Part shown: positions 1 through 64,000 of the stretch, piece after piece | How positions within the stretch are numbered: the first letter of the stretch is position 1 | How the letters are laid out: each line of letters opens with the position of its first letter | Assembly: GCA_022925895.1 (NCBI GenBank) | Contig: JAKSYS010000222.1 | Span: forward strand, 1 to 64,000 | DNA length: 64,000 nt | Direction of reading: 5' to 3' | Source: Fragilaria crotonensis | Taxonomy: Eukaryota > Bacillariophyta > Fragilariophyceae > Fragilariales > Fragilariaceae | The notes under the pieces: model-generated | Told to the model about the DNA's origin: nothing | What the model saw: only the letters and a program-made list of their open reading frames with translations | Database searches by the model: none | Made by a program: the position numbers and the translations under genes

Positions 1-76
1 ACCTTCTGCAAGTAACATCCTCAGCATGATTACACCGGAAACCGTCGCCTGTTGCTAGCACGATTACGCCAGATGA

Positions 77-1906
77 ACGTCAATTGATCCTTCATATGCT
101 GCTGAAGGTAACATCGAACAGGTTCGTTCAGAGTTGCTATGCAAGATAAATCATTTACAACACTACTGGCCCAGCATTAATCGCGACCAGATCAAAACCA
201 CCCTCTGCCTGGCATGTGCCTTTGGTCTCGATGATGTTGTTCGCGAGCTATTGAAACATGACACGGTAGACGCGAATCACAGAACCCCATGTGGCAGGAC
301 AGCCCTCTTTGTGGCGGCTCAAGCTGGCCACGTTGAAGTCGTTCGCGAGCTATTGAGGCATGGCAAAGTGGATGTGAACGCCACATGTATTGTTGGACGC
401 ACTGCCTTGATGTGCGCATGTGCTAAGGGCCACACGGAAATTGCTGTTGCCATATTACTGCACAATAACGTTGACGTGAATGCCAAATTTATTGATGGAC
501 GCAATGCCTTTATGTGGGCATGTGCTAAGCGCCACACGGAAATTGCTGTCGCCTTCTTACTGCACGATAAGGTTGATGTGAATGCCAAATATACTGGTGG
601 ACGCACTGCCTTTGTATCGGCATGTGCTAAGGGCCACACGGAAGTTGCTGTCGCCTTATTGCAACACGATAAGGTTGATGTGAATGCCAAATGTGATTAT
701 GGACTAACAGCCTTAATGTCGGCATGCGCAAGCGGTCACATTGATGTTGCTCTTGCCTTATTAACTAATGATAAGGTAAATGTGAATGCCAAATGTAAAG
801 ATGGGCGCACAGCCTTTACATTGGCATGTGGTCAGGGCCACACGGAAATTGCTGTCGCCTTATTGCAACACGATAAGGTTGATCTGAATGCCAAATGTGA
901 TCGTGGATTCACAGCCTTGATGTGGGCATGTCAACAGGGCCACACTGATGTTGCTGTCGCCTTATTGCAACACGATAAGGTTGATGTGAATGCCAAATGT
1001 GATCGTGGACTCACAGCCTTGATGTGGGCATGTGAACAGGGCCACACTGATGTTGCTGTCGCCTTATTGCAACACGATAAGGTTGATGTGAATGCCAAGT
1101 GTGAGCGTGGACTCGATGCCTTGATGTGGGCATGTCGAGCAGGCCGCACTGTCGTCGCTGTCGCCATATTAAAGCACGATGAGGTTGATGTGAATGTCAA
1201 ATCTAAGGAAGGACTCACTGCCTTGATGTGGGCGTGTAAAAACGGAAACACTGATGCTGCTGTCGCCTTATTGAATCACGACAAGGTGGACGTGAATGGC
1301 AAGAATGACAGTGGTTACACGGCCCTTTCGTTGGCAAGTCAAAATGGGCACATACAAATTGTTCGAAATTTCGCCAAACATCCCAAAATCACCAGTTTGG
1401 ACAGCTCCCTTGTCTTGGCGAGTGAATCGGGTCATGTCGAAGTGGTTCGTGAGCTTTTGACGCACGGCGAGCTAAATGTGAATGCGACGTGTGGCAACGG
1501 CCGCACTGCATTGTACATGGCTAGCTACAACGGACACTGGGATGTGGTCCTTGAGCTTCTGAAGCATGAAGTTGTGGATGTGAATGCCACTGGCAAATGC
1601 GGTTACACTGCCCTGATGTGGGCCACGCTTGGAGGCCGTCTGGATGTAGTTCTTGAGATGCTGCAAGATGGCAAGCTGGATGTTGATGCCAGGAATATGG
1701 CAGGGTCGACCGCTCTTGACATTGCTCGCAATTTTAAGATGATTGATGCTCTTGAAATTGCTCGCAATTGTGACATGATTGACGATCTTGAAATTGCTCG
1801 CATGTGTGCGATGATTGATATCATTAGTAGTCTGGAAGGTCGTGTCAAGCGTAAATGTGGTCGCCATTGGGACGGGACTACGACGAAGCGAATAAGGAGA
1901 GTTTGA
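77..1906 (+). CDS. Ankyrin-repeat protein (5' end unresolved)
   Basis: About 14 ankyrin repeats with a regular 33-34 residue period fill almost the whole protein; each has a core like GxTALMWAC..GHTDVAVALLQHDKVDVNAK. The last part (about residues 530-580) repeats a short LEIARNCDMID-like unit and ends in a basic tail (KRIRRV). No signal peptide or membrane segment is visible, so it is probably a cytosolic or nuclear protein-binding scaffold; the partner is unknown. The reading frame is open from position 77 after a stop at 74-76 and already encodes an ankyrin-like start (AAEGNIEQVRSELL), but there is no ATG in that frame. An ATG at 73 lies in another frame, so either a short upstream exon or a one-base error is likely. 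Repeats 2-10 are unusually alike at DNA level, which suggests recent repeat expansion. Convergent with a broken DUF726 piece. Confidence 0.75.
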   Translation, partial: TSIDPSYAAEGNIEQVRSELLCKINHLQHYWPSINRDQIKTTLCLACAFGLDDVVRELLKHDTVDANHRTPCGRTALFVAAQAGHVEVVRELLRHGKVDVNATCIVGRTALMCACAKGHTEIAVAILLHNNVDVNAKFIDGRNAFMWACAKRHTEIAVAFLLHDKVDVNAKYTGGRTAFVSACAKGHTEVAVALLQHDKVDVNAKCDYGLTALMSACASGHIDVALALLTNDKVNVNAKCKDGRTAFTLACGQGHTEIAVALLQHDKVDLNAKCDRGFTALMWACQQGHTDVAVALLQHDKVDVNAKCDRGLTALMWACEQGHTDVAVALLQHDKVDVNAKCERGLDALMWACRAGRTVVAVAILKHDEVDVNVKSKEGLTALMWACKNGNTDAAVALLNHDKVDVNGKNDSGYTALSLASQNGHIQIVRNFAKHPKITSLDSSLVLASESGHVEVVRELLTHGELNVNATCGNGRTALYMASYNGHWDVVLELLKHEVVDVNATGKCGYTALMWATLGGRLDVVLEMLQDGKLDVDARNMAGSTALDIARNFKMIDALEIARNCDMIDDLEIARMCAMIDIISSLEGRVKRKCGRHWDGTTTKRIRRV

Positions 1907-2065
1907 CGTAGCATTCATCTTCTTCAAGAAAGGATTGAAGTCGCTGGGAGGAAGTTGACCGAAACGACCAATCCCGATTTATTTCTCTTGCTTGGCATTT
2001 GAGAATCTTGGCATTGCGTCTTCGGTCGCGTGTATGTATCTAAACAAGTTTTTATTCACTAAACA

Positions 2066-2960
2066 CTCTCCACCGTGCTTGTGCGTCTGACCTTGTTGTG
2101 TCAATGCCCACAATGTCCCTTTTCATGCAAAGTATGCGGGTGCCAAATGTGAGACCTCATAGTTCTCAACGCTCAGGAATTCGAAGAAATCCACAATTTT
2201 TTTACTGACCCCATTCCAAACAACGAATGTTTATCATGTAACTCAACATCAAGTCAGATTTGTTGTGGCGATTGATCAAGCAACCACCCATCAACTCACA
2301 ATAACCGAGATTTATTCCTTAGCAACCATCCACATGGGAATTCCAATCCAAACAAGATTCTCCACACATGCTCGTAGGTTCTTGTTTCGTTTGTCGATCA
2401 TTCGTCGTCGACGAGCTATCCCGTTTGCTTCTTTGTTTGTGTTATACCGGTCGTTTCCTCCTCTTCATCGTCCAGAACAATGGCGTCCTTGGCCTTTGTG
2501 GGACGCTGTTGCTCTTCCCACACGGCTTGATGTCGTATCAATTCCAAAAGATAACTGAATATGACTCGAGCTTCAAAGGAATATCCCACCAACGAAACGG
2601 GCCGATCTTCATCACTCTCGAGCCCGGTGTTTGCCTTTTTGTCGGACCGAAACGAAATCAATTGGGAATGGGGATTGTCCATGACACCACCCGTACATCG
2701 TTGCAGTCGTCAGAACATTGGACGGGAGGGCCATGGACAGCCTACTCCGTACATGTCACCAATGTAGTTGGCCAGCCAATCCCACACCACCATTGGATTC
2801 CCGTTCGCTGTTGTGTCCTCATTCAACATTCCAGCATGGAGGTCTGATTTGTTGTGTTGTTCGCCATCAATCGAATCCGTTCGACCGCGTTGTTGTTGGA
2901 GCTAACGTTCATTGGCGATCTAAAATACGTGCAAAGGCAGTTATGAGATACTTACGCAAA
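2066..2960 (-). pseudogene. Broken 3' part of a DUF726/TMCO4-type gene
   Basis: The minus strand carries the C-terminal half of the same protein encoded whole at 13101-16134. Matching blocks include QLISFRSDK, RPVSLVGYSFEARVIFSYLLE and LIRHQAVWEEQQRPTKAKDA, but they sit in shifted frames with internal stops. The motif GYSFG of the intact gene reads GYSFE here, so the lipase-like GxSxG site is lost. The similarity continues into the noncoding end (both end near an ACTCTCCACC sequence) and stops around 2930-2960, inside the coding region of the intact gene. It lies tail-to-tail with the ankyrin gene, as does the intact copy with its own ankyrin remnant, which marks both as parts of one duplicated block. 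Confidence 0.8.
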
Positions 2961-3146
2961 CATTGATAGCAAAGCCGTAAGAAAGGTAAAGAAATGAACA
3001 CTAAAATGAAAAATATAAAGGATTTCGTTGCTTGACACCCTGCTGAGAGGTTCTGTCGATTCTGTGCGTCATCGTCGTGACGTCATAGATTTGCTCACTT
3101 GGAATACTGCATCGTCATGTCGTGGAGGATTTCACTTGATTTCCGT

Positions 3147-6100
3147 TCACCCAAGATCCATACGAATTCGTCGCATCTTTGGCGTCAACGATGATCTAGA
3201 GATCAGCAGCATAACTGCCACCGCCACGAGGCACGTCAGAAGATGCTGTTCTAAACACCAGAATGCTCCAAATACAACCACACCAGGAATTATGACCATC
3301 GCCATCACAACAGCATTCTGTTGCACCAACCAAGTACCAAATTGCAAAGGACCTGCCACCCAGACCGAATAGCCCTCCTCCGTATATCGCTCCGTGGTAA
3401 CTCCAAATCGGTATGCGAGTCGGTGTGGCGCTTCAAAGGCATGAAGCAACCAATGATGAGTTAATGGGGTGCGCAGATTTTCGCCGAGAAGCAAATACTC
3501 AGATGACGGCTGTAGGCTGACGTAGGATGAGGCCACGATACCATTCACAACAATACTTCCAGAGAGGGTGAAAGGGGCATACACTCCTCGACGGTCGACA
3601 GTTGTGATGCTCCGGATGGTTGTGAGCTCACCATCTGACAGGAGCAGACCGTCGCCCTCCTTGAGAATACCTGCAGGAACAGCGTGGCCTTTGCTGACAA
3701 AGACCATGTGATTAGGTGAGATCTCCAGAGGGCGACCTTGGTTAGTCTCAATCTGCAAATACGTCGACTTGATAGAGTCGTGCCTATGCCCGAACGAATA
3801 AACTGGTTCGTAAGTCCCAGACCCAGTGAGAACCCGATCGCCAACGACAAGGTCTTTCATCAGTATCTTTCCCTTGCTATCGGTCACAACTTCCGATTCC
3901 CCAGAGAAACAAGGCTCCTCCCGCGGTTCTTGTGGTGTTAAACTTGGTTGCTCAGTGGGAACGACACTTTCGCTTGGTTGACCACTTGGAGAAACACTTT
4001 TGCTTGGCTTGAAGCTCTCGCTTGGCTGAGCACTTAGAGAAGGACTAGTACTTGGAGCGAAGGACACTTCGCACGAGGTCCAATCGATGGTGACTTGACG
4101 TCGGCATCGCCATCATATCCAAAAACATAAACCTGATAGGCGTTGCTGGTTTCATCGTTGAATGTTAAAAGCTCGTTTCCGGGTACTGAGGTAGTACTTC
4201 CCGAAAACGTGATCGAGTCACCACGCCATGCAAATGTCTCCGGATCTGAAGGTAAAGATAGAAAATCGTCGCCCGATTTAAGATACAGATCCATATCGAC
4301 ATTGCTAGTGGCTGTGGTAAGCTTTACCTGTACACCTGACAAGCCGGCTCGGACATGACCAACAAAGGATAACTCTCCATCTTGAATTCGTTTCTCGAAG
4401 CTCACAATCCCATCGCAGAATGCGCTTGGTTGAGAACTAGGAGACACACTTGTGCTTGGCGTAAGGCTCTCGCTTGGTTTAGAACTGGGAGACACACTTG
4501 TGCTTGGCGTAAGGCTCTCGCTTGGCGGAGCACTAAGTGAAGGACTTGCACTTGGCTTGAGGCTCTCACTTGGCGGAGCACTAAGAGAAGGACTAGCACT
4601 TGGAGCGAAGGACACTTCGCACGAGGTCCAATCGATGGTGACTTTGACGTCGGCATCGCCATCATATCCAAAAACATAAACCTGATAGGCGTTGCTGGTT
4701 TCATTGTTGAATACTAAAAGCTCGTTTCCGGGTACTGAGGAATTACTTCCCGAAAACGTGATCGAGTCACCACGCCATGTAAATGTCTCCGGATCAGATG
4801 GTAAAGACACAACATAGTCGCCCGATGTAAGATACAGATTCACATCGACGTCGCTGGTGGCTGTGGTCAGCTCTACTTCCACACCTGACAAGCCGGCTCG
4901 AATATGACCAACCAGGATAAAATCTCCATTTTGAATTCGTTTATCGAAGCTCACAATCCCATCGCAGAATGCGCTTGGTTGAGAACTTGGAGACGCACTT
5001 GTGCTTGGCTTAATGCTCTGGCTTGGTTGAGCACTTGGCGGAGAACTTGGCTTTGCACTAGGAGAAACACTCTCGCTCGGTGTAGAACTTGGCGGAGCAC
5101 TAGCACTTGGAGCCGAGCTCAATTGACACCCGGTCCAAGTTATGCTGATTTTGACGTCAGATCCGCCGTCATATCCATAAGCATAAACCTGATAAGCGTT
5201 GATGGTTTCATTGTTGAATATTAAAAACTCGTTTCCGCGTATTGGGGGAAAATTTCCCGAATACGTGATCAAGTCACCATTCCATGCAAATGTCACCGGC
5301 ATGGTGAAAGTAGATAAAGGTAGAATAGCGCCGCTCGATGTAAGATTCAGATCCACATCGACGCCGATAGTGGCTGTGGTCATTATTATCTCCACACCTG
5401 ACAAGCCGGGTCGAATTTCACCAAAGAAGGAATACTCTCCCTTTTCAATTCGTTTCTCAAAGCTACCACTTCCATCGCAGAATGCGCTTGGTTGAGAACT
5501 GGGAGACACACTTGTGCTTGGCTTAAAGCTCTCGCTTGGTTGAGCACTTGGCGGAGAACTTGGCTTCGCACTAGGAGAAAGACTCTCGCTCGGCTTAGCA
5601 CTTGGCACAGCACTAGCACTTGGAGCGGAGGATAATTCACACAAGGCCCAATCGATGGTGACTTTGACGTCGGCTTCGCCGTCATATCCATAAACATAAA
5701 CCTGATAGGCGTTGCTGGTTTCATCGTTGAATGTTAAAAGCTCGTTTCCGGGAACTGAGGTATTACTTCCCGAAAACGTGATCGAGTCACCACGCCACGT
5801 AAATGTCTCCGGATCAGAAGGTAAAGATAGAAAATCACCGCCTGATTTCAGATATAGATCCATATCGACGTCGCTAGCGGCTGTGGTCAGCTGTACCTTC
5901 ACACCTGACAAGCCGGCTCGAATATCACCAACAAGGGATAACTCTCCATTTTGAATTCGTTTCTCAAAGCTCACAATCCCATCGCACAATCCCTTTGGTT
6001 TAGAACTGGGAGACACACTTGTGCTTGGCTTAAGACTCTCGCTTGGTTTAGAACTGGGAGACACACTTGTGCTTGGCGTAAGGCTCTCGCTTGGCGGAGC

Positions 6101-8665
6101 ACTAAGTGAAGGACTTGCACTTGGCTTGAGGCTCTCACTTGGCGGAGCACTAAGAGAAGGACTAGCACTTGGAGTGAAGGCCGCTTCACACAAGGGCCAA
6201 CTGACGGTGACTTTGACGTCGGCATCGCCATCATATCCATAAACATAAACCTGATAGGCGTTGCTGGTTTCATTGTTGAATACTAAAAGCTCGTTTCCGG
6301 GTACTGAGGTATTACTTCCCGAAAACGTGATCGAGTCACCACGCCATGTAAATGTCTCCGGATCAGATGGTAAAGACACAACATAGTCGCCCGATGTAAG
6401 ATACAGATTCACATCGACGTCGCTGGTGGCTGTGGTCAGCTCTACTTCCACACCTGACAAGCCGGGTCGAATATGACCAACCAGGATAAAATCTCCATTT
6501 TGAATTCGTTTCTCGAAGCTACTACTTCCATCGCAGAATGCGCTTGGTTGAGAACTTGGAGACGCACTTGTGCTTGGCTTAATGCTCTGGCTTGGTTGAG
6601 CCGAAGAACTTGGCTTTGCACTAGGCGAAATGCTCTCGCTCGGTGTAGAACTTGGCGTAGCACTAGAACTCGGAGCCGAGCTCGTTTGACACCCGGGCCA
6701 AGTAATGGTGACTGTGACGTCACCTTCATCGTACCATCCATAAACATAAACCTGATAGGTATTGTTGGTTACATCATTGAATATAACGAACTCTTCTCCT
6801 GTGGGGCCACCAAAGTATTCCGGATACACTCCAGAATACGTGATCGAGTCACCATTCCATGTTTTGGTCTGCTCACCGTATCCATCGTATTGTTCACCTC
6901 TAAATACGCCGACTCCAGCTTTAACGACCCAGGTGCCATTCGATCGGAGATTTAGATCAATATCCGCATCCATAGTGCTAGTAGCAGTGGTCATAAGTAT
7001 CTCCACACCTAATAAGCCGGCTCGAATTTCCGCTACCAGGGATAACTGTCTAAGTCCAACTCGTCTATCGAAGCTACCACTTCCATCGCAGAAACTGCTT
7101 GGTTGAGCAGTTGGCGCCGCACTCGGAGCCTTTGTCGGAGAGGCGGTGGGAGAGTCGGTGGGAACCGTCGTGGGAGAGGCAGTGGGAGCCGTCGTGGGAG
7201 AGGCGGTGGGATCCGTAGCGGGAGAGGCAGTGGGAGCCGTCGTGGGAAAGCCTGTGGGCGCCGTCGTGGGAAAGCCTGTGGGAGCCGTCGTGGGAGAGGC
7301 AGTGGGAGAGGCAGTGGGAGAGTCGGTGGGAGAGTCGGTGGGAGAGGCGGTGGGAGAGGCGGTGGGAGAGGCGGTGGGAGAGGCGGTGGGAGAGGCGGTG
7401 GGAGAGTCGGTGGGAGAGTCGGTGGGAGAGGCGGTGGGAGAGGCGGTGGGAGAGGCGGTGGGAGAGGCGGTGGGAGAGGCGGTGGGAGAGGCGGTGGGAG
7501 AGGCGGTGGGAGAGGCGGTGGGAGAGGCGGTGGAGAGGCGGTGGAGAGTCGGTGGGAGAGGCGGTGAGAGGCGGTGGGAGAGGCGGTGGGAGAGGCGGTG
7601 GGAGAGGCGGTGGGAGAGGCGGTGGAGAGAGGCGTGGAGAGGCGGTGGGAGAGTCGGTGGGAGAGGCGGTGGGAGGCGGTGGGAGAGGCGGTGGAGAGGC
7701 GGGGGAGAGGCGGTGGGAGAGGCGGTGGGAGAGGCGGTGGGAGAGTCGGTGGGAGAGTCGGTGGGAGAGGCGGTGGGAGAGTCGGTGGGAGAGGCGGTGG
7801 GAGAGGCGGTGGGAGAGTCGGTGGGAGAGTCGGTGGGAGAGTCGGTGGGAGAGGCGGTGGGAGAGGCGGTGGGAGAGGCGGTGGGAGAGTCGGTGGGAGA
7901 GGCGGTGGGAGAGGCGGTGGGAGAGGCGGTGGGAGAGGCGGTGGGAGAGGCGGTGGGAGAGGCGGTGGGAGCCGTCGTGGGAAAGCCTGTGGGAGCCGTC
8001 GTGGGAGAGGCAGTGGGAGAGCCGGTGGGAGAGTCGGTGGGAACCGTCGTGGGAAAGCCTGTGGGAGCCGTCGTGGGAGAGGCAGTCGGAGAGGCAGTGG
8101 GAGAGGCAGTCGGAGAGGCAGTCGGAGAGGCAGTGAGAGAGGCAGCGGGAGAGGCAGTTGGAGAGGCAGTTGGAGAGGCAGTGGGAGTGGCAGTGGGAGT
8201 GGCAGTTGGAGAGGCAGTGAGAGAGGCAGCGGGAGAGGCAGTGGGAGAGGCAGTTGGAGGGGCAGTGGGAGTGGCAGTTGGAGAGGCAGTGAGAGAGGCA
8301 GCGGGAGAGGCAGTGGGAGAGGCAGTTGGAGGGGCAGTGGGAGAGGCAGTGAGAGAGGCAGTGGGAGAGCCGGTGGGAGAGGCAGTGGGAGAGCCGGTGG
8401 GAGAGCCGGGAGCCTTCGTGGGAGCCTTGGTCGGAGCCTTTGTCGGAGCCTTTGTCGGAGCCTTGGTCGGAGCCTTGGTCGGAGCCTTGGTCGGAGCCTT
8501 GGTCGGAGCCTTGGTCGGAGCCTTGGTCGGAGCCTTTGTCGCAGCCTTTTTCGGAGGCTTGGTAACACGGTTCTGATTTCTCATGAGGCGACGCTCTTGA
8601 GCCATTGACTGGCCAATCGACGAAGCAACAAGGATAACAAGAAGAACGTTAGCGGAGGGGATCAT
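3147..8665 (-). CDS. Secreted mosaic protein with PTxSPT stalk, six repeated Cys-bounded domains and C-terminal Hint (hedgehog-type) domain; one frameshift
   Basis: Starting at 8665, a signal peptide (residues 1-22, cleavage near SMA|Q) is followed by TKAP repeats (about 41-86) and a long PTASPT/PTDSPT stalk (to about 525). Six copies of a 110-130 residue domain follow, each starting FCDGxxSFxKRI and ending Trp-x-x-Cys, with the core VDVDLYL..., GDSITFSG and YQVYVYGYDGDADVKV. This resembles bacterial PPC (pre-peptidase C-terminal) beta-sandwich domains. Linkers are Pro/Ser repeats (PSxSxSPS). The C-terminal part (3147-3920) has a Hint domain: CFSGESEVVT with the splicing Cys, VGDRVLTGSG, and SPNHMVFV as the T/N-x-x-H block, then two hydrophobic segments (about 3190-3310). 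Hint domains self-cleave in hedgehog and intein proteins. The frame breaks near 4092, where a TTT run present in the sister domains is TT, so a sequencing error or recent mutation is likely. Cell-wall or matrix role is inferred. Confidence 0.75.
4080..7096 (-). repeat. Six tandem copies of a Cys-bounded PPC-like domain (about 520-560 bp period)
   Basis: Within the Hint mosaic gene, domain copies lie at about 4092-4420, 4620-4963, 5126-5485, 5640-5988, 6188-6535 and 6690-7096, separated by Pro/Ser linkers. Copies 2-6 share long identical DNA stretches, while the one nearest the stalk (6690-7096) is the most diverged. This points to stepwise internal duplication with recent homogenisation. Confidence 0.85.
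7120..8560 (-). repeat. Low-complexity stalk: TKAP and PTxSPT coding minisatellite
   Basis: An imperfect 6/12-base repeat (GTGGGAGAGGCG-like on the plus strand) fills about 1.3 kb, and an 18-base TTGGTCGGAGCC-like repeat covers 8400-8540. On the minus strand they encode PTASPT and APTK units. Between about 7510 and 7700 several units lack bases, so the minus frame briefly reads HRLSHRLPPPLPP before returning to SPTASPT. The long open frames on the plus strand here are a by-product of the repeat. Confidence 0.9.
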
Positions 8666-8837
8666 GGTTTTGTTATGATCACGAAATCAGTTAGTAATAA
8701 GTGGACCCCTCGAATGTTTCTGCGAAGGGGCGAATTTATAGGTTCGTCCCTTGGACAGTATCGATGTTAGGATTACGACGGCTTGAAGTAATGTTTAGGG
8801 GGGTTCGCTTCATGCGTATGCATTCGAACCATCGCTT

Positions 8838-9046
8838 CATCTTTCTACCGTAGATTCGAATGGGACATCAGGACATCAGACATCAGGATACACCCGTCGG
8901 CTTTCCAAAGCGAGGCACATGTAAAAGCATCCTAAAGAAACGAGAGGTGCGCTTCACGACATTTCTTGCATCGGTTTTAAAATTTGGATGGCTTTAAGTA
9001 TCATATGGTGCACGGTACAGGTTGAGCCAATTCGCTTCATGCGTAT
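8838..9046. repeat. Direct repeat, copy 1 (about 200 bp)
   Basis: The block starting CATCTTTCTACCGTAGATTCG and running through CGTCGGCTTTCCAAAGCGAG to TTCGCTTCATGCGTATC is present again at 9172-9376 with scattered base differences. It carries one copy of the 15-base motif at its right end. Confidence 0.85.
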
Positions 9047-9171
9047 CGTATAATTGTGCGGGTGCTATTTTTTTCTCTTCGAGTTTAATTGTAATGTCGG
9101 ACATCTGGGTTTTGTATTCGACCTTAACATTTTGGGGCAATTCTCTTCCTGCTTGTCTTACGTGCCATCAC

Positions 9172-9376
9172 TGCATCTTTTCTAGATTCGCATGGGACAT
9201 CAGACATCCGGATACTCCCGTCGGCTTTCCAAAGCGAGGCACATGTAAAAGCATCCTAAGGAAAAAAGACGTGCGCTTCACGACATTTCTTGTATCGGTT
9301 TTGGAATTTGGATGGCTTCTACCGGTAGTATCATGTGGTGCAGGGTGCAGGTTGAGCCAATTCGCTTCATGCGTAT
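9172..9376. repeat. Direct repeat, copy 2 (about 200 bp)
   Basis: Second copy of the 8838-9046 block, same orientation, nearer the subtilisin start. The two extra 15-base motifs at 9411 and 9511 follow it, so the motif array grew partly by this duplication and partly on its own. Confidence 0.85.
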
Positions 9377-9657
9377 CAATCCATGTTTCAACTTGTATCG
9401 GTAATCCAATTCGCTTCATGCGTATCAGTATGATTACTACATATTTTTCAACTTGTATCGGTTTCGGAATTGGCATTGCTTCAAGTATCAGGTGGTGCGG
9501 TTCAGCGAAGTCGCTTCATGCGTATCAGTATGTATCTTTCTATAAAGTCATACCTCGCTCATACATGTTGACACCAAGAACTCACAATCGGACTATAACA
9601 ATCTGAAATAGTTGTTGTTTGGATTGTTTGCTTTACTAAGCGTTAATTGAGGACAAG

Positions 9658-11352
9658 ATGAAGTTTGCATTCGCACCGTTGCTTGTGGTCGCCCTCTTGG
9701 GGCTCAAGACTGTCGTGCCAGTCCATGGTCAGCAGAGGCAGCCCTTCGACGACAGCCGAAAGCCCGTCCATAAAGCCTTCAACAAAATAGACGCCACCGG
9801 AGGATTTGAACAGGACAAGTACATCGTAGGATACAAGAACCAATTGGGGCTTGAAACGGTTAGGTCCGAATCCGGAGCCGTCCGCCTCAACTTACCATAC
9901 GTCAAGGCTGTCGCAGCAACAATGACCCGGAGCCAAGCCGAGGCCCTCAAACTTAACCCGAACATTGCGTATGTTGAGTACGACTACAAGCTCTATCCCA
10001 TCGGCCTTCGCGGTGGCGGTACTAACTCCGTCCCATCGTTGCCGCATCATAGGAGGCTCGCCGAGGTCAAACCATATGGCATTGGGATGGTCCAAGCTGA
10101 CCAGCTATCCTTCAATACCACGTCCCCTGTCAAAGTTTGCATTATCGACACTGGCTACAACTTTGGCCACGAAGACCTTCCCACAAGCGGTGTCAAGGGC
10201 TGGTCTGATGTTGGAGCAGGTATCTGGTCCAAAGATGGGTATGGCCATGGCACGCATGTCGCTGGGACTATCGCTGCTATCGGTAATAATGGTAAGGGCG
10301 TCATCGGCGTTAGTCCTGGCGTTAAGCTCCACATCGCGCGGGTGTTTGATGATGATGCTGGGTGGGCGTACTCGTCCGATCTTGTTGGAGCTCTGAATTC
10401 TTGCAGAGCTGCGGGTGCCAACATCGTCAGCATGAGCATTGGGAGGGGTGGTCCCCCAAGCATTACTGAAGCAAATGCCTTCGATGCTCTGAGCAAGGCG
10501 GGCATGCTCTCAGTTGCAGCCGCCGGGAATGACGGAGACTACTTCTACTCTTATCCCGCTTCGTACAGCTCCGTCGTTTCCGTTGCCGCCATTGACTCAA
10601 GCAAGACTGTCGCTTACTTTTCCCAGTATAACGATCAGGTGGATTTGGCGGCTCCGGGTGTCGATGTCCGCTCGACCGTGCCAATGGGCATGGGGTTGGC
10701 GGAAGCATCGTTAGTCGTTGGCGCGACAGGTTACACGGTCACGACAATCTTGGGCTCTGAGATCAGGACAGCCACCGGTCCTCTGTTCGTATGCAGCCTA
10801 GGAGACTGTGAAGGTGCTTCCGGCAAAGTTTGCCTCATCAAGCGTGAGGATAGTTATTTGGATTCGAAGGTCGACGAATGCGCGTTTTGGGATGGCATTG
10901 CTGTCATCATCTACAATAATCAAGCCGGTGAATTTGTTGGTGAACTTTATTACTACGCCAGTATCCCTGTTGTCAGCACGTCCGACACAGATGGCGCAGC
11001 ACTGTTGAATATGGCGGGCACATCAGCCACTATTTCTTTTTCACCGAGTAATTATGACAGCTACAGTGGCACTTCCATGGCGACGCCACACGTGTCTGGT
11101 GTGGCGGCTCTGGTCTGGAGCCGCTACCCTGCCTGCACCAAAGACAACATCCTTAATGCCCTTTTCGTCACTGCGATGGACCTGGGTACAAAAGGGAGGG
11201 ACGACTTTTATGGTCACGGCCTCGTCCAAGCCAAGGCGGCCTCTGACTTCTTGTCAAAGGGCTGCTGTACTGCAAGAGGTGGACCATGTAGGGTTGGCTT
11301 AAACTGCTGCAGTGGTACCTGCCAAGGAGGAAACAAGCCGACTTGCAAGTAG
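9658..11352 (+). CDS. Secreted subtilisin-family serine protease
   Basis: A 564-residue S8 peptidase. Order: signal peptide (1-24, ending VHG), I9-type prodomain (about 50-112, DKYIVGYK to NPNIAYVEYD), then the catalytic domain with Asp164 in IIDTGY, His197 in GHGTHVAGT, the oxyanion-hole Asn in AAAGND and Ser473 in GTSMATPHVSG. A protease-associated (PA)-like insert of about 100 residues lies between the oxyanion-hole region and the serine (about 345-450). The C-terminus is a small Cys-rich module (CC...C...CC...C...C, eight Cys). All catalytic residues are present, so it should be an active extracellular or vacuolar protease made as a zymogen. Start at 9658 is the ATG in front of the signal peptide. 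The upstream region is shared with the Hint mosaic gene on the other strand. Confidence 0.93.
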   Translation: MKFAFAPLLVVALLGLKTVVPVHGQQRQPFDDSRKPVHKAFNKIDATGGFEQDKYIVGYKNQLGLETVRSESGAVRLNLPYVKAVAATMTRSQAEALKLNPNIAYVEYDYKLYPIGLRGGGTNSVPSLPHHRRLAEVKPYGIGMVQADQLSFNTTSPVKVCIIDTGYNFGHEDLPTSGVKGWSDVGAGIWSKDGYGHGTHVAGTIAAIGNNGKGVIGVSPGVKLHIARVFDDDAGWAYSSDLVGALNSCRAAGANIVSMSIGRGGPPSITEANAFDALSKAGMLSVAAAGNDGDYFYSYPASYSSVVSVAAIDSSKTVAYFSQYNDQVDLAAPGVDVRSTVPMGMGLAEASLVVGATGYTVTTILGSEIRTATGPLFVCSLGDCEGASGKVCLIKREDSYLDSKVDECAFWDGIAVIIYNNQAGEFVGELYYYASIPVVSTSDTDGAALLNMAGTSATISFSPSNYDSYSGTSMATPHVSGVAALVWSRYPACTKDNILNALFVTAMDLGTKGRDDFYGHGLVQAKAASDFLSKGCCTARGGPCRVGLNCCSGTCQGGNKPTCK

Positions 11353-12221
11353 TTTCCACCTTGATCCAGTGCATCAGTGTCTTTACATTTCTGATATGTG
11401 TCCTTGAAGAAAAATAAACGCAAAGCTTCCCTTGGTTCAAATAGTTAAAAAGATAATCAGAACCAGTGAAAGTCATCTGGCACTCTCTTGCTTTTACTTT
11501 GTTCTCCAGACTCTGAACTAACTAAACTCCTCAATTTGTCGCCATGTCAATCGTCATCGTTTTTAGACAGTAATCGTTCTTGCGTCGTTTGGCAACAACA
11601 CACTACCAGTCTCATCCATGAGATTGAAGACGACAGTAATAGGGAATCGACTAGTAGCTAGAGTTCAAACATACACGAGTATACTATGCACTCATCACTA
11701 CTGCGCCTTTCGTTGGTTTTAGTGTTGCCGCGAGCAAGATTGTTTTTAATAAATGGGATGACATAGAATACTGCACCTACCGTATCGATTATCAATGGTA
11801 TGTACAAGATACGACGGTAGGGGGTACCATATTATGAGAGATGACTGAGACATCACACAGTATGTTGATGATCAACTATAAAGAATAATTCATAGATAGC
11901 TTTTGACATGCTTATTATCAATGGATTGTTGTGATCATGGAATTTTATCAGTTTATCAGACCCAACGTTGCCATCCGGTCGATATTGTGGGAGAATCTCG
12001 CCCGATCTCCTCATCATGGTCAAAGATGAACCACATGAATAATATGTCGGGATTTGATTCATACGAATCAAATAAAGATTCGTATGGATCCAGACAAACG
12101 AGTGTGTCACAGAGCAGATGTTCAAGATAACGGCCTGTGATTCCTCAATCTCCTAAATAACATTGGCAAGTCACATATATGTTCAAAACTTAAAATGCCG
12201 ATACTGTAATTCCGGTCATGT
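11353..12221. other. Intergenic region with a perfect hairpin
   Basis: No gene seen. A perfect 10-bp stem (CATACGAATC at 12060-12069 and GATTCGTATG at 12077-12086) encloses the 7-base loop AAATAAA. Short GTAC/TACCG-type words occur around 11680-11830. Confidence 0.5.
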
Positions 12222-12913
12222 CCATGTGGGGCCGCGCACGGAAATGCTGTCGCCATATTGCAGCACGATAAGGTTGATGTGAACGCCAAAATGTGAGCGT
12301 GGGGATTCACAGCCTTGATGTTGGCCTGTCTAAGAGGTCACACTGATGTTGCTGTCGCCATAGTTGATCACGTAAGGGTGGACGTCCATGCCAAGGATAA
12401 AACAGTGGTTCCACTGCCCTTGAATTGGCATGTCTCAGGATGGGCACATGTAAATTGTTCGGAACGTTGCGATAACACCCCAAAATCACTTGTTTGAACC
12501 AGTCCCTCGTCTTAGCGAGTGCATCGGGTCATGTCGAAGTGGTTCGTGAGCTTCTGATGCACGCCAAGTTAAATGTGAATGCAAAATGTGGCAACGGCCG
12601 AACAGCATTGTACATGGCGAGCTACAGGGGCGACTGTGATGTTGTTCGCGAGCTCATGAAACACGATAACTTGGATGTGAATGTGGCTACACTGCCCTCA
12701 TCTGGGCCACGCTTGCTTGGTAACCATTTGGATGTGGTTGGTGAGCTGCTGCAGCACGACAAGCTGGATATTAATGCCAAGAATTTGGCAGGGTCGACTG
12801 CACTCGACATTGCTCGCAATTGTGAGATGTTTGATATAATGAATTGTCTCGAAGGCCATATTAAATGCATATCGAATCGCCAATGGGTTAGAAGTACTGC
12901 GGAAGCAATTTAG
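12222..12913 (+). pseudogene. Ankyrin-repeat gene remnant
   Basis: This matches the 3' half of the ankyrin gene at 77-1906 (same blocks: HDKVDVNAK, SLVLASxSGHVEVVREL, CGNGRTALYMASY, NLAGSTALDIARNC). The first part (12222-12490) is broken by frameshifts and stops; the open part starts at 12494 and encodes only about 130 residues. One repeat is also damaged near 12690-12720. It lies tail-to-tail with the intact DUF726 gene. There is no clear start codon or complete 5' half, so it is best read as the truncated partner from a block duplication. Confidence 0.8.
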
Positions 12914-13100
12914 TGCACGGTGAAGTTCCATTCATTCATGCCAAGACAGAGAGCAAAGTCGAAGGGAGGACGAGACATGATGAGCAACATGGATAAGATG
13001 ACCGATATCAACAGCACCTAACTCTGTTTCTTGCCAGACACTAAGAAGAGTTGGTAGTACATGTTTGGTCATGATGTATATCCTAATAGTACTTCCTTAT

Positions 13101-16100
13101 TCACTTAATACTCTCCACCGCGACCGTGCTTCCGACCTTGTGGCAAGGCTCGCCGTATCCAATTTCATGCAAGATATGAGGAACGGCCAACGGATACTGT
13201 CCATGCGTGGGTGCCAAATGTGAGACCTCATAATTCTCAACACCTTCAATGTCTGGAATTCCATGAACTCCGCAGGTTCTACTGACGCCGTTCCAACAAC
13301 GAATATTAATCATGTAACTCAAAATCCAATCAGATTTGTTGTGGCAATTGATTAAGCGACCACCCACTAGCTCACGAACTGAGATCCATTCCTTTGCGAC
13401 CATCAGCATGGGCATGCCAATCAGAACAACATCCTCCACAATGCTCGCAGGTTCTCTCTTGTACACGACGCTGGCTTCTTGTTTCTTTTGGCGCATTCGT
13501 CGTCGACGCGCGATCCAACTTGTTTTCTTCTTTGCGCTACCGATTGTTTCCTCCTCGTCTTCCTCGTCTTCATCGTCAGGAACAACGGCGTCCTTGGCCT
13601 TTGTGGGACGCTGTTGCTCTTCCCATACGGCTTGATGTCGGATCAATTCCAAAAGACAGCTGAATATGACTCGAGCACCAAAGGAATAACCCACCAATGA
13701 CACCGGCCGATGTTCGTCACTCTCGAGCAAACACCGGGCCAGTTCGAGTCCTGCCTTGTCGGATCGAAACGAAATCAATTGGTAGGGATCGTCAATGACA
13801 CCTGTTGCAGTCGACAGAGCGGAGGGGAGGGCAATGGCAGCGCCCACAGAACCGTGCAACACTGCTCGTTTCAAAACTTCTCTTGACAATTGACTGCTCA
13901 CTTCCAACACCAACACTTCCACGACCTTGCACAATTTCAATAAAAAGGGGGTTTCCCAAGTGATCGTGTACATTTCACCACTGTAGTTGGCCTCCCAATC
14001 CCACACCATGAGGGTCTTTTGTTGCGTGGCGGGTTTGGCACTTTTGGAGTTGGGATCAGCGGAATCACTTTCAGATTCGCGTTCGCTTTCCTCGATCACT
14101 TTGCTATCGAGGGGTTGACTCGCTTTGTTCGCCGTCGATCGAATCCATTCTACCACGCTCATCTATCATTTCACCTTTTTGTTCCAAAACAGTATTCGCC
14201 TTGCGATTGTCAGACTCGTTGGTCGCGTCGACAGGGAATTCGCTCGTTGGGACATCCGCAGTTGCGTTCGTATTGTCAGTCGAGGATTCCGAGCTAACGT
14301 CCACAGTCGTTTCGTGCGTCGCACAATCCTCCTTTCTCATTTCTTCATTGGAATCAAAAGAGTCCTCCACTGATTTTGGAGCATTGTTAAGATTCGAATT
14401 TCGATTTGAAGAATGGCAGCCATTTCCAGATTCTTGCATGGCTTCCAATGTTTCCAAATTCATCTGTGCAAACATTTCAGCATTCATGCGTTCCATTTGT
14501 TGCAACATGGTATTAGCCTCATAGATTCGTTCCATTTCCTTGGCATGATCTTTCAAATTGGAGGCCACAAATGCTGGAATCGTCTCAGTGGTCATTTCGT
14601 CTGGAAATAACTGTTCCGGTGTCTTTTCAAACGGAACCAAGTGATTGGGATCATAATCGTACTTTTGTTTCAATCGTTCCCACAAATCAGCTTCCTGACC
14701 CTTGTTGGATTTTAGTAAAATTTTGGCAAATCGTATTTTATCTGGAGCATGGACAGCAAAGAATCGTTGCAAGAGTTCCAAATAATCATCACTGGGTGGA
14801 TCGTCGGCATGCACTCCAAAGGGTGTTTGAAAGTCTTGTTTGGATCGGAGCCACCCACTAACGCACACGGTGGCATGCAAACCACGAATTGTTGGATCAG
14901 CATTTGGTGTGGCTGCTGCTGCTTGCTGTTTTTGTTTTCTCTCGTCTTGACTCGCAGTGTGAATTCCCGTCTCCTTCCGTATCCTCCATTCACTCAATCC
15001 ATCGGTTCGTCGTTTCATTTTGTAGGCAGTCAATCCACCTCCGACGACACCAAACATACTGGCCAACGCCGCTGTCGATGTCAAGGTGACGGCAATCGCA
15101 CCAGCCGTGTGGGTGGCAACACAGAGAGCCGAAACGGCAGCCGCGAGGGCAGGTGCAGCCAATCCTCCCGTCACGGCAAACAATCCACCCACTACCAGTG
15201 TGACGGATGATATTTGTAGACTGCGAATAATGACTTGTTTCTTATTGGGAGAGGCTCTTGTGGCAGAAGGATTTTTAGATGCAGCAGCTGCAGCTTCGGC
15301 CGCTTGTTGTTGCTGTTGTTGGAGCTGCAATTCGTTGGCAATCAATACATGAAGAATGTCTGTGGCAATCGTCTTTTCCAATAATTCAAATCGTTCCTTG
15401 GCAATTTGAGTTGGTGTCAATGGGAGAGTAATGGCCGAATTGAACAACAATTCTTCCTCATCGTCGTCATCATTCGTAGTATTAGTACTTGATGAAGCCG
15501 TTCCTGCTGTTGTTGTTGGATCGGTTGCCTTGACATGTTCCTTGGTGATGCTGTAAAGTGAACGGGCAGGTGACACCTCTGGTAGGGGTTCATCACGATA
15601 TGTATCTTGAAGGATTGACGAGCATGCCGTCTTGATGACATTACGGATCCTGGCATCGTAATTTCCCTTGGAAAGTAGCAAGATATTGGAAAGCAATAGG
15701 GATATGCATCCAATGGGGTCTTGAATGCGAGTTGTACTAGTCGAAGTAGTTGATTCTCCAATGGTATCGTCCTTTGGAGAATTGTTGTCGTATGGTACAG
15801 GGTCATTTGTTGTCATGGAAGCAATGGCGACTGCTTCATGCAAATCGGCCAGCGGCAACAACAAGGAGGCTGATAGAATGGGCAAGAGTTCCATCCGCAT
15901 GTAATCAATTTGTCGTCCACGCAATCCCACCGTCGAGGCTTCGGGATACTGATCCTTCATAACACGTCCACGCCAATTGGTGGGACGTGTATCTGGCAAG
16001 TATTGCAAGGAACGGATCCGTCCATGAACGATGCGTTCCAATTCATGATAGAGAAGTAGACGATCCTGTTTCGATGGTAATTCCATTAATGTAGTTGTTT

Positions 16101-16134
16101 CTGTCACTTCTGCCGCTGGCGTGCTGGATTCCAT
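13101..16134 (-). CDS. DUF726/TMCO4-like membrane protein with alpha/beta-hydrolase GxSxG motif (one frameshift)
   Basis: Starting at the ATG at 16134, the N-terminal half has a Gly/Ala-rich hydrophobic stretch (about 15000-15240, VVGGLFAVTGGLAAP... and GVVGGGLTAYK) and the family-typical VCVSGWLRSKQDFQTPFGVH. The C-terminal half has WDWEANY, QLISFRSDKAG, the lipase-like GYSFGARVIF, and IVEDVVLIGMP. This order is that of TMCO4/DUF726 proteins, which are membrane proteins with a hydrolase fold and poorly known substrates. The two halves are in different frames: the first stops at 14104, the second opens at about 14156. The overlap lies in a Ser/Thr/Asp-rich linker and no plausible GT-AG intron is visible, so a one-base indel (error or real) is likely. 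A broken copy of the 3' half lies at 2066-2960. Confidence 0.75.
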
Positions 16135-17405
16135 GGTTGCAATGGGATGCGATTTGGTTGCTTCCAGCTTGAGGGTGTAAACTGTTCTTGCAACACAACG
16201 ACCACTGAGCTATATTGTCTGATGATCTTATCCCTGGTGTAAGTAGGATCAAGGTTATCTAATAAAGTACTCCACAGACTACGAAAGTAGTTCAATAATT
16301 TTGCATCATCAACATCACATTTGCGAATGCAACAATGTGCTCGATGCTGTAATGACTGCTCTCTGACGTGAACTAATGCCGGTACATACTAGTAGTAGAG
16401 CTTGTAGGCGTGCACGTACACGACGTGCGATATGCGATATCCACATATCCACCACCCTCGCCCTCTTGTTGTATGTGGGAAACAACTTGCAAAATCCTTT
16501 GAGCATCATGTGTATGGAGTCTACTCACAACTTTGTACGCAAATACATGCCTCTCTTCATATATATTCTGATGTTTCTTCAGTACGAATACACGAAATCA
16601 ATCTTATAATGAGCTTTGGTATTCATTTATTAAAATATCATGATGCCATATGATTGGTTTTCCTCCGTACATTTCAATGAGCAGGCCGGCGCCATCGAGC
16701 CATCTCAACGGCTCGCTCTTCGTTTTTGCAGCGATATAGTACGAGCATCTCTGGTACAATAGAGGGTTGTACACTGGAACAACGAAATCTGACATCCGCG
16801 TGCACAATTTTATGGTGACCGTGTGCCAATGTGTGATTTAGGACTGTATACATATATGAATATGTGATGTTAGTCGTGCTGTTCGTTCCAGTACCGATTT
16901 CTCCAGTACTCCAGTAATGTACGATACTACTTGAAATACTGTATGATCCGCTGTTAAACAGTACTCGAGTACGGTACAGGCTACAGTACGATCTGCTCTA
17001 AATACTGTATGATCTGGTTTTGGTACGCAGTATCATACGGTAGTAGGCATACGTCAGTCATCCCGAACGCCATCCAAAAAATGGTGCCACGGCGATGCGA
17101 AGCCCTGACTCTGTTGGAAAGATTCGCAAACATCAGATGATTTTGCTGTCGTCTGTTGTGTAGTATAGAGTCCAGATTACAGATCATCGTTCCCTTTTGC
17201 AGCTCATAACGCTGCTTTCGTTACTCTTGAACTTTTGCTACATAGTTCTTGAACTACAGAGTAGAACGCATCCATCATCATCACTTGGAGAAAGAGTGTA
17301 GAGTCCAACAAACGAGCATCATATAAAGGCAATCACACAACGTCACAGCCCAACAAAAAGACATCAACAAACGACAAGACTACTGATTGATCCATTATAT
17401 ACAGT
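16135..17405. other. Intergenic region rich in GTAC-type words
   Basis: No gene seen. Between 16880 and 17040 the sequence is dense in overlapping GTACTG, TACTGTA, GTACGATAC and CAGTAC words, a pattern that recurs in most gaps of this window. Confidence 0.5.
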
Positions 17406-19099
17406 ATGCGCTTTCACGTTCATGGTCTCGCCATTATTTGGTCGGTCGCATCGATTGTAATGACAACTCCAACTCTTGCGTTTGCTCCCAATATTGTAAC
17501 GACGAATACAGCTACAAAAGCCATGAGATTTTCTCATTCCAGACTCTTGGCGCATCACAATCACCACAATGATGTCAAGAGTGCTGACAACAATAACAAC
17601 GTTTTTGTCAATGCCATGAAACAATGGACCATGGCAGCCATGGTGGCTACAACGATTTGGGCAAGTCCAGCCGCCATGGCTCCTTTTGCCGCCACACATG
17701 CCGCATTCCAGGACAATGCAATCATCAACAACATGGGTGTTGCCAGTGCCAAGGACAAGGCATCTGGAAGTGGGTCTCGTGTCAACAAAGATCCAGAATC
17801 GTTACTCCGATATGGATTGCCGATTCAAAATAAGGAGGTGAGTTTGGAACGCACACACACTTTTGATGTTCTTCTTGCTCGCAACGCCCTGCTATTTCAT
17901 GATTAATCATCAATTTCGACATTCATTCTGTATTCCCTCTCACGAAATTCATACATTCTTCCCCGTTCAGGTCCGCCAACTCCAGGGTGTCATTGAATTG
18001 ATCAATACTGACATTTCCTCGAAACGCAAATCGGCGGCACTCGATGGTGTTCAAAAGGCTCGTTTGCTTCTGGGTCCCAAAACGGCTGCAAAAATGGTGG
18101 CATCGTGTCGTGATGCGTCACAGTGTGAGGCACTCGTTGCAACATTGGCTGACAATTTGAAACCACTCGAGGTGGCACTCCAAGATTCCAAGGAAGCATT
18201 CAATGGTTCCGAACAGGAACGTGCTGCACTCGATCAAGCGTATGCGGTTCAAAAGTCCATGACGAAAACTTTGACAGCGTTGGAAGAACAAATGGTACCC
18301 AAGGGATATCAGACGATTGTACCACCCGAATACAACGATTTGCCACAATTGCAGGGACGTGCCACAGTTGAAATGACATTCCAAAAGGAAGACAAGGCAC
18401 CATTCAATGTTCAAGGTGTCAATTATCCCACGGCCAAATTGGTAATGGTTATTGATGGATACAATGGTGCGTATAATCATGTCTCTGTGTTCATCGGTTC
18501 CTTCCGACATGAAACACGAACGTTTGTTCTAATTCTCTCTCGTCCTCTTTCTCAACAATTCAAAACATACAGCGCCCATTACCGGTGGTAACTTTGTCGA
18601 TTTGGTCCAAAAGGGATTCTATACCAACATGAAAATCCAACGTTCCGATGGCTTTGTCGTCCAAACGGGCATACCCGACACTCCCGAGGGTGCCAATGGC
18701 TACGTGGGCACTCCTGGCAAGGCGATTGGTGCCGGCCCCAAGGGCGAACGCTTGATCCCCCTCGAACTGACGCTCGTGGGAGATAAGGGACCACTGTACG
18801 AATCGACCATTGAAGAATACGGTCGTGGAGGAGAAGCAACCGTATTGCCCTTTTCTGCCTACGGGGCCATGGGATGGGCGAGGGAGGAGTACGATCCAAA
18901 TACTGGATCGTCACAATTCTTTTGGTTGTTGTTTGATTCCGATTTGACGCCGGCTGGTAAGAATCTGTTGGATGGAAATTATCCATGCTTTGGATACGTT
19001 GTGGAGGGTGCTGACTTGCTGGCCGATATCAAGGAGGGAGATATCATCACTTCCTGTAAGGTCACGTCCGGTATTGAGAATTTGAAGAAGGGAGCATAA
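17406..19099 (+). CDS. Thylakoid-lumen cyclophilin-type peptidyl-prolyl isomerase (CYP38/TLP40-like), three exons
   Basis: Exons 17406-17837, 17971-18466 and 18573-19099, joined at GT-AG borders (GAG|GTGAGT...TTCAG|GTC; AATG|GTGCGT...TACAG|CGC), give 484 residues. Targeting is tripartite: signal peptide ending TLAFAP (the diatom plastid motif), a Ser/Thr/Asn-rich transit part, then a hydrophobic thylakoid-transfer segment (AAMVATTIWASPAAMAPFAATHAAF). The mature part has a helical N-terminal region (LQGVIELINTDI..., LEEQMVPKGYQ) and a divergent cyclophilin domain (AKLVMVIDGYNAPITGGNFVDLV, GSSQFFWLLFDSDLTPAGKNLLDG, CFGYVVEGADLLADI). This layout is that of CYP38/TLP40, which assists photosystem II assembly in the lumen; such proteins often have weak isomerase activity. 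Confidence 0.93.
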
Positions 19100-19412
19100 T
19101 TGATGAAAAGAGCATGACACGAGTCTCTTTCCGCCCACGCACGAGAAAATTAGGTACACTTGGAAGTTGTGACAGGTGGTGATGGATGTGAACGTGTGGT
19201 TTTTCCTTGAGCTTGGATACGATTATACGCAAAATAGAAGCTACGGTATTAGGGTTAGGCTGTCAATTCAACACCGCCTTCCGTGTCTTGTTGATGGTTC
19301 CCAACGTATTTTGGCTGTTCATAGCATTGAACGACCACACTTCTCCGAAGCCGTCGAATAAGGATGTACGTTTCCCCCACTTTTATTGATACTTTCGCAT
19401 CAAACGTGCGGA
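19100..19412. other. Short intergenic region
   Basis: No gene seen. A short telomere-like TTAGGGTTAGG occurs at about 19249-19259. Confidence 0.4.
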
Positions 19413-20651
19413 TCAATCTCTTTGCGGTGTGATTGGCATTTCTCCAAAGGGGTATCGGCTCCAGTTCTGACCACTAATAATTAGGGCTCGATCATAATGT
19501 CCATTATTGATGAAAGGGTTCGGGAATCGCTTTCTCCAAGCAACGACACAAGCACCCCTGGCCAACGACGAGGCCGTGCGTCCATAATGATTTCGAGCAT
19601 GGAAATCCACCTTCTCTTCATTCAACAACACACGTACGACTTCCAAACGGTCCCTCATGCTTGCCACCATTAGGGGTGTGAAACCATGATTATCTTTGGC
19701 ATTGACTACAGCAACATCGACGACTGTATCGTGTTTCAGGAACTCGCAAACAACATCCGAATGTCCTTCTTCGCACGCCCAGGAAAAGGCTGCGCGACCC
19801 TCATTACAAGACTCATTCACATTGACCTTTTTGGGATGTTGCAACAAGACACGAACAACTCCCACATGCCCATTCTTACTGGCCATGATGAGGGCTGTGT
19901 ACCCATCATGACAACGGAGGTTCGCATCAATATTCGGGTGTTTCAACAACACCCGAACCACATCCCAATGGGCCTTGATGCTTGCCACAATGAGGGCGGT
20001 GTAACCATCATGCTTGTCTTGGATATTAACATCCACAATTACGTGCGTATCATCATCATCATCAACATCTGCAGCAGCAGCTTTCGACCACAAACATGAC
20101 GACAACAGTTCGTTTACAACCTCCAAATGGCCTAGAAGGCATGCCACCATTAGAGGTGTGACACGACTACTATCGGTACGGTTCACATCCAGTGTCTTGT
20201 CTTTTAATAATTCACGCACGATCTGTACATGACCACCCTGGCACGCTTGGAACAGGGCCGCAGTAGAAGGTGTTGTTCTGGTGTTGCCGTGATTGTTGAT
20301 GACACCATCGACAGGATTAACATTGATATCCTTCACATGATCAAGATGATTGCTGCTGTAGTTGTTGGATTGTAACGGAAACTCATAAGGCTCATCCACA
20401 TTATCATCCGTAGAAAATTGATTCAACATTCGGTTGTCATTGTTATCGCTATTGTCGTCCGTTATGATGATCCACTCATCATCATTGACGGTAGAATGGG
20501 CACTCTCGTACTCGTTAACGTTGTTTTCTTCGATTTCTGAGAAATCTGTATCAAAGTTGTCTTCATCATCAAAGTTATTATTGCTATTGAGCTCCAGTGA
20601 GCTGGACAATCCCAGTCGCAGTGGCTTGGTAGATTGTATGTTTTCGGACAT
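19413..20651 (-). CDS. Ankyrin-repeat protein with acidic N-terminus
   Basis: Start chosen at the ATG at 20651 (MSENIQSTKP); the frame stays open upstream but only to a non-ATG codon. About 412 residues. Residues 20-80 are Asn/Asp/Glu-rich and contain DDEWIIIT, which has the form of an Atg8-interacting (LIR) motif. Six ankyrin repeats follow (TALIVASIKAHWDVVRVLLKH, TALIMASKNGHVGVVRVLLQH and others). An acidic loop (DVDDDDD) extends repeat 2. No signal peptide. Sequence is clearly different from the 77-1906 ankyrin gene, so it is not part of that duplication. Confidence 0.85.
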   Translation of the reverse strand: MSENIQSTKPLRLGLSSSLELNSNNNFDDEDNFDTDFSEIEENNVNEYESAHSTVNDDEWIIITDDNSDNNDNRMLNQFSTDDNVDEPYEFPLQSNNYSSNHLDHVKDINVNPVDGVINNHGNTRTTPSTAALFQACQGGHVQIVRELLKDKTLDVNRTDSSRVTPLMVACLLGHLEVVNELLSSCLWSKAAAADVDDDDDTHVIVDVNIQDKHDGYTALIVASIKAHWDVVRVLLKHPNIDANLRCHDGYTALIMASKNGHVGVVRVLLQHPKKVNVNESCNEGRAAFSWACEEGHSDVVCEFLKHDTVVDVAVVNAKDNHGFTPLMVASMRDRLEVVRVLLNEEKVDFHARNHYGRTASSLARGACVVAWRKRFPNPFINNGHYDRALIISGQNWSRYPFGEMPITPQRD

Positions 20652-20839
20652 GGTCAACAGACGTGATCTTATGTGATATGGTAGCAGAAGCAGCAGCTTA
20701 GAATCGACCAAGGAAGCAGCTTCAGTGGTAAATAAACAAGCTACTTGGAGTGCAGAATTAGGATGTGTGTCATATGCGACACCAGGAGTTGTATCTTTTA
20801 CTTCCGGTAGAATTTGGGGGTTCGCTGTAAGGTGGGGAG

Positions 20840-21445
20840 TATCGTTGTGTTTGTTTAATTGCTGTTTAAAACACCCTGTTTTAAACAGCTGTTTAAAACA
20901 ACTTTTTTTTTTCCAAAAAACAATTTGTTTAATTGAAATCTAGGTTAGGGTTAAGGTTTTACGGTTATGATACGGTTTTTTCATCGACAAGTCTCATTGC
21001 TCATCACATAACTATACTGTTTACAGGTTGAAACAGCATCAAAATGCATAACATCAGTTAAGTGATGCATGTGAGACAATTCAATTCATTTTGATTCAAG
21101 AATGGTGAGATGAAAGGATGTTATCAGTGGACACTTAGGGGATCCATACCATTCAGTTGGTGGGATACCTGCATGCAACAAGGCAGAGTATTGTCAGGCA
21201 TAAGTGCAATTATAAGTTCATGCTGATTAGTCCTTAGGGCTCCTTTCTATCTTGGTTATCCTTGTTGTCTTGTTCTCAAGCCAATGAACCGTATTGATTG
21301 GTGGTCTACTCCGAGTACTGGACTACTTGGAGTACTGTAGTACTTACTACTGTGAACTGTTGCTGTTTTAAACAAAGTTGTTTTAAACAGTTTTAAACTG
21401 TTTAAAACAAATTCAAAATCTGAATTTGTTTAAAACACAACGATA
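20840..21445. mobile_element. Non-autonomous DNA transposon (MITE), 606 bp, 8-bp target duplication
   Basis: The ends are inverted repeats: TATCGTTGTGTTT at 20840-20852 and AAACACAACGATA at 21433-21445. They are flanked on both sides by the same 8 bases, GTGGGGAG (20832-20839 and 21446-21453), a target-site duplication. Just inside each end are clusters of GTTTAAAAC-type palindromes (20860-20910, 21363-21440). No transposase is encoded. An 8-bp duplication fits hAT-like elements, though these ends are not typical of hAT. Confidence 0.75.
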
Positions 21446-22255
21446 GTGGGGAGTCACTTCACTCTCGTACTGGGAGCCGGTGTACGACGTATGATATCGC
21501 TGTCCCCTAATCCCTAATCGAGCCGGCCATCACCTGCACTCATGTACGGGAGTAGTGACTTCAACTTACTACTGGTACGGTAAAATGCATTTCTATCCTC
21601 AGAGGAGCAGCCAGAGATTCGTAGGGAACAAGGCGATATGCTGTAATTTTGATTTTTGATTTCCACCATGTACTCGTATACTCGTATATTATGGAGTCGA
21701 TACATTTTGGAAAGCTCGATCAATACTTCGCCAAGATGTACCGGTGTGGATGTACTGTGCCACTGTGCCTATTATGATAGATGAGTTTCTGTACAGTATG
21801 TACTGTACAGGAGAGCTTTGAAGAGTGCCGAAAGTGGGATCGACTTCGGTAGTAGCAATATAGTACTGCAGTGCGGGTTTTCAAATTTAACCGAAACGAC
21901 ATCTCTAAAAAAAATCATCCTAATAACACAACAATTAGATTATTGTATTGTTAGCATATATTCATTATTCATCCCAGTACAGACACCGTGATTTAAAAAC
22001 TACACACACTTAAAGCTCAATCGGCACGATTGGGGCTCCCAGTTGAACCACAAATTGCCCGCATTTGAAGTTCACAGTCGTCGAGAGTGAGAAGTGCAAA
22101 TGCTGGTCATACGGCAATCATCTTTGAAACAAATTGTCAAAAATGAAAGAAGAATGAAGTATATTTGGGCAAACTGCAAAAACCACTAGTAGTAATAAAG
22201 TGTTGACGCACTCCGACACTTGAAGTGTATGCCACATGATAGGGAGCATGGCTGT
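21446..22255. other. Intergenic region
   Basis: No gene seen. GTAC/GTA-rich words occur around 21460-21860; the rest shows nothing distinctive. Confidence 0.4.
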
Positions 22256-25200
22256 CTAGTCAACACGACGTGAACTTGACCTCCGCGATGACGGTTGGTC
22301 CTCGCCGACTGTTTTCTTCCTCCGCCGACGTTCTTCATCACCACGTCGGTCGCGTTCTTCGCGGACTGCCTCCAAGTCGACCTCACTACTTCTGTGGCGG
22401 CGGTGACTACTGCTGTGCCGCTTTCGTTCTTCACTGCTGTTCACGTCTAGTAGTACGTCTTCCACAGGTTCCGCTTCTTGACTTGCGCGACGTGGAGGAG
22501 CACCATCAACATCGGGCTCGACAGGTCGACTTTTACGGCGACGCCCTTCTCCACGAACAGCATCGGTGCTATCCTCGCCACCGCTGGCGCGAGTTGAACT
22601 CTTATGCCGACGACGTTCCCCAGAACCTTCTCCCCTGTCGTCGCTAACGCCGACGTGGCGGCTGCTCTTGTGTCGCCGCAGCTTTCCAACATCGCCAACA
22701 TCTTCCCCACCGCTAGAATGACGACTACTCCTGTGCCGACGTTCGCTCTCAGCTACTCCCCCTTCATTGTCGACCGCAGCACCATGGCTGTGCTTGTGAC
22801 GATGTTCACGATGGCTGCGGTGACGTCGACCATCGTCTGCCCCACCGTGCGCACGACTGCTACGCCTTCGGGATTTCGAATCAGAGCCAAATTCGCCGCT
22901 ATCGGCAAGGCTGGCATTCGCGCGACGTCTCACCTCTTTTTCGAATTCGGCACTATCGGAAAGGCGCGTTGCTTCGATACCAGCCTCACCGTTTCCATTG
23001 TGGCGACTGCTACTGTTTCGTCGTGATTCGCCGCCGCTATCACCATACAGATGGCGACTGCTGCTGCGGCTGTACTCGAGAGGCAAAATTCCTCCTTCAT
23101 CATTGCTTGTTCGCTTATGGCTTCGCGAACGTCGTTCACCGTCGTCCGCTTCATTGGACCGCCTACTTGATTTGCTTTTGTGCCGACGCTCGTCCTCAAC
23201 ACGCTCTGGACGCGGCGGTCGACGCGATGGGGACTTGCTTGATCGTCGACTCTTCTTCTTTTTCTCGTCGTGGCGTCTTCCACTAGAGTGCGAATCCTTC
23301 TTCCTGGACGAATCCGCTGACAAAGCTATAGGTGTCACCGTCTCGTCCTCCTGGTGTGACTCCCTGTTTCCAGAGGATTGAATCACTTCCTTGCCAATGC
23401 CAATGCCATCACCATCACTGCCTGCAACGTGAAGCGGAGTAGCAGGCTGGACATCCTCTTCCAAATCGGGGACGAAATGAGGGCTTTTGTACTCGCCGGA
23501 CTTACCTCCTGTCACCGTGAAAGGATCAACATCCGTGGCACCGGATAGTGGCTCGTCGCTCGTACTTTCCTGTCGCCCCTCTTGCCCAGCGAAACGGCTT
23601 TCTCGAGCACTTCTGAACGAATCTTTCTCGGCACGGGCAATGTCCGAGATCGGGACTTCGTAATCGTGATCCCCATTTTCATAATCTCCAGAGTCATCAA
23701 AGTTTTCCTCACCACCGTCTAATCCAAGACTTGCATTCGCAGCGGCCAGAGCAGCAACTGTCTCACCCATAAGCTTTTCGAAATCGTCATCGTGGACGGC
23801 ATCCTGCGACTCGTCGGCAACCTGGTCGTTTTCAGCTTCGCTCAATTTCCTTTCGGTAAGTCCACGGGCGCGTCCAGCGCCTTGCGCAGACCCGATACTC
23901 AATCTCGTTTCAGGACCGTGGCTTGATCGCCATTCGTCAAAGTCGTTGTCAAATAAACTGCGTTCCTCCCCGTCAACGCTGTTGTCACTGTGCGGAGTCT
24001 CCTCTTCGGAGTCTTCGTCGATGGTGCTGCTCGCAGCAACTGCACTGCTTTCAGGCTTTCGGTTATCGTCATGGGGCGTCTTCAAGACTGCCGCATCCGC
24101 CGCAATCTCATCGTCCGTCAAGCCCCAACGAAGGCCAAGCTCGTCGTATCCCTCGCCTTCATCAAGGCGCTCGAACGACTCATGTGCCGATGAAAGGACT
24201 GGGGTTGTTGGATTTCGACGTGAAGACAGGTTCTGGGAAAGGAGGTCATCGTCTAACATGAAGCGTCGACCTGCTCGGCTTGCAGGTTTTGGTGCATCGT
24301 TCTGGTTCATGAACCTGCTTGTGTCTGGCCGCGTGGTCGTGCCCACGGGCATAAAACGACTGATCGGGGACTTGGGTGCGACACTTCTCTGGAGCACGAC
24401 GTTGCTTGACGGCGAGGGATTGTTTGGTGCGGGTCGGGTCGGAACAGAATGGTCTTCAACCAAGGAAGGACGATCGCCGGAAATGAAAGTAGTTTTGGAC
24501 GCTTCTTCGTCGCCTTCGCCGGCATATATGACTCCATGTGTCATGTCTACAGCTTGCAAAGAGATCGGTTCGTCGGAACGTACAGCAGCCGACACCGCAT
24601 CGGACCTTGCTTGGCCATCTTCTGGCATTCTTGAGTCTCTACGCGCCATGTCAACATCACGTGAAGAGTGTGGTTCGTCCGATGTTTCAACGTTCGAGGA
24701 CTCATCGGAGCTTTCTGCTCCGAAGTCATTGTCAAACGGAAAATTAAAGGCAGGAAATGTTGGTGCTTCCTCTGCTGCCTCGTCGCCGCCCATATTCCTT
24801 GACTCGTGAGCCTCCTCGTTTCGAAACCCATCGTCTGCGACTTCCATCGGAGGCTTGGCTGCTTGGTCCAAAGGCGGGAATGCTTGTTCCCAGATTGTAT
24901 CATCACCTGCCGCATCATATTCTTTACGAACATTAAAGCCCCCTGCTTCTTCTTCATTAAAGTCATCGTCGTCCGTGTCTTCCTCGTCAAACGCATAGTC
25001 ATCACTGTCTTCCTCGCTAAAGTCGTCGCCATCAGTGTCACTTCCTTGCTCTGAGTCCTCCAGGTCGAACAAGTCCTCTTCGTGCCAGTTTTCATTAAAT
25101 TGAGCCATGGCGTCCTTCTTTATAAAGTTCTCTTCGTTCCACAAGGCTTCCGCAACAATAGGTTGATCGATTCCGCCTCTTTTAACACCAGCGTCAGGTG

Positions 25201-28200
25201 GCTCGGCAAGACTTTCAAGGGGCTGCTGGTAAGGTTCGAATTCAAAATCCAATGCGGCGTCATTCGTATCAATACGATCTGATACATCCTCACGGCTATT
25301 CCCAGAAACGGCATCGTCACCATCGACGTCGCTGCCTGGGCTTCCGTCAGTTTCCTGAAGCGATGCATTATCGAAAGGCGCTTCGTCGCCGGTTCCAGGG
25401 GGGCTTTTGCTTTTCAAAAGCACATGCGACGGTGAACCTGCTTGGACTGGTTCGATTGCGCGAGAGGGCGACGCCAGAGGTTCGTCGCTGTCGTGCAAAT
25501 CGAGATGTCGAATTTGAACTTGATAATCAGGAATGTCGCTCGCTTCGACATTTCTAGGCAACATGGTTTCATCGACCTCGGTGTCATTTTTCGAGGACGA
25601 GCTATCACGCGCATCATCTGTTTGGATACTGGCGCTGCTTGTTGCAATATGATCTGTTTGCGCCTCACCGTCAATCCTGTCTGGTTGCTGATCGAGCAGA
25701 ACAGGAACACCAACTTCGAAGACGTGGACATCGTCAGTCTGCGCCTCTACGTCGCAAGTCTCAATTTGTAGGTCGAGCTTCACCTGTGCATCACTATCAT
25801 TGATTTGAACGGCATCCGTTTGAATGATTGCATCATTGCATTCAGGCTCGCCTTGGTCAATTATCACAGGGATACCAACCTCGAATATCTGAACTTCCTG
25901 CGTTTGAGCACCACTATCCGCCGTGATCACTTCCTCGTCGGTCTGTGTCTCAATGTCTCGAGTTTCCACTGCGACACTAGAGGGGTTGAATGCGATGGAT
26001 CGGTTGCCTGATGTCAACCCTTCCGAAACGAAGCCAGCTGAACGGATCGCACCAACATTCCGTGACTCTGACATAGGTTTTGACGATTCCTCTTGTACCG
26101 CCAGAGAACTACCGAATTGGCTCAGAGCATTGAGAACATTTAACTTCTTGACGGTCATTTTCAACCTGTCAGAAGGTCGGCGTTTTGGTCTCTTTGGGTT
26201 CTCAACAGCGTTTTCTTGAACACCCGAATCTGGGAAAACGACGTCCGGCGAAAAGACATCATCGTCAACGGAATTGTCGCTCTCGCTGCTCCTAGAGAGC
26301 ACAACGTCGGGCCCCGAACTTTCAGGCAATGTGGGGAATTCCATGTCCGGTTCTTGCTCACCGATCGATCGACGTTGTGGCGGTGCGTCGAAGTCTTGCG
26401 CACGATCGCCTCCGGCAGATGTAATAACAATTCTTGAAGCTAGCGGTTTGTCGCCGACACTCTTTTCTCCAAACTGCCATAGTGGCACCGTCATGCCCCC
26501 GACAACCCGGTGAAGGCTGTCTATCTCATCTCGCAGCTTCTTTTCATTTTCTGCGCAATCAATGACGAGCCTTCGATTGCTATTCTGAAGCTCAACGAGC
26601 TGTTCTTCCAAGTACATCACGTGCAACTCACGATTAGCCATCTTCTCGTTGTGCGTTTTGTTTATGAGATTCAGCTCGTTCATCTTCCAGGCAATGGCGG
26701 TAAGACTGGCGGTCTTCTTTTCCACCTGCTGACGCAAAGAATTAGCCTCTTGAGCCAAACGCTTCTTCCCAAGACCTCCAGATTTGTTCGTCAGTGCATC
26801 AACAACAGCTTTCTCCTCGTTCAGAGCCATTTGAAGATCTATACACCTCTCAGACATTTCCAAAAGCTCCTTTTCCACGTCTTTCTCACGCATGGCAGTG
26901 AGTATGCCAGCTGGTGTCTTCAGCATCCTCTGTCGTCTAGTCACCAAGACACCAGTTGATTGAACAGGAGCTATTGAATGAGCGATCGATATTGCATCAT
27001 TGCTAATGTACGTCTTCTCATCGTGGTGTTGCGTTCCCGCTCCCGCGTCTGCTCCTGCCGCGAGTGCACCATCTTCTTCCTCACTTTCCTCAGCTTTCAA
27101 TTCTCCAAGCATACTCTGTTCTTCTCCTTTGGCAGCCATTGGTACGTCAGGCCCGGGGAGGCGTAGAGGGCCAGCAACTCGTGAGATACTATGAGCACAA
27201 TACGTATCAAACGTTTCGTCGTCGTCGTCGTCATCCTCAGTGTCTTCTCTGGCTAGTTCAGCTTCGGCAGCTGCTGCTCGTTGCGCTGCACTGGCAGAAC
27301 GCATCAATGCATCCTTTGAAGGTAAGTAAGAATTCGATGCTCTGTCACTGTCTACCTCGTAATCTTCTAGAAGACCACTTTCAACCAGGAGACGATCGAT
27401 GTCATACAATTCGCTGAGATCAGGAGCATTAGGAACTTTCTTGGTAACTTCAGAAGTAATGGCAGCGATCGAACCAGCACCATGGGACGCCTTGTCTTTC
27501 AACACATTACGATAGAATCGCCGAAATTGGCGCAAGAACACGATCGCCTCATTCTCACGGAATTGAGACGTTCTAAGATTATGTTCGACCTCCAGTTTTC
27601 GCAGACTCAATGCTTGCACTTCATTCTTTGCATTTACGAGCTCTTCAACATTGCGCTTCTTGTCCAACGTTAAGTTTTCATTCTGAGTCCTGAGGACAGC
27701 AACCTCAGACTGGAGTTCGGCCAATTGCCCTTCCACATCGAGTCGCTGTCGTGACAAGATATCAATCTCCTCTTTGAGACCTTCCACTTCATCTTGAAGC
27801 TGAACACGCTCGTCGGCGAAGATACGAACTTCCTCAGTACCAGTTTTTCCCTGCTCAGATGGATGCTTGACAATTGAAACTTTGAAGCTAACTGGGGGGT
27901 CATGTTTTTTGCCCAGGTATGAAATAGTATCCCAAAGAGGTCCAATTCCTGTGGACTCTCCGTCTTTCATTCGAAGGCATTCACTAGCTAACGCTCGAAC
28001 CAACGCCATCGCATCCTCGTACTGCGTCTTCGTTTCTTTGATCTGTTTACGGTAATACTCCGAAGTCTCTTCCTCAATGTTTGGCACCGGCTCATTGTAG
28101 ATGCGTCGACAACGCTGTCCAAAATTGATAGACGAAATCGTTTCACCAATATTGTACGACGAGGGAGACGCTGTCAAGATGAGCGTGGTAAGACAGTTCC

Positions 28201-29484
28201 CTCCAAATGCCGGTCTGATCAATCTCGACAGTTTTGATTGACGAGCGATTTCATCCAATGGAACATCCTTTTCCCCGTCTTGGTGTGCCAATTGGGCCCG
28301 AATCATTTTATTCAGCGCTGAGAGTGATTTGTTGATCATGAGAGCTTCCGAATGTACAGCGGACACGTTTGCAGCCATACTCGATCGTTTGTTTGCCTCT
28401 TTCGAACCCAACTCCGAGCCAGCCAAATCGACCATGTGCAAAACGCTCTTTTTGACTCTTCCCGTTAGCATATCTCTTTGTTCGAGTCGAAGCACAAATA
28501 CAGCATGACTTCTGGAAGACTCGGTATTCATTTCAGTTGACGACATTGTGCGACACGCATTACCTCGCGTCAAAAGCGCACATACGTCGGCCTCGTCGAA
28601 ACAACACAATTCGGATGCACCCTTTATTCGCACCGAGACACGAGACCCGGCTGCCTTGTCTGCTTCTTCATCTTCTTCGATAGTGATGGATCCACTCGAC
28701 CCCTGAGGATTTAATAAATCTAAAATCTTTTCAAGATATATCTCAACGTATGAGACTCGAATCGTAAATTCAGTCGTTGGCTTAACTTTCTTCATCAAGG
28801 CAAATAGTGAGGAAACTGTGCGGTATATCATTCCCTCTGATTCTGAATCTCCCAACTCCTTTTCACTCGAAACTTCAAATTTTCCAGACGAGTTTCCACT
28901 TTCCCTGGCTAATTCATCATTGGCAGCAACAGCAGCAGCCCCTGTGGGACTTGACAAGCTCGTTGGCGTATCAAATTTTAACAAACGCGACGATTTGTGC
29001 ATGACACCGTGCGCTCCCCATTTGGCACCCAGCATCGTATGAGTCTTTCCCGTCCCAGTTTGCCCATACGCTATGCATGTGCAATTGAACCCTTCCAAAA
29101 TTGATATCGGAATGTCAGCAACAGCATGCTCAAAGACTTCTTCCTGTGTGGCATACTCTTCAAACACCTGTGTCAATCATGGCAAACAAAGGGGGTAATA
29201 AAGCATGTTTGTTCGTGACGTCATGAGTGAGTAAACAATTTAAACAAAAAATCGTCATCTACTGCCCCACATATTGCCCTACGTACATGATCGAACGTAA
29301 AATCATACTCCCCCTCGAGCGGCGAATCGACCGTGATGAGAGTTGGGTCTTCGTGCAATTCAATGCAATTCTTGGACCGCCGCGACTGTTCCAACTTGTT
29401 GATCGGTCGCAGTCGTAAGAAGACCCGCATGTCATCCCGAAACTCTTCCTCTTCTGAGCTGTATTCAGATCCAGACACGGACAT
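22256..29484 (-). CDS. Large N-terminal-motor kinesin, two exons
   Basis: Exon 1 is 29484-29287 and exon 2 is 29167-22256, with a 119-bp GT-AG intron (CAT|GTACGT...ACACAG|GTG) that rejoins FDH|VFEEYATQEEVF. Total 2369 residues. The motor (about 17-410) has VFLRLRP, P-loop GQTGTGKT (about 101-108), switch I NTESSRSHAVF, switch II DLAGSE, and FGGNCLTTLILTASPSSYN. Coiled coil follows to about residue 900 (GLKEEIDILSRQRLDVEGQL). The middle is acidic and disordered with six QT motifs (ETQTD, AQTD, IQTD), and the last 400 residues are Arg/Ser/His-rich (SRRSSRAH, RRHKSSR). It should be a plus-end microtubule motor; cargo is unknown. The motor deviates from the usual KLTRLLQDSLGGN (KLSRLIRPAFGGN here). 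Confidence 0.93.
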
Positions 29485-30006
29485 GGTGGAGACGATGGAA
29501 ATATAACAGTGTATGTATATATGCAGAAGGGATTCCCTCTGCTACCAGAGACCTGCGATCTCTAAAATTTGGTCATTCCACGAGCCACTCCTTTTAGTCA
29601 CGGTGCGATTATGCTGTGAGCTGGTGTCACCCTGTATTTAACAAAGATGTGTTTTTTCTCCATGAATTTCCAATAAATGATTGAAGTACTCTGAAGAGAA
29701 AAGAGCTTAAGCACATATTCCGGAAACTTCCTCTACTGTACTTGTCTACTATCGTACTACATTGCAGAACTACACGTTCCGTATTCAGGACGTTGTGCAT
29801 ATCGATTCATTGTTTAAGCTCGTATGAATCATTTTCTAAACGTGAAACTTCATTCGCCGTTTCGCAGAATTTTCATTATTTCGCCGCACCTATCCGATTT
29901 CGCGATACACGATACTACAGTACTTTAGCACAATACAGTACATGACTGATCTTGCTTTGACCGTCATATAAATGTTGTGCAAGACCTGCGTAGCTCACGA
30001 TGAAAT
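29485..30006. other. Intergenic region between divergent genes
   Basis: Upstream of both the kinesin (minus) and an ankyrin gene (plus). GTAC/TACTGTAC words around 29730-29760 and 29910-29945. No gene seen. Confidence 0.4.
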
Positions 30007-30897
30007 ATGGTGCACGTCAATGCTGTCGACACTACAGATTTGTCCTACTCAGAACTGATTCAAGCAGTTGAATGGAATGATTTGGCTGAAGTTCGCGAGT
30101 TGCTGGATCACGACAAGGTGGTGTTGTCCGATGCCGATACGAGTCAAGCCCTCATACGGGCAATTACGTTGGACCGTGTGGCCATGTTTCGAGAAGTATT
30201 GACACATGACAATGTGAATGTCAATGCCATTGATCATGATGGCTTCACACCTTTCAATTGGGCAAGTCTCATGGGTCACGTGAACTATGTTCGCGAGATG
30301 GCAAATCACGACAGGATGAATGTCAATGCTCTAGACAAATTTGGCTTTACAGCACTTATCTGGGCAAGTTTCGAGGGCCTTTGTGATGTTGTTCGTGAAT
30401 TACTAAATCATGAGAAAGTCGACATTAATGCCATCGACGAGGATTGCGCCACTGCCCTCATGCGTGCAAGCGAAGAAGGCCATTTGAATGTGGTTCGGGA
30501 GCTGTTGAAAGAGCCCACGATATGTTTAAATGCAAAAGATAATGCTGGTCAGACTGCATGTTACATGGCGAGCCTCAACGGCCATTGGAACATTGTTTGG
30601 GAGTTGTTACATCATGACGAAGTGGATGTGAATGTTCAAGGATCACTTGGATGCACAGCACTCATGTGGGCGATCCTTCAAGGTAATTTGGAAGCGGTGT
30701 GTAAGTTGTTGAAACACGACAAGGTGGATACAAGCGTAAAGAATAAAGCTGGCTCGACAGCTCTTGATCTTGCTCGCAATTGTGATTTGGTCGCCATCGT
30801 GGAATGCCTAGAGGAGCACGCCAAGGTTTGTTTACGACGCCGTGAGGCGGAAGAGAGCAGCAAACGAAATGAAGCCAGGTGGAAGGAAGACGTTTAA
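30007..30897 (+). CDS. Ankyrin-repeat protein
   Basis: A 296-residue protein starting at the ATG at 30007. About seven ankyrin repeats cover residues 15-270 (TPFNWASLMGHVNYVREMANH, TALMRASEEGHLNVVRELLK, TALMWAILQGNLEAVCKLLKH), ending in AGSTALDLARNC and a charged tail (RRREAEESSKRNEARWKEDV). No signal peptide. The 3' half, from about position 30577 on, is repeated as a fragment at 33322-33475, which marks the left breakpoint of a tandem duplication. The family is the same as the ankyrin genes at 77 and 39056 (shared AGSTALDIARNC end). Confidence 0.88.
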   Translation: MVHVNAVDTTDLSYSELIQAVEWNDLAEVRELLDHDKVVLSDADTSQALIRAITLDRVAMFREVLTHDNVNVNAIDHDGFTPFNWASLMGHVNYVREMANHDRMNVNALDKFGFTALIWASFEGLCDVVRELLNHEKVDINAIDEDCATALMRASEEGHLNVVRELLKEPTICLNAKDNAGQTACYMASLNGHWNIVWELLHHDEVDVNVQGSLGCTALMWAILQGNLEAVCKLLKHDKVDTSVKNKAGSTALDLARNCDLVAIVECLEEHAKVCLRRREAEESSKRNEARWKEDV

Positions 30898-31431
30898 TCC
30901 AATCTACTCCGTACTCAGCAATTGAAGTGTATCTGTGGACCTCAGATGCGAGGATCTGTAGCCGATAGTGAGGGAATTGTGCACTGCAGAACCAAGAGCA
31001 GTGATGTATAACAGTATTACCAATCGCCAAGTAGCACACGCGTTTGGCCTGGATTTTCGACATCTAATGGCCTACATCGAAAGGCCTAGCAACGTAACAC
31101 CCGGGAAGCCAATAGGAATAGGCTTCTATTAGCAATAGAGAACTTAACAGCTAAGCGTGCCTGATACTATGTGATGCGAGGCCTGAGTTAAGTGACGACT
31201 GATACTATGTGATCCGAGGCCTGGCTTGAGTGACGCCTGTTGCTTTGTGATATGCGACCTGAGTTGAGTGACGTTGTCAACAACATTCACAAGGAAGATG
31301 TACTCTACCGGTAGGTCTAGTGCGTTGACAAGAACATTCACAAGCAACGGGTTAGTTGCCAAAAAATGCTGGACAAACTTTGTGGCCGACCTCTCCTCAC
31401 AACTTCAGTTTCTTGACAGCTTTACCCTAAG
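30898..31431. other. Intergenic part of the duplicated block
   Basis: The stretch around 30970-31070 (AACCAAGAGCAG..., CCAATCGCCAAGTA..., GTTTGGCCTGGATTTTCGAC) has a diverged copy at about 33610-33710. No gene seen before the SnoaL-like gene. Confidence 0.5.
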
Positions 31432-32530
31432 ATGCTTTCCTCCGTCGCTCGCTCCCTTCCTCGTGTCGTAGTTCGTCGAGAACTACAATCGTTGTCGAAG
31501 GTAAGATCTACTCATAAGATGTAGGAAACTTGGGAAAAATGTACGATGGTTCTTCAAGTTGTTGAAACAAGTAGTTCCTCACCAACCTTGACTTCATCAA
31601 CCTAAGTTCGCTGGAGAGTCGTTTCATTCTTCTGCGATTCCACCAACTCAAGTAACTGCATCAAGTCAAGGGACGTTCACTGATTGGACCAAGAACAAGA
31701 ACGCTTCCTCGAATGTTCACATTCGTTCATTCTTTTCAGGTGCAAAGGAATCCAGTGTGCCTTCTATTTCTGAAACCGAAGTGAAAGGCCTTTTCGGTCT
31801 TTGGAATGACGCCCTCGCAACGCTCAATCCAGAGACTGTTGCCAAACGTTACGCCACGAAAGCAATCCTCCTTCCAACTGTTTCTGACACTCCGCGCACA
31901 AGCTTCGATTTGATTCACTCGTACTTTGTGGATTTCTTGAAGAAGAAGCCGCAAGGCGTCATTCTCGAAAGCAACGTGCTCCAAGGCGATGATTGGGCTC
32001 TGGATGCTGGCATATACGAGTTCACCCTCGGAGCGACCGGTGATACGGTCAAGGCCCGTTACACGTACATGTACACGTATGAAGACAACGAATGGAAAAT
32101 CTCGCACCATCATTCGTCTGTCATGCCGGAAGGCATCCCTTCGGCCCAGCCCATTACAGACGAAGAAGTGAAGGGACTATTCCACCTCTGGAATGATGCG
32201 TTGGCTACTTTGGATTCAGACGTTGTTGCGAAGCGATACTCGAAGACTCCTGTGCTTCTTCCGACAGTTTCTGACATTCCTCGTACGGACTACAACCTCA
32301 TCAAATCCTATTTCGACGATTTCTTGAAGAAAAAGCCGCAGGGTGAAATCCTCGAGAGCCATGTTCTTCGTGGTTTCAATTGGGCTCAGGATGCAGGTAT
32401 CTATGAATTTACTCTTGGTGCAACTGGGGACAAAGTGAAGGCTCGTTACACCTTTGTTTATGTCTTTGAAGATGGAGAATGGAAGATTTCTCATCACCAT
32501 TCTTCTGTCATGCCAGAAGCCAAAAGCTAA
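31432..32530 (+). CDS. Mitochondrial-type protein with two SnoaL-like (CaMKII-association/DUF4440) domains, spliced
   Basis: Exon 1 (31432-31500) encodes a basic, Ser/Arg-rich presequence-like start (MLSSVARSLPRVVVRRELQS) and ends at AAG|GTAAGA. Exon 2 ends at 32530 and encodes two near-identical domains of about 125 residues (LFGLWNDALATLNPETVAKRY and LFHLWNDALATLDSDVVAKRY; each ends WKISHHHSSVMPE). This is the cone-shaped SnoaL/ketosteroid-isomerase fold as in the CaMKII association domain; such stand-alone proteins have no settled function. The best acceptor (TTTTCAG at 31739) would put exon 2 out of frame with exon 1; an acceptor at 31747 (CAAAG) restores the frame, or a small middle exon exists. 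A decayed copy lies at 33690-34200. Confidence 0.75.
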
Positions 32531-32877
32531 TAAGATATCCCACGGACGATTGGGTTCGCGGAGCGTGACATGTTTTCGTAGTATTCGAACTCCCTACAGT
32601 ATTGTACAGGAGCACTCAGTGTATTGCCGAATCCCAGTAAATGAGTATCTAATTTCCTCATTTTACTAAAGAATTGATGGATTTCCTATGCTTGCTGAAT
32701 GTATGTGCAAATGACGTTACAGAAAACGGTGCTAGTACCCTGGTACTGTACAATGTACTGGGTACAGCCGAATGGTGGCAGGTGGCAGCATAAGTTCACC
32801 AGCAAATGCTCCAGCACGAAGCGGAAAAGGGCGGCAATCGGCAATACAGAAGATTATATCTTCGAAAGAAACTTGTG
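32531..32877. other. Intergenic region
   Basis: Contains TACAGTATTGTAC and GTACTGTACAATGTACTGGGTAC words (32590-32770). The last 50 bases resemble the leader in front of the related gene at 35025 (GGGCGGCAAT shared). Confidence 0.4.
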
Positions 32878-32886
32878 ATGATCCCC

Positions 32887-33387
32887 ATGAGATTGCTACT
32901 TCTGGCTTCATTGGCTGTATCAGCCCAATCTCAATATCCATCATGCTCAATATGTGGCGATGGAAAGACAGTAGGAGCACCGGATGTCATCTTTTCTTTC
33001 TCACAACAACCTGACGTTCCTTGTGGTCTTTTGGAAATTGCTGGTAATCTTGGTCAGATTACGCAAGAACAATGCGCCTTCCTACCAGGACTTGTTGCCG
33101 TTGATTGTTCTTGCCAAGAAGCCTCTGACCCTCCCGCCGTGGCGTCACCAACCGCAGCACCAATTGCACCTGCGACAGCCAAACCAATACCAGATGCTAG
33201 CAGCGCTCCGGTATCAGATGCTACCGATGCTCCAGTATCTTATCCCACCGGTGCCCCCGTGCCAGATCCTACAAAGCCTCCGGCATCGAATGCCAAAACT
33301 CAAGTTCCACTGACGGATGTCTCAATGGCCATTGGGATATTGTTTGGGAGTTATGTAATCGTGACGACAAGGTGGATACAGATTTAG
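32887..33387 (+). CDS. Truncated secreted Cys-rich protein fused out of frame to ankyrin DNA (duplication junction)
   Basis: The start MRLLLLASLAVSAQSQ is a signal peptide, followed by the Cys-rich module CSICGDGKTVGAPDVIFSF...CGLLE...QCAFLP...CSC and a short Pro/Asp/Ala-rich stretch (ATAKPIPDAS). This is a close copy of the first 150 residues of the protein at 35025. At about 33320, after VPLTDV, the sequence changes to ankyrin-gene DNA read in the wrong frame, giving the tail MAIGILFGSYVIVTTRW and a stop. So it is the 5' piece of a duplicated gene cut at the duplication breakpoint. It may still yield a small secreted protein. Confidence 0.75.
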   Translation: MRLLLLASLAVSAQSQYPSCSICGDGKTVGAPDVIFSFSQQPDVPCGLLEIAGNLGQITQEQCAFLPGLVAVDCSCQEASDPPAVASPTAAPIAPATAKPIPDASSAPVSDATDAPVSYPTGAPVPDPTKPPASNAKTQVPLTDVSMAIGILFGSYVIVTTRWIQI

Positions 33388-33475
33388 AGAATCAAGCTGG
33401 CTTGAGAGCACCGTATGTAGCTCGCAATTGTGAAATGTTCGATAAGGGGAAATGTCTGGACGGAAACGCCTAGGT
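33322..33475 (+). pseudogene. Ankyrin gene fragment at duplication junction
   Basis: In frame, this reads NGHWDIVWELCNRDDKVDT... and continues to an AGLRAPYVARNCEMFD-like end, matching the last third of the ankyrin gene at 30007-30897 (NGHWNIVWELLHHDEVDV...). It has deletions and stops. It directly follows the truncated Cys-rich gene. Confidence 0.75.
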
Positions 33476-33689
33476 GTGTCTGCAACAGCCGCGGGGACGA
33501 ACAGAGTACTCGTACCAGACGAAAAGGATCTGCTCACCAGCGAAAGTGGAAAAGTGGATAAAGGAGCCTCGGGTGCAAGGATATAAGTGCCCGATACTGT
33601 AGTTAAGTGGAGGAGAACGCTGCAACCTGCGAAACCAAGAACTTCAATGCATAATTGTTTTACCAATAGGCAAGTAAAGCACGGCTTTG

Positions 33690-34200
33690 GCCTCGATTAT
33701 GGACATCAACACGCTACGGTTTGATTCACTGGTTCTTATTGGAGGAATTGAAGAAGAACAAGCATCATCATTGAAAGCAACTCGTTTTCCAAAGCGATAT
33801 GTACGAAGTGCTCACTCGGAGCCACCGGTACTAAGGACGAGTGCTGTAACATGTTCTCCAGTACGCTCGTAACGACAGCGACTATGGAAAATCATTCTTC
33901 TGATATGCAGGGAGACATCCCCTATGCCCAGGCTATTACAGACGACTACGTGAAAGGACAACTGGAAGGAAGCAAAGACTCCAGTGCTTCTTCCTACTGC
34001 ATGTGATATTCCTCGTATACTAATGTTGACCTATCATCAAATCATGGTTCGACGATTTCTGGAAGAAAAAGTCGCAGGGTGCTATTCTTGAGAGCCATGT
34101 TCTTTCGTGGCTTCACAATTGGGCCCAGGATGCAGGCATCTATGAATTTATTCCTGGCGCAACTGGGGACAGGGTTGAAGGCTCGTAAAAATGCCTTTCT
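33690..34200 (+). pseudogene. Decayed copy of the SnoaL-like domain gene
   Basis: Broken frames match the intact gene at 31432-32530: DNA for DDFLKKKSQGAILESHVL-like, then WAQDAGIYEF-like and GATGD-like stretches, plus QGDIPYAQAITDD. Frameshifts, stops and deletions are scattered through it and the presequence exon is unrecognisable. Its order relative to the ankyrin fragment and the Cys-rich gene is the same as in the first block. Confidence 0.75.
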
Positions 34201-35024
34201 TTACTCCTTTGAAGATATCGGGAGAGTAGATGATTTGTGGCGATGCCAGATTCTGTTTTCGCTGGTGGTAAGAATTTCCCATAGGCCTCAGAGAATTCAG
34301 TTCTCTACAGTTCCAATTCGCACGGGCGTGCTTGCAAGATTGACGTGTCTGCGCACCTTCCCAGGCGTGTCTCATACGATATGCCTGCGTGACCGTAAGT
34401 GGTATAATACCATAGTACCAAAAAAATTGGATTGCAGATTGCAGTTTACACTACCTGGTAGTATACTACAAGTACTACACTTCAGGTGATGTATCGGACT
34501 ATGATGTATGCGGATGCTCGTTCTTGTTATGTCACAGATACACATCATGTGTATAGTGTACCTCTTGTTTTCGCTCGTATGACTCTAGGCGGGAGGGTCG
34601 GTGGTTCAAACCTCGATCCTTTGTTTTGAATTCAAGTCTTGTCAACTCGTTATGCACATAGGGGAAGGCCGCTCAGTGGGAAGGAATTTGGAGGGGTTAC
34701 TTCGAATCTTTAGCATACTCTGTGCTGGAATAGAATTTGAATTCAAGAATGAAATTATACATACATTATAAAATACATAAGAGGCGATCGTGCAATTCTC
34801 CTATAGTGACACGATCGGAAACATGTGTGGTACACGTCATGTATAGTGGAGCAATGGACTGCTTAATGTATGATGTATTCCCACTACACACAAAGGGTGC
34901 GCTTACTCGGAAGTTCGCGGAAAAAAGCTTCCTTCAATTACATTGCGGCACAAGCTAAACAAAAACGCAAGCATAAAGCGGAAAGGGCGGCAATATTACA
35001 AGCAATCTTTGAGAGAATCTTGTG
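34201..35024. other. Intergenic region
   Basis: No gene seen. The sequence just before the next gene (GGGCGGCAATATTACAAGC) parallels that before 32887. A GGTGGTTCAAACC stretch near 34600 looks a little like a tRNA T-arm but no tRNA could be folded. Confidence 0.4.
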
Positions 35025-37703
35025 ATGCCTCCCATGAGATTGCTACTTCTTGCTTCGTTGGCTGTATCAGTCCAATCTCAATCTCAACCTTGCTCAGTAT
35101 GCGGTGATGGAAAGACGGTAGGAGCGCCGGATGCCATCTTTTCTTTCCCACAACAACCTGACGTCCCATGTGGTCTTTTGGAACTCGCTGGTAGTCTTGG
35201 TCAGATTCCACAAGAACAATGTGGCTTCCTCCCACGTCTTGTTGCCGAGGACTGCTCTTGCCAAGGACCCTCTGAGCCTCCTGCCGTGGCAACTCCAACC
35301 GCAGCGCCAATTCCCCCTCCGACTGCTAAACCAGTACCAGATCCGACATCACCACCAGTTCCAGATCCTACCAGCGCTCCTGTTCCTGATCCTACCGATG
35401 CCCCCGTGCCAGATCCTACCAGCGCTCCTGTTCCAGATCCAACCGAGCCTCCTGCATCGAGTGCCGGAACTCCAGTTCCTCTGACGGATGCTCCTGTTGT
35501 ACCTCTGTCGGACGCTCCAGTGACATCGGCTCCTATACCAGTACCGACTACGTTTCCTTCCCAAACTGCGCCAATTTCAGCTCCACCACAGGAGCCATTT
35601 ACCGAGGCTCCTGTATCGACTGATGCTCCCGTAATTTTGGAATCTCCGGTATTAGAACCAAGTTTGGGTGACCTTCCAACGATCGCGCCAATGATTGTGA
35701 TTGAGGAACCTCCGACATCTGCTCCTCTGCTTGTGATTGAGGAACCTCCGACAGTGGTCCCAGTTCAAGTTGTTACACCAACTTTTGCACCAGCAGCTGT
35801 CACGATTCCCACCAAACCATCGCCAGTGTACAGTGGTGATGATGACGATGGTGACGACGATGCTGGTGACAAGCCAGCACCATCACCTGTCAAGACACCT
35901 ACCAAACATTCTCCAGTGTCCAGTGGTGATGATGACGATGATGGTGAGGTACCTGCACCAGCACCAGTTCCAAGCAAACCAGCTCCAACTAAAGAAGATG
36001 CGGGTAAGGGCAAGGGTGTTGTAGACAAAAAGCCCAAGGGCAAAAAGGATAAAAAGGCAAAGAAAGAAGACGACAAGAAGGGTCCGAAGGTAAAGAAGGG
36101 AGATGATGACGACGACGATGGCAAAGGAAAGGGCAAGGGCTCGGACGGAAAGAAGGGAGATGATGATGACGATGATGGCAAAGGAAAGGGCAAGGGCTCC
36201 GATGGAAAGAAGGGAGATGATGACGATGATGGCAAAGGAAAGGGCAAGGGTTCTGATGGAAAGAAGGGAGATGATGACGATGATGGCAAAGGAAAGGGCA
36301 AGGGCTCGGATGGAAAGAAGGGAGATGATGACGACGATGATGGCAAAGGAAAGGGCAAGGGCTCCGATGGAAAGAAGGGAGATGATGATGACGACGATGG
36401 CAAAGGTAAGGGCAAGGGCTCGGATGGAAAGAAGGGAGATGATGATGACGACGATGCAGGTAAGGGCAAGGGCTCCGATGGAAAGAAGGGAGATGATGAC
36501 GACGATGATGGCAAAGGAAAGGGCAAGGGCTCTGATGGAAAGAAGGGAGATGATGATGACGACGATGATGGCAAAGGAAAGGGCAAGGGCTCGGACGGAA
36601 AGAAGGGAGATGACGACGACAACGATGGAAAAGGAAAGGGCAAGGGATCCGATGGAAAGAAGGGAGATGATGACGACGATGATGGCAAAGGAAAGGGCAA
36701 GGGCTCGGACGGAAAGAAGGGAGATGATGACGACGATGATGGCAAAGGAAAGGGCAAGGGCTCGGACGGAAAGAAGGGAGATGACGACGACGACGATGGA
36801 AAAGGAAAGGGCAAGGGATCCGATGGAAAGAAGGGAGATGATGACGACGATGATGGCAAAGGAAAGGGCAAGGGCTCGGACGGAAAGAAGGGAGATGATG
36901 ACGACGATGATGGCAAAGGAAAGGGCAAGGGCTCTGATGGAAAGAAGGGTGGTGATGATGACGATGATGGCAAAGGAAAGGGCAAGGGCTCCGATGGAAA
37001 GAAGGGAGATGATGACGACGATGATGGCAAAGGAAAGGGCAAGGGCTCGGACGGAAAGAAGGGAGATGATGACGACGATGATGGCAAAGGAAAGGGCAAG
37101 GGCTCTGATGGAAAGAAGGGTGGTGATGATGACGATGATGGCAAAGGAAAGGGCAAGGGCTCTGATGGAAAGAAGGGTGGTGATGATGACGATGATGGCA
37201 AAGGAAAGGGCAAGGGCTCTGATGGAAAGAAGGGTGGTGATGATGACGATGATGGCAAAGGAAAGGGCAAGGGCTCTGATGGAAAGAAGGGTGGTGATGA
37301 TGATGATGATGGCAAAGGTAAGGGCAAGGGCTCTGATGGAAAGAAGGGTGGTGATGATGACGATGATGGCAAAGGAAAGGGCAAGGGCTCTGATGGAAAG
37401 AAGGGAGATGATGACGACGATGATGGCAAAGGAAAGGGCAAGGGCTCGGACGGAAAGAAGGGTGGTGATGACGACGATGATGGAAAAGGAAAGGGCAAGG
37501 GCTCCGATGGAAAGAAGGGTGGTGATGATGACGATGATTCCGGCAAGGGCAAGGGCTCAGCCGAAGGAAAGGGCGTCGGCCCTAAAGGAAAGAAGGGCGA
37601 TGATGACGATGGCGACGAAGGAAAGGGCAAAGGAAAGGGCTCTGAAACAAACATTGGCGATGACGATGATGACGATGACTACAAATTAAAAACCGGCGAG
37701 TAA
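35025..37703 (+). CDS. Secreted Cys-rich protein with long Lys-Gly/Asp polyampholyte repeat
   Basis: About 892 residues. MPPMRLLLLASLAVSVQSQ is a signal peptide (the frame is also open from a GTG just upstream). Then a Cys-rich module (CSVCGDGKTVGAPDAIFSF...VPCGLLE...QCGFLP...CSC, about residues 25-85), a Pro-rich region of PDPTSAPV units (about 95-260), Pro/Asp linkers, a Lys-rich block (GKKDKKAKKEDDKKG), and about 25 repeats of KGKGKGSDGKKGDDDDDDG (about 365-850). Alternating blocks of clustered Lys and clustered Asp make a strong polyampholyte without aromatic or hydrophobic residues. The same layout of charge is known from diatom biosilica proteins (silaffins, cingulins, silacidins), but no homology is claimed. 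A cell-wall role is inferred. A truncated copy lies at 32887. Confidence 0.85.
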   Translation: MPPMRLLLLASLAVSVQSQSQPCSVCGDGKTVGAPDAIFSFPQQPDVPCGLLELAGSLGQIPQEQCGFLPRLVAEDCSCQGPSEPPAVATPTAAPIPPPTAKPVPDPTSPPVPDPTSAPVPDPTDAPVPDPTSAPVPDPTEPPASSAGTPVPLTDAPVVPLSDAPVTSAPIPVPTTFPSQTAPISAPPQEPFTEAPVSTDAPVILESPVLEPSLGDLPTIAPMIVIEEPPTSAPLLVIEEPPTVVPVQVVTPTFAPAAVTIPTKPSPVYSGDDDDGDDDAGDKPAPSPVKTPTKHSPVSSGDDDDDGEVPAPAPVPSKPAPTKEDAGKGKGVVDKKPKGKKDKKAKKEDDKKGPKVKKGDDDDDDGKGKGKGSDGKKGDDDDDDGKGKGKGSDGKKGDDDDDGKGKGKGSDGKKGDDDDDGKGKGKGSDGKKGDDDDDDGKGKGKGSDGKKGDDDDDDGKGKGKGSDGKKGDDDDDDAGKGKGSDGKKGDDDDDDGKGKGKGSDGKKGDDDDDDDGKGKGKGSDGKKGDDDDNDGKGKGKGSDGKKGDDDDDDGKGKGKGSDGKKGDDDDDDGKGKGKGSDGKKGDDDDDDGKGKGKGSDGKKGDDDDDDGKGKGKGSDGKKGDDDDDDGKGKGKGSDGKKGGDDDDDGKGKGKGSDGKKGDDDDDDGKGKGKGSDGKKGDDDDDDGKGKGKGSDGKKGGDDDDDGKGKGKGSDGKKGGDDDDDGKGKGKGSDGKKGGDDDDDGKGKGKGSDGKKGGDDDDDGKGKGKGSDGKKGGDDDDDGKGKGKGSDGKKGDDDDDDGKGKGKGSDGKKGGDDDDDGKGKGKGSDGKKGGDDDDDSGKGKGSAEGKGVGPKGKKGDDDDGDEGKGKGKGSETNIGDDDDDDDYKLKTGE
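36090..37560 (+). repeat. Coding tandem repeat, about 57-60 bp unit, about 25 copies
   Basis: The unit GATGGCAAAGGAAAGGGCAA... GGCTCxGATGGAAAGAAGGG, then 5-7 GAT/GAC codons, encodes the Lys-Gly/Asp repeat. Codon choice in the Asp runs varies between GAT and GAC and some neighbouring units are identical as blocks (for example around 36600-36900), which shows copying of multi-unit blocks. Copies from about 36950 on often carry GGTGGT (Gly-Gly) before the Asp run. Confidence 0.95.
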
Positions 37704-39055
37704 GATTGTGCGGATTCTTCACTATGATATGCATGGGAAATAGAGGGTGAGCTCCAGTCACCAAAAAAGAAGATATCTATCGACGCCAAGATGCTTTGTG
37801 GCTTCGGCTGTGTTTTGCTCGATAGTTTGTTACAATAAAAGATATGTCGATTTCGCTTTCGCTTCAAAGCAATGATTATTAATTTCCGCTTATTTTTGCA
37901 TTGTTTGACTCACATTGTGGAAACAACGTTGATCGAACTATGCGACATGTACTCCTACGGTATTCCTTGCTTGGCTTAGCTTTGACTTGCTATGCTATTG
38001 AGTGCCTTGTCGGGCCAGTCATGGGTCCAACTACGATCATGCTTGTGATTGTTTCTACCACCCTTGCAGTCATGCGGGTTCACGAGAAGAAAGCAGGAGG
38101 CATGAAAGTCAAATTCGATTCGATACTCAATGATTTCCAGGTTCATGGCCGCGTGTGCATGCATGCAAAGGACAGATAGGTACATGTTAACAAGTTCCCC
38201 AACGAATGAAGCTCCTTGCGTTGCGTCAACATTTAAACAGTGTTTGAAAGAATTTGAAACCATCTTTGTTGAATCTTTTAATGAGAGACATCCAATATCC
38301 CGAATATCCATGCGGTTATTGTCCATGTAGTAGGGATGCATATGATATAGCGTCTATGGCGTACGACATAGTTCGAGTTTGCACCAGAAAGTACTTCCTG
38401 CTTTCCCCCCATGCGCCAGAGCGAGGAAGGAACGCGTGTGCATTCGTTTTTTACAATGCCATTTTTGATAGGGTTGTTGTTGCCACTGGAATGAAGCAAT
38501 CCTACAACACTTTCAGTGGAATATTCAATGTTTGTAGTACGTGCAATTTGTTGTGACCTGCGGCCTTTATTGTCTGATACCAGAAGGAGCAGGAGCGGTC
38601 GATTGTTTCAATTAGACACTATCAGTTGATGATGGCTTGGCATGTGGAGTGTGGAATGCAAGAGATGAGGGATGCGAGTGAAGGTCTTCTTGTCTAGGAG
38701 TTATTATCGTCCACTGCATGTGTGTATGAATATATGTGTTCGTACCGGTAGTCTAGTTCCTAAATCCGTATGTCACTCTATAATTTTTTAAACTTGCAGT
38801 ACAACTGTACTTGTACAAACTGCCAACTTACCGGTAGGGTTACATCCCGTATGCATACAGTACATACTACATACCCTTTACGGTGATTTACGGTTATGTT
38901 TTAACGGATCGCATAGGAAGTTGGGCGAATCCCGATCTGTCCAGACGCGCGCGGCGCCAGTTTTGTCGGCACATACCACCGGGCACTGGGCACCGGGTAT
39001 GCCAACAGCCCTAACTATCACATTCCATTTCTTCCTCCATTATTATCTTCTCACC
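37704..39055. other. Intergenic region
   Basis: About 1.35 kb without a recognised gene. A 92-residue open frame at 37901-38179 has one or two hydrophobic stretches but no known motif. GTAC/ACCGGTA words cluster at 38740-38890. Confidence 0.4.
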
Positions 39056-40102
39056 ATGTCGCTTGTTGCGCAGCCACGCTCCAATTATGCACAACTACTT
39101 GCCGACGACGAGTTGCACAAGCATGCCGCGAATGGCAATGTCACCAAGGTGAAGGAGGCATTGCAACAGGGTGCCAATATCAGTAGCACAGATGCTGGTG
39201 GGAACACCGCACTCATCGCGGCCGTGTGTTGTGGATACTTGCATGGTGGTGATGATGGTGGAAGAGTCCAAAGAAGGTCAAAATCAAAGGAATAGTTGAA
39301 CATTGTTCGGGAGTTGTTGAAACACAATGAAGTAAATTTGTGAATTCAAAAAGATGAATGTGGTATCAGAGCCATTGACTGGGCCTGCGAATGCGAAAAT
39401 TTAGATTGTCTTCGTGAGATTTTGAAACACCCCAAACTGGATGTAAATGCCCAAGAACAAGAAAAAAGAAGATGGTATGACAACTCTCATGGCAGCATGT
39501 ATCGGTGGATATACCAATGTTGTCATTGAGTTATTGAAACATGACATGATTGATGTGAATGCAGTCGATAAAAATGGCGACACGGCGCTGATCATGGCAT
39601 GTGCATCAATTACAATAATGATGTTGATATGGACGTGATCCATGAATTGTTGGTAAAACGAAATGGTGGATGTTGACATCAAGAACCATCTTGGTCGTAC
39701 ACCCCTCATGGCGTCAAGCGCCAAGGGCAGTTTGGATCTGGTTGACAATCTTGTGGAACGTATGTGTTACTATTGATGTGAGATGCCCACGATGTTCATG
39801 GTCGCACAGCCTTTTACCTCGCAAGTCATGGGGGTCATTGGGATGTTGCGGAAGCCTTGCTATATCAGGACATTGATGCGAATGTTCAAGGTCCACTAGG
39901 CTACACAGCTCTTCTCTGGGCGATTCTTCATGGCAAGTTGGACGCTGTTTCCATGTTGTTGAAACATGACATAGTTGATATCAGTGTCAAGAAGAAAGCA
40001 GGATCAACACCTCTTGATATTGCCCGCATCTGTGAACTACATGATATTGCGCAAAGTTTGAAAAACATATCAGCTCATGACGTGAACATGTCCACGACTT
40101 GA
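39056..40102 (+). pseudogene. Ankyrin-repeat gene with several frameshifts
   Basis: Begins like a gene at the ATG at 39056 (MSLVAQPRSNYAQLLADDELHKHAANGN, a typical ankyrin N-cap, then GNTALIAAVCCGYL). After about 39240 the ankyrin code continues in different frames: NIVRELLKH near 39300, ECGIRAIDWACECENLDCLREIL near 39360, MTTLMAACIGGYTNVVIELLKH at 39480, and GPLGYTALLWAILHGKLDAVSMLLKH to AGSTPLDIARIC at 39890-40060. At least four frame changes and a stop are needed, so it is a decayed gene unless many sequencing errors are present. Confidence 0.8.
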
Positions 40103-40620
40103 GAAAGAGGATGGTCAACAAAGAGGAATCGTGTAAAAAGCCACGATGGCACAATTCACAATCATTCAAACGCCTTGAACAACCGTAAATCATGTGGTCT
40201 CATAACACCCAGTCGTAGACGATTGCTCTATAGCTTACTGTGTGTTTCAATGCAGGTGCTCTAGAGATGTGAAATCTTCCCTCCTTGCATCAAAAGAGGC
40301 AGTGTACCTGGACGTCACAACCTATTCCTGTCTAAAGAATTCCATAACAACGCGAGGCGTTGTAACGAGAGACAGCGTCGAGAAGAATCACACATGGTTC
40401 AAGCCAGAGTAACCCAATAACGAGAATCTTCAGGATTACGATTGCAGGGTGTATTTAGGCAGGCTGGTGAGAATGTTGGCTAATACTACCAGAAGGATGA
40501 CAAATTGCTTTTCAAATGCGATTGTCTGTCCAGCTGATCACACTTGTTGTGAAATGGGCAATAAATCACCTCCTTCTCGACCACAAACTCCCTACGGCTT
40601 CGACACTGCTTCACCGCCAT
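40103..40620. other. Intergenic region
   Basis: No gene or repeat recognised in this stretch downstream of the ankyrin pseudogene and of the convergent RluA gene. Confidence 0.4.
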
Positions 40621-42336
40621 TCATACTTGCGTGTAATTGAACTTTTTTCCTTCGGCTGCTAGAAATGATTCAAATTTCGGTGGGACGGGAATCGATACAC
40701 GGACCATGGATCCCTGCTCTTCTTCTTCTTCACCTTCCTGTTCTTCGTGCAACAGACTATCATCGGCTCTCATGTCCGACAATGGATGACGGAATGCGAC
40801 ACTGGTGGCACACAAGAATAGTCCTCGACCCCACCGTTTCTTCTCCCTTTCATCTAAAACACCCCCATAGGTTGTATCACCCACAATGGGACAATGGTAC
40901 ATCCATGCCATTTGACGACGTAATTGATGATGTCGACCAGTTTTGGGTTTCAATTCCACAACTGTGAGAGTTTGATTCTGTGCCTTGATGGAGGATTGGT
41001 ACTGTACGACACGCCAGAGCGTAATTGCAACTTTATCATCCAATACATTCTCGGCAACACACCAACAATGAGTACTGTTGGGATCTACATCAATTCCCAT
41101 GGCATGTGCTTCCTTGGAGGAAACGATGGATGATGATGTCGATGATGATTCCATTGGCACCTCCAACTTGCCATTCAGAATTGCAGTATACGTTTTCTTC
41201 ACTTGACGATCTTCAAATTGTCGTGACATGCTGACAGACGCACGTTTGGTTTTGGCAACAATCAAAAGTCCAGATGTTGGTTTATCGAGTCGATGACAAA
41301 GTTCGGGTCGATCCAATCGATCCGACAGAGTCATGGGTGGTGGAGTAATGACGTAGGGCAATGCGAATTTAATCGTATTGCGTCCTGCACCATCACGACG
41401 AGAGTTTTGTGATTGTTGACCTTTTTGTTCATCACCAGGATTCATGGCATCGTACACGAGAACACCTGGTGGCTTGTTGACAATGGCAATGTAATCATCT
41501 TCATAGACAATTGGTAAATCAAAGGATGGCTTGGCAATGTCGGAAATGTATTCGGAATAACTCCCATGACTGCGTCGGATCTGTTTGCAAAGTATGTCTC
41601 CTGGATAGACTCGATCTCCGACAAGTCCTCGACGATATTTGAGATTCATGTTTTGGAATGGTTCAGAAGATGGTAATAAAGTATCATCATCATCCATGAC
41701 ACTGTCATGATTTTCATGACGATGGATTAGAATGGAACCTTTACGACATGCTTTTCGAGCTCTGGACAAGGATGGGTATTCCTCGGGTTGCAAGAGACAA
41801 AGTGCCGCAGGAAGAGTTACATTCTCGGATGTTAGTTTCAATCGTTCAATATCTTCAATCCCAAACACCGTATCAATATCAAAGTAGGTATTTGGTTGTG
41901 TCGCGTAGTAATCAACAATGACATGACCATCTTGCAGTCCTGATGGATCTGTTGGTGGATCTGTATCTGTATCTGGAGAGTCCACTATTGCATTATTCGT
42001 ACTACCAGTGCAACTACTACTTTCTTCACCACTTGTTGCATCACTGCTCCAATGCGAATGGAGACTGGATGATGTCGCATGATATGCACGACTACCGGTA
42101 GCAGTGGTAAATGTACCTGTATTGGTAACGCTTGTGCTGAATAATAATGAGCGCTCATGGACACGTATTATTCTTGGTAATAGTGGCACACGAATACCCT
42201 TGGCGGAGATGAAACTCATGCGATTACAATAGTTCCTGGCAGTGGCCAGGGCATTGACATTCTTCACAACGACAATCATGATCAATAACAACAACCACCA
42301 TTTCATGGAACATGTACACAATTGTAACACAAACAT
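40621..42336 (-). CDS. RluA-family RNA pseudouridine synthase
   Basis: 571 residues from the ATG at 42336; a second ATG at 42306 (MKWWLLLLIMIVVV) is equally good and gives a signal-anchor or organelle-targeting start. A Ser/Thr-rich low-complexity part (about 60-125) precedes an S4-like region (SRARKACRKGSILIHR, GDRVYPGDIL). The catalytic domain has IVNKPPGVLVYD, the signature HRLDKPTSGLLIVAKT with the catalytic Asp, YTAILNG and LKPKTGRHHQLRRQMAW. It isomerises uridine to pseudouridine in rRNA or tRNA, probably in an organelle given the leader. The motifs are intact and it is in one exon. The C-terminal part has an acidic insert (EEQEGEEEEEQG). Confidence 0.9.
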   Translation of the reverse strand: MFVLQLCTCSMKWWLLLLIMIVVVKNVNALATARNYCNRMSFISAKGIRVPLLPRIIRVHERSLLFSTSVTNTGTFTTATGSRAYHATSSSLHSHWSSDATSGEESSSCTGSTNNAIVDSPDTDTDPPTDPSGLQDGHVIVDYYATQPNTYFDIDTVFGIEDIERLKLTSENVTLPAALCLLQPEEYPSLSRARKACRKGSILIHRHENHDSVMDDDDTLLPSSEPFQNMNLKYRRGLVGDRVYPGDILCKQIRRSHGSYSEYISDIAKPSFDLPIVYEDDYIAIVNKPPGVLVYDAMNPGDEQKGQQSQNSRRDGAGRNTIKFALPYVITPPPMTLSDRLDRPELCHRLDKPTSGLLIVAKTKRASVSMSRQFEDRQVKKTYTAILNGKLEVPMESSSTSSSIVSSKEAHAMGIDVDPNSTHCWCVAENVLDDKVAITLWRVVQYQSSIKAQNQTLTVVELKPKTGRHHQLRRQMAWMYHCPIVGDTTYGGVLDEREKKRWGRGLFLCATSVAFRHPLSDMRADDSLLHEEQEGEEEEEQGSMVRVSIPVPPKFESFLAAEGKKFNYTQV

Positions 42337-43040
42337 GAAACATCAACGTTTCAACATGCGAATTGAACTGGAACCGTCCTTCCTGAACATCGTGAGAAAT
42401 GAGAAATGAAGGGCTGTGGGCGGACACATCGGATTTCGTACCGGTACAACTGGTAATGTAATTTGTTCTCATGTACCAGTACCATGTACAGTAGCCTCGG
42501 TTATGGAATTCAAGTACTTGTGTACTCCAGTACTCGTACGGCGCTACCGTTGGTACCCGTGCTAATCATGATCCTTGTCATCCTGGTACTCAAACAGACA
42601 TATGTTCGTAGATGAATAGGTATGATACAAGCAGTCCCTTTAGAAATAGTATGCATACAGTACAGTCGTCGTCTGTATAGGAGACACGAGACACGTCAGT
42701 CACAAATCTGAAGCAGACCTGCGATCGACCTTTGACACATCATTGAGAAATTGACTGTGTGACAACACACTGACATACTCACCTCCGCTTGATTCCGAAC
42801 ACGAACCTTTGACGTTGACGACCCACAACGTTACGAATTACTCCATTGTTACGCTTCGACTAGATTGACGAAAGGTGTTTACAGTTGACAACGTTCACGT
42901 CCACAGTACACAACACAGTATCTACTTCATATCGTCGTTCTTGATTGTGTTTATTATCCTCAATCTCCTTGTACTTGCTACTAGCACCCATCTGCCATCA
43001 GCCTTCGCCTTATCTTAACCCATCTCATCAAATCACCACC
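42337..43040. other. Intergenic region, partly repeated at 47560-47660
   Basis: The stretch 42700-42815 (GAAGCAGACCTGC, TTTGACACATCA, CTCACCTCCGCTTGATTCCGAA) has a diverged copy near 47560-47660. GTACTCCAGTACTCGTACGG-like words are dense at 42430-42680. Confidence 0.6.
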
Positions 43041-43847
43041 ATGAAGTTCACTTCTCTCCAAGCGCGTCTTGCAATGCTCATCGCCATGATTGCATGTCAT
43101 GTCACTGTAACTTATGGATTCGCCCCTGGCGCATTATCATCGTCATTGACTGCCAAAACGTATATGCCACAAACACAAACAACAGCAACGACTACTACAT
43201 TCCTAAACATGGTGGACAATGACAAGGAAGAATTCATGAAATTTGCACGTCAATCTCGATCGGCTGGATCGAATGATCGTGTCGTCGAATTGGTCCGTCC
43301 CCTTGGAATTGTCTTGGCCGATGATGGTCAGGGCAATGTTTACGTGCAAACTGTTGCACCACGAGGTAATGCCGCACGAACGGGTATGGTACGTGTGGTT
43401 TATCTGTCTTTTACACAAATAGTTGACTCTGTCATGCGAGTATTCGTTTTTGTGTATCACTGGGTAGATACTGCACACTAGACTCGTCTATCAACTCTGA
43501 AAACACCCGGTCTCACACCCTTGCTACTCTCATCTCCATTCATCATGAATTCAAAACAAAAACGCATCAACAACAACATTAATCAGGTCAAGGAGGGTGA
43601 CATTGTGACCATGTGCAGTGCCACCTTTGGGAATGAAATGTGGTCGACTCGTGGGGTGGGCCTCACTCGTGTCTTGGCGGCCATTCGGGTCCGTGCCGGA
43701 TCGACGGTCAAGTTGGCCCTGGAAAGTCCCGGTGAGGGGAAACGCAAGGCTGCCCTCACTGCCAAACAAGTCAAGGAGGCCAACGAGGCACGCATGGCCG
43801 CGCAGGCCAAGAAAGATCGACTCTTGTCGGAATTGGAGAGGGGATGA
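43041..43847 (+). CDS. Plastid-targeted PDZ-domain protein, two exons
   Basis: Exons 43041-43388 and 43587-43847 (ATG|GTACGT...AATCAG|GTC) give 202 residues. The start MKFTSLQARLAMLIAMIACHVTV...YGFAPG is a signal peptide with the GFAP plastid motif; the ATG at 43041 is chosen because the longer open frame adds nothing conserved. The mature part holds one PDZ-like domain split by the intron: VVELVRPLGIVLADDGQGNVYVQTVAPRGNAARTGM|VKEGDIVTMCSATFG...RVLAAIRVRAGSTVKLALE. The Lys/Ala-rich C-terminus (KRKAALTAKQVKEANEARMAAQAKKD) is probably helical. Likely a stromal adaptor; no protease domain is attached. Confidence 0.88.
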
Positions 43848-44247
43848 ACAGAAATTGAAGGGCAAGTTCTTTGGTCTTTTTTGAAATGTTGATCCAGCAA
43901 CACAACAATACTACTAGTTCGACGACCTAATAACAGTTCAAATTACTGCCCAATATGCTTTTGACTTTCATATCACTGTCGACATCTCTGTATTCTCAGT
44001 TTCAAGCGTGTTGGACTGACATCTTAAACGCAACGTTGGGCGTCAGGTGCACAATCACGTGCGACAATATTTTCAGTTACTGATAGAATGGTTTATCACT
44101 CGGATGACCTCGAACGAATTTGTGATCTTTCGTTTCGTGCAGCGTTTGCGTACGCCGGACTCTACATGCTGACGTCAAGTTCGTCAAGTGCTTTCTTGAC
44201 TCGGAGTCTAATCTTGGATTCGAAAGCGCAGCATGCAGCGTACTGAG

Positions 44248-44968
44248 CCGCTTTGAACCAATAATTTACCGCACGATCCGACTAAGGATATCTGTTTCAC
44301 GCGGCCTCCAGCTTCATTTCCGTTGCGTTAAGAATTCTTTTCAATGTTCTCGTTTATGCCGAAAATGAATCATTCTTGTACTGGACTAAGTATTCATTGA
44401 GTTATCAAACATTCTGAAGGCCTCGCTTCGGCACTTTTTGGTTCAATGCGGAGCATTAAAAAATAAACGTACATTAAGTAAAATCAATAGGTGGGCGCGT
44501 AGTTTTTTTTCACACGTTTACATGTATTCTCGCCAAACAAATTTCTACTGCTACGCTCTTGGCAACGTGTATGTTCATATTGTAACTGTGACAGCACCAG
44601 ATTTCATGGATTACCAAACTAATCACGTAGATTTCATGGCGCGGTACGAGAGTTCAGGCGCAGCTAAAAATGTCGCAAGCATTGACAAATATTAAGCGCC
44701 TTGAGGTAGCATATAAAGTGAGGCCCGGCTCAACGTGGGAAAAATTCAAACTCCAAACAATTCTCCCAATCAAAAACTCAGTGCAATGCACTGTAAGACA
44801 GATCACTCAAGCTTGCTTTTAACCAAGTAGAGTAATTCTTCATCATGAGAAAATGAACAAGTTCTCCATACAAAAAATGCTCGAATATGACTTTTTACCA
44901 AATGTTTGCGTAGGAACCAAAAAAATTACCACTTGATTGGTTCAAAGCGAATTATTGGTTCAAAGCGG
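44248..44968. mobile_element. Candidate foldback/MITE element with 19-bp perfect inverted ends
   Basis: CCGCTTTGAACCAATAATT at 44248-44266 is matched exactly in reverse by 44950-44968. Further half-copies of the TTGGTTCAAAGCG word lie next to the right end (44935-44949) and inside (about 44428-44445). No target-site duplication was found, so the true ends may lie elsewhere. Confidence 0.45.
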
Positions 44969-45008
44969 TTTTTAACTGGTACAGTACTGCATACATATCA
45001 TACATAGA

Positions 45009-45093
45009 TCACGCAATCATGCATGAGCAAAAACACATCTTGTTGTAAACATCTCTTCATCGCTGTTGCCTAAAAGGCATAATTACAAGTATC
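45009..45093. repeat. 85-bp direct repeat, left copy
   Basis: Runs from CACGCAATCATGCATGAGC through TTGTTGTAAACATCTCTTCA to AATTACAAGTAT. The right copy is at 46976-47059 with only a few differences. The pair brackets the reductase gene. Confidence 0.9.
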
Positions 45094-45232
45094 ATCAAGC
45101 AGGTCTCCTAGAGTCCTAGAGAGCGAGAGAGAAGGTCGTTGCATTACCCCGTTTCCTCATTTGGTCTGCAAACCTACAGTTCTCTAACCTCCTTGCGTAC
45201 CCACTTCCCTAAAGCTATGCTGAATGTTCACT

Positions 45233-46393
45233 TTAGTCATCTGCAATCTTGATAACCACCTTGCCATGAGCATGTATAGACTGTTGTAATCGAAAGGCTT
45301 TACGGACCCCCTCCTCAGTAAAGTCAAAAGGCGAGGATGGATCAAGCACCGGTTGGAGCTTCCCGTCCGTTACATCTTGGAACAATCCCGCAAAGTCTCC
45401 CTCCTCGAGCTTGAGTGCTGCCGGAACGACCCAGAGTGGCAAACGTGGATTGAGACGCGTCCACAGCATGCGTCCGATCACCCACGTCATCACTCGAGTC
45501 ATATCCAGAAAAGAATGTATCTCAATATCGTTTTCGACGCCCGGCAATAGCGAAACGTACGTACCGCCTCTTCGAATGGCGGTTCCAGGACCTACGACTC
45601 CGCCCTTGCTCCAATTGGGTCCGTCCACTAAGTCAATAACCACATCCAATTGCTGTGATGATGATGATGACGACGACGAGGATGCATCGCAAAACGTGGG
45701 ATCTTCCCACCAGTTGTGTGTACGGTAGTCGATGACTCGATCCGCGCCTAGCTGGAGGCACAAGTCGCATTGGGTGGAAACCGTTGCGACAAAGGAAGCC
45801 CCTCCAAGAGGTTTGGCATATTGTAGGAGAGACGTTCCCACACCGCCGCTCCCCCCAATGACCAAAACACGGTCTCCGGCCTTGACATATTCTCGAATAA
45901 TTCGCTTCGCAGCCATGCTCGAGGCGGGGAGTCCACAAGATAAAACTGAAGGAATTGACGAGGGACAGTGTTCGGTCAAGCTCGTCTTGACGAGCCGATA
46001 CTCGGCCACGCCTCCTACCGGACCCGGTTCCTCAAATCGGGACACCACATAGTTTCCCGGCTGAAACTTGGAGTTGTGCGATTTCACTACGACTCCGCTC
46101 GCATCGCTGCCCACGACGTAGGGGTGGCCAGATTTTGGGAGCTGGGCATAGTCGCAGCTGCCCTTAAGGACTCGCACGTCTCCCGGAGCCAGAGCACACG
46201 CCAGGACACGAATCAGGAGGTGATCGTGATCACATTCCTCAAGAGTCGGAACGGGCCAATCTGTAACCACAAACACCTGGTCCTCAATGCTTCCAAATCC
46301 ACGCGAAATGGCCGCCTTCATGGTGGTAGGAATGCTGCCGCTGACAAGACGTGCTGCAACTGTCTCGTTCGATACTTTCGTCGCTGTGCTCAT
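45233..46393 (-). CDS. Zinc-independent medium-chain NADPH:quinone reductase-like enzyme
   Basis: 386 residues from the ATG at 46393 (MSTATKVSNE); the frame extends slightly further to a GTG. This is a medium-chain dehydrogenase/reductase: an N-terminal GroES-like domain (LIRVLACALAPGDVRVLKG, VVGSDASGVVV, GNYVVSRFEEPG) and a Rossmann domain with the NADPH-binding VLVIGGSGGVGTSLLQYA and GADRVIDYRTHNWW. Catalytic zinc ligands of alcohol dehydrogenases are absent, which fits the quinone oxidoreductase/RTN4IP1-like branch. A Ser run (CDASSSSSSSSSQQ) is inserted before the strand DVVIDLVDG. Substrate unknown; probably an NADPH-dependent reduction of a quinone or enone in the cytosol. Confidence 0.9.
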   Translation of the reverse strand: MSTATKVSNETVAARLVSGSIPTTMKAAISRGFGSIEDQVFVVTDWPVPTLEECDHDHLLIRVLACALAPGDVRVLKGSCDYAQLPKSGHPYVVGSDASGVVVKSHNSKFQPGNYVVSRFEEPGPVGGVAEYRLVKTSLTEHCPSSIPSVLSCGLPASSMAAKRIIREYVKAGDRVLVIGGSGGVGTSLLQYAKPLGGASFVATVSTQCDLCLQLGADRVIDYRTHNWWEDPTFCDASSSSSSSSSQQLDVVIDLVDGPNWSKGGVVGPGTAIRRGGTYVSLLPGVENDIEIHSFLDMTRVMTWVIGRMLWTRLNPRLPLWVVPAALKLEEGDFAGLFQDVTDGKLQPVLDPSSPFDFTEEGVRKAFRLQQSIHAHGKVVIKIADD

Positions 46394-46603
46394 TGTTTCG
46401 TCTGTGAACCTCACCTTGCATGCTTCTACTGAACAAATGAGCTCTTAATCTCTGTTTTATGAGCTTCTCGTTTCGTTCTTCGCACTTGTACTGTATCTTT
46501 CTGTAAGCAACTACATTTTGATCGTTCCAAGCACTATATTTGTAGATGCGCGCTTTTGGGTGTCAGGTTTGTGTTCGCATTATGGCTGGATGCAAATTCT
46601 TGT

Positions 46604-46949
46604 CTTTTTAAGGCGATCTGGCCGGCGCGCCTACGAGCGCCTAAAACTCGCAAATTTAGGCGCTTTGTCGAAGTCTAATTTAGGCGCTGGGGTTAGGGGT
46701 TAGGGTTACAGTACAGTGTCACAGTGCCAGTACTAAAATCAAGACAAAGGCGGATCACCACAGTACTACTGTACAACTTATGTATCGTCGTACTGGTACC
46801 GGCTACTGTTTATAGTTGTACTGTCTACTGTATATAAATATATATACAGTATTTTTATCTCTATTCTCGTTTAATTTCTTAGGCGCTTTGTCGAAGTCGA
46901 ACTTTAGGCCCGATCATGCTCATTTTTTAGGCGCCCGCCTTAAAAAATC
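46604..46949. mobile_element. Candidate foldback element with internal repeats and telomere-like tract
   Basis: TTTTTAAGGCG near 46604 pairs with CGCCTTAAAAA near 46938. Inside, TTAGGCGCTTTGTCGAAGTC occurs twice in the same orientation (about 46658 and 46882), and GGCGCC-type words recur at both ends. A GGTTAGGGGTTAGGGTTA tract lies at 46691-46708. No target duplication found. Confidence 0.4.
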
Positions 46950-46975
46950 ACCCCTGAGCATACCGCATAAATAAA

Positions 46976-47059
46976 CCACGCAATCATGCATGAGCAAAAA
47001 CATATCTTGTTGTAAACATCTCTTCATCGGTGTTGCCTAAAAGGCCTGATTACAAGTGT
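46976..47059. repeat. 85-bp direct repeat, right copy
   Basis: Same orientation as 45009-45093. It follows the candidate foldback element directly. Confidence 0.9.
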
Positions 47060-47559
47060 CGACTTGATGACTTTACAATCTGGCATTCTCAACATAAGTT
47101 TTGGCGATCGCTAATCAAAACGTGGACTACTTCACATGGTTTCTGGTCGCAAGCACGTATCATGAAGCCGAAGTCATCCCACAACCTCCTATTGTACTGG
47201 CGCAATTTATGCCATGAGTGTCTTGCCGAACAGGATACCACACAGTTCTTCACTGCTGGTGAACTTGATTTATCCAACCTGCCTTCTGACACTGCGTGTG
47301 CAATCTTGTAAAGGTTGGTTTGCTCAGCGATTGGTTATTCAAGGCGTCCACGTATCATTCTATGACTAAATCCAACCAAAATTGTTCCACCTTCGCGACA
47401 TCAGAAACAACAATAGGAATACACTCGATTATCCGCGCAAACTATTCTTGATGGAGGCATTTCATGTTGCTTGCCAGAAATGGGCAGCCACATTTGTCAG
47501 TGACAGAGATCGTGGGAGTATAGCTTGAATCATGAGGTGGATGTAGCGATAGGCGACAC

Positions 47560-47930
47560 GCCAGTCCCGAATCGGAAGCAGACCTGCCTTTGACCTATGA
47601 CACATCAAAGACAATTACCCTGCCATTCTCACCTCTGCTTGATCCCAAATACGAATAAAATTTCAGAGGCACAAAGTATAACAAGTTTCATAAATAGTAG
47701 CGCGTATCAGAGGTGTTGACCCCCCAAACACGATCACCGTCAACACTGGCACAATAACAACCACACAGCGCCCCCTTCATCTTGTCATGGTTGATCTTAA
47801 TCCCAACGACCTCCTCCGAATTCTCTATCTACTTCCTAAATGATCTGTCGACATCTCTGCATTCTCTGTTTCAAGAATATTTGAGTGACGTTCGAAACGC
47901 AACGAACGTAAGGTGTACATTATGTTTGAC
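47560..47930 (+). repeat. Remnant copy of the PDZ-gene flanks without the gene
   Basis: 47560-47660 matches the 5' flank of the PDZ gene (42700-42815) and 47833-47930 matches its 3' flank (43950-44070; CTGTCGACATCTCTG, TCTGTTTCAAG, AAACGCAACG). The 170 bases between show no PDZ coding sequence. It looks like a duplicated locus that lost the gene. Confidence 0.6.
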
Positions 47931-48030
47931 GACAACTACATGAACACATAAAATCATCGCTATTCTGTTATATAGCACGCAATTGTGGTTCGTACATAAG
48001 TAGACGGCCACATATGGCAATCGTTCCATT

Positions 48031-50093
48031 TTATAATGTATGTTGGCAGCACGGTGTGCTACCTTCTGGTACGCCATCGCTGTCACCATGGTCGAGAGTA
48101 ACAGAGCCATACGATGTCGCGTTCGACGACTCACTACCAGTTGACGGCTGGTCTGGATGATGAGGACAGCACGAGTTGGTTTGCACTCCAGCTTCGGCTC
48201 TGACATCCTTGGAGGGCGGCATCTTTGCAGCAAAGACAGCATCCTTGGCATTAAACAGAATGTGGCCGCCAACAATGCCCAAGATGATACACATAAAGAG
48301 AGGACCTGAATAAGTCATAACGACCAACATGGCAAAGTACCCAATGGTAAGTTGGAGGCCGTAAAACATGGCGGAAGCAGCTAATCGACGGTAGCCTGCT
48401 CCCATGGATGATATGACCATGCGTCGACGCATGATTACAGCCTCCAAAAAGACGCCGACGACAAGTGAGCCAATGGCGGCTGCCACAAACTTGCCCTCGG
48501 TATTCAAGACCCATTCCGGAAAGAGGTAAATGACACACACCGTGTCCATCCAATGGAAACCATCCATGTACATGGAAGTGCCACCGTAGCAAAATGGTTC
48601 TTTGGCAGAGTTGGTGGAATTGTAAACGACGGATGTCGAGGGGACACCGGGCACCGTAAATTGCCAACTGCCCATGCATTTGGCGTTGTGGACACCATAA
48701 GGGCATTCTGCAACGGCCTGTGCTACATCGTGACCCGATGTTGACAATGCATTTGGGTCAAGGCAGTATAACGAGTATCCCGAAGTGACGTATGATTCGG
48801 CACGATCCGCATTCGGAATGTCGAGACAACTCATCCAACAAAAAAAGTTGGTAGAATTGTTACAGTCGCCTGGGCTTCCAACCATTTGCAGGCGGCGGCG
48901 CGAAGGTACAATCGGAAATGGCAGTTTTGAAAAGTTCGGAGGCGAGGCAGCACTGGCCGATCCGCATCCAATTGAGATGGAATCGGAAGTGTCACCTTGT
49001 CCGTATACTCGCTTGGAGGAGAGTGTCATCGACTGCTTCATTTCACGAAACGTTTTTGGAGGAGATTCCTGAATGATGGCACTTTCAGGAACCAAGTGCA
49101 CTGTATTGGAAGGAATAAGATCAGGAACAGAATATAGAGAAGCATTGACGTTGGATCCATTTGGTGACACTTACTCATTCCGTACCACGCTCGTTCGTCG
49201 CCCTTTTGCATGGTCACAGCGTGCCGAGTTGCTCTAAGTGGTACAGGAGAATGCAGCCAATGTTCCGCCCCAGCACCGAGCATGATGGCAATAGAGTTTG
49301 GTTGAAATATCGCTCTCGTGCTCACGCCGTCTTCATCCTTGAACCAGAACGATTCGTCTGCATCGTGGTCACCAGTCGTAGACTCTCGACAATTCAAGGC
49401 AGGAACGAATGCAAGAAAGAGTCCAGCATCAGAATGCCAGTCCAAAGACGATTGTTCATGTGCACTCTTCTTAGAATACACGTGGAAATGTTCAAGATGA
49501 TTTCCAGCCTTGACGATGGATGCCACACGATCATACGAAAGACCCTTGGAATCGCGCAATAGCACCGAGCTGTAGTTGTTGTTATTGTTGCTGCTGCCGC
49601 TGTCACGAATCAAACGGTCCAAAGCGTCGACAAAGGCATCTGCAGCAACCGCAACTTCATCACGAATCTGCTCCATGGAAGTTGCCGTATCCAGGCCACA
49701 ATATTGTGCAAGATTTGTAGGAAGAGGACGAGGCGTGTTTCCGGCAGTCGCGGTTGCCACGGTGGTTCGTACCGTGCTTCCGTCGTCCAGTAGTGCAGTG
49801 TCCGAGTTATCAACCTGTAAGAGTTGATTTTCACATCGACAGAGCCCATCGAGAGCGGCATGTCGAAACATATTGTTGAAGGATGATGATTCAATAGACA
49901 AGAGACCAGTTGTCTTGAGGATAGTGGCAAACTCCTCAGATCGCTGATTCGAAAGGAGGTCCTGCAAGCTAAAGGAAGGGACAATTCTCTCTCCCGCTTG
50001 CGGTGGCATTCCTTCAACAGTTGAGAAGCATATGCTTGCTGCAGTCACCAACAGCAGCTTAAACAACGAGGGTATCATTTTGGATTGGATCAA
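48031..50093 (-). CDS. Fusion of 2OG-Fe(II)-oxygenase-like domain and Ctr-family copper transporter
   Basis: Exon 1 is 50093-49175, exon 2 is 49100-48031; the 74-bp intron (ATGA|GTAAGT...ATACAG|TGC) joins WYGM|MHLVPES in frame. 662 residues, or 657 from the ATG at 50078. A signal peptide (IPSLFKLLLVTAASICFSTVEG) leads to an oxygenase-like domain with an H-x-D pair (LDWHSDAGLF), a distal His (GAEHWL) and an Arg (ATRHAV), the usual iron and oxoglutarate ligands. The C-terminal half has a Cys-rich luminal region, then YMDGFHWMD, CVIYLFPEWVL, a first membrane segment, a second with MLVVM (the MxxxM copper motif of Ctr channels) and a third (GPLFMCIILGIVGGHILF). The tail has CCPHH and CC clusters. 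Copper uptake at the plasma membrane or a vacuole is expected; the oxygenase role is unknown. Confidence 0.8.
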
Positions 50094-51784
50094 TTTGTAT
50101 TGAAGAGTAGAAAGTGTGCTTGAAGCAGAGGACGATTGAAAGAGCGCAAGTTGTTTTGTGCCTTTCTCGTGTCAAATTCATTAACAGCAGTGTTCGAAAT
50201 CGTGCTGCTGCGTGCCTTTCTCCTGGTCATTTGAGTCCGATCAGTCCTCTGTGCAAGATACAACAACAGCCACGAATTCAGTAGGCTATTTAATGCCATT
50301 CCACTATCGATTTCCTGCACATGTTGAAACGTCATGCGTCATCGACGTTGAAAACAATGCATAAGTGGGAATGGATTCCTTAATACTGCACGCAATCCGA
50401 TCCGTGAATTATGACCAATAAAAGGCCTCTCAAAAATTTCAGTGGGAATTCTCAGGAAGAGCTTCAAGTCGTGGGCTGTACGGCAAGGAATCCTGATCCG
50501 ATTCTACAGTACTACAAGAACAAGTACTAGTACAAGAGTATATACCGCAAAGCACCACCCACTTATGATGCCTAACTCCGACGACCATGCATTTGCTTGC
50601 CCCGTACGACCAGAGTAGAATCGATCGGATCCACCTGTCTGAAATCCACACCCAATAGATCAGAATCATTCAAGCAGCACTCGGAGATGATGCTAAAATT
50701 TTCAATAATGCAAATCGCCCTGTTAAGAATCTACTGGAGTAGACACTAGTGCCACAGCCAATTGAGTGATTTCATTTGCCCAACCACAGTCCAACAATGT
50801 ACACCCTAAACTGCTTGGTAACAGCCCAACAACAGGAATGCCCAAGACGGCCAACACAATCATCAACTCTTGACGGATAACCACTGCTGTCTCAACGAGC
50901 ACTTGTGGGACGATCAGGAGTAGGATCTACATCAAATCAGATTTGTTACAGGCTTCAACCCAGATAACTCTAAACGAACGTGTGACGACCATGTTTTGTG
51001 ATCTTCTCAATCAAGCCATGCCCTGCGCAAGGATATCAAAGTTCCAAAGGATACTAAAGTCTCCTCATCAAATGAATCACAATGGGTGCAAGTCTAGCAT
51101 CCAAGCATGCTCTATTGAAGCACCAAATCATGCTGTTACCCTCAGTTGATTCCAATCCTCAAAGATGTTACAAATGACACAAAGGAATTTGTAACATTCA
51201 AAATGTGCCGTTACAACCTAGCTGTGCTGCTTCAAGGAGCAATCTGATTCCAGAACCATTTGCTCTCAAGACAGCATGTAATGTTCATGATGTATATCGG
51301 GAAAGAAGCCATGCACCATCTCACGGATAGAATCCAAGCAACCTCTGGTATTCAAGGTCGACAAACTCTGCAAGAAGCTTTAGTATGGCTTTTCAGTGTA
51401 GTGACAATGCAATGAACGGGAGCGGCAGCGGAAGACACCAACAGTGACGTCCACTAGCTCGGTCACAGGAAGAGTCGACATCCACTCGGCCGATAGAGAA
51501 AACACACCCTTCTTATGCAGCGGTGACAGCTGGATCCGATAATGTTTCTGGAATTCCAGAATCGGAACCTTGGCCTAGAGATGTCATACATGATGAGCAT
51601 AGCCTGAAAAGTGTGCACAGGTTCAAGCATTGACATCCATTTTGCAGGTTGAAAGAGCTCTACCACAAAGCAAACCTGAGAGAGGCATCTCAACATCAAG
51701 AAAAACAGCACAGACCAACACCTGCAGATATCACAAGCAGAATTGGCCAAGATGTTTCAAATGAGCAATACTGGATAATGACAT
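50094..51784. other. Gene-poor region, possible transposon remains
   Basis: No intact gene. The sequence from about 50700 on resembles decayed coding DNA in base composition but no family could be named. Open frames are all under 100 residues. Confidence 0.35.
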
Positions 51785-52072
51785 GTGTTAGATCTTTGCC
51801 AACTATCACCCAGTGGAATTGATAGAGGACATTCGACCATACCATTCCCGGCAACATATGCTAGAGGAAGGGATCAATTGGAATTCGAATTAGAAATGCT
51901 CCACGTAGCATCAGCACTTATGTTCGCAGGATACAAGGCTCTCAACAAGCAATTTGTCCTGTCAGATCAAAGGGCTTTTTTCTTCGATTTTGATACTGAC
52001 ACAATGTTCGGTAACTCAACACCAGCTCTCACAACTCCAACTCTGAGGATATTAAAGTCAAAAAATGTTTAG
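51785..52072 (+). pseudogene. Possible fragment of a retroelement endonuclease-type domain
   Basis: A 95-residue open frame contains LSDQRAFFFDFDTDTMFG followed by ALTTPTLRILKSKN. This recalls the SDHR...DxD...LFG stretch seen at the end of endonuclease/exonuclease/phosphatase domains in retroelement polyproteins, with Gln in place of the catalytic His. The assignment rests on memory of that pattern and is weak. Surrounding sequence is broken. Confidence 0.35.
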
Positions 52073-52645
52073 CAGGTCAGTCAATCCATTTCAGACCGAA
52101 AAATTGTCAGCAGGAAAACTGTAACGCATTCAGAAGAGGAGATCAACTCTAGGCACAAGGAGACATGCATGAGCATGTGGAGCAATTGGATAAGACATCA
52201 TACAAGCTCGTTCCTCAGCGGAACACAAGGTACAGAAATGTCACTTTCCAGCTTGGTCAGTAGCATGTGCAAAAGTGAGAACAAAAAATGTTGTGTCAAC
52301 AAAAATGTGCATCCATGATGCGAATGTACAGGAGGGAATGTTGTCATTGAGCAATACGCACCGAGATACATGCCCAAGCCATAAGGCAATTCCCTGTCTT
52401 TACTCTGCTTCGTGGATGCCAGTCATGGCAGTGACCAGCATGCTGCATGCAGCTAACAGACTGGGATTCTTATCTTTTGCAACAGGGTGCCTATGGCGAT
52501 GTGGCACAGCACGCAACATAATACGGTTGAAGCTAGTACCTTCGGATGTGAATTTAGTTCTATTTTTGCAATACAACCTCTGTATGTTCAGGGCACCCAT
52601 CGAGGGCATAGGAGTGAAGCGCATGAGGGATTCTCGGACAAGGCA

Positions 52646-52885
52646 GTGTTACTTTGTTGGGACCGAGCAAATCCTACCAAAGTACTTGTGGCTGGACAGT
52701 AAATATATGAATACTGTGTGATTGATGGCAGTGTTACTTCGAGGGTCCGAGCAAATCCTACCGTACGTGTGGACTATATATATATGAAAGCTGTGTGATT
52801 GATGGCAATGTTTACTGTACTTCGAGGGGGCCGAGCAAATCCTACCATAAGTTTCGACAGTAAATATATGAATACTGTGTGATTG
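52646..52885. repeat. Tandem repeat, three copies of about 75-82 bp
   Basis: Each copy contains CCGAGCAAATCCTACC and ends ATATATGAA(T/A)(A/G)CTGTGTGATTG. Copies start near 52646, 52727 and 52804 and differ by small indels. Confidence 0.85.
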
Positions 52886-53449
52886 CTTTTTCCCGTGGTG
52901 TCCTATTCATGTATATGTCAACAATTACCAGTGATCTATTAAAGGGGAAATTGCTATTCCACCTGTTTTTTCACAACAACTTTAAATTTTCTTTCTTGTG
53001 ACACATGTTTTCTATGTAGACAACAGGTGTTTTTACAAAGATAACAGGTGTTTGCATAGTTTAACAGGTACAATACCCAGCCATATCCCCTTTGTTATGT
53101 TGTATGTTGCTAAGTTAGCAATGCGGTGGTCACCCAACTGGTCTGAAAGCACACTCTATTATCAAGCAACCTTTTTGTGATCATTGATCGAGCAGTAAGT
53201 CTTTTGACCATGGGATAACAATCATCCCATGTACTTACTCGATATTGTAAAAATCACTATTCCAGTTGTGATGGTAATTGGCTGTTATTGTAATAAGTTT
53301 TTCTAGTCATGGAGCAATTTACAGCAAAAACGAAGGCAAAAGGATCAAGGTGAATATTATAGGCATGTGTTACGTGTAGCTACTGCCAACTGGTGGTGCA
53401 AGTGAGTACGTCATCGATCGGTTTCAGAACAAATCCAATGTAGGACTAC

Positions 53450-53900
53450 CAAGGGTGGCATCATAAGGTTTAAATACGAAAGGTTTATTCAGGTTTAAAT
53501 ACTAAACCTTGATTTTGTTATTAGACGCACGGTTTTAAGGTTTAAAAACAGAAGACATTGTACAGTAGTCAGTACGTCAGTACTCAATGGTGACTCCTAT
53601 TTCTAGCATTGCTGTTCGTTGAGCAAAGCAAGACAATGGCTACTAGCCATTGTGGATTGTGATGCAGTCCCTATGGTGCATCCCTGTGTGGATTCACATA
53701 TTGCAGTGTTGCTATCATCATTGAAGTGCCAGCTAAAGTCCCCAAGCTTGTGTCCAGTGCACAAGATACTGAGTACTAGCTTGTAGTGGAGTACTACAAA
53801 TGACTCTTATTAGGTTTATTAATAAAATGTTTAATTATGGTTTAAATACTTAAACCTTATTTGAGACAGAGAAGAAATTAGGTTTAGCATGCCACCCTCG
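53450..53900. mobile_element. hAT-type MITE, 451 bp, with 8-bp target duplication
   Basis: Ends are CAAGGGTGGCAT (53450-53461) and ATGCCACCCTCG (53889-53900), inverted with one mismatch, and match the CA-x-GGGTGGCA form of hAT termini. The flanks AGGACTAC at 53442-53449 and 53901-53908 are identical, an 8-bp target-site duplication. Inside, GGTTTAAATA-type words repeat near both ends. No transposase is encoded. Confidence 0.85.
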
Positions 53901-54479
53901 AGGACTACTAACTTCGTAACTTCCCCTATGTTTTATCATGTCAACTACCGGTATACTGCGATCGATTCGACAGTACAGTTCTATCGTCGGTTCTTTCGCC
54001 CATCGATAACGCAGCCTTTGCCGTCTCCGAGCGATTACCCTTTTTCATATCTATATCCATGTGTTTTGTTATAGTCATTTCCTTAATATCGTTAGTTCAC
54101 GATGGCAGCGTTTACAAGTTATCTGAAAACTGGTTTTGGCTGAAGTCTTGGAAAAAAAATCTCTCGGGGTATCATGTTTTATTACCATAACACATAGAGC
54201 TTACGAAATGAGTCGTAACTCCATGAAGCCAGTCTTGTGTACCCGTCGTTTCTGCGTATTATTCACAATAAACAAACTCGAGAGGAAAGATTCGAGGCCG
54301 ACTTGCTCACATGGTGTTATTCGATGAAGCGACTAGTAAGGACGCGGTAATGCGGCAGCAGGTTTCTGGCTTACTGCTCATTATGTAAATGCAGTCTTTT
54401 CTCGTCAGAGAAACCAAAGATCGTCTCCGAGAAAAGCTCCTCCGCTTCTTTAAATTGTGCACCAAGAGGTCAGCAGAAC
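53901..54479. other. Intergenic region
   Basis: No gene or repeat recognised between the MITE and the ZZ-finger gene apart from the target duplication copy. Confidence 0.4.
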
Positions 54480-56177
54480 ATGCCAGCATTCGTTATTGCC
54501 TCCGAAGAAACGGGCTTCAAGGCGACGGGAGTGTCCGTTACAGTTCCCGACTACGATGTGTGTCGCCTCTCTTACTACTTAAAGTGCGGGACGGTCAGCT
54601 GCGGGGTCGATATCATCGTTGACGAGCTTGTCGATTTCAAGAATGCTCATAAACTTCCAGAAGCACGTCAAGATTCGATCTTCAGGCTTGCGTACGAGGA
54701 CTATGACCTGGAGAAGCTAGCCAATGTCACCATCTTTCTTGATGATGAGAACGAACTCCTCCCCAAAGGCACAAGCAATGAGTTCTACGAAGTCTCGACA
54801 GTGTCAAACATTCTAGCGATTCAGGAAGATGCCATCCTTGGTGGTCAGCATACGCAGATTCGCAAGATCATGGTTTGTGACAAAGACTGGCTCGAGAAGT
54901 TCTACGTCAAGCCCTTACAGAATAACTCTGGCCGTTTGAGTCGTATTCTTTCGGGTAGGACAGCCACGTCTGGAGTGGCGACCCTCGGCGTGCTCCTCGG
55001 CGCGCTCCTCGTCGGCGCCATGCTGAAAGATGACGATGACAAAAGTAGTGATCACTGCGATCACTGCAAAGGAGGTTCTGGTCAATGCGCCTGCAAAAGC
55101 GGCTGCGCCGTCAAGTCTTCCACCAAGTGCAGTGCATCCAGAAATCACTGTTCACATTGCAAGGGCCTGGATGGCATATGCTGCTGCAACGAAGGCTGCC
55201 CAGCCAAGGCCGAGAGCTTGTGCAAGGTCGTGCATTCCGGAATCACATGTGATTCCTGCCATTCTCGATCCATCGAAGGCGCCCGATACAAGTGCAACAC
55301 GTGCCCAAACTACGACCTCTGCGAGAAGTGCTACAACAGCGGCGCGCACAACAAGACCCATGCGTTCGAAAGGTACGCCAGAGTCGGGTCCACTGCGTGC
55401 TTTCTACTCCCGCGCGAGGAACCCGCCACGCACAAACACTGCTCGCATTGCAGTGGAGCAGAAGGAAAGTGCATGTGCACCCAAGGATGCACTGCCAATG
55501 CCGAGACCAAGTGCATTGTGGTACATGATGCCACGTGCCGTTCTTGCCAGCAGATCGGCATTCGAGGACCTTGCTACAAGTGTGACGAGTGCTGGGATAT
55601 TCATCTCTGCCAAAAGTGCTACGATGCTGATGAGCACGTCCTTACGCATTCCTTCCAGCGGATTGCTCGCGTTGGATCACGACCCATTTCCATGGTTCCT
55701 CGCTCTGGTCCGGAAGTTTCCAAGGCGAAACCTAGCCCTCCCGAAGCGAAGCCAAGTTTTTCGCCGCCAAGGGATGACGTTCCGATTGCGAAAGCTGTCC
55801 GCGTCGAAGTCAGTTCCTTCGAGAAAGGACAGTTGGTTACTCTGATGAACATGTCTTCAAACCCAGACATGAATGGCACCAGCGCCGTGGTTCTCAATGT
55901 CGTTGGAGACCGCGTCATCGTTGAAGTTCCTAGTCTCTCCAAGAAGAAGATTACTGTCCGGCCCGAAAATCTGCAGCTTTCATACACGCCTTTCGCAGTG
56001 GGAAGTTTGGTCGAGCTCAAGGATCTTGCCAAAGCGGAAATGAATGGCTTATTGGCTGTCGTGGTGGAGGCTGGTGCTGGCTCCGATTACCGCCTTCAAG
56101 TGAAACTTTTGGACGATCAGAACCGTATCCTCCGCATCAAGCCTGACAACCTTAAGATCGTCGAAGATTTTTTCTGA
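54480..56177 (+). CDS. Membrane-anchored protein with two ZZ zinc fingers, three HCxHC Cys-rich modules and SH3/KOW-like tail
   Basis: 565 residues. The N-terminal 155 residues form an unassigned alpha/beta-looking domain. A single hydrophobic segment (TLGVLLGALLVGAM, about 165-181) is followed by an Asp/Lys patch. Then Cys-rich modules (DHCDHCKGGSGQCACKSGC; NHCSHCKGLDGICCCNEGC) and a ZZ finger (CDSCHSRSIEGARYKCNTC...DLCEKCY), a third module (KHCSHCSGAEGKCMCTQGC) and a second ZZ finger (CRSCQQIGIRGPCYKCDEC...HLCQKCY), each ending THxFxRxARVGS. Two small repeats follow (LVTLMNMSSNPDMNGTSAVV and LVELKDLAKAEMNGLLAVV), probably SH3/KOW-like. ZZ fingers bind protein ends or ubiquitin-pathway partners. 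No family name can be given for the whole protein. Confidence 0.85.
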   Translation: MPAFVIASEETGFKATGVSVTVPDYDVCRLSYYLKCGTVSCGVDIIVDELVDFKNAHKLPEARQDSIFRLAYEDYDLEKLANVTIFLDDENELLPKGTSNEFYEVSTVSNILAIQEDAILGGQHTQIRKIMVCDKDWLEKFYVKPLQNNSGRLSRILSGRTATSGVATLGVLLGALLVGAMLKDDDDKSSDHCDHCKGGSGQCACKSGCAVKSSTKCSASRNHCSHCKGLDGICCCNEGCPAKAESLCKVVHSGITCDSCHSRSIEGARYKCNTCPNYDLCEKCYNSGAHNKTHAFERYARVGSTACFLLPREEPATHKHCSHCSGAEGKCMCTQGCTANAETKCIVVHDATCRSCQQIGIRGPCYKCDECWDIHLCQKCYDADEHVLTHSFQRIARVGSRPISMVPRSGPEVSKAKPSPPEAKPSFSPPRDDVPIAKAVRVEVSSFEKGQLVTLMNMSSNPDMNGTSAVVLNVVGDRVIVEVPSLSKKKITVRPENLQLSYTPFAVGSLVELKDLAKAEMNGLLAVVVEAGAGSDYRLQVKLLDDQNRILRIKPDNLKIVEDFF

Positions 56178-57719
56178 GATTATAACCAACAAGCCCAAAA
56201 CCAATCTTCGTCTGCACACTTTCACAATAATAAGCCCATTCACCGGAGTGTTGTCTTGACATGACATTCTTCTTGACAATGGCTTTCATTCTTCTATATA
56301 TGAGTGAAAAGAACGACGCCGCTGTGCTGTAAGAAGAAGAGCATCAATGGCTGAATCTCATTTACATACACAATCTTTAGCGATCACAAACCTATTATTC
56401 TTTGATCTTCCATTCATTATATTGAATGGAAAGTGTCGTGAATGCCAAAACCTTGTTTGTCTCGTTCCATAAAAGTAACCACTGCATAAAATCTCTCTGT
56501 TGACAGTCGGCTCTTGCTGGTCCTTTTCCAACGCACCGTCATCGTCGTTCGACGCCGCGGTCGATCACTGCGGGAGATGCGCTTACATGAGACCGTGCTT
56601 ATCAACTGTCAGTTCTGCTGCGACTTCAAAATTTGTGCCTTTTGAGGAAAGCGGGCTGAGGTGACAGTCTTCCTAATAGGCCTTCCGTGCCAATGAGGCA
56701 ACGGCAATGGCCCAAGAGTAAGAACAGAGCGGTTTACGTGAATGAACCAGTTTATTGAACGATAATGAGTGTAACGATACACTCACTTCTTTCCATTCGC
56801 CGAATATCTGCGGTCATCGTTCACGCCATCGTATGTCCGTGTCACGTTTATCCCGTGACTCCTCGTTTCTCCTCTTGCTCGCACGCTCAAGTCGCAAACA
56901 TATCCTGCACGCATACCGTGGGATGTTTGCACATCATGTGTATTCATTGTTCACAGCGAACATAAATGATACTCATACCCTGGAGATTCGGAAATCCTTC
57001 TCTGGAGTTAGGGATACCCGTATTTTACCGTTATTATTTTATTTAATCAATTACTTATCATGCGTTGTTGAGTCATATTGGAGCGCATGCCGAAAAAGGC
57101 TGGCTCGCGCTCATGAGCTTTTCCAAAACCATAAAATGCATGAGAACTCTTCAATTCATGTATGTCAAAGAATGAACTCGTCGTCAACACAGCGCACTCA
57201 TTGGTGTCTCTCAATTTTGGCAACGTTCTGGGTCTTCGGTTTTTGCTCCAGTACGTGCGGCGTGTTGCCTTGTTCTGGCAATGATTGTTACCTGATTCAA
57301 GACTTGACTTTCTGCACAGCGACATGGTCGACGGTGTACTTTTCGATCGAAGATGCATGCCGCAAGACTATGGCACGACCGGCTCTTGTACCAACTACGG
57401 ACGAGTATTAGGAGCATAATCGACAAATTTCCGAACTGCAAAGCAAAATGAAAGTGCTCCCTGATGAAAACAAGCAAGTAGCCAACGAGTTACAATTGTC
57501 CAAGGACGAAACGAAAAATACAGGCGCCATGTCGTTGATGCCCAACATATTGTCAGGATCTCGCACACGCTTCCCCATCCTTTTCGTTGGGAGAGCTAGG
57601 CGTACAGAAATAAGCAACACCGTCAGAACCTATCTCTTCCTAAACTTCCGATTTGTTCTTCCTCGAACTCGACGTTATCCAGTGACTTACAAAATCTCAA
57701 ACCGAATTGGCAACCGATT
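56178..57719. other. Long intergenic region
   Basis: About 1.5 kb with no supported gene. Open frames up to 218 residues (56755-57411) have low-quality composition, with many His/Cys/Ser and no motif. Confidence 0.4.
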
Positions 57720-58110
57720 GCAGACATGACTTCGTCAGTACCGAAGCTTCCAACCAGGTACATCCATCGTCATCGTTTGATGAAACAACTCCTGAATTGG
57801 CTTATGCGACATGTATGACAGCCGAGGTGACTTGCAACACTATAATTCCATCTATCACATCTCACCACGCTGACAACGCAGGAAATGGGAAGACAAGCTT
57901 GGCGGTTGCAGCCATTCTGACTTCAGACAGTTGAGAAACGTAAGCAATTCTGCGAACACATAACCTGGATCCAACTTGTTCACTACCCACTAACCGAGAA
58001 AGAAGTGTGTAGGTTGTTCGAGGATGAGTGTCGACAGTCAACAGCAACGAAAGTAACAAAATACCAGGATAACCAAGAAGCGGAGAATGCGACTGAAGAT
58101 TGGAGCGCTA
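57720..58110 (+). pseudogene. Remnant of a STAND/NB-ARC-like P-loop protein
   Basis: Reads HPSSSFDETTPELAYATC then, after a break, AGNGKTSLAVAAILTS, a P-loop of the GxxGxGKT(S/T) class, and in the next frame EHITWIQLVHYPLTEKEVCRLF, which fits the strand following the P-loop in NB-ARC-like ATPases (HIxWIQL). Only about 120 residues survive and a frameshift lies near 57930. Confidence 0.55.
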
Positions 58111-58137
58111 ATGGTAATCAAGTAAATGGTTGCGATT

Positions 58138-58640
58138 CTCTAGCATCGAGCGTTTATAATCTTGGCCATGTTCTGGGCATTATAGTAGACGCGCCATTTG
58201 TCTTGCGGAAAGTTGAAGCATTCAGCGAGGATCTCGCTAACGACATCGACGCGATTCTCCCCCAGCAAATTGCGATAGCTTACTGCAGCCTCTTCAACAC
58301 GCAACATCGCATATCGTGCTTGTTTTCGCTTGATGAGACCCTCGCCGACAATTGAGGCACAAATAGCCATGCCTAGTGAGCCCGATGTACCAATGCGTTT
58401 GAAACGACACGACGAACTTCTTCGGCCACCGCCTGACTGTCGTCGCGCCGAACCATACTTGCATCAAAATGACTCAGATTTCTTCGGGGACCCTGTCGGC
58501 TAATTGCGTGACTATGGGCGTAAGAGCAGGATCCCTGAGAAACACATGGTAGTCCTTCGGTGGCGATGAAGGCTTTTTGGTCGACTTTGGAGCGGGAGTT
58601 TGCTCAGCTTCAGAAGGTGGGCGACGTGTCGTCTCGTTGC
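58138..58640 (-). pseudogene. Remnant of an unrecognised coding region
   Basis: The minus strand has protein-like pieces in different frames: TPAPKSTKKPSSPPKDYHVF and FLRDPALTPIVTQLADRVPEE (about 58640-58480), DDSQAVAEEVRRVVSNALVH (about 58440-58385), and the 76-residue open piece at 58370-58140 (EEAAVSYRNLLGENRVDVVSEILAECF, split by nothing). The amphipathic helices suggest a helical domain. Two frame changes and no start codon; family unknown. Confidence 0.4.
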
Positions 58641-58918
58641 CTCAGCTGCCCCGAGTGTCTTGCATAAACGTTTCATTTCCTAAATGTTGGAACTTACCTC
58701 CAGCAGGTGTCGTTTAGTACATAAATATATATAGAAGTTTATAATGAACAACGCACATAAACAGTGATCCACGCTCCAACTACAGCACCTAGTAACGTGA
58801 CAATAATAGCCCAGAGAGTTAGGGTTAGGGCTCTGATGGGAGCAAGATGCAAGGTACTCGAGTTCAAGTGTTTCTGATGGTACTTGCATCCTTCTTATTT
58901 CACAAACACACCACGTGT

Positions 58919-61592
58919 TCACACTTCATAATGAGCCTCATAACCACTCTTCACCCAAATGGGCGTTCCGTTGTGACGACAAACAGGAACCATGTGTGCT
59001 TTCCAGTTTACATTCGCTCTGGCCTTTTCTGCGATGAATTTGAATGCATCTCCTGCTAGTGCTTGCATTTGACCTGAAGCTTCGATAGTTGACATGGTGC
59101 CACTCTCTATGAGAGCCTCACAGTGTGCCAAGACTGCATTCGATGCCTCTTCAACCGCAGAATCGAGAAAAGTCTTCATAATTTCGTATTGCTCAAGAAA
59201 GGGGAGGTTTGGGATTGGGAACGGAAGACCTTGAGAGGTGGCAACGGCTTTGATTGCCTGGAGGCATAGCTTCAGCCAAGGGGCAACCTTCACAATCCAT
59301 CTTCGAGGCACCTCGATCTGAAAAGGTTCGTGCCCTGGCAAACCTGAGTGTGCACAGATGAAGACGACGCTGTATTTTTGCAGCACTTTGTCCCTGATCC
59401 ACTTCTTTGGGGTGAACCGATCCTTCTTCTCAACCGAGATGGGATTCAACCAAACCAAGTTCGGGCACTCCTTGAACTGATTCGATGACAGTAGCGCCAA
59501 TGCTGCCATTGACCGGTTCAATCCCTTGGTCAACCTCTGTAGCATCTGCTGCTGTTTCTGTAGCAGCTCATTAGTGTGTTCAACGCCAATGTGGACCACG
59601 TATAAATCAGATCTCACGAGGTGCAGTTGCCGGAGACATTCGTCCAACTTCGTCTGGAACATCGCCATGTCGGCTCGTTTTTGAACGTACCGATTGTACG
59701 TCTCAACAGGAATGCGTCGACATAGATCTTCGTCTCGGAGTTTGCTTGAGCACTCCTTGATCAGGCATAAAAGTTGGCATCCGTTGTCATCACCAAGCTT
59801 GTCCACGATACAAGCTGTGCACAGCGCATGACCTTCGCTGCACCTCAAATCCGTACGATATTCGTTGCAAATAAGACAGTAGGGGCCGCTGTCGACTGCA
59901 CTCGCCGCCACGGGATGCTGAAGGCCTACATTGGTATTCAACAGGATTGAATCTCGAAGCTGACCGAGGAGTTCCTTCGTGCTCAACCTTTCTTCAGGGA
60001 TGGGAGCCATGCACTGAATAGCAGCCTTACATGCAAGTTCAAGGGGAGTCCGGATTCCAGATGATGGTGGGGATCGGCATCGTTCTTGAGCTTTTCACAT
60101 CCATCGACAATCCGTTGATATGTGTGCTCGTCTTGGACGTACAGGTCAAACACGTCATGGAAATGAGAGTCCTTTATCGTCGATTGCCCTAGATTTAAGC
60201 GTCCCAAAATAAGTTCAGATAAGACAACGCCAATGGAATATACATCAAAGGCGGCGATGTAAGGGCATGGATGCCCTTTACCCTTCATCTTGACATACAC
60301 CGGGCACATGTATCCAGGCGTTCCAAACGCAAGCCCGCCAGTTGTGCTCTGCAAAGTGACTGTGTACGACCCCGATGTCGCCCTGAGTTGTCGTCTGGTA
60401 CAAACTTGGCCAGGCCACAATCAATCAGTCGGGGTGAAATCATCCGCCAGACAAATGTTGGCACTCTTGATATCGCAATGAAAACATTCCAACCCTTGCC
60501 TGCAACCTTGCACCCGCCTGTGTGTAAGAAATGCACTGCTCTCACCAATTTGAACATGATAGACAATCGAGTATCTGCAGACAGGCGGGCTCTGTTGCCA
60601 TCATCAGTAAAGAAGCCAGCGAGGAGCCATTAGTGGCATATTCATACACCAAGCACTGCTGTGTGCTGTTGGCATTTAGACTGTAGCCAAACAAGACGAT
60701 GATGTTGGGATGCCGGAAATTTTTGAGCGTCTGGTAATGGTGCATGAAATGCGCCGTAAGTAGATGTCCGAGTAGTGAAAAGGGATCATCGCTCCCTGTG
60801 AATAACGGATTCACTCCATAAAGAACTTACCAACAGTTCGTTCTGAAAAGTTTTCCGAATTTCCTTAATAGCGGCCTCGTTGCAGTGAGTAGGACTAATC
60901 ATTTTCACTGCAAATTTCTTCGGCAGATGACTATCTTCCGCCAAGAAAACGTCGCCAAATGTCCCTGTTCCAAGTAAGTGGTTGGTGAGGCATTGCATGA
61001 TGTACTCCAAGGAGAGTTCCACAGGATCAGCGGAGCTTGTATTCATCACGTGAAGAAGCTTGCTTCGGTCTTGTTCAATCATGGTGTCATCGCTTAAAGG
61101 GCTGTTCTCGTTTGGACGAGGGGGGTCGATTGTCACTTGATGTTCATCTCCGCTTCCTGTCGGCCTTCCACTGCTCTGATCTTCCTTCTCAAGACGACTC
61201 GTGTGTTCAATTAAGAGAAGTACAACATCATCGTGTTTATTCTGGAGAGCAATATCCAGAGCTGTAAATCCATTTGTAAATTGGAGATTCACATCCACCT
61301 GCTTGTGTTGGAGCAACTCGCGGACGACTTCCGCATGGCCCTCTTGACTCGCTATGTACAGGGCTGTTGCACCATCTATACATCGGAGATTTACATCCAA
61401 ATTGTATTCCCCAAGCAATTCGCGAACAACTTCCACATGGCCGAATTGACTCGCAATGAAAAGGGCAGTTACACCATCATTATCATCTTGAGCATTCACA
61501 TTGGCTCCCGCTTGTAACAGGTCACGAACCTCCTGGAGATTACCATAATCGGCAAAGAAAATCAAACAGCGATCATGCTCACTCAACGGCAT
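58919..61592 (-). pseudogene. Ankyrin-protein kinase-RING gene with frameshifted kinase domain
   Basis: Exon 1 (61592-60831, 254 codons) encodes four to five ankyrin repeats (VTALFIASQFGHVEVVRELL), a Ser/Pro linker and the kinase N-lobe: LGTGTFGDVFLAED and FAVKM with the ATP-binding Lys. An intron (TTG|GTAAGT...TACCAG|ACG, 60830-60731) leads to TLKNFRHPNIIVLFGYS and CLVYEYATNG. After that the frame breaks near 60624, 60482, 60432, 60390 and 60058. The catalytic-loop Arg of HRD is Cys (HCD) and DFG reads DCG. The end (60010-58919, 363 codons) is intact: a RING-like set (CLICNEYRTDLRCSEGHALC), a coiled coil and a conserved tail (GHEPFQIEVPRRWIVKVAPW). The family is signalling-like; this copy is a probable pseudogene unless the assembly is error-rich. 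Confidence 0.75.
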
Positions 61593-61957
61593 AGCTTGAA
61601 GTTTAAGGACACAAGGTCAAGAGATGCAATGCATAAAAACCATCAAGAATGAATAAACGCCTTTTTTCGTGCGAATATGGAGTCCATGATTGAAATTGGT
61701 TTCAAGTTCGGCGAAGGAGTGTCTTGATTCGGGTTGCCCGATGTTTCAAGCGTGTATCACTATCACTACGCTACTACCGTAGTGAAAATACCGGTACATT
61801 ACTTGAGAACACGCCAAAAAAAAACCGAAGATCTTCTATTTTTACCGTGCTGCCGCTCTCCCCGAGGATTTGGTGACTCGAGACTCGAGACTCGACTCAC
61901 TCCGTTTAAGTATGAACGATACGGTATAGAAATCGTACACCAGTAGTAACCCCTAGT
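61593..61957. other. Intergenic region
   Basis: No gene seen. Contains CGAGACTCGAGACTCGA near 61880 and CACTACGCTACTACCGTAGTG near 61764-61784. Confidence 0.4.
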
Positions 61958-62161
61958 CTTGATGTTGGGATGCCGGAACGTCTTGAGCGTCTGGTAATGG
62001 TGCATGAAATGCGCCGTAAGTAGATGTCAGAGTAGTGAAAAGGGATCATCGCTCCCTGTGTATAACGGATTCACTCCACAAAGCACTTACCAACAGTTCG
62101 TTCTGAAAAGTTTTCCGAATTTCCTTAATAGCGGCCTCGTTGCAGTGAGTAGGACTAATCA
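61958..62161 (-). pseudogene. Duplicated fragment of the kinase gene
   Basis: About 204 bp nearly identical to 60697-60902, covering the end of exon 1, the whole intron and the start of exon 2 of the ankyrin-kinase gene. It stops abruptly at the LTR edge (after ...ACTAATCA), so the Copia element has inserted into a second kinase copy. Confidence 0.9.
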
Positions 62162-62681
62162 TGAAATTAAAGTTGATTCACTTCGGTGAAAAAGTAAAAT
62201 TATAAAGCTAAATCTATTCTTCAAACTCCGAACACAAGTAGTGGTTCGTGTGAGACCCTCCCTAGTACGACGGCTCCACATACATTGACTCACTTGGGAA
62301 TCGAGTTAGTGCGAGGCCGTCAGGAAACAGAAGGGGAGGAACACGACAGCACAATGAATAAGAGCGCGGCGGTATCCGGCGAGGTACGTAGTAGTCGCGA
62401 AGGTACCGGCGATGGTGGTGTCGTGAGTTGTAGATGTGGACGAAGCAGCAACTGTACCTCTTCACCCTTACGATCGTAGACCGGCAAGAATGCAGTGGAG
62501 GTAATAGTTTAGGCTAAGTTAAAGTTGTGAGCAATGTCAAAAGACACTGCCTTAAACTAGTACAGTAGTCGGCTCGGCACTGCGAAGTAAGTCGGTAAAG
62601 CAGTAAACCCGAGTAGATGTAGTAACTGTGCGCAGTAGATGGTAGCACAGTGACGACAATGATGAGATATGCACTGACACA
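62162..62681 (-). mobile_element. 3' LTR of a Copia retrotransposon (520 bp)
   Basis: On the minus strand it starts TGTGTCAGTG (62681 downward) right after a polypurine tract GGGGGAG (62688-62682) and ends ...AATTTCA at 62162, giving the usual TG...CA borders. The 5' LTR is outside the window. Confidence 0.75.
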
Positions 62682-62789
62682 CTCCCCCATTGTGAGCATA
62701 GTAAGCTTGCAATGAGCAACAGAAGTGTATCTTGAAGAGTATGGGACATCAGGGGGCCGAAGGCGTCCATGGGGCGCCATAGTGACCCA

Positions 62790-64000
62790 TCAAGCGGCGG
62801 ACATGGCGGTGATGGAGTGTGGAACCGGGGACTTGGTCAACGAATCTGCGGAGTTCACGACGCCAGGGATATGGGAGAGGACAATCTCGTTGGCAGCTTT
62901 CCATTCTTGGAGGGCAAAGTGTTGAATGTCGATATGGCGAGCACGCGGCGTTGGACGACTCGCGTTTACCATCAGGATGGCCGCAGCGTTATCCTCGAAC
63001 AACGTAGTCGGACCAATCTGAGGGTACCCAAGTTCCGAAAGGATCGACCGAAGGTACTTGGCAATCTTGGCGGCGTGGACAGCAGCGAGGAGTTCGGCTT
63101 CGGTGGAGCTGGTGGAAACCGTTGACTGAATCTTGGACTTGTAAGCCAAAGGTCCGCCGCAGAACATAAACACAAGCCCAGTGATCGAGCGGCGCGTGAC
63201 AAGGTCCGTTGCATGCGCGGCGTCGACATATCCAGCTAGCTCGACCGAGGAATGTGGTTGCGGGAAGTCAGGAAGAGTCGGATCGGGAGTGAGAATCTGA
63301 AAATCACCATGTGGAAGCGTCGATAAAAGCACGGATCGCCAGTAGAGTAAACCCCAATTTTTCGTCATGCGTAGGTACCGAGCGACACGACGTAACGCGT
63401 TGTAGTGCACTTTCGCCGGATGATCGGAGAATCGCGCGAGCGTCGTGACCGCGTACCCGATGTCCGGGCGAGCAACCACATAGGCATAAATTAATGCGCC
63501 CAAGACACTTCGATACGAAAACCCAGCAGCCGTTTCCAGATCACAATATTCGGGAGTTCCGTCACGAGGCGCAGTGGTGTAGTCGTCGAACATTTGTTGC
63601 GTCGTTGAAGCGGCGAGAGGCTCAATGGGCTTTGCATCCGTCTCGTGTGATCCGGAGGACAACCAGCCGTAGTGCGCGAGCAGTTTGTCGATGTAGGATT
63701 CGCATGTGATTTTGATATATCGGTCATATATGCTGTTCGACGTCGACGCCATTGAAAGAATCCAAAACGCCTTCGTCACGGAGGTCGATACCGTCTTCCG
63801 AGCAGATGACGCGCACAAGGTCTCTGATCGCGTCGGGGTCGACGCAACCGATGGCCAAATCGTCGACTTGACGACAGATGAGCATGCGATGACCCTTGTA
63901 TTCACCTTGGTAGAGGCTTCGCTCATGGGTTGTCGAAGTGAAACCATGACGAGCGATGACGGAATTTACAAACTTTTCCCAGAGCGCCCCAGATTCCGGA
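62790..64000 (-). mobile_element. Copia (CoDi-type) reverse transcriptase C-terminus and RNase H, partial
   Basis: The minus strand encodes the RNase H part: AGYVDAAHATDLVTRRSITG, QSTVSTSSTEAELLAAVHAA, PTPRARHIDIQHFALQEW and IPGVVNSADSLTKSPVPHS, all Copia signatures. Before it is the RT connection region (GALIYAYVVARPDIGYAVTTL). The RT core with RQVDDLAIG (catalytic VDD) lies at about 63740-64000 in another frame, so one frameshift (near 63735) breaks the polyprotein. The element runs off the right edge. Confidence 0.92.

Follow-up and report, generated by a model that had tools for sequence, protein, structure and literature searches.

What kind of protein carries long runs of lysine, glycine and aspartate behind a putative secretion signal and a cysteine-rich module, and is it a component of the silica wall? 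The 64,000-nucleotide window analysed here, a stretch of genomic DNA from the diatom Fragilaria crotonensis, encodes such a protein (P0001), and a preliminary description had proposed it as a candidate biosilica or matrix protein. We consider it fairly probable that P0001 is exported to the diatom wall or surface coat and serves there as a structural component, docked by its Cys module and self-associating. It might also take part directly in silica formation.

A modular gene in a duplicated block

P0001 is encoded by a complete open reading frame of 892 amino acids (35025..37703, stop-free inside); this and all other features described here are on the forward strand. The protein begins with a signal-peptide-like start (residues 1-18, 35025..35078; cleavage site approximate), which we recognised by eye from the hydrophobic sequence MPPMRLLLLASLAVSVQS. 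The hydrophobic core is short, and when 19-residue windows of P0001 are ranked by hydropathy, the start is not among the top four. This is followed by a six-Cys module (residues 23-79, 35091..35261), a Pro/Thr-rich linker that is also rich in Val and Ala (residues 80-333, 35262..36023), and the charge-block tail. The tail comprises a basic cluster of lysines (residues 334-360, 36024..36104), a tandem array (36092..37538), and a diverged C-terminal end that is rich in Lys, Gly and Asp (37539..37700). A hydropathy scan found no transmembrane stretch (best 19-residue value, 1.41) and no hydrophobic tail at the C-terminal end. The linker contains 21 XP[TS]X tetrapeptides (12.4 ± 2.7 in 1000 shuffles) and has two Asp-rich islands close to its end. 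KXXK of any kind occurs only at residues 335-355 and 854, with 8 of the 9 instances in the basic cluster before the array. Overall, P0001 is 17.8% Lys, 0.2% Asn and 1.3% Gln, with two Tyr and no Trp; it has no N-glycosylation sequon and no Pfam family at E up to 1.

Upstream of the gene is a truncated tandem duplicate (32878..33387) with the signal-peptide-like start, the Cys module and the start of the linker. The similarity stops near 33319, and the ampholyte tail is absent. Across 154 aligned columns, the truncated duplicate and the full gene differ by dN = 0.116 and dS = 0.486. The duplicated block includes a neighbouring reading frame with two CaMKII_AD/SnoaL-like domain stretches (31592..32530), and self-comparison identified a decayed copy of it in the stretch that separates the truncated duplicate from the full gene (33709..34236). 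Besides the truncated duplicate, we found no allelic copy of the P0001 gene.

The Cys-rich module that had been noted at the N-terminus proved to belong to a family. All six cysteines of P0001 (residues 23, 26, 49, 66, 77 and 79) are in the module, and they fit the pattern CxxCGxG...C..L...G.........C...CxC over about 57 residues. The module has 51 matches across this genome, attached to varied low-complexity tails, and some of the module-bearing proteins have hydrophobic spans that resemble membrane anchors (by eye). From these matches we read 42 copies in 33 reading frames, a few of which are missing one Cys. In 14 copies that we chose from the 42 and aligned, ten positions are invariant (14/14): C1, C4, G5, G7, C27, L30, G34, C44, C55 and C57. 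The P0001 module is 81% identical to that of the truncated duplicate and 51% identical to those of C324 and C355. A tree of the 42 copies suffers from a shortage of columns, and 20 of its 38 internal branches are open. In it, P0001 and the truncated duplicate group firmly with each other only, so we do not claim a clade of ampholyte-tailed proteins. The N-terminal sequence of P0001 has no PDB match up to E = 10, and the structure predicted from its two copies in the window (P0001 and the truncated duplicate) was unusable (mean pLDDT 48.5). The profile of the module gave five weak PDB matches (best, a 24-residue leucine-rich-repeat (LRR) stretch with E = 0.0034); as the LRR-like matches span just 24 residues, we discarded them as evidence. 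We found no relatives of the module in viral contigs and phages, and a single match in prokaryote genomes (L047, 15/57 residues) was taken as chance.

The charge-block array and similar arrays elsewhere

Tandem Repeats Finder reports a 57-bp unit in 25.5 copies (36092-37538, 93% matches). The array has 25 units anchored by SDGKKG (GKGKGKGSDGKKGDDDDDD and variants), in agreement with the original count of about 25 repeats. Blocks of Lys-Gly alternate with blocks of five or six Asp, with one serine per unit. The alternation had been called strict, which is right overall, with small length changes: anchors are spaced by 19 amino acids in 20 of 24 cases, by 18 in three and by 20 in one. The charge figures are indeed those of a strong polyampholyte, with f+ = 0.27, f- = 0.34, a net charge of -0.077 per residue and an approximate kappa of 0.30. 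Local charge segregation is 2.2 times that of shuffled sequences (delta over 5-residue blocks of 0.205 versus 0.092 ± 0.012, 50 shuffles). At long range, the charges are patterned as in shuffles (SCD of 17.35 versus 16.97 ± 2.63).

That the frame is open is not evidence by itself, since the repeat can be read without stops in other frames as well. Among the 20 internal 57-bp units, pS = 0.299 and pN = 0.013 (pN/pS = 0.04); adding the diverged last unit, for 21 in all, gives pS = 0.320 and pN = 0.048. In this 21-unit set, the ratio pS/pN is highest in the coding frame, and the next best of the other five is a reverse frame (0.209/0.061). Because synonymous differences among the 20 internal units far exceed replacements, it appears that the protein sequence of the repeat is kept, beyond the DNA repeat.

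Lys-Gly/poly-Asp arrays are also present at five further loci (C19, C383, C290, C306 and C34:81.6 kb). We read secreted-type N-termini at C19, C383 and C290, and these three start differently. The serine codons of the P0001 array are all TCN (25/25), while those of the matching C19 units are all AGY (16/16). Because these codon sets are unrelated, the P0001 array and C19, which is the closest other array, look independently built, judging from their codons. If the same charge layout did arise twice, this would point to selection for it. C383 (17/18 TCN) and C290 (12/12 TCN) share the codon set of P0001, with the serine at another place within the unit; the argument for independent origin concerns the pair of P0001 and C19. 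A search with the N-terminal part of C383 retrieved only C383 itself, so we do not call C383 and C19 homologous outside of the repeats. At the DNA level, the P0001 array is 67-72% similar to those of C19 and C383. We did not read this as homology, since arrays that agree in composition and period would reach such values too; nor is it proof against homology. No Pfam family was found for C19, C383 or C355 at E up to 0.1, and C43 matched only PT and DUF7471, both below their cut-offs.

Comparison with known diatom wall proteins

The host genome is very probably that of a silicifying cell, because it encodes silicic-acid transporters: 18 of 19 matches were above the Pfam cut-off, as compared to 0 in 14 control genomes. 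We compared P0001 to known wall proteins using excerpts of the published descriptions. Like silaffins and silaffin-like proteins (SFLPs), P0001 would be a secreted, repetitive protein of a silicifying cell, rich in Lys, Gly and Ser and zwitterionic in function. The criterion for SFLPs is repeated KXXK, where X is S or G, 1-6 residues apart (PMC5501833). In residues 361-845 of P0001, K[SG]2K is absent, although 4.9 occurrences would be expected from shuffles. A pentalysine cluster is five non-consecutive Lys in 12-14 residues (PMC5501833). The P0001 array has no strict pentalysine starts, as every full unit packs five Lys, two of them adjacent, into 11 residues; a permissive count, in which adjacent Lys are skipped, gives four starts in the whole tail. 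P0001 has no RXL outside of the signal peptide (just RLL at residue 5, within it). It has six Cys, against the one or none reported for silaffins, cingulins and silacidins (PMC5525289). Also, its anions are in-chain Asp instead of phosphate, while silaffin-1A is zwitterionic through modification (PMC4557024). Thus, the suggestion that P0001 does not match the named silaffins holds by published criteria, which we used instead of silaffin sequences. RXL and KXXK do occur elsewhere in this genome, in some of the proteins whose tails are of the same style. RXL follows the hydrophobic start in C290 (RRSL, PRDL), C383 (GRFL) and C19 (QRSL). K[SG]2K is enriched in C383 (34 seen versus 2.9 expected), C290 (10 versus 1.7) and C324 (14 versus 0.5), and is without clear enrichment in C19 (6 versus 4.0), C306 (1 versus 1.5) and C34:81.6 kb (2 versus 1.3).

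P0001 also falls outside the other families, as they are described in these excerpts. It shares a low-complexity secreted chain and Lys clusters spaced by Gly and Ser with the cingulins, in which KXXK regions alternate with Trp/Tyr-rich regions (PMC4557024), but it has neither that alternation nor a K[SG]2K array. Silacidins are peptides rich in Asp, Glu and Ser that are freed from a precursor with repeats and RXL sites (PMC4557024). P0001 is likewise repetitive and rich in Asp with Ser, but its tail is 27% Lys and has no RXL-bounded peptides. The pleuralins have a similar modular wall-type layout (Cys module, Pro-rich domain and variable C-terminus), but in these an N-terminal Pro-rich domain is followed by multiple 90-residue PSCD repeats (PMC4557024), while P0001 has a single 57-residue Cys module before its Pro-rich part. 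Frustulins are also acidic, Cys-containing and secreted, and P0001 likely binds Ca2+ as they do; they are set apart by multiple acidic Cys-rich (ACR) domains of about 50 residues (PMC4557024), P0001 having one Cys module and long Asp runs outside it. Finally, the silicanins (SiMat7/Sin1) are secreted diatom proteins with a Cys-rich luminal part, but they have RXL, an NQ-rich domain with 18 conserved Cys, and a type 1 transmembrane helix (PMC5525289), none of which is found in P0001.

More partial likenesses come from proteins that we compared by description. AC3362 and AC714 of Amphora coffeaeformis are low-complexity proteins with Pro-rich modules and with Lys in place of Arg as the positive residue, and a Lys/Gly-rich region in AC714 resembles P0001; they are Tyr-rich, and the excerpt describes no alternation of Lys-Gly and poly-Asp (PMC4220933). 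When AC3362, which is Lys-rich and Pro-rich, was localised, it was in the cell wall but not in adhesive trails (PMC4220933). An XP[TS]X-type repeat, as in the linker of P0001, is reported among the PT-repeat proteins of silicon-responsive clusters in Thalassiosira pseudonana, for which the excerpt mentions no Lys-Gly/Asp tail (PMC5501833). No diatom paper matched KGKGKG, and no protein of this kind appeared in the titles and abstract starts of the matches listed. By analogy, P0001 would resemble the functions of silaffins and silacidins in one chain while being a member of neither.

Candidate roles of P0001

If P0001 is a structural protein of the wall or surface coat, then the Cys module would fold via disulphides and hold P0001 on the wall or on a binding partner, and the linker, which may be hydroxylated or O-glycosylated, would act as a stiff spacer. 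The disordered tail would self-associate, with Lys blocks pairing with Asp blocks of their own or neighbouring chains. Ca2+ and long-chain polyamines would be likely extra cross-linkers, and the tail would in this way form a condensed gel layer. Phosphorylation of the one serine per unit could act as a switch towards a more acidic chain. We favour a self-associating component because similar charge repeats are found elsewhere in the same genome. The intact frame, the low pN/pS, the local charge segregation, the lack of a transmembrane stretch, the XP[TS]X-rich linker, the silicic-acid transporters and the wall localisation of AC3362 also speak for this reading; the unremarkable SCD, the missing N-glycosylation sequon and a Cys module with no structural relative in the PDB searches speak against it.

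P0001 could instead act in the silica deposition vesicle, with the Lys blocks (perhaps polyamine-bearing) promoting silica condensation and Asp or phosphoserine serving as a built-in polyanion. The silicifying genome, the RXL sites and K[SG]2K excess of proteins with the same style of tail, and the zwitterionic nature of modified silaffin-1A (PMC4557024) are consistent with this. The original proposal of a biosilica or matrix protein is partly supported: the secreted-type layout, the strong polyampholyte character, the silicifying genome and the proteins with silaffin-like features agree with it. A silica-forming role for P0001 itself seems unlikely, given an array that lacks K[SG]2K and strict pentalysine clusters, the lack of RXL beyond the signal peptide, the six Cys, and the arrays of C19, C306 and C34:81.6 kb, which are without clear K[SG]2K enrichment. 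It is rather unlikely that P0001 is instead a secreted component of mucilage, adhesive or EPS, in which the ampholyte would form a gel together with sulphated polysaccharide and Ca2+. The same layout (secreted-type, with a Pro/Thr linker and no membrane anchor) would suit this, as would a Cys module on many different low-complexity tails, some with hydrophobic spans that are anchor-like by eye, as expected of surface-interaction proteins. But diatom adhesive-trail proteins are described, in the excerpt available, with vWD domains, often together with GDPH (PMC7335047), and P0001 has no Pfam family.

It is quite improbable that the tail is a neutral expansion, by slippage and unequal exchange, that is tolerated without any selected function. 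The spacing of 18-20 residues, the peak in identity between units three apart (7 of 16 pairs identical), the 12 distinct DNA units among 21, and the very different tails on one Cys module all fit such a history, and because units three apart are the most alike, homogenisation by unequal exchange could likewise depress pN among units. The low pN/pS in the coding frame argues against neutrality, and so does the same charge layout in C19 with unrelated serine codons.

We consider it doubtful that the charge-block word KGKG..GKKG-D4-6 evolved more than once behind unrelated secreted N-termini, and that P0001 is polycation and polyanion in one self-coacervating, Cys-docked, wall-templating chain. 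In silica formation, these two come from separate sources, namely silaffins, polyamines and silacidins. If the reading of P0001 as a self-associating wall or surface protein is right, a silicifying cell can build the two charges of a wall coacervate into a single polypeptide instead of relying on polyamine modification and phosphorylation. The tail of P0001 could be made for phase separation in vitro, so that the effect of charge pattern on wall matrices is directly testable. Also, P0001 itself would escape both KXXK and RXL screens; therefore, the unnamed six-Cys module, with dozens of copies in this genome, is a handle for wall or surface proteins that those screens miss.

The ampholyte protein and its array

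The ORF at 35025-37703 (+) is a single frame of 892 amino acids without interruption. A signal-peptide-like start (identified by eye) is followed by a Cys module with cysteines at residues 23, 26, 49, 66, 77, and 79; a linker up to residue 333 whose composition is 26.5% Pro, with Val, Ala, and Thr next; and, after a short basic segment, the array. The preliminary description of a polyampholyte with about 25 repeats was borne out: Tandem Repeats Finder puts the 57-bp unit at 25.5 copies, the SDGKKG anchor occurs 25 times, and the tail from residue 334 onward (33% D, 31% G, 27% K, 5% S, and no Arg by composition count) has 149 positive and 192 negative residues. Its wording, strictly alternating blocks, holds apart from small changes in length: of the 24 anchor spacings, 20 are 19 amino acids, three are 18, and one is 20.

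The open frame by itself is not proof of coding, because the other frames of the array are likewise open. Instead, the substitution pattern shows that neither chance nor a repeat lacking stops accounts for the array. For 20 internal units, pS is 0.299 and pN is 0.013; adding the diverged last unit (21 units) gives 0.320 and 0.048. These 21 units have 12 distinct DNA forms and 4 protein forms, and pS/pN is lower in all five other frames than in the coding frame. (Among the Lys-Gly/poly-Asp arrays of the genome, these figures are for the window array only.) Similarity between units peaks at a distance of three, where 7 of 16 pairs are identical, and unequal exchange could account for part of the uniformity. 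We conclude that the protein is real, protein-coding, kept at the protein level, and apparently of secreted type.

Local charge segregation in the tail is strong: delta, computed over 5 residues, is 0.205 where 50 shuffles give 0.092 ± 0.012, and kappa is approximately 0.30. SCD, a long-range charge measure, equals that of the shuffles (17.35 versus 16.97 ± 2.63), so it is short charge blocks that are kept, not large-scale separation. Chains with short charge blocks would be expected to pair ionically, both with themselves and with one another. Local charge segregation also exceeds shuffles in the arrays on contigs C19, C383, C324, and C11, and not in the tail of locus L007.

The Cys module and the history of the locus

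A 98-amino-acid N-terminal query gave 51 matches at E ≤ 0.001, out of 58 candidates, across the contigs of the genome; contig C285 holds five of them. The module is present in 31 of the 32 fetched loci (L042, a tail piece, is without it). The 32 loci and two window ORFs give 42 module copies in 33 ORFs, counts that leave out 9 of the 51 matches. Ten columns are invariant in an alignment of 14 copies chosen from the 42, and a few of all 42 are without one Cys. The tails are of very different kinds, carrying PT or RPT repeats, KG repeats, hydrophobic spans, or ends rich in Lys. As read to the next stop, with some shortened by introns and frame breaks, 8 of the 33 have at least 10% Lys, and three (the window, C11, and C683) also have at least 20% Asp+Glu. 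Three C285 loci (L038, L040, L041) and L036, L043, L044, and L045 make up a module group in which several members have additional Cys and some have hydrophobic spans. C324 (L003) and C355 (L004) carry a near-identical gene with the module and KG repeats but with differing frame breaks; the pair may be haplotypes left uncollapsed, the result of a recent duplication, or the product of misassembled repeats.

Searches for relatives of the module found no Pfam family, no convincing solved structure (by sequence or profile), and nothing in viral and phage collections. A single prokaryotic match over 15 residues was judged to be chance, and a structure predicted from two sequences was too poor for use. 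Profile positions 29-52 weakly resemble plant-type LRRs: BIR2 was matched at E = 0.0034, though no single stretch passed, and two At1g27190 chains at E = 0.042 and 0.062. The module might hold one degenerate LRR with Cys caps.

Comparison of the window with itself matched 32813-33319 to 34970-35490 at 78%, three pieces of 30574-31064 to 33321-33707, and a CaMKII_AD/SnoaL-like ORF (31592-32530) piecewise to 33709-34236. The matches fit a single tandem duplication of a block comprising the end of the 30004-30897 ORF, the CaMKII_AD gene, and the first part of the ampholyte gene. The junction, near 33319/33321, would have cut the upstream ampholyte copy past the start of its linker, and the second CaMKII_AD copy would since have decayed. 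The truncated duplicate, 32878-33387 (+), retains a signal-peptide-like start and the Cys module. Across 154 columns aligned with the full gene, dN is 0.116 and dS is 0.486; because most of the constraint may lie on the full copy, this does not tell if the truncated duplicate is still constrained. The gene's first 1036 bases identified no further copy.

Elsewhere in the window, several genes are ankyrin-like by eye (77-1906 (+), 19413-20939 (-), and 30004-30897 (+)), and 371-1302 is a 102-bp tandem array. A 1550-aa frame at 4034-8686 (-), also of low complexity, has a long 12-bp tandem array, which scores above the Pfam cut-off as a PT repeat, and repeated domains whose PPC-like matches are weak and below the cut-off; the adjoining 3147-4112 (-) has a stretch that may resemble a Hedgehog-type Hint domain. 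9655-11352 (+) encodes a subtilase that has a PA domain and is rich in Cys at its C-terminus; its below-cut-off Pfam match to Conotoxin probably reflects the Cys pattern only. The frame at 62790-63965 (-) may represent the terminal part of a copia-type retroelement polyprotein.

Related arrays and silica-protein motifs

Further Lys-Gly/poly-Asp arrays lie on C19, C383, C290, C306, and C34:81.6 kb, the last two being near-copies of one another, and looser mixes of KG with DD or TP on C324/C355, C34:70 kb, and C11. The three N-termini that were read are unlike that of the window protein: a hydrophobic start leads to an RXL site (QRSL in C19, GRFL in C383, RRSL and PRDL in C290) and then the array. 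Frame breaks in C383, C290, and C324/C355 are assembly errors or real.

The serine of GKGKGS is encoded by TCN in 25 of 25 window units versus AGY in 16 of 16 C19 units (AGY makes up 62 of 76 serine codons in the entire C19 tail). Since passage between TCN and AGY requires replacement steps, neither array is likely to have been copied from the other. Independent origin is argued for this pair alone, because C383 (17/18) and C290 (12/12) use TCN, with the serine at a different unit position than in the window, and C306 and C34 have one serine each, TCG in both.

In the genome (62.1 Mb, 881 contigs), Pfam Silic_transp has 19 matches, of which 18 exceed the cut-off and the best has E = 4e-193; one of 14 control genomes had a match, below the cut-off. 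At C97:29749-33762, three silicic-acid transporter units in tandem share a single 1456-aa frame and make up a fused triple transporter. PMC4742977 reports such transporters in coccolithophores as well, so they point strongly, though not conclusively, to a diatom; the RXL and PT-repeat features agree with this.

A screen for silaffin-like proteins required a signal peptide and repeated KXXK (X = S or G), and its new hits had RXL in 10 of 10 and pentalysine clusters in eight (PMC5501833, in part; the cluster is also defined in part of PMC9650480). The window array has no such KXXK motif, versus 4.9 in shuffles, and no strict pentalysine cluster; the protein has no RXL outside the signal peptide. 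The motif exceeds shuffles in C383 (34 versus 2.9), C290 (10 versus 1.7), C324 (14 versus 0.5, with eight strict pentalysine cluster starts), and C34:70 kb (8 versus 1.1), with no clear excess in C19, C306, or C34:81.6 kb. Among eight arrays, only in C383 do pairs of the motif lie 1-6 residues apart (six pairs), by a measure that omits overlapping KGGKGGK runs such as C324's. Also, PMC5525289 gives one Cys at most for silaffins, cingulins, and silacidins, whereas the window protein has six. For these reasons we do not class it as a silaffin, cingulin, silacidin, pleuralin, frustulin, or silicanin.

The suggestion of a biosilica or matrix protein is borne out in part: the layout is of secreted type, and a direct part in silica formation is possible, with the KXXK, pentalysine, RXL, and Cys results counting against it. 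PMC4557024 describes polyamines as driving silica formation through a phase separation that a polyanion aids; by analogy, the protein could act like a silaffin plus a silacidin combined. Among the matches listed from the open-licence literature, the portions available gave no account of an unnamed Cys module joined to a Lys-Gly/Asp charge-block repeat that recurs. Diatoms commonly have low-complexity wall proteins, and the window protein is most likely a polyampholyte of the wall or surface coat.
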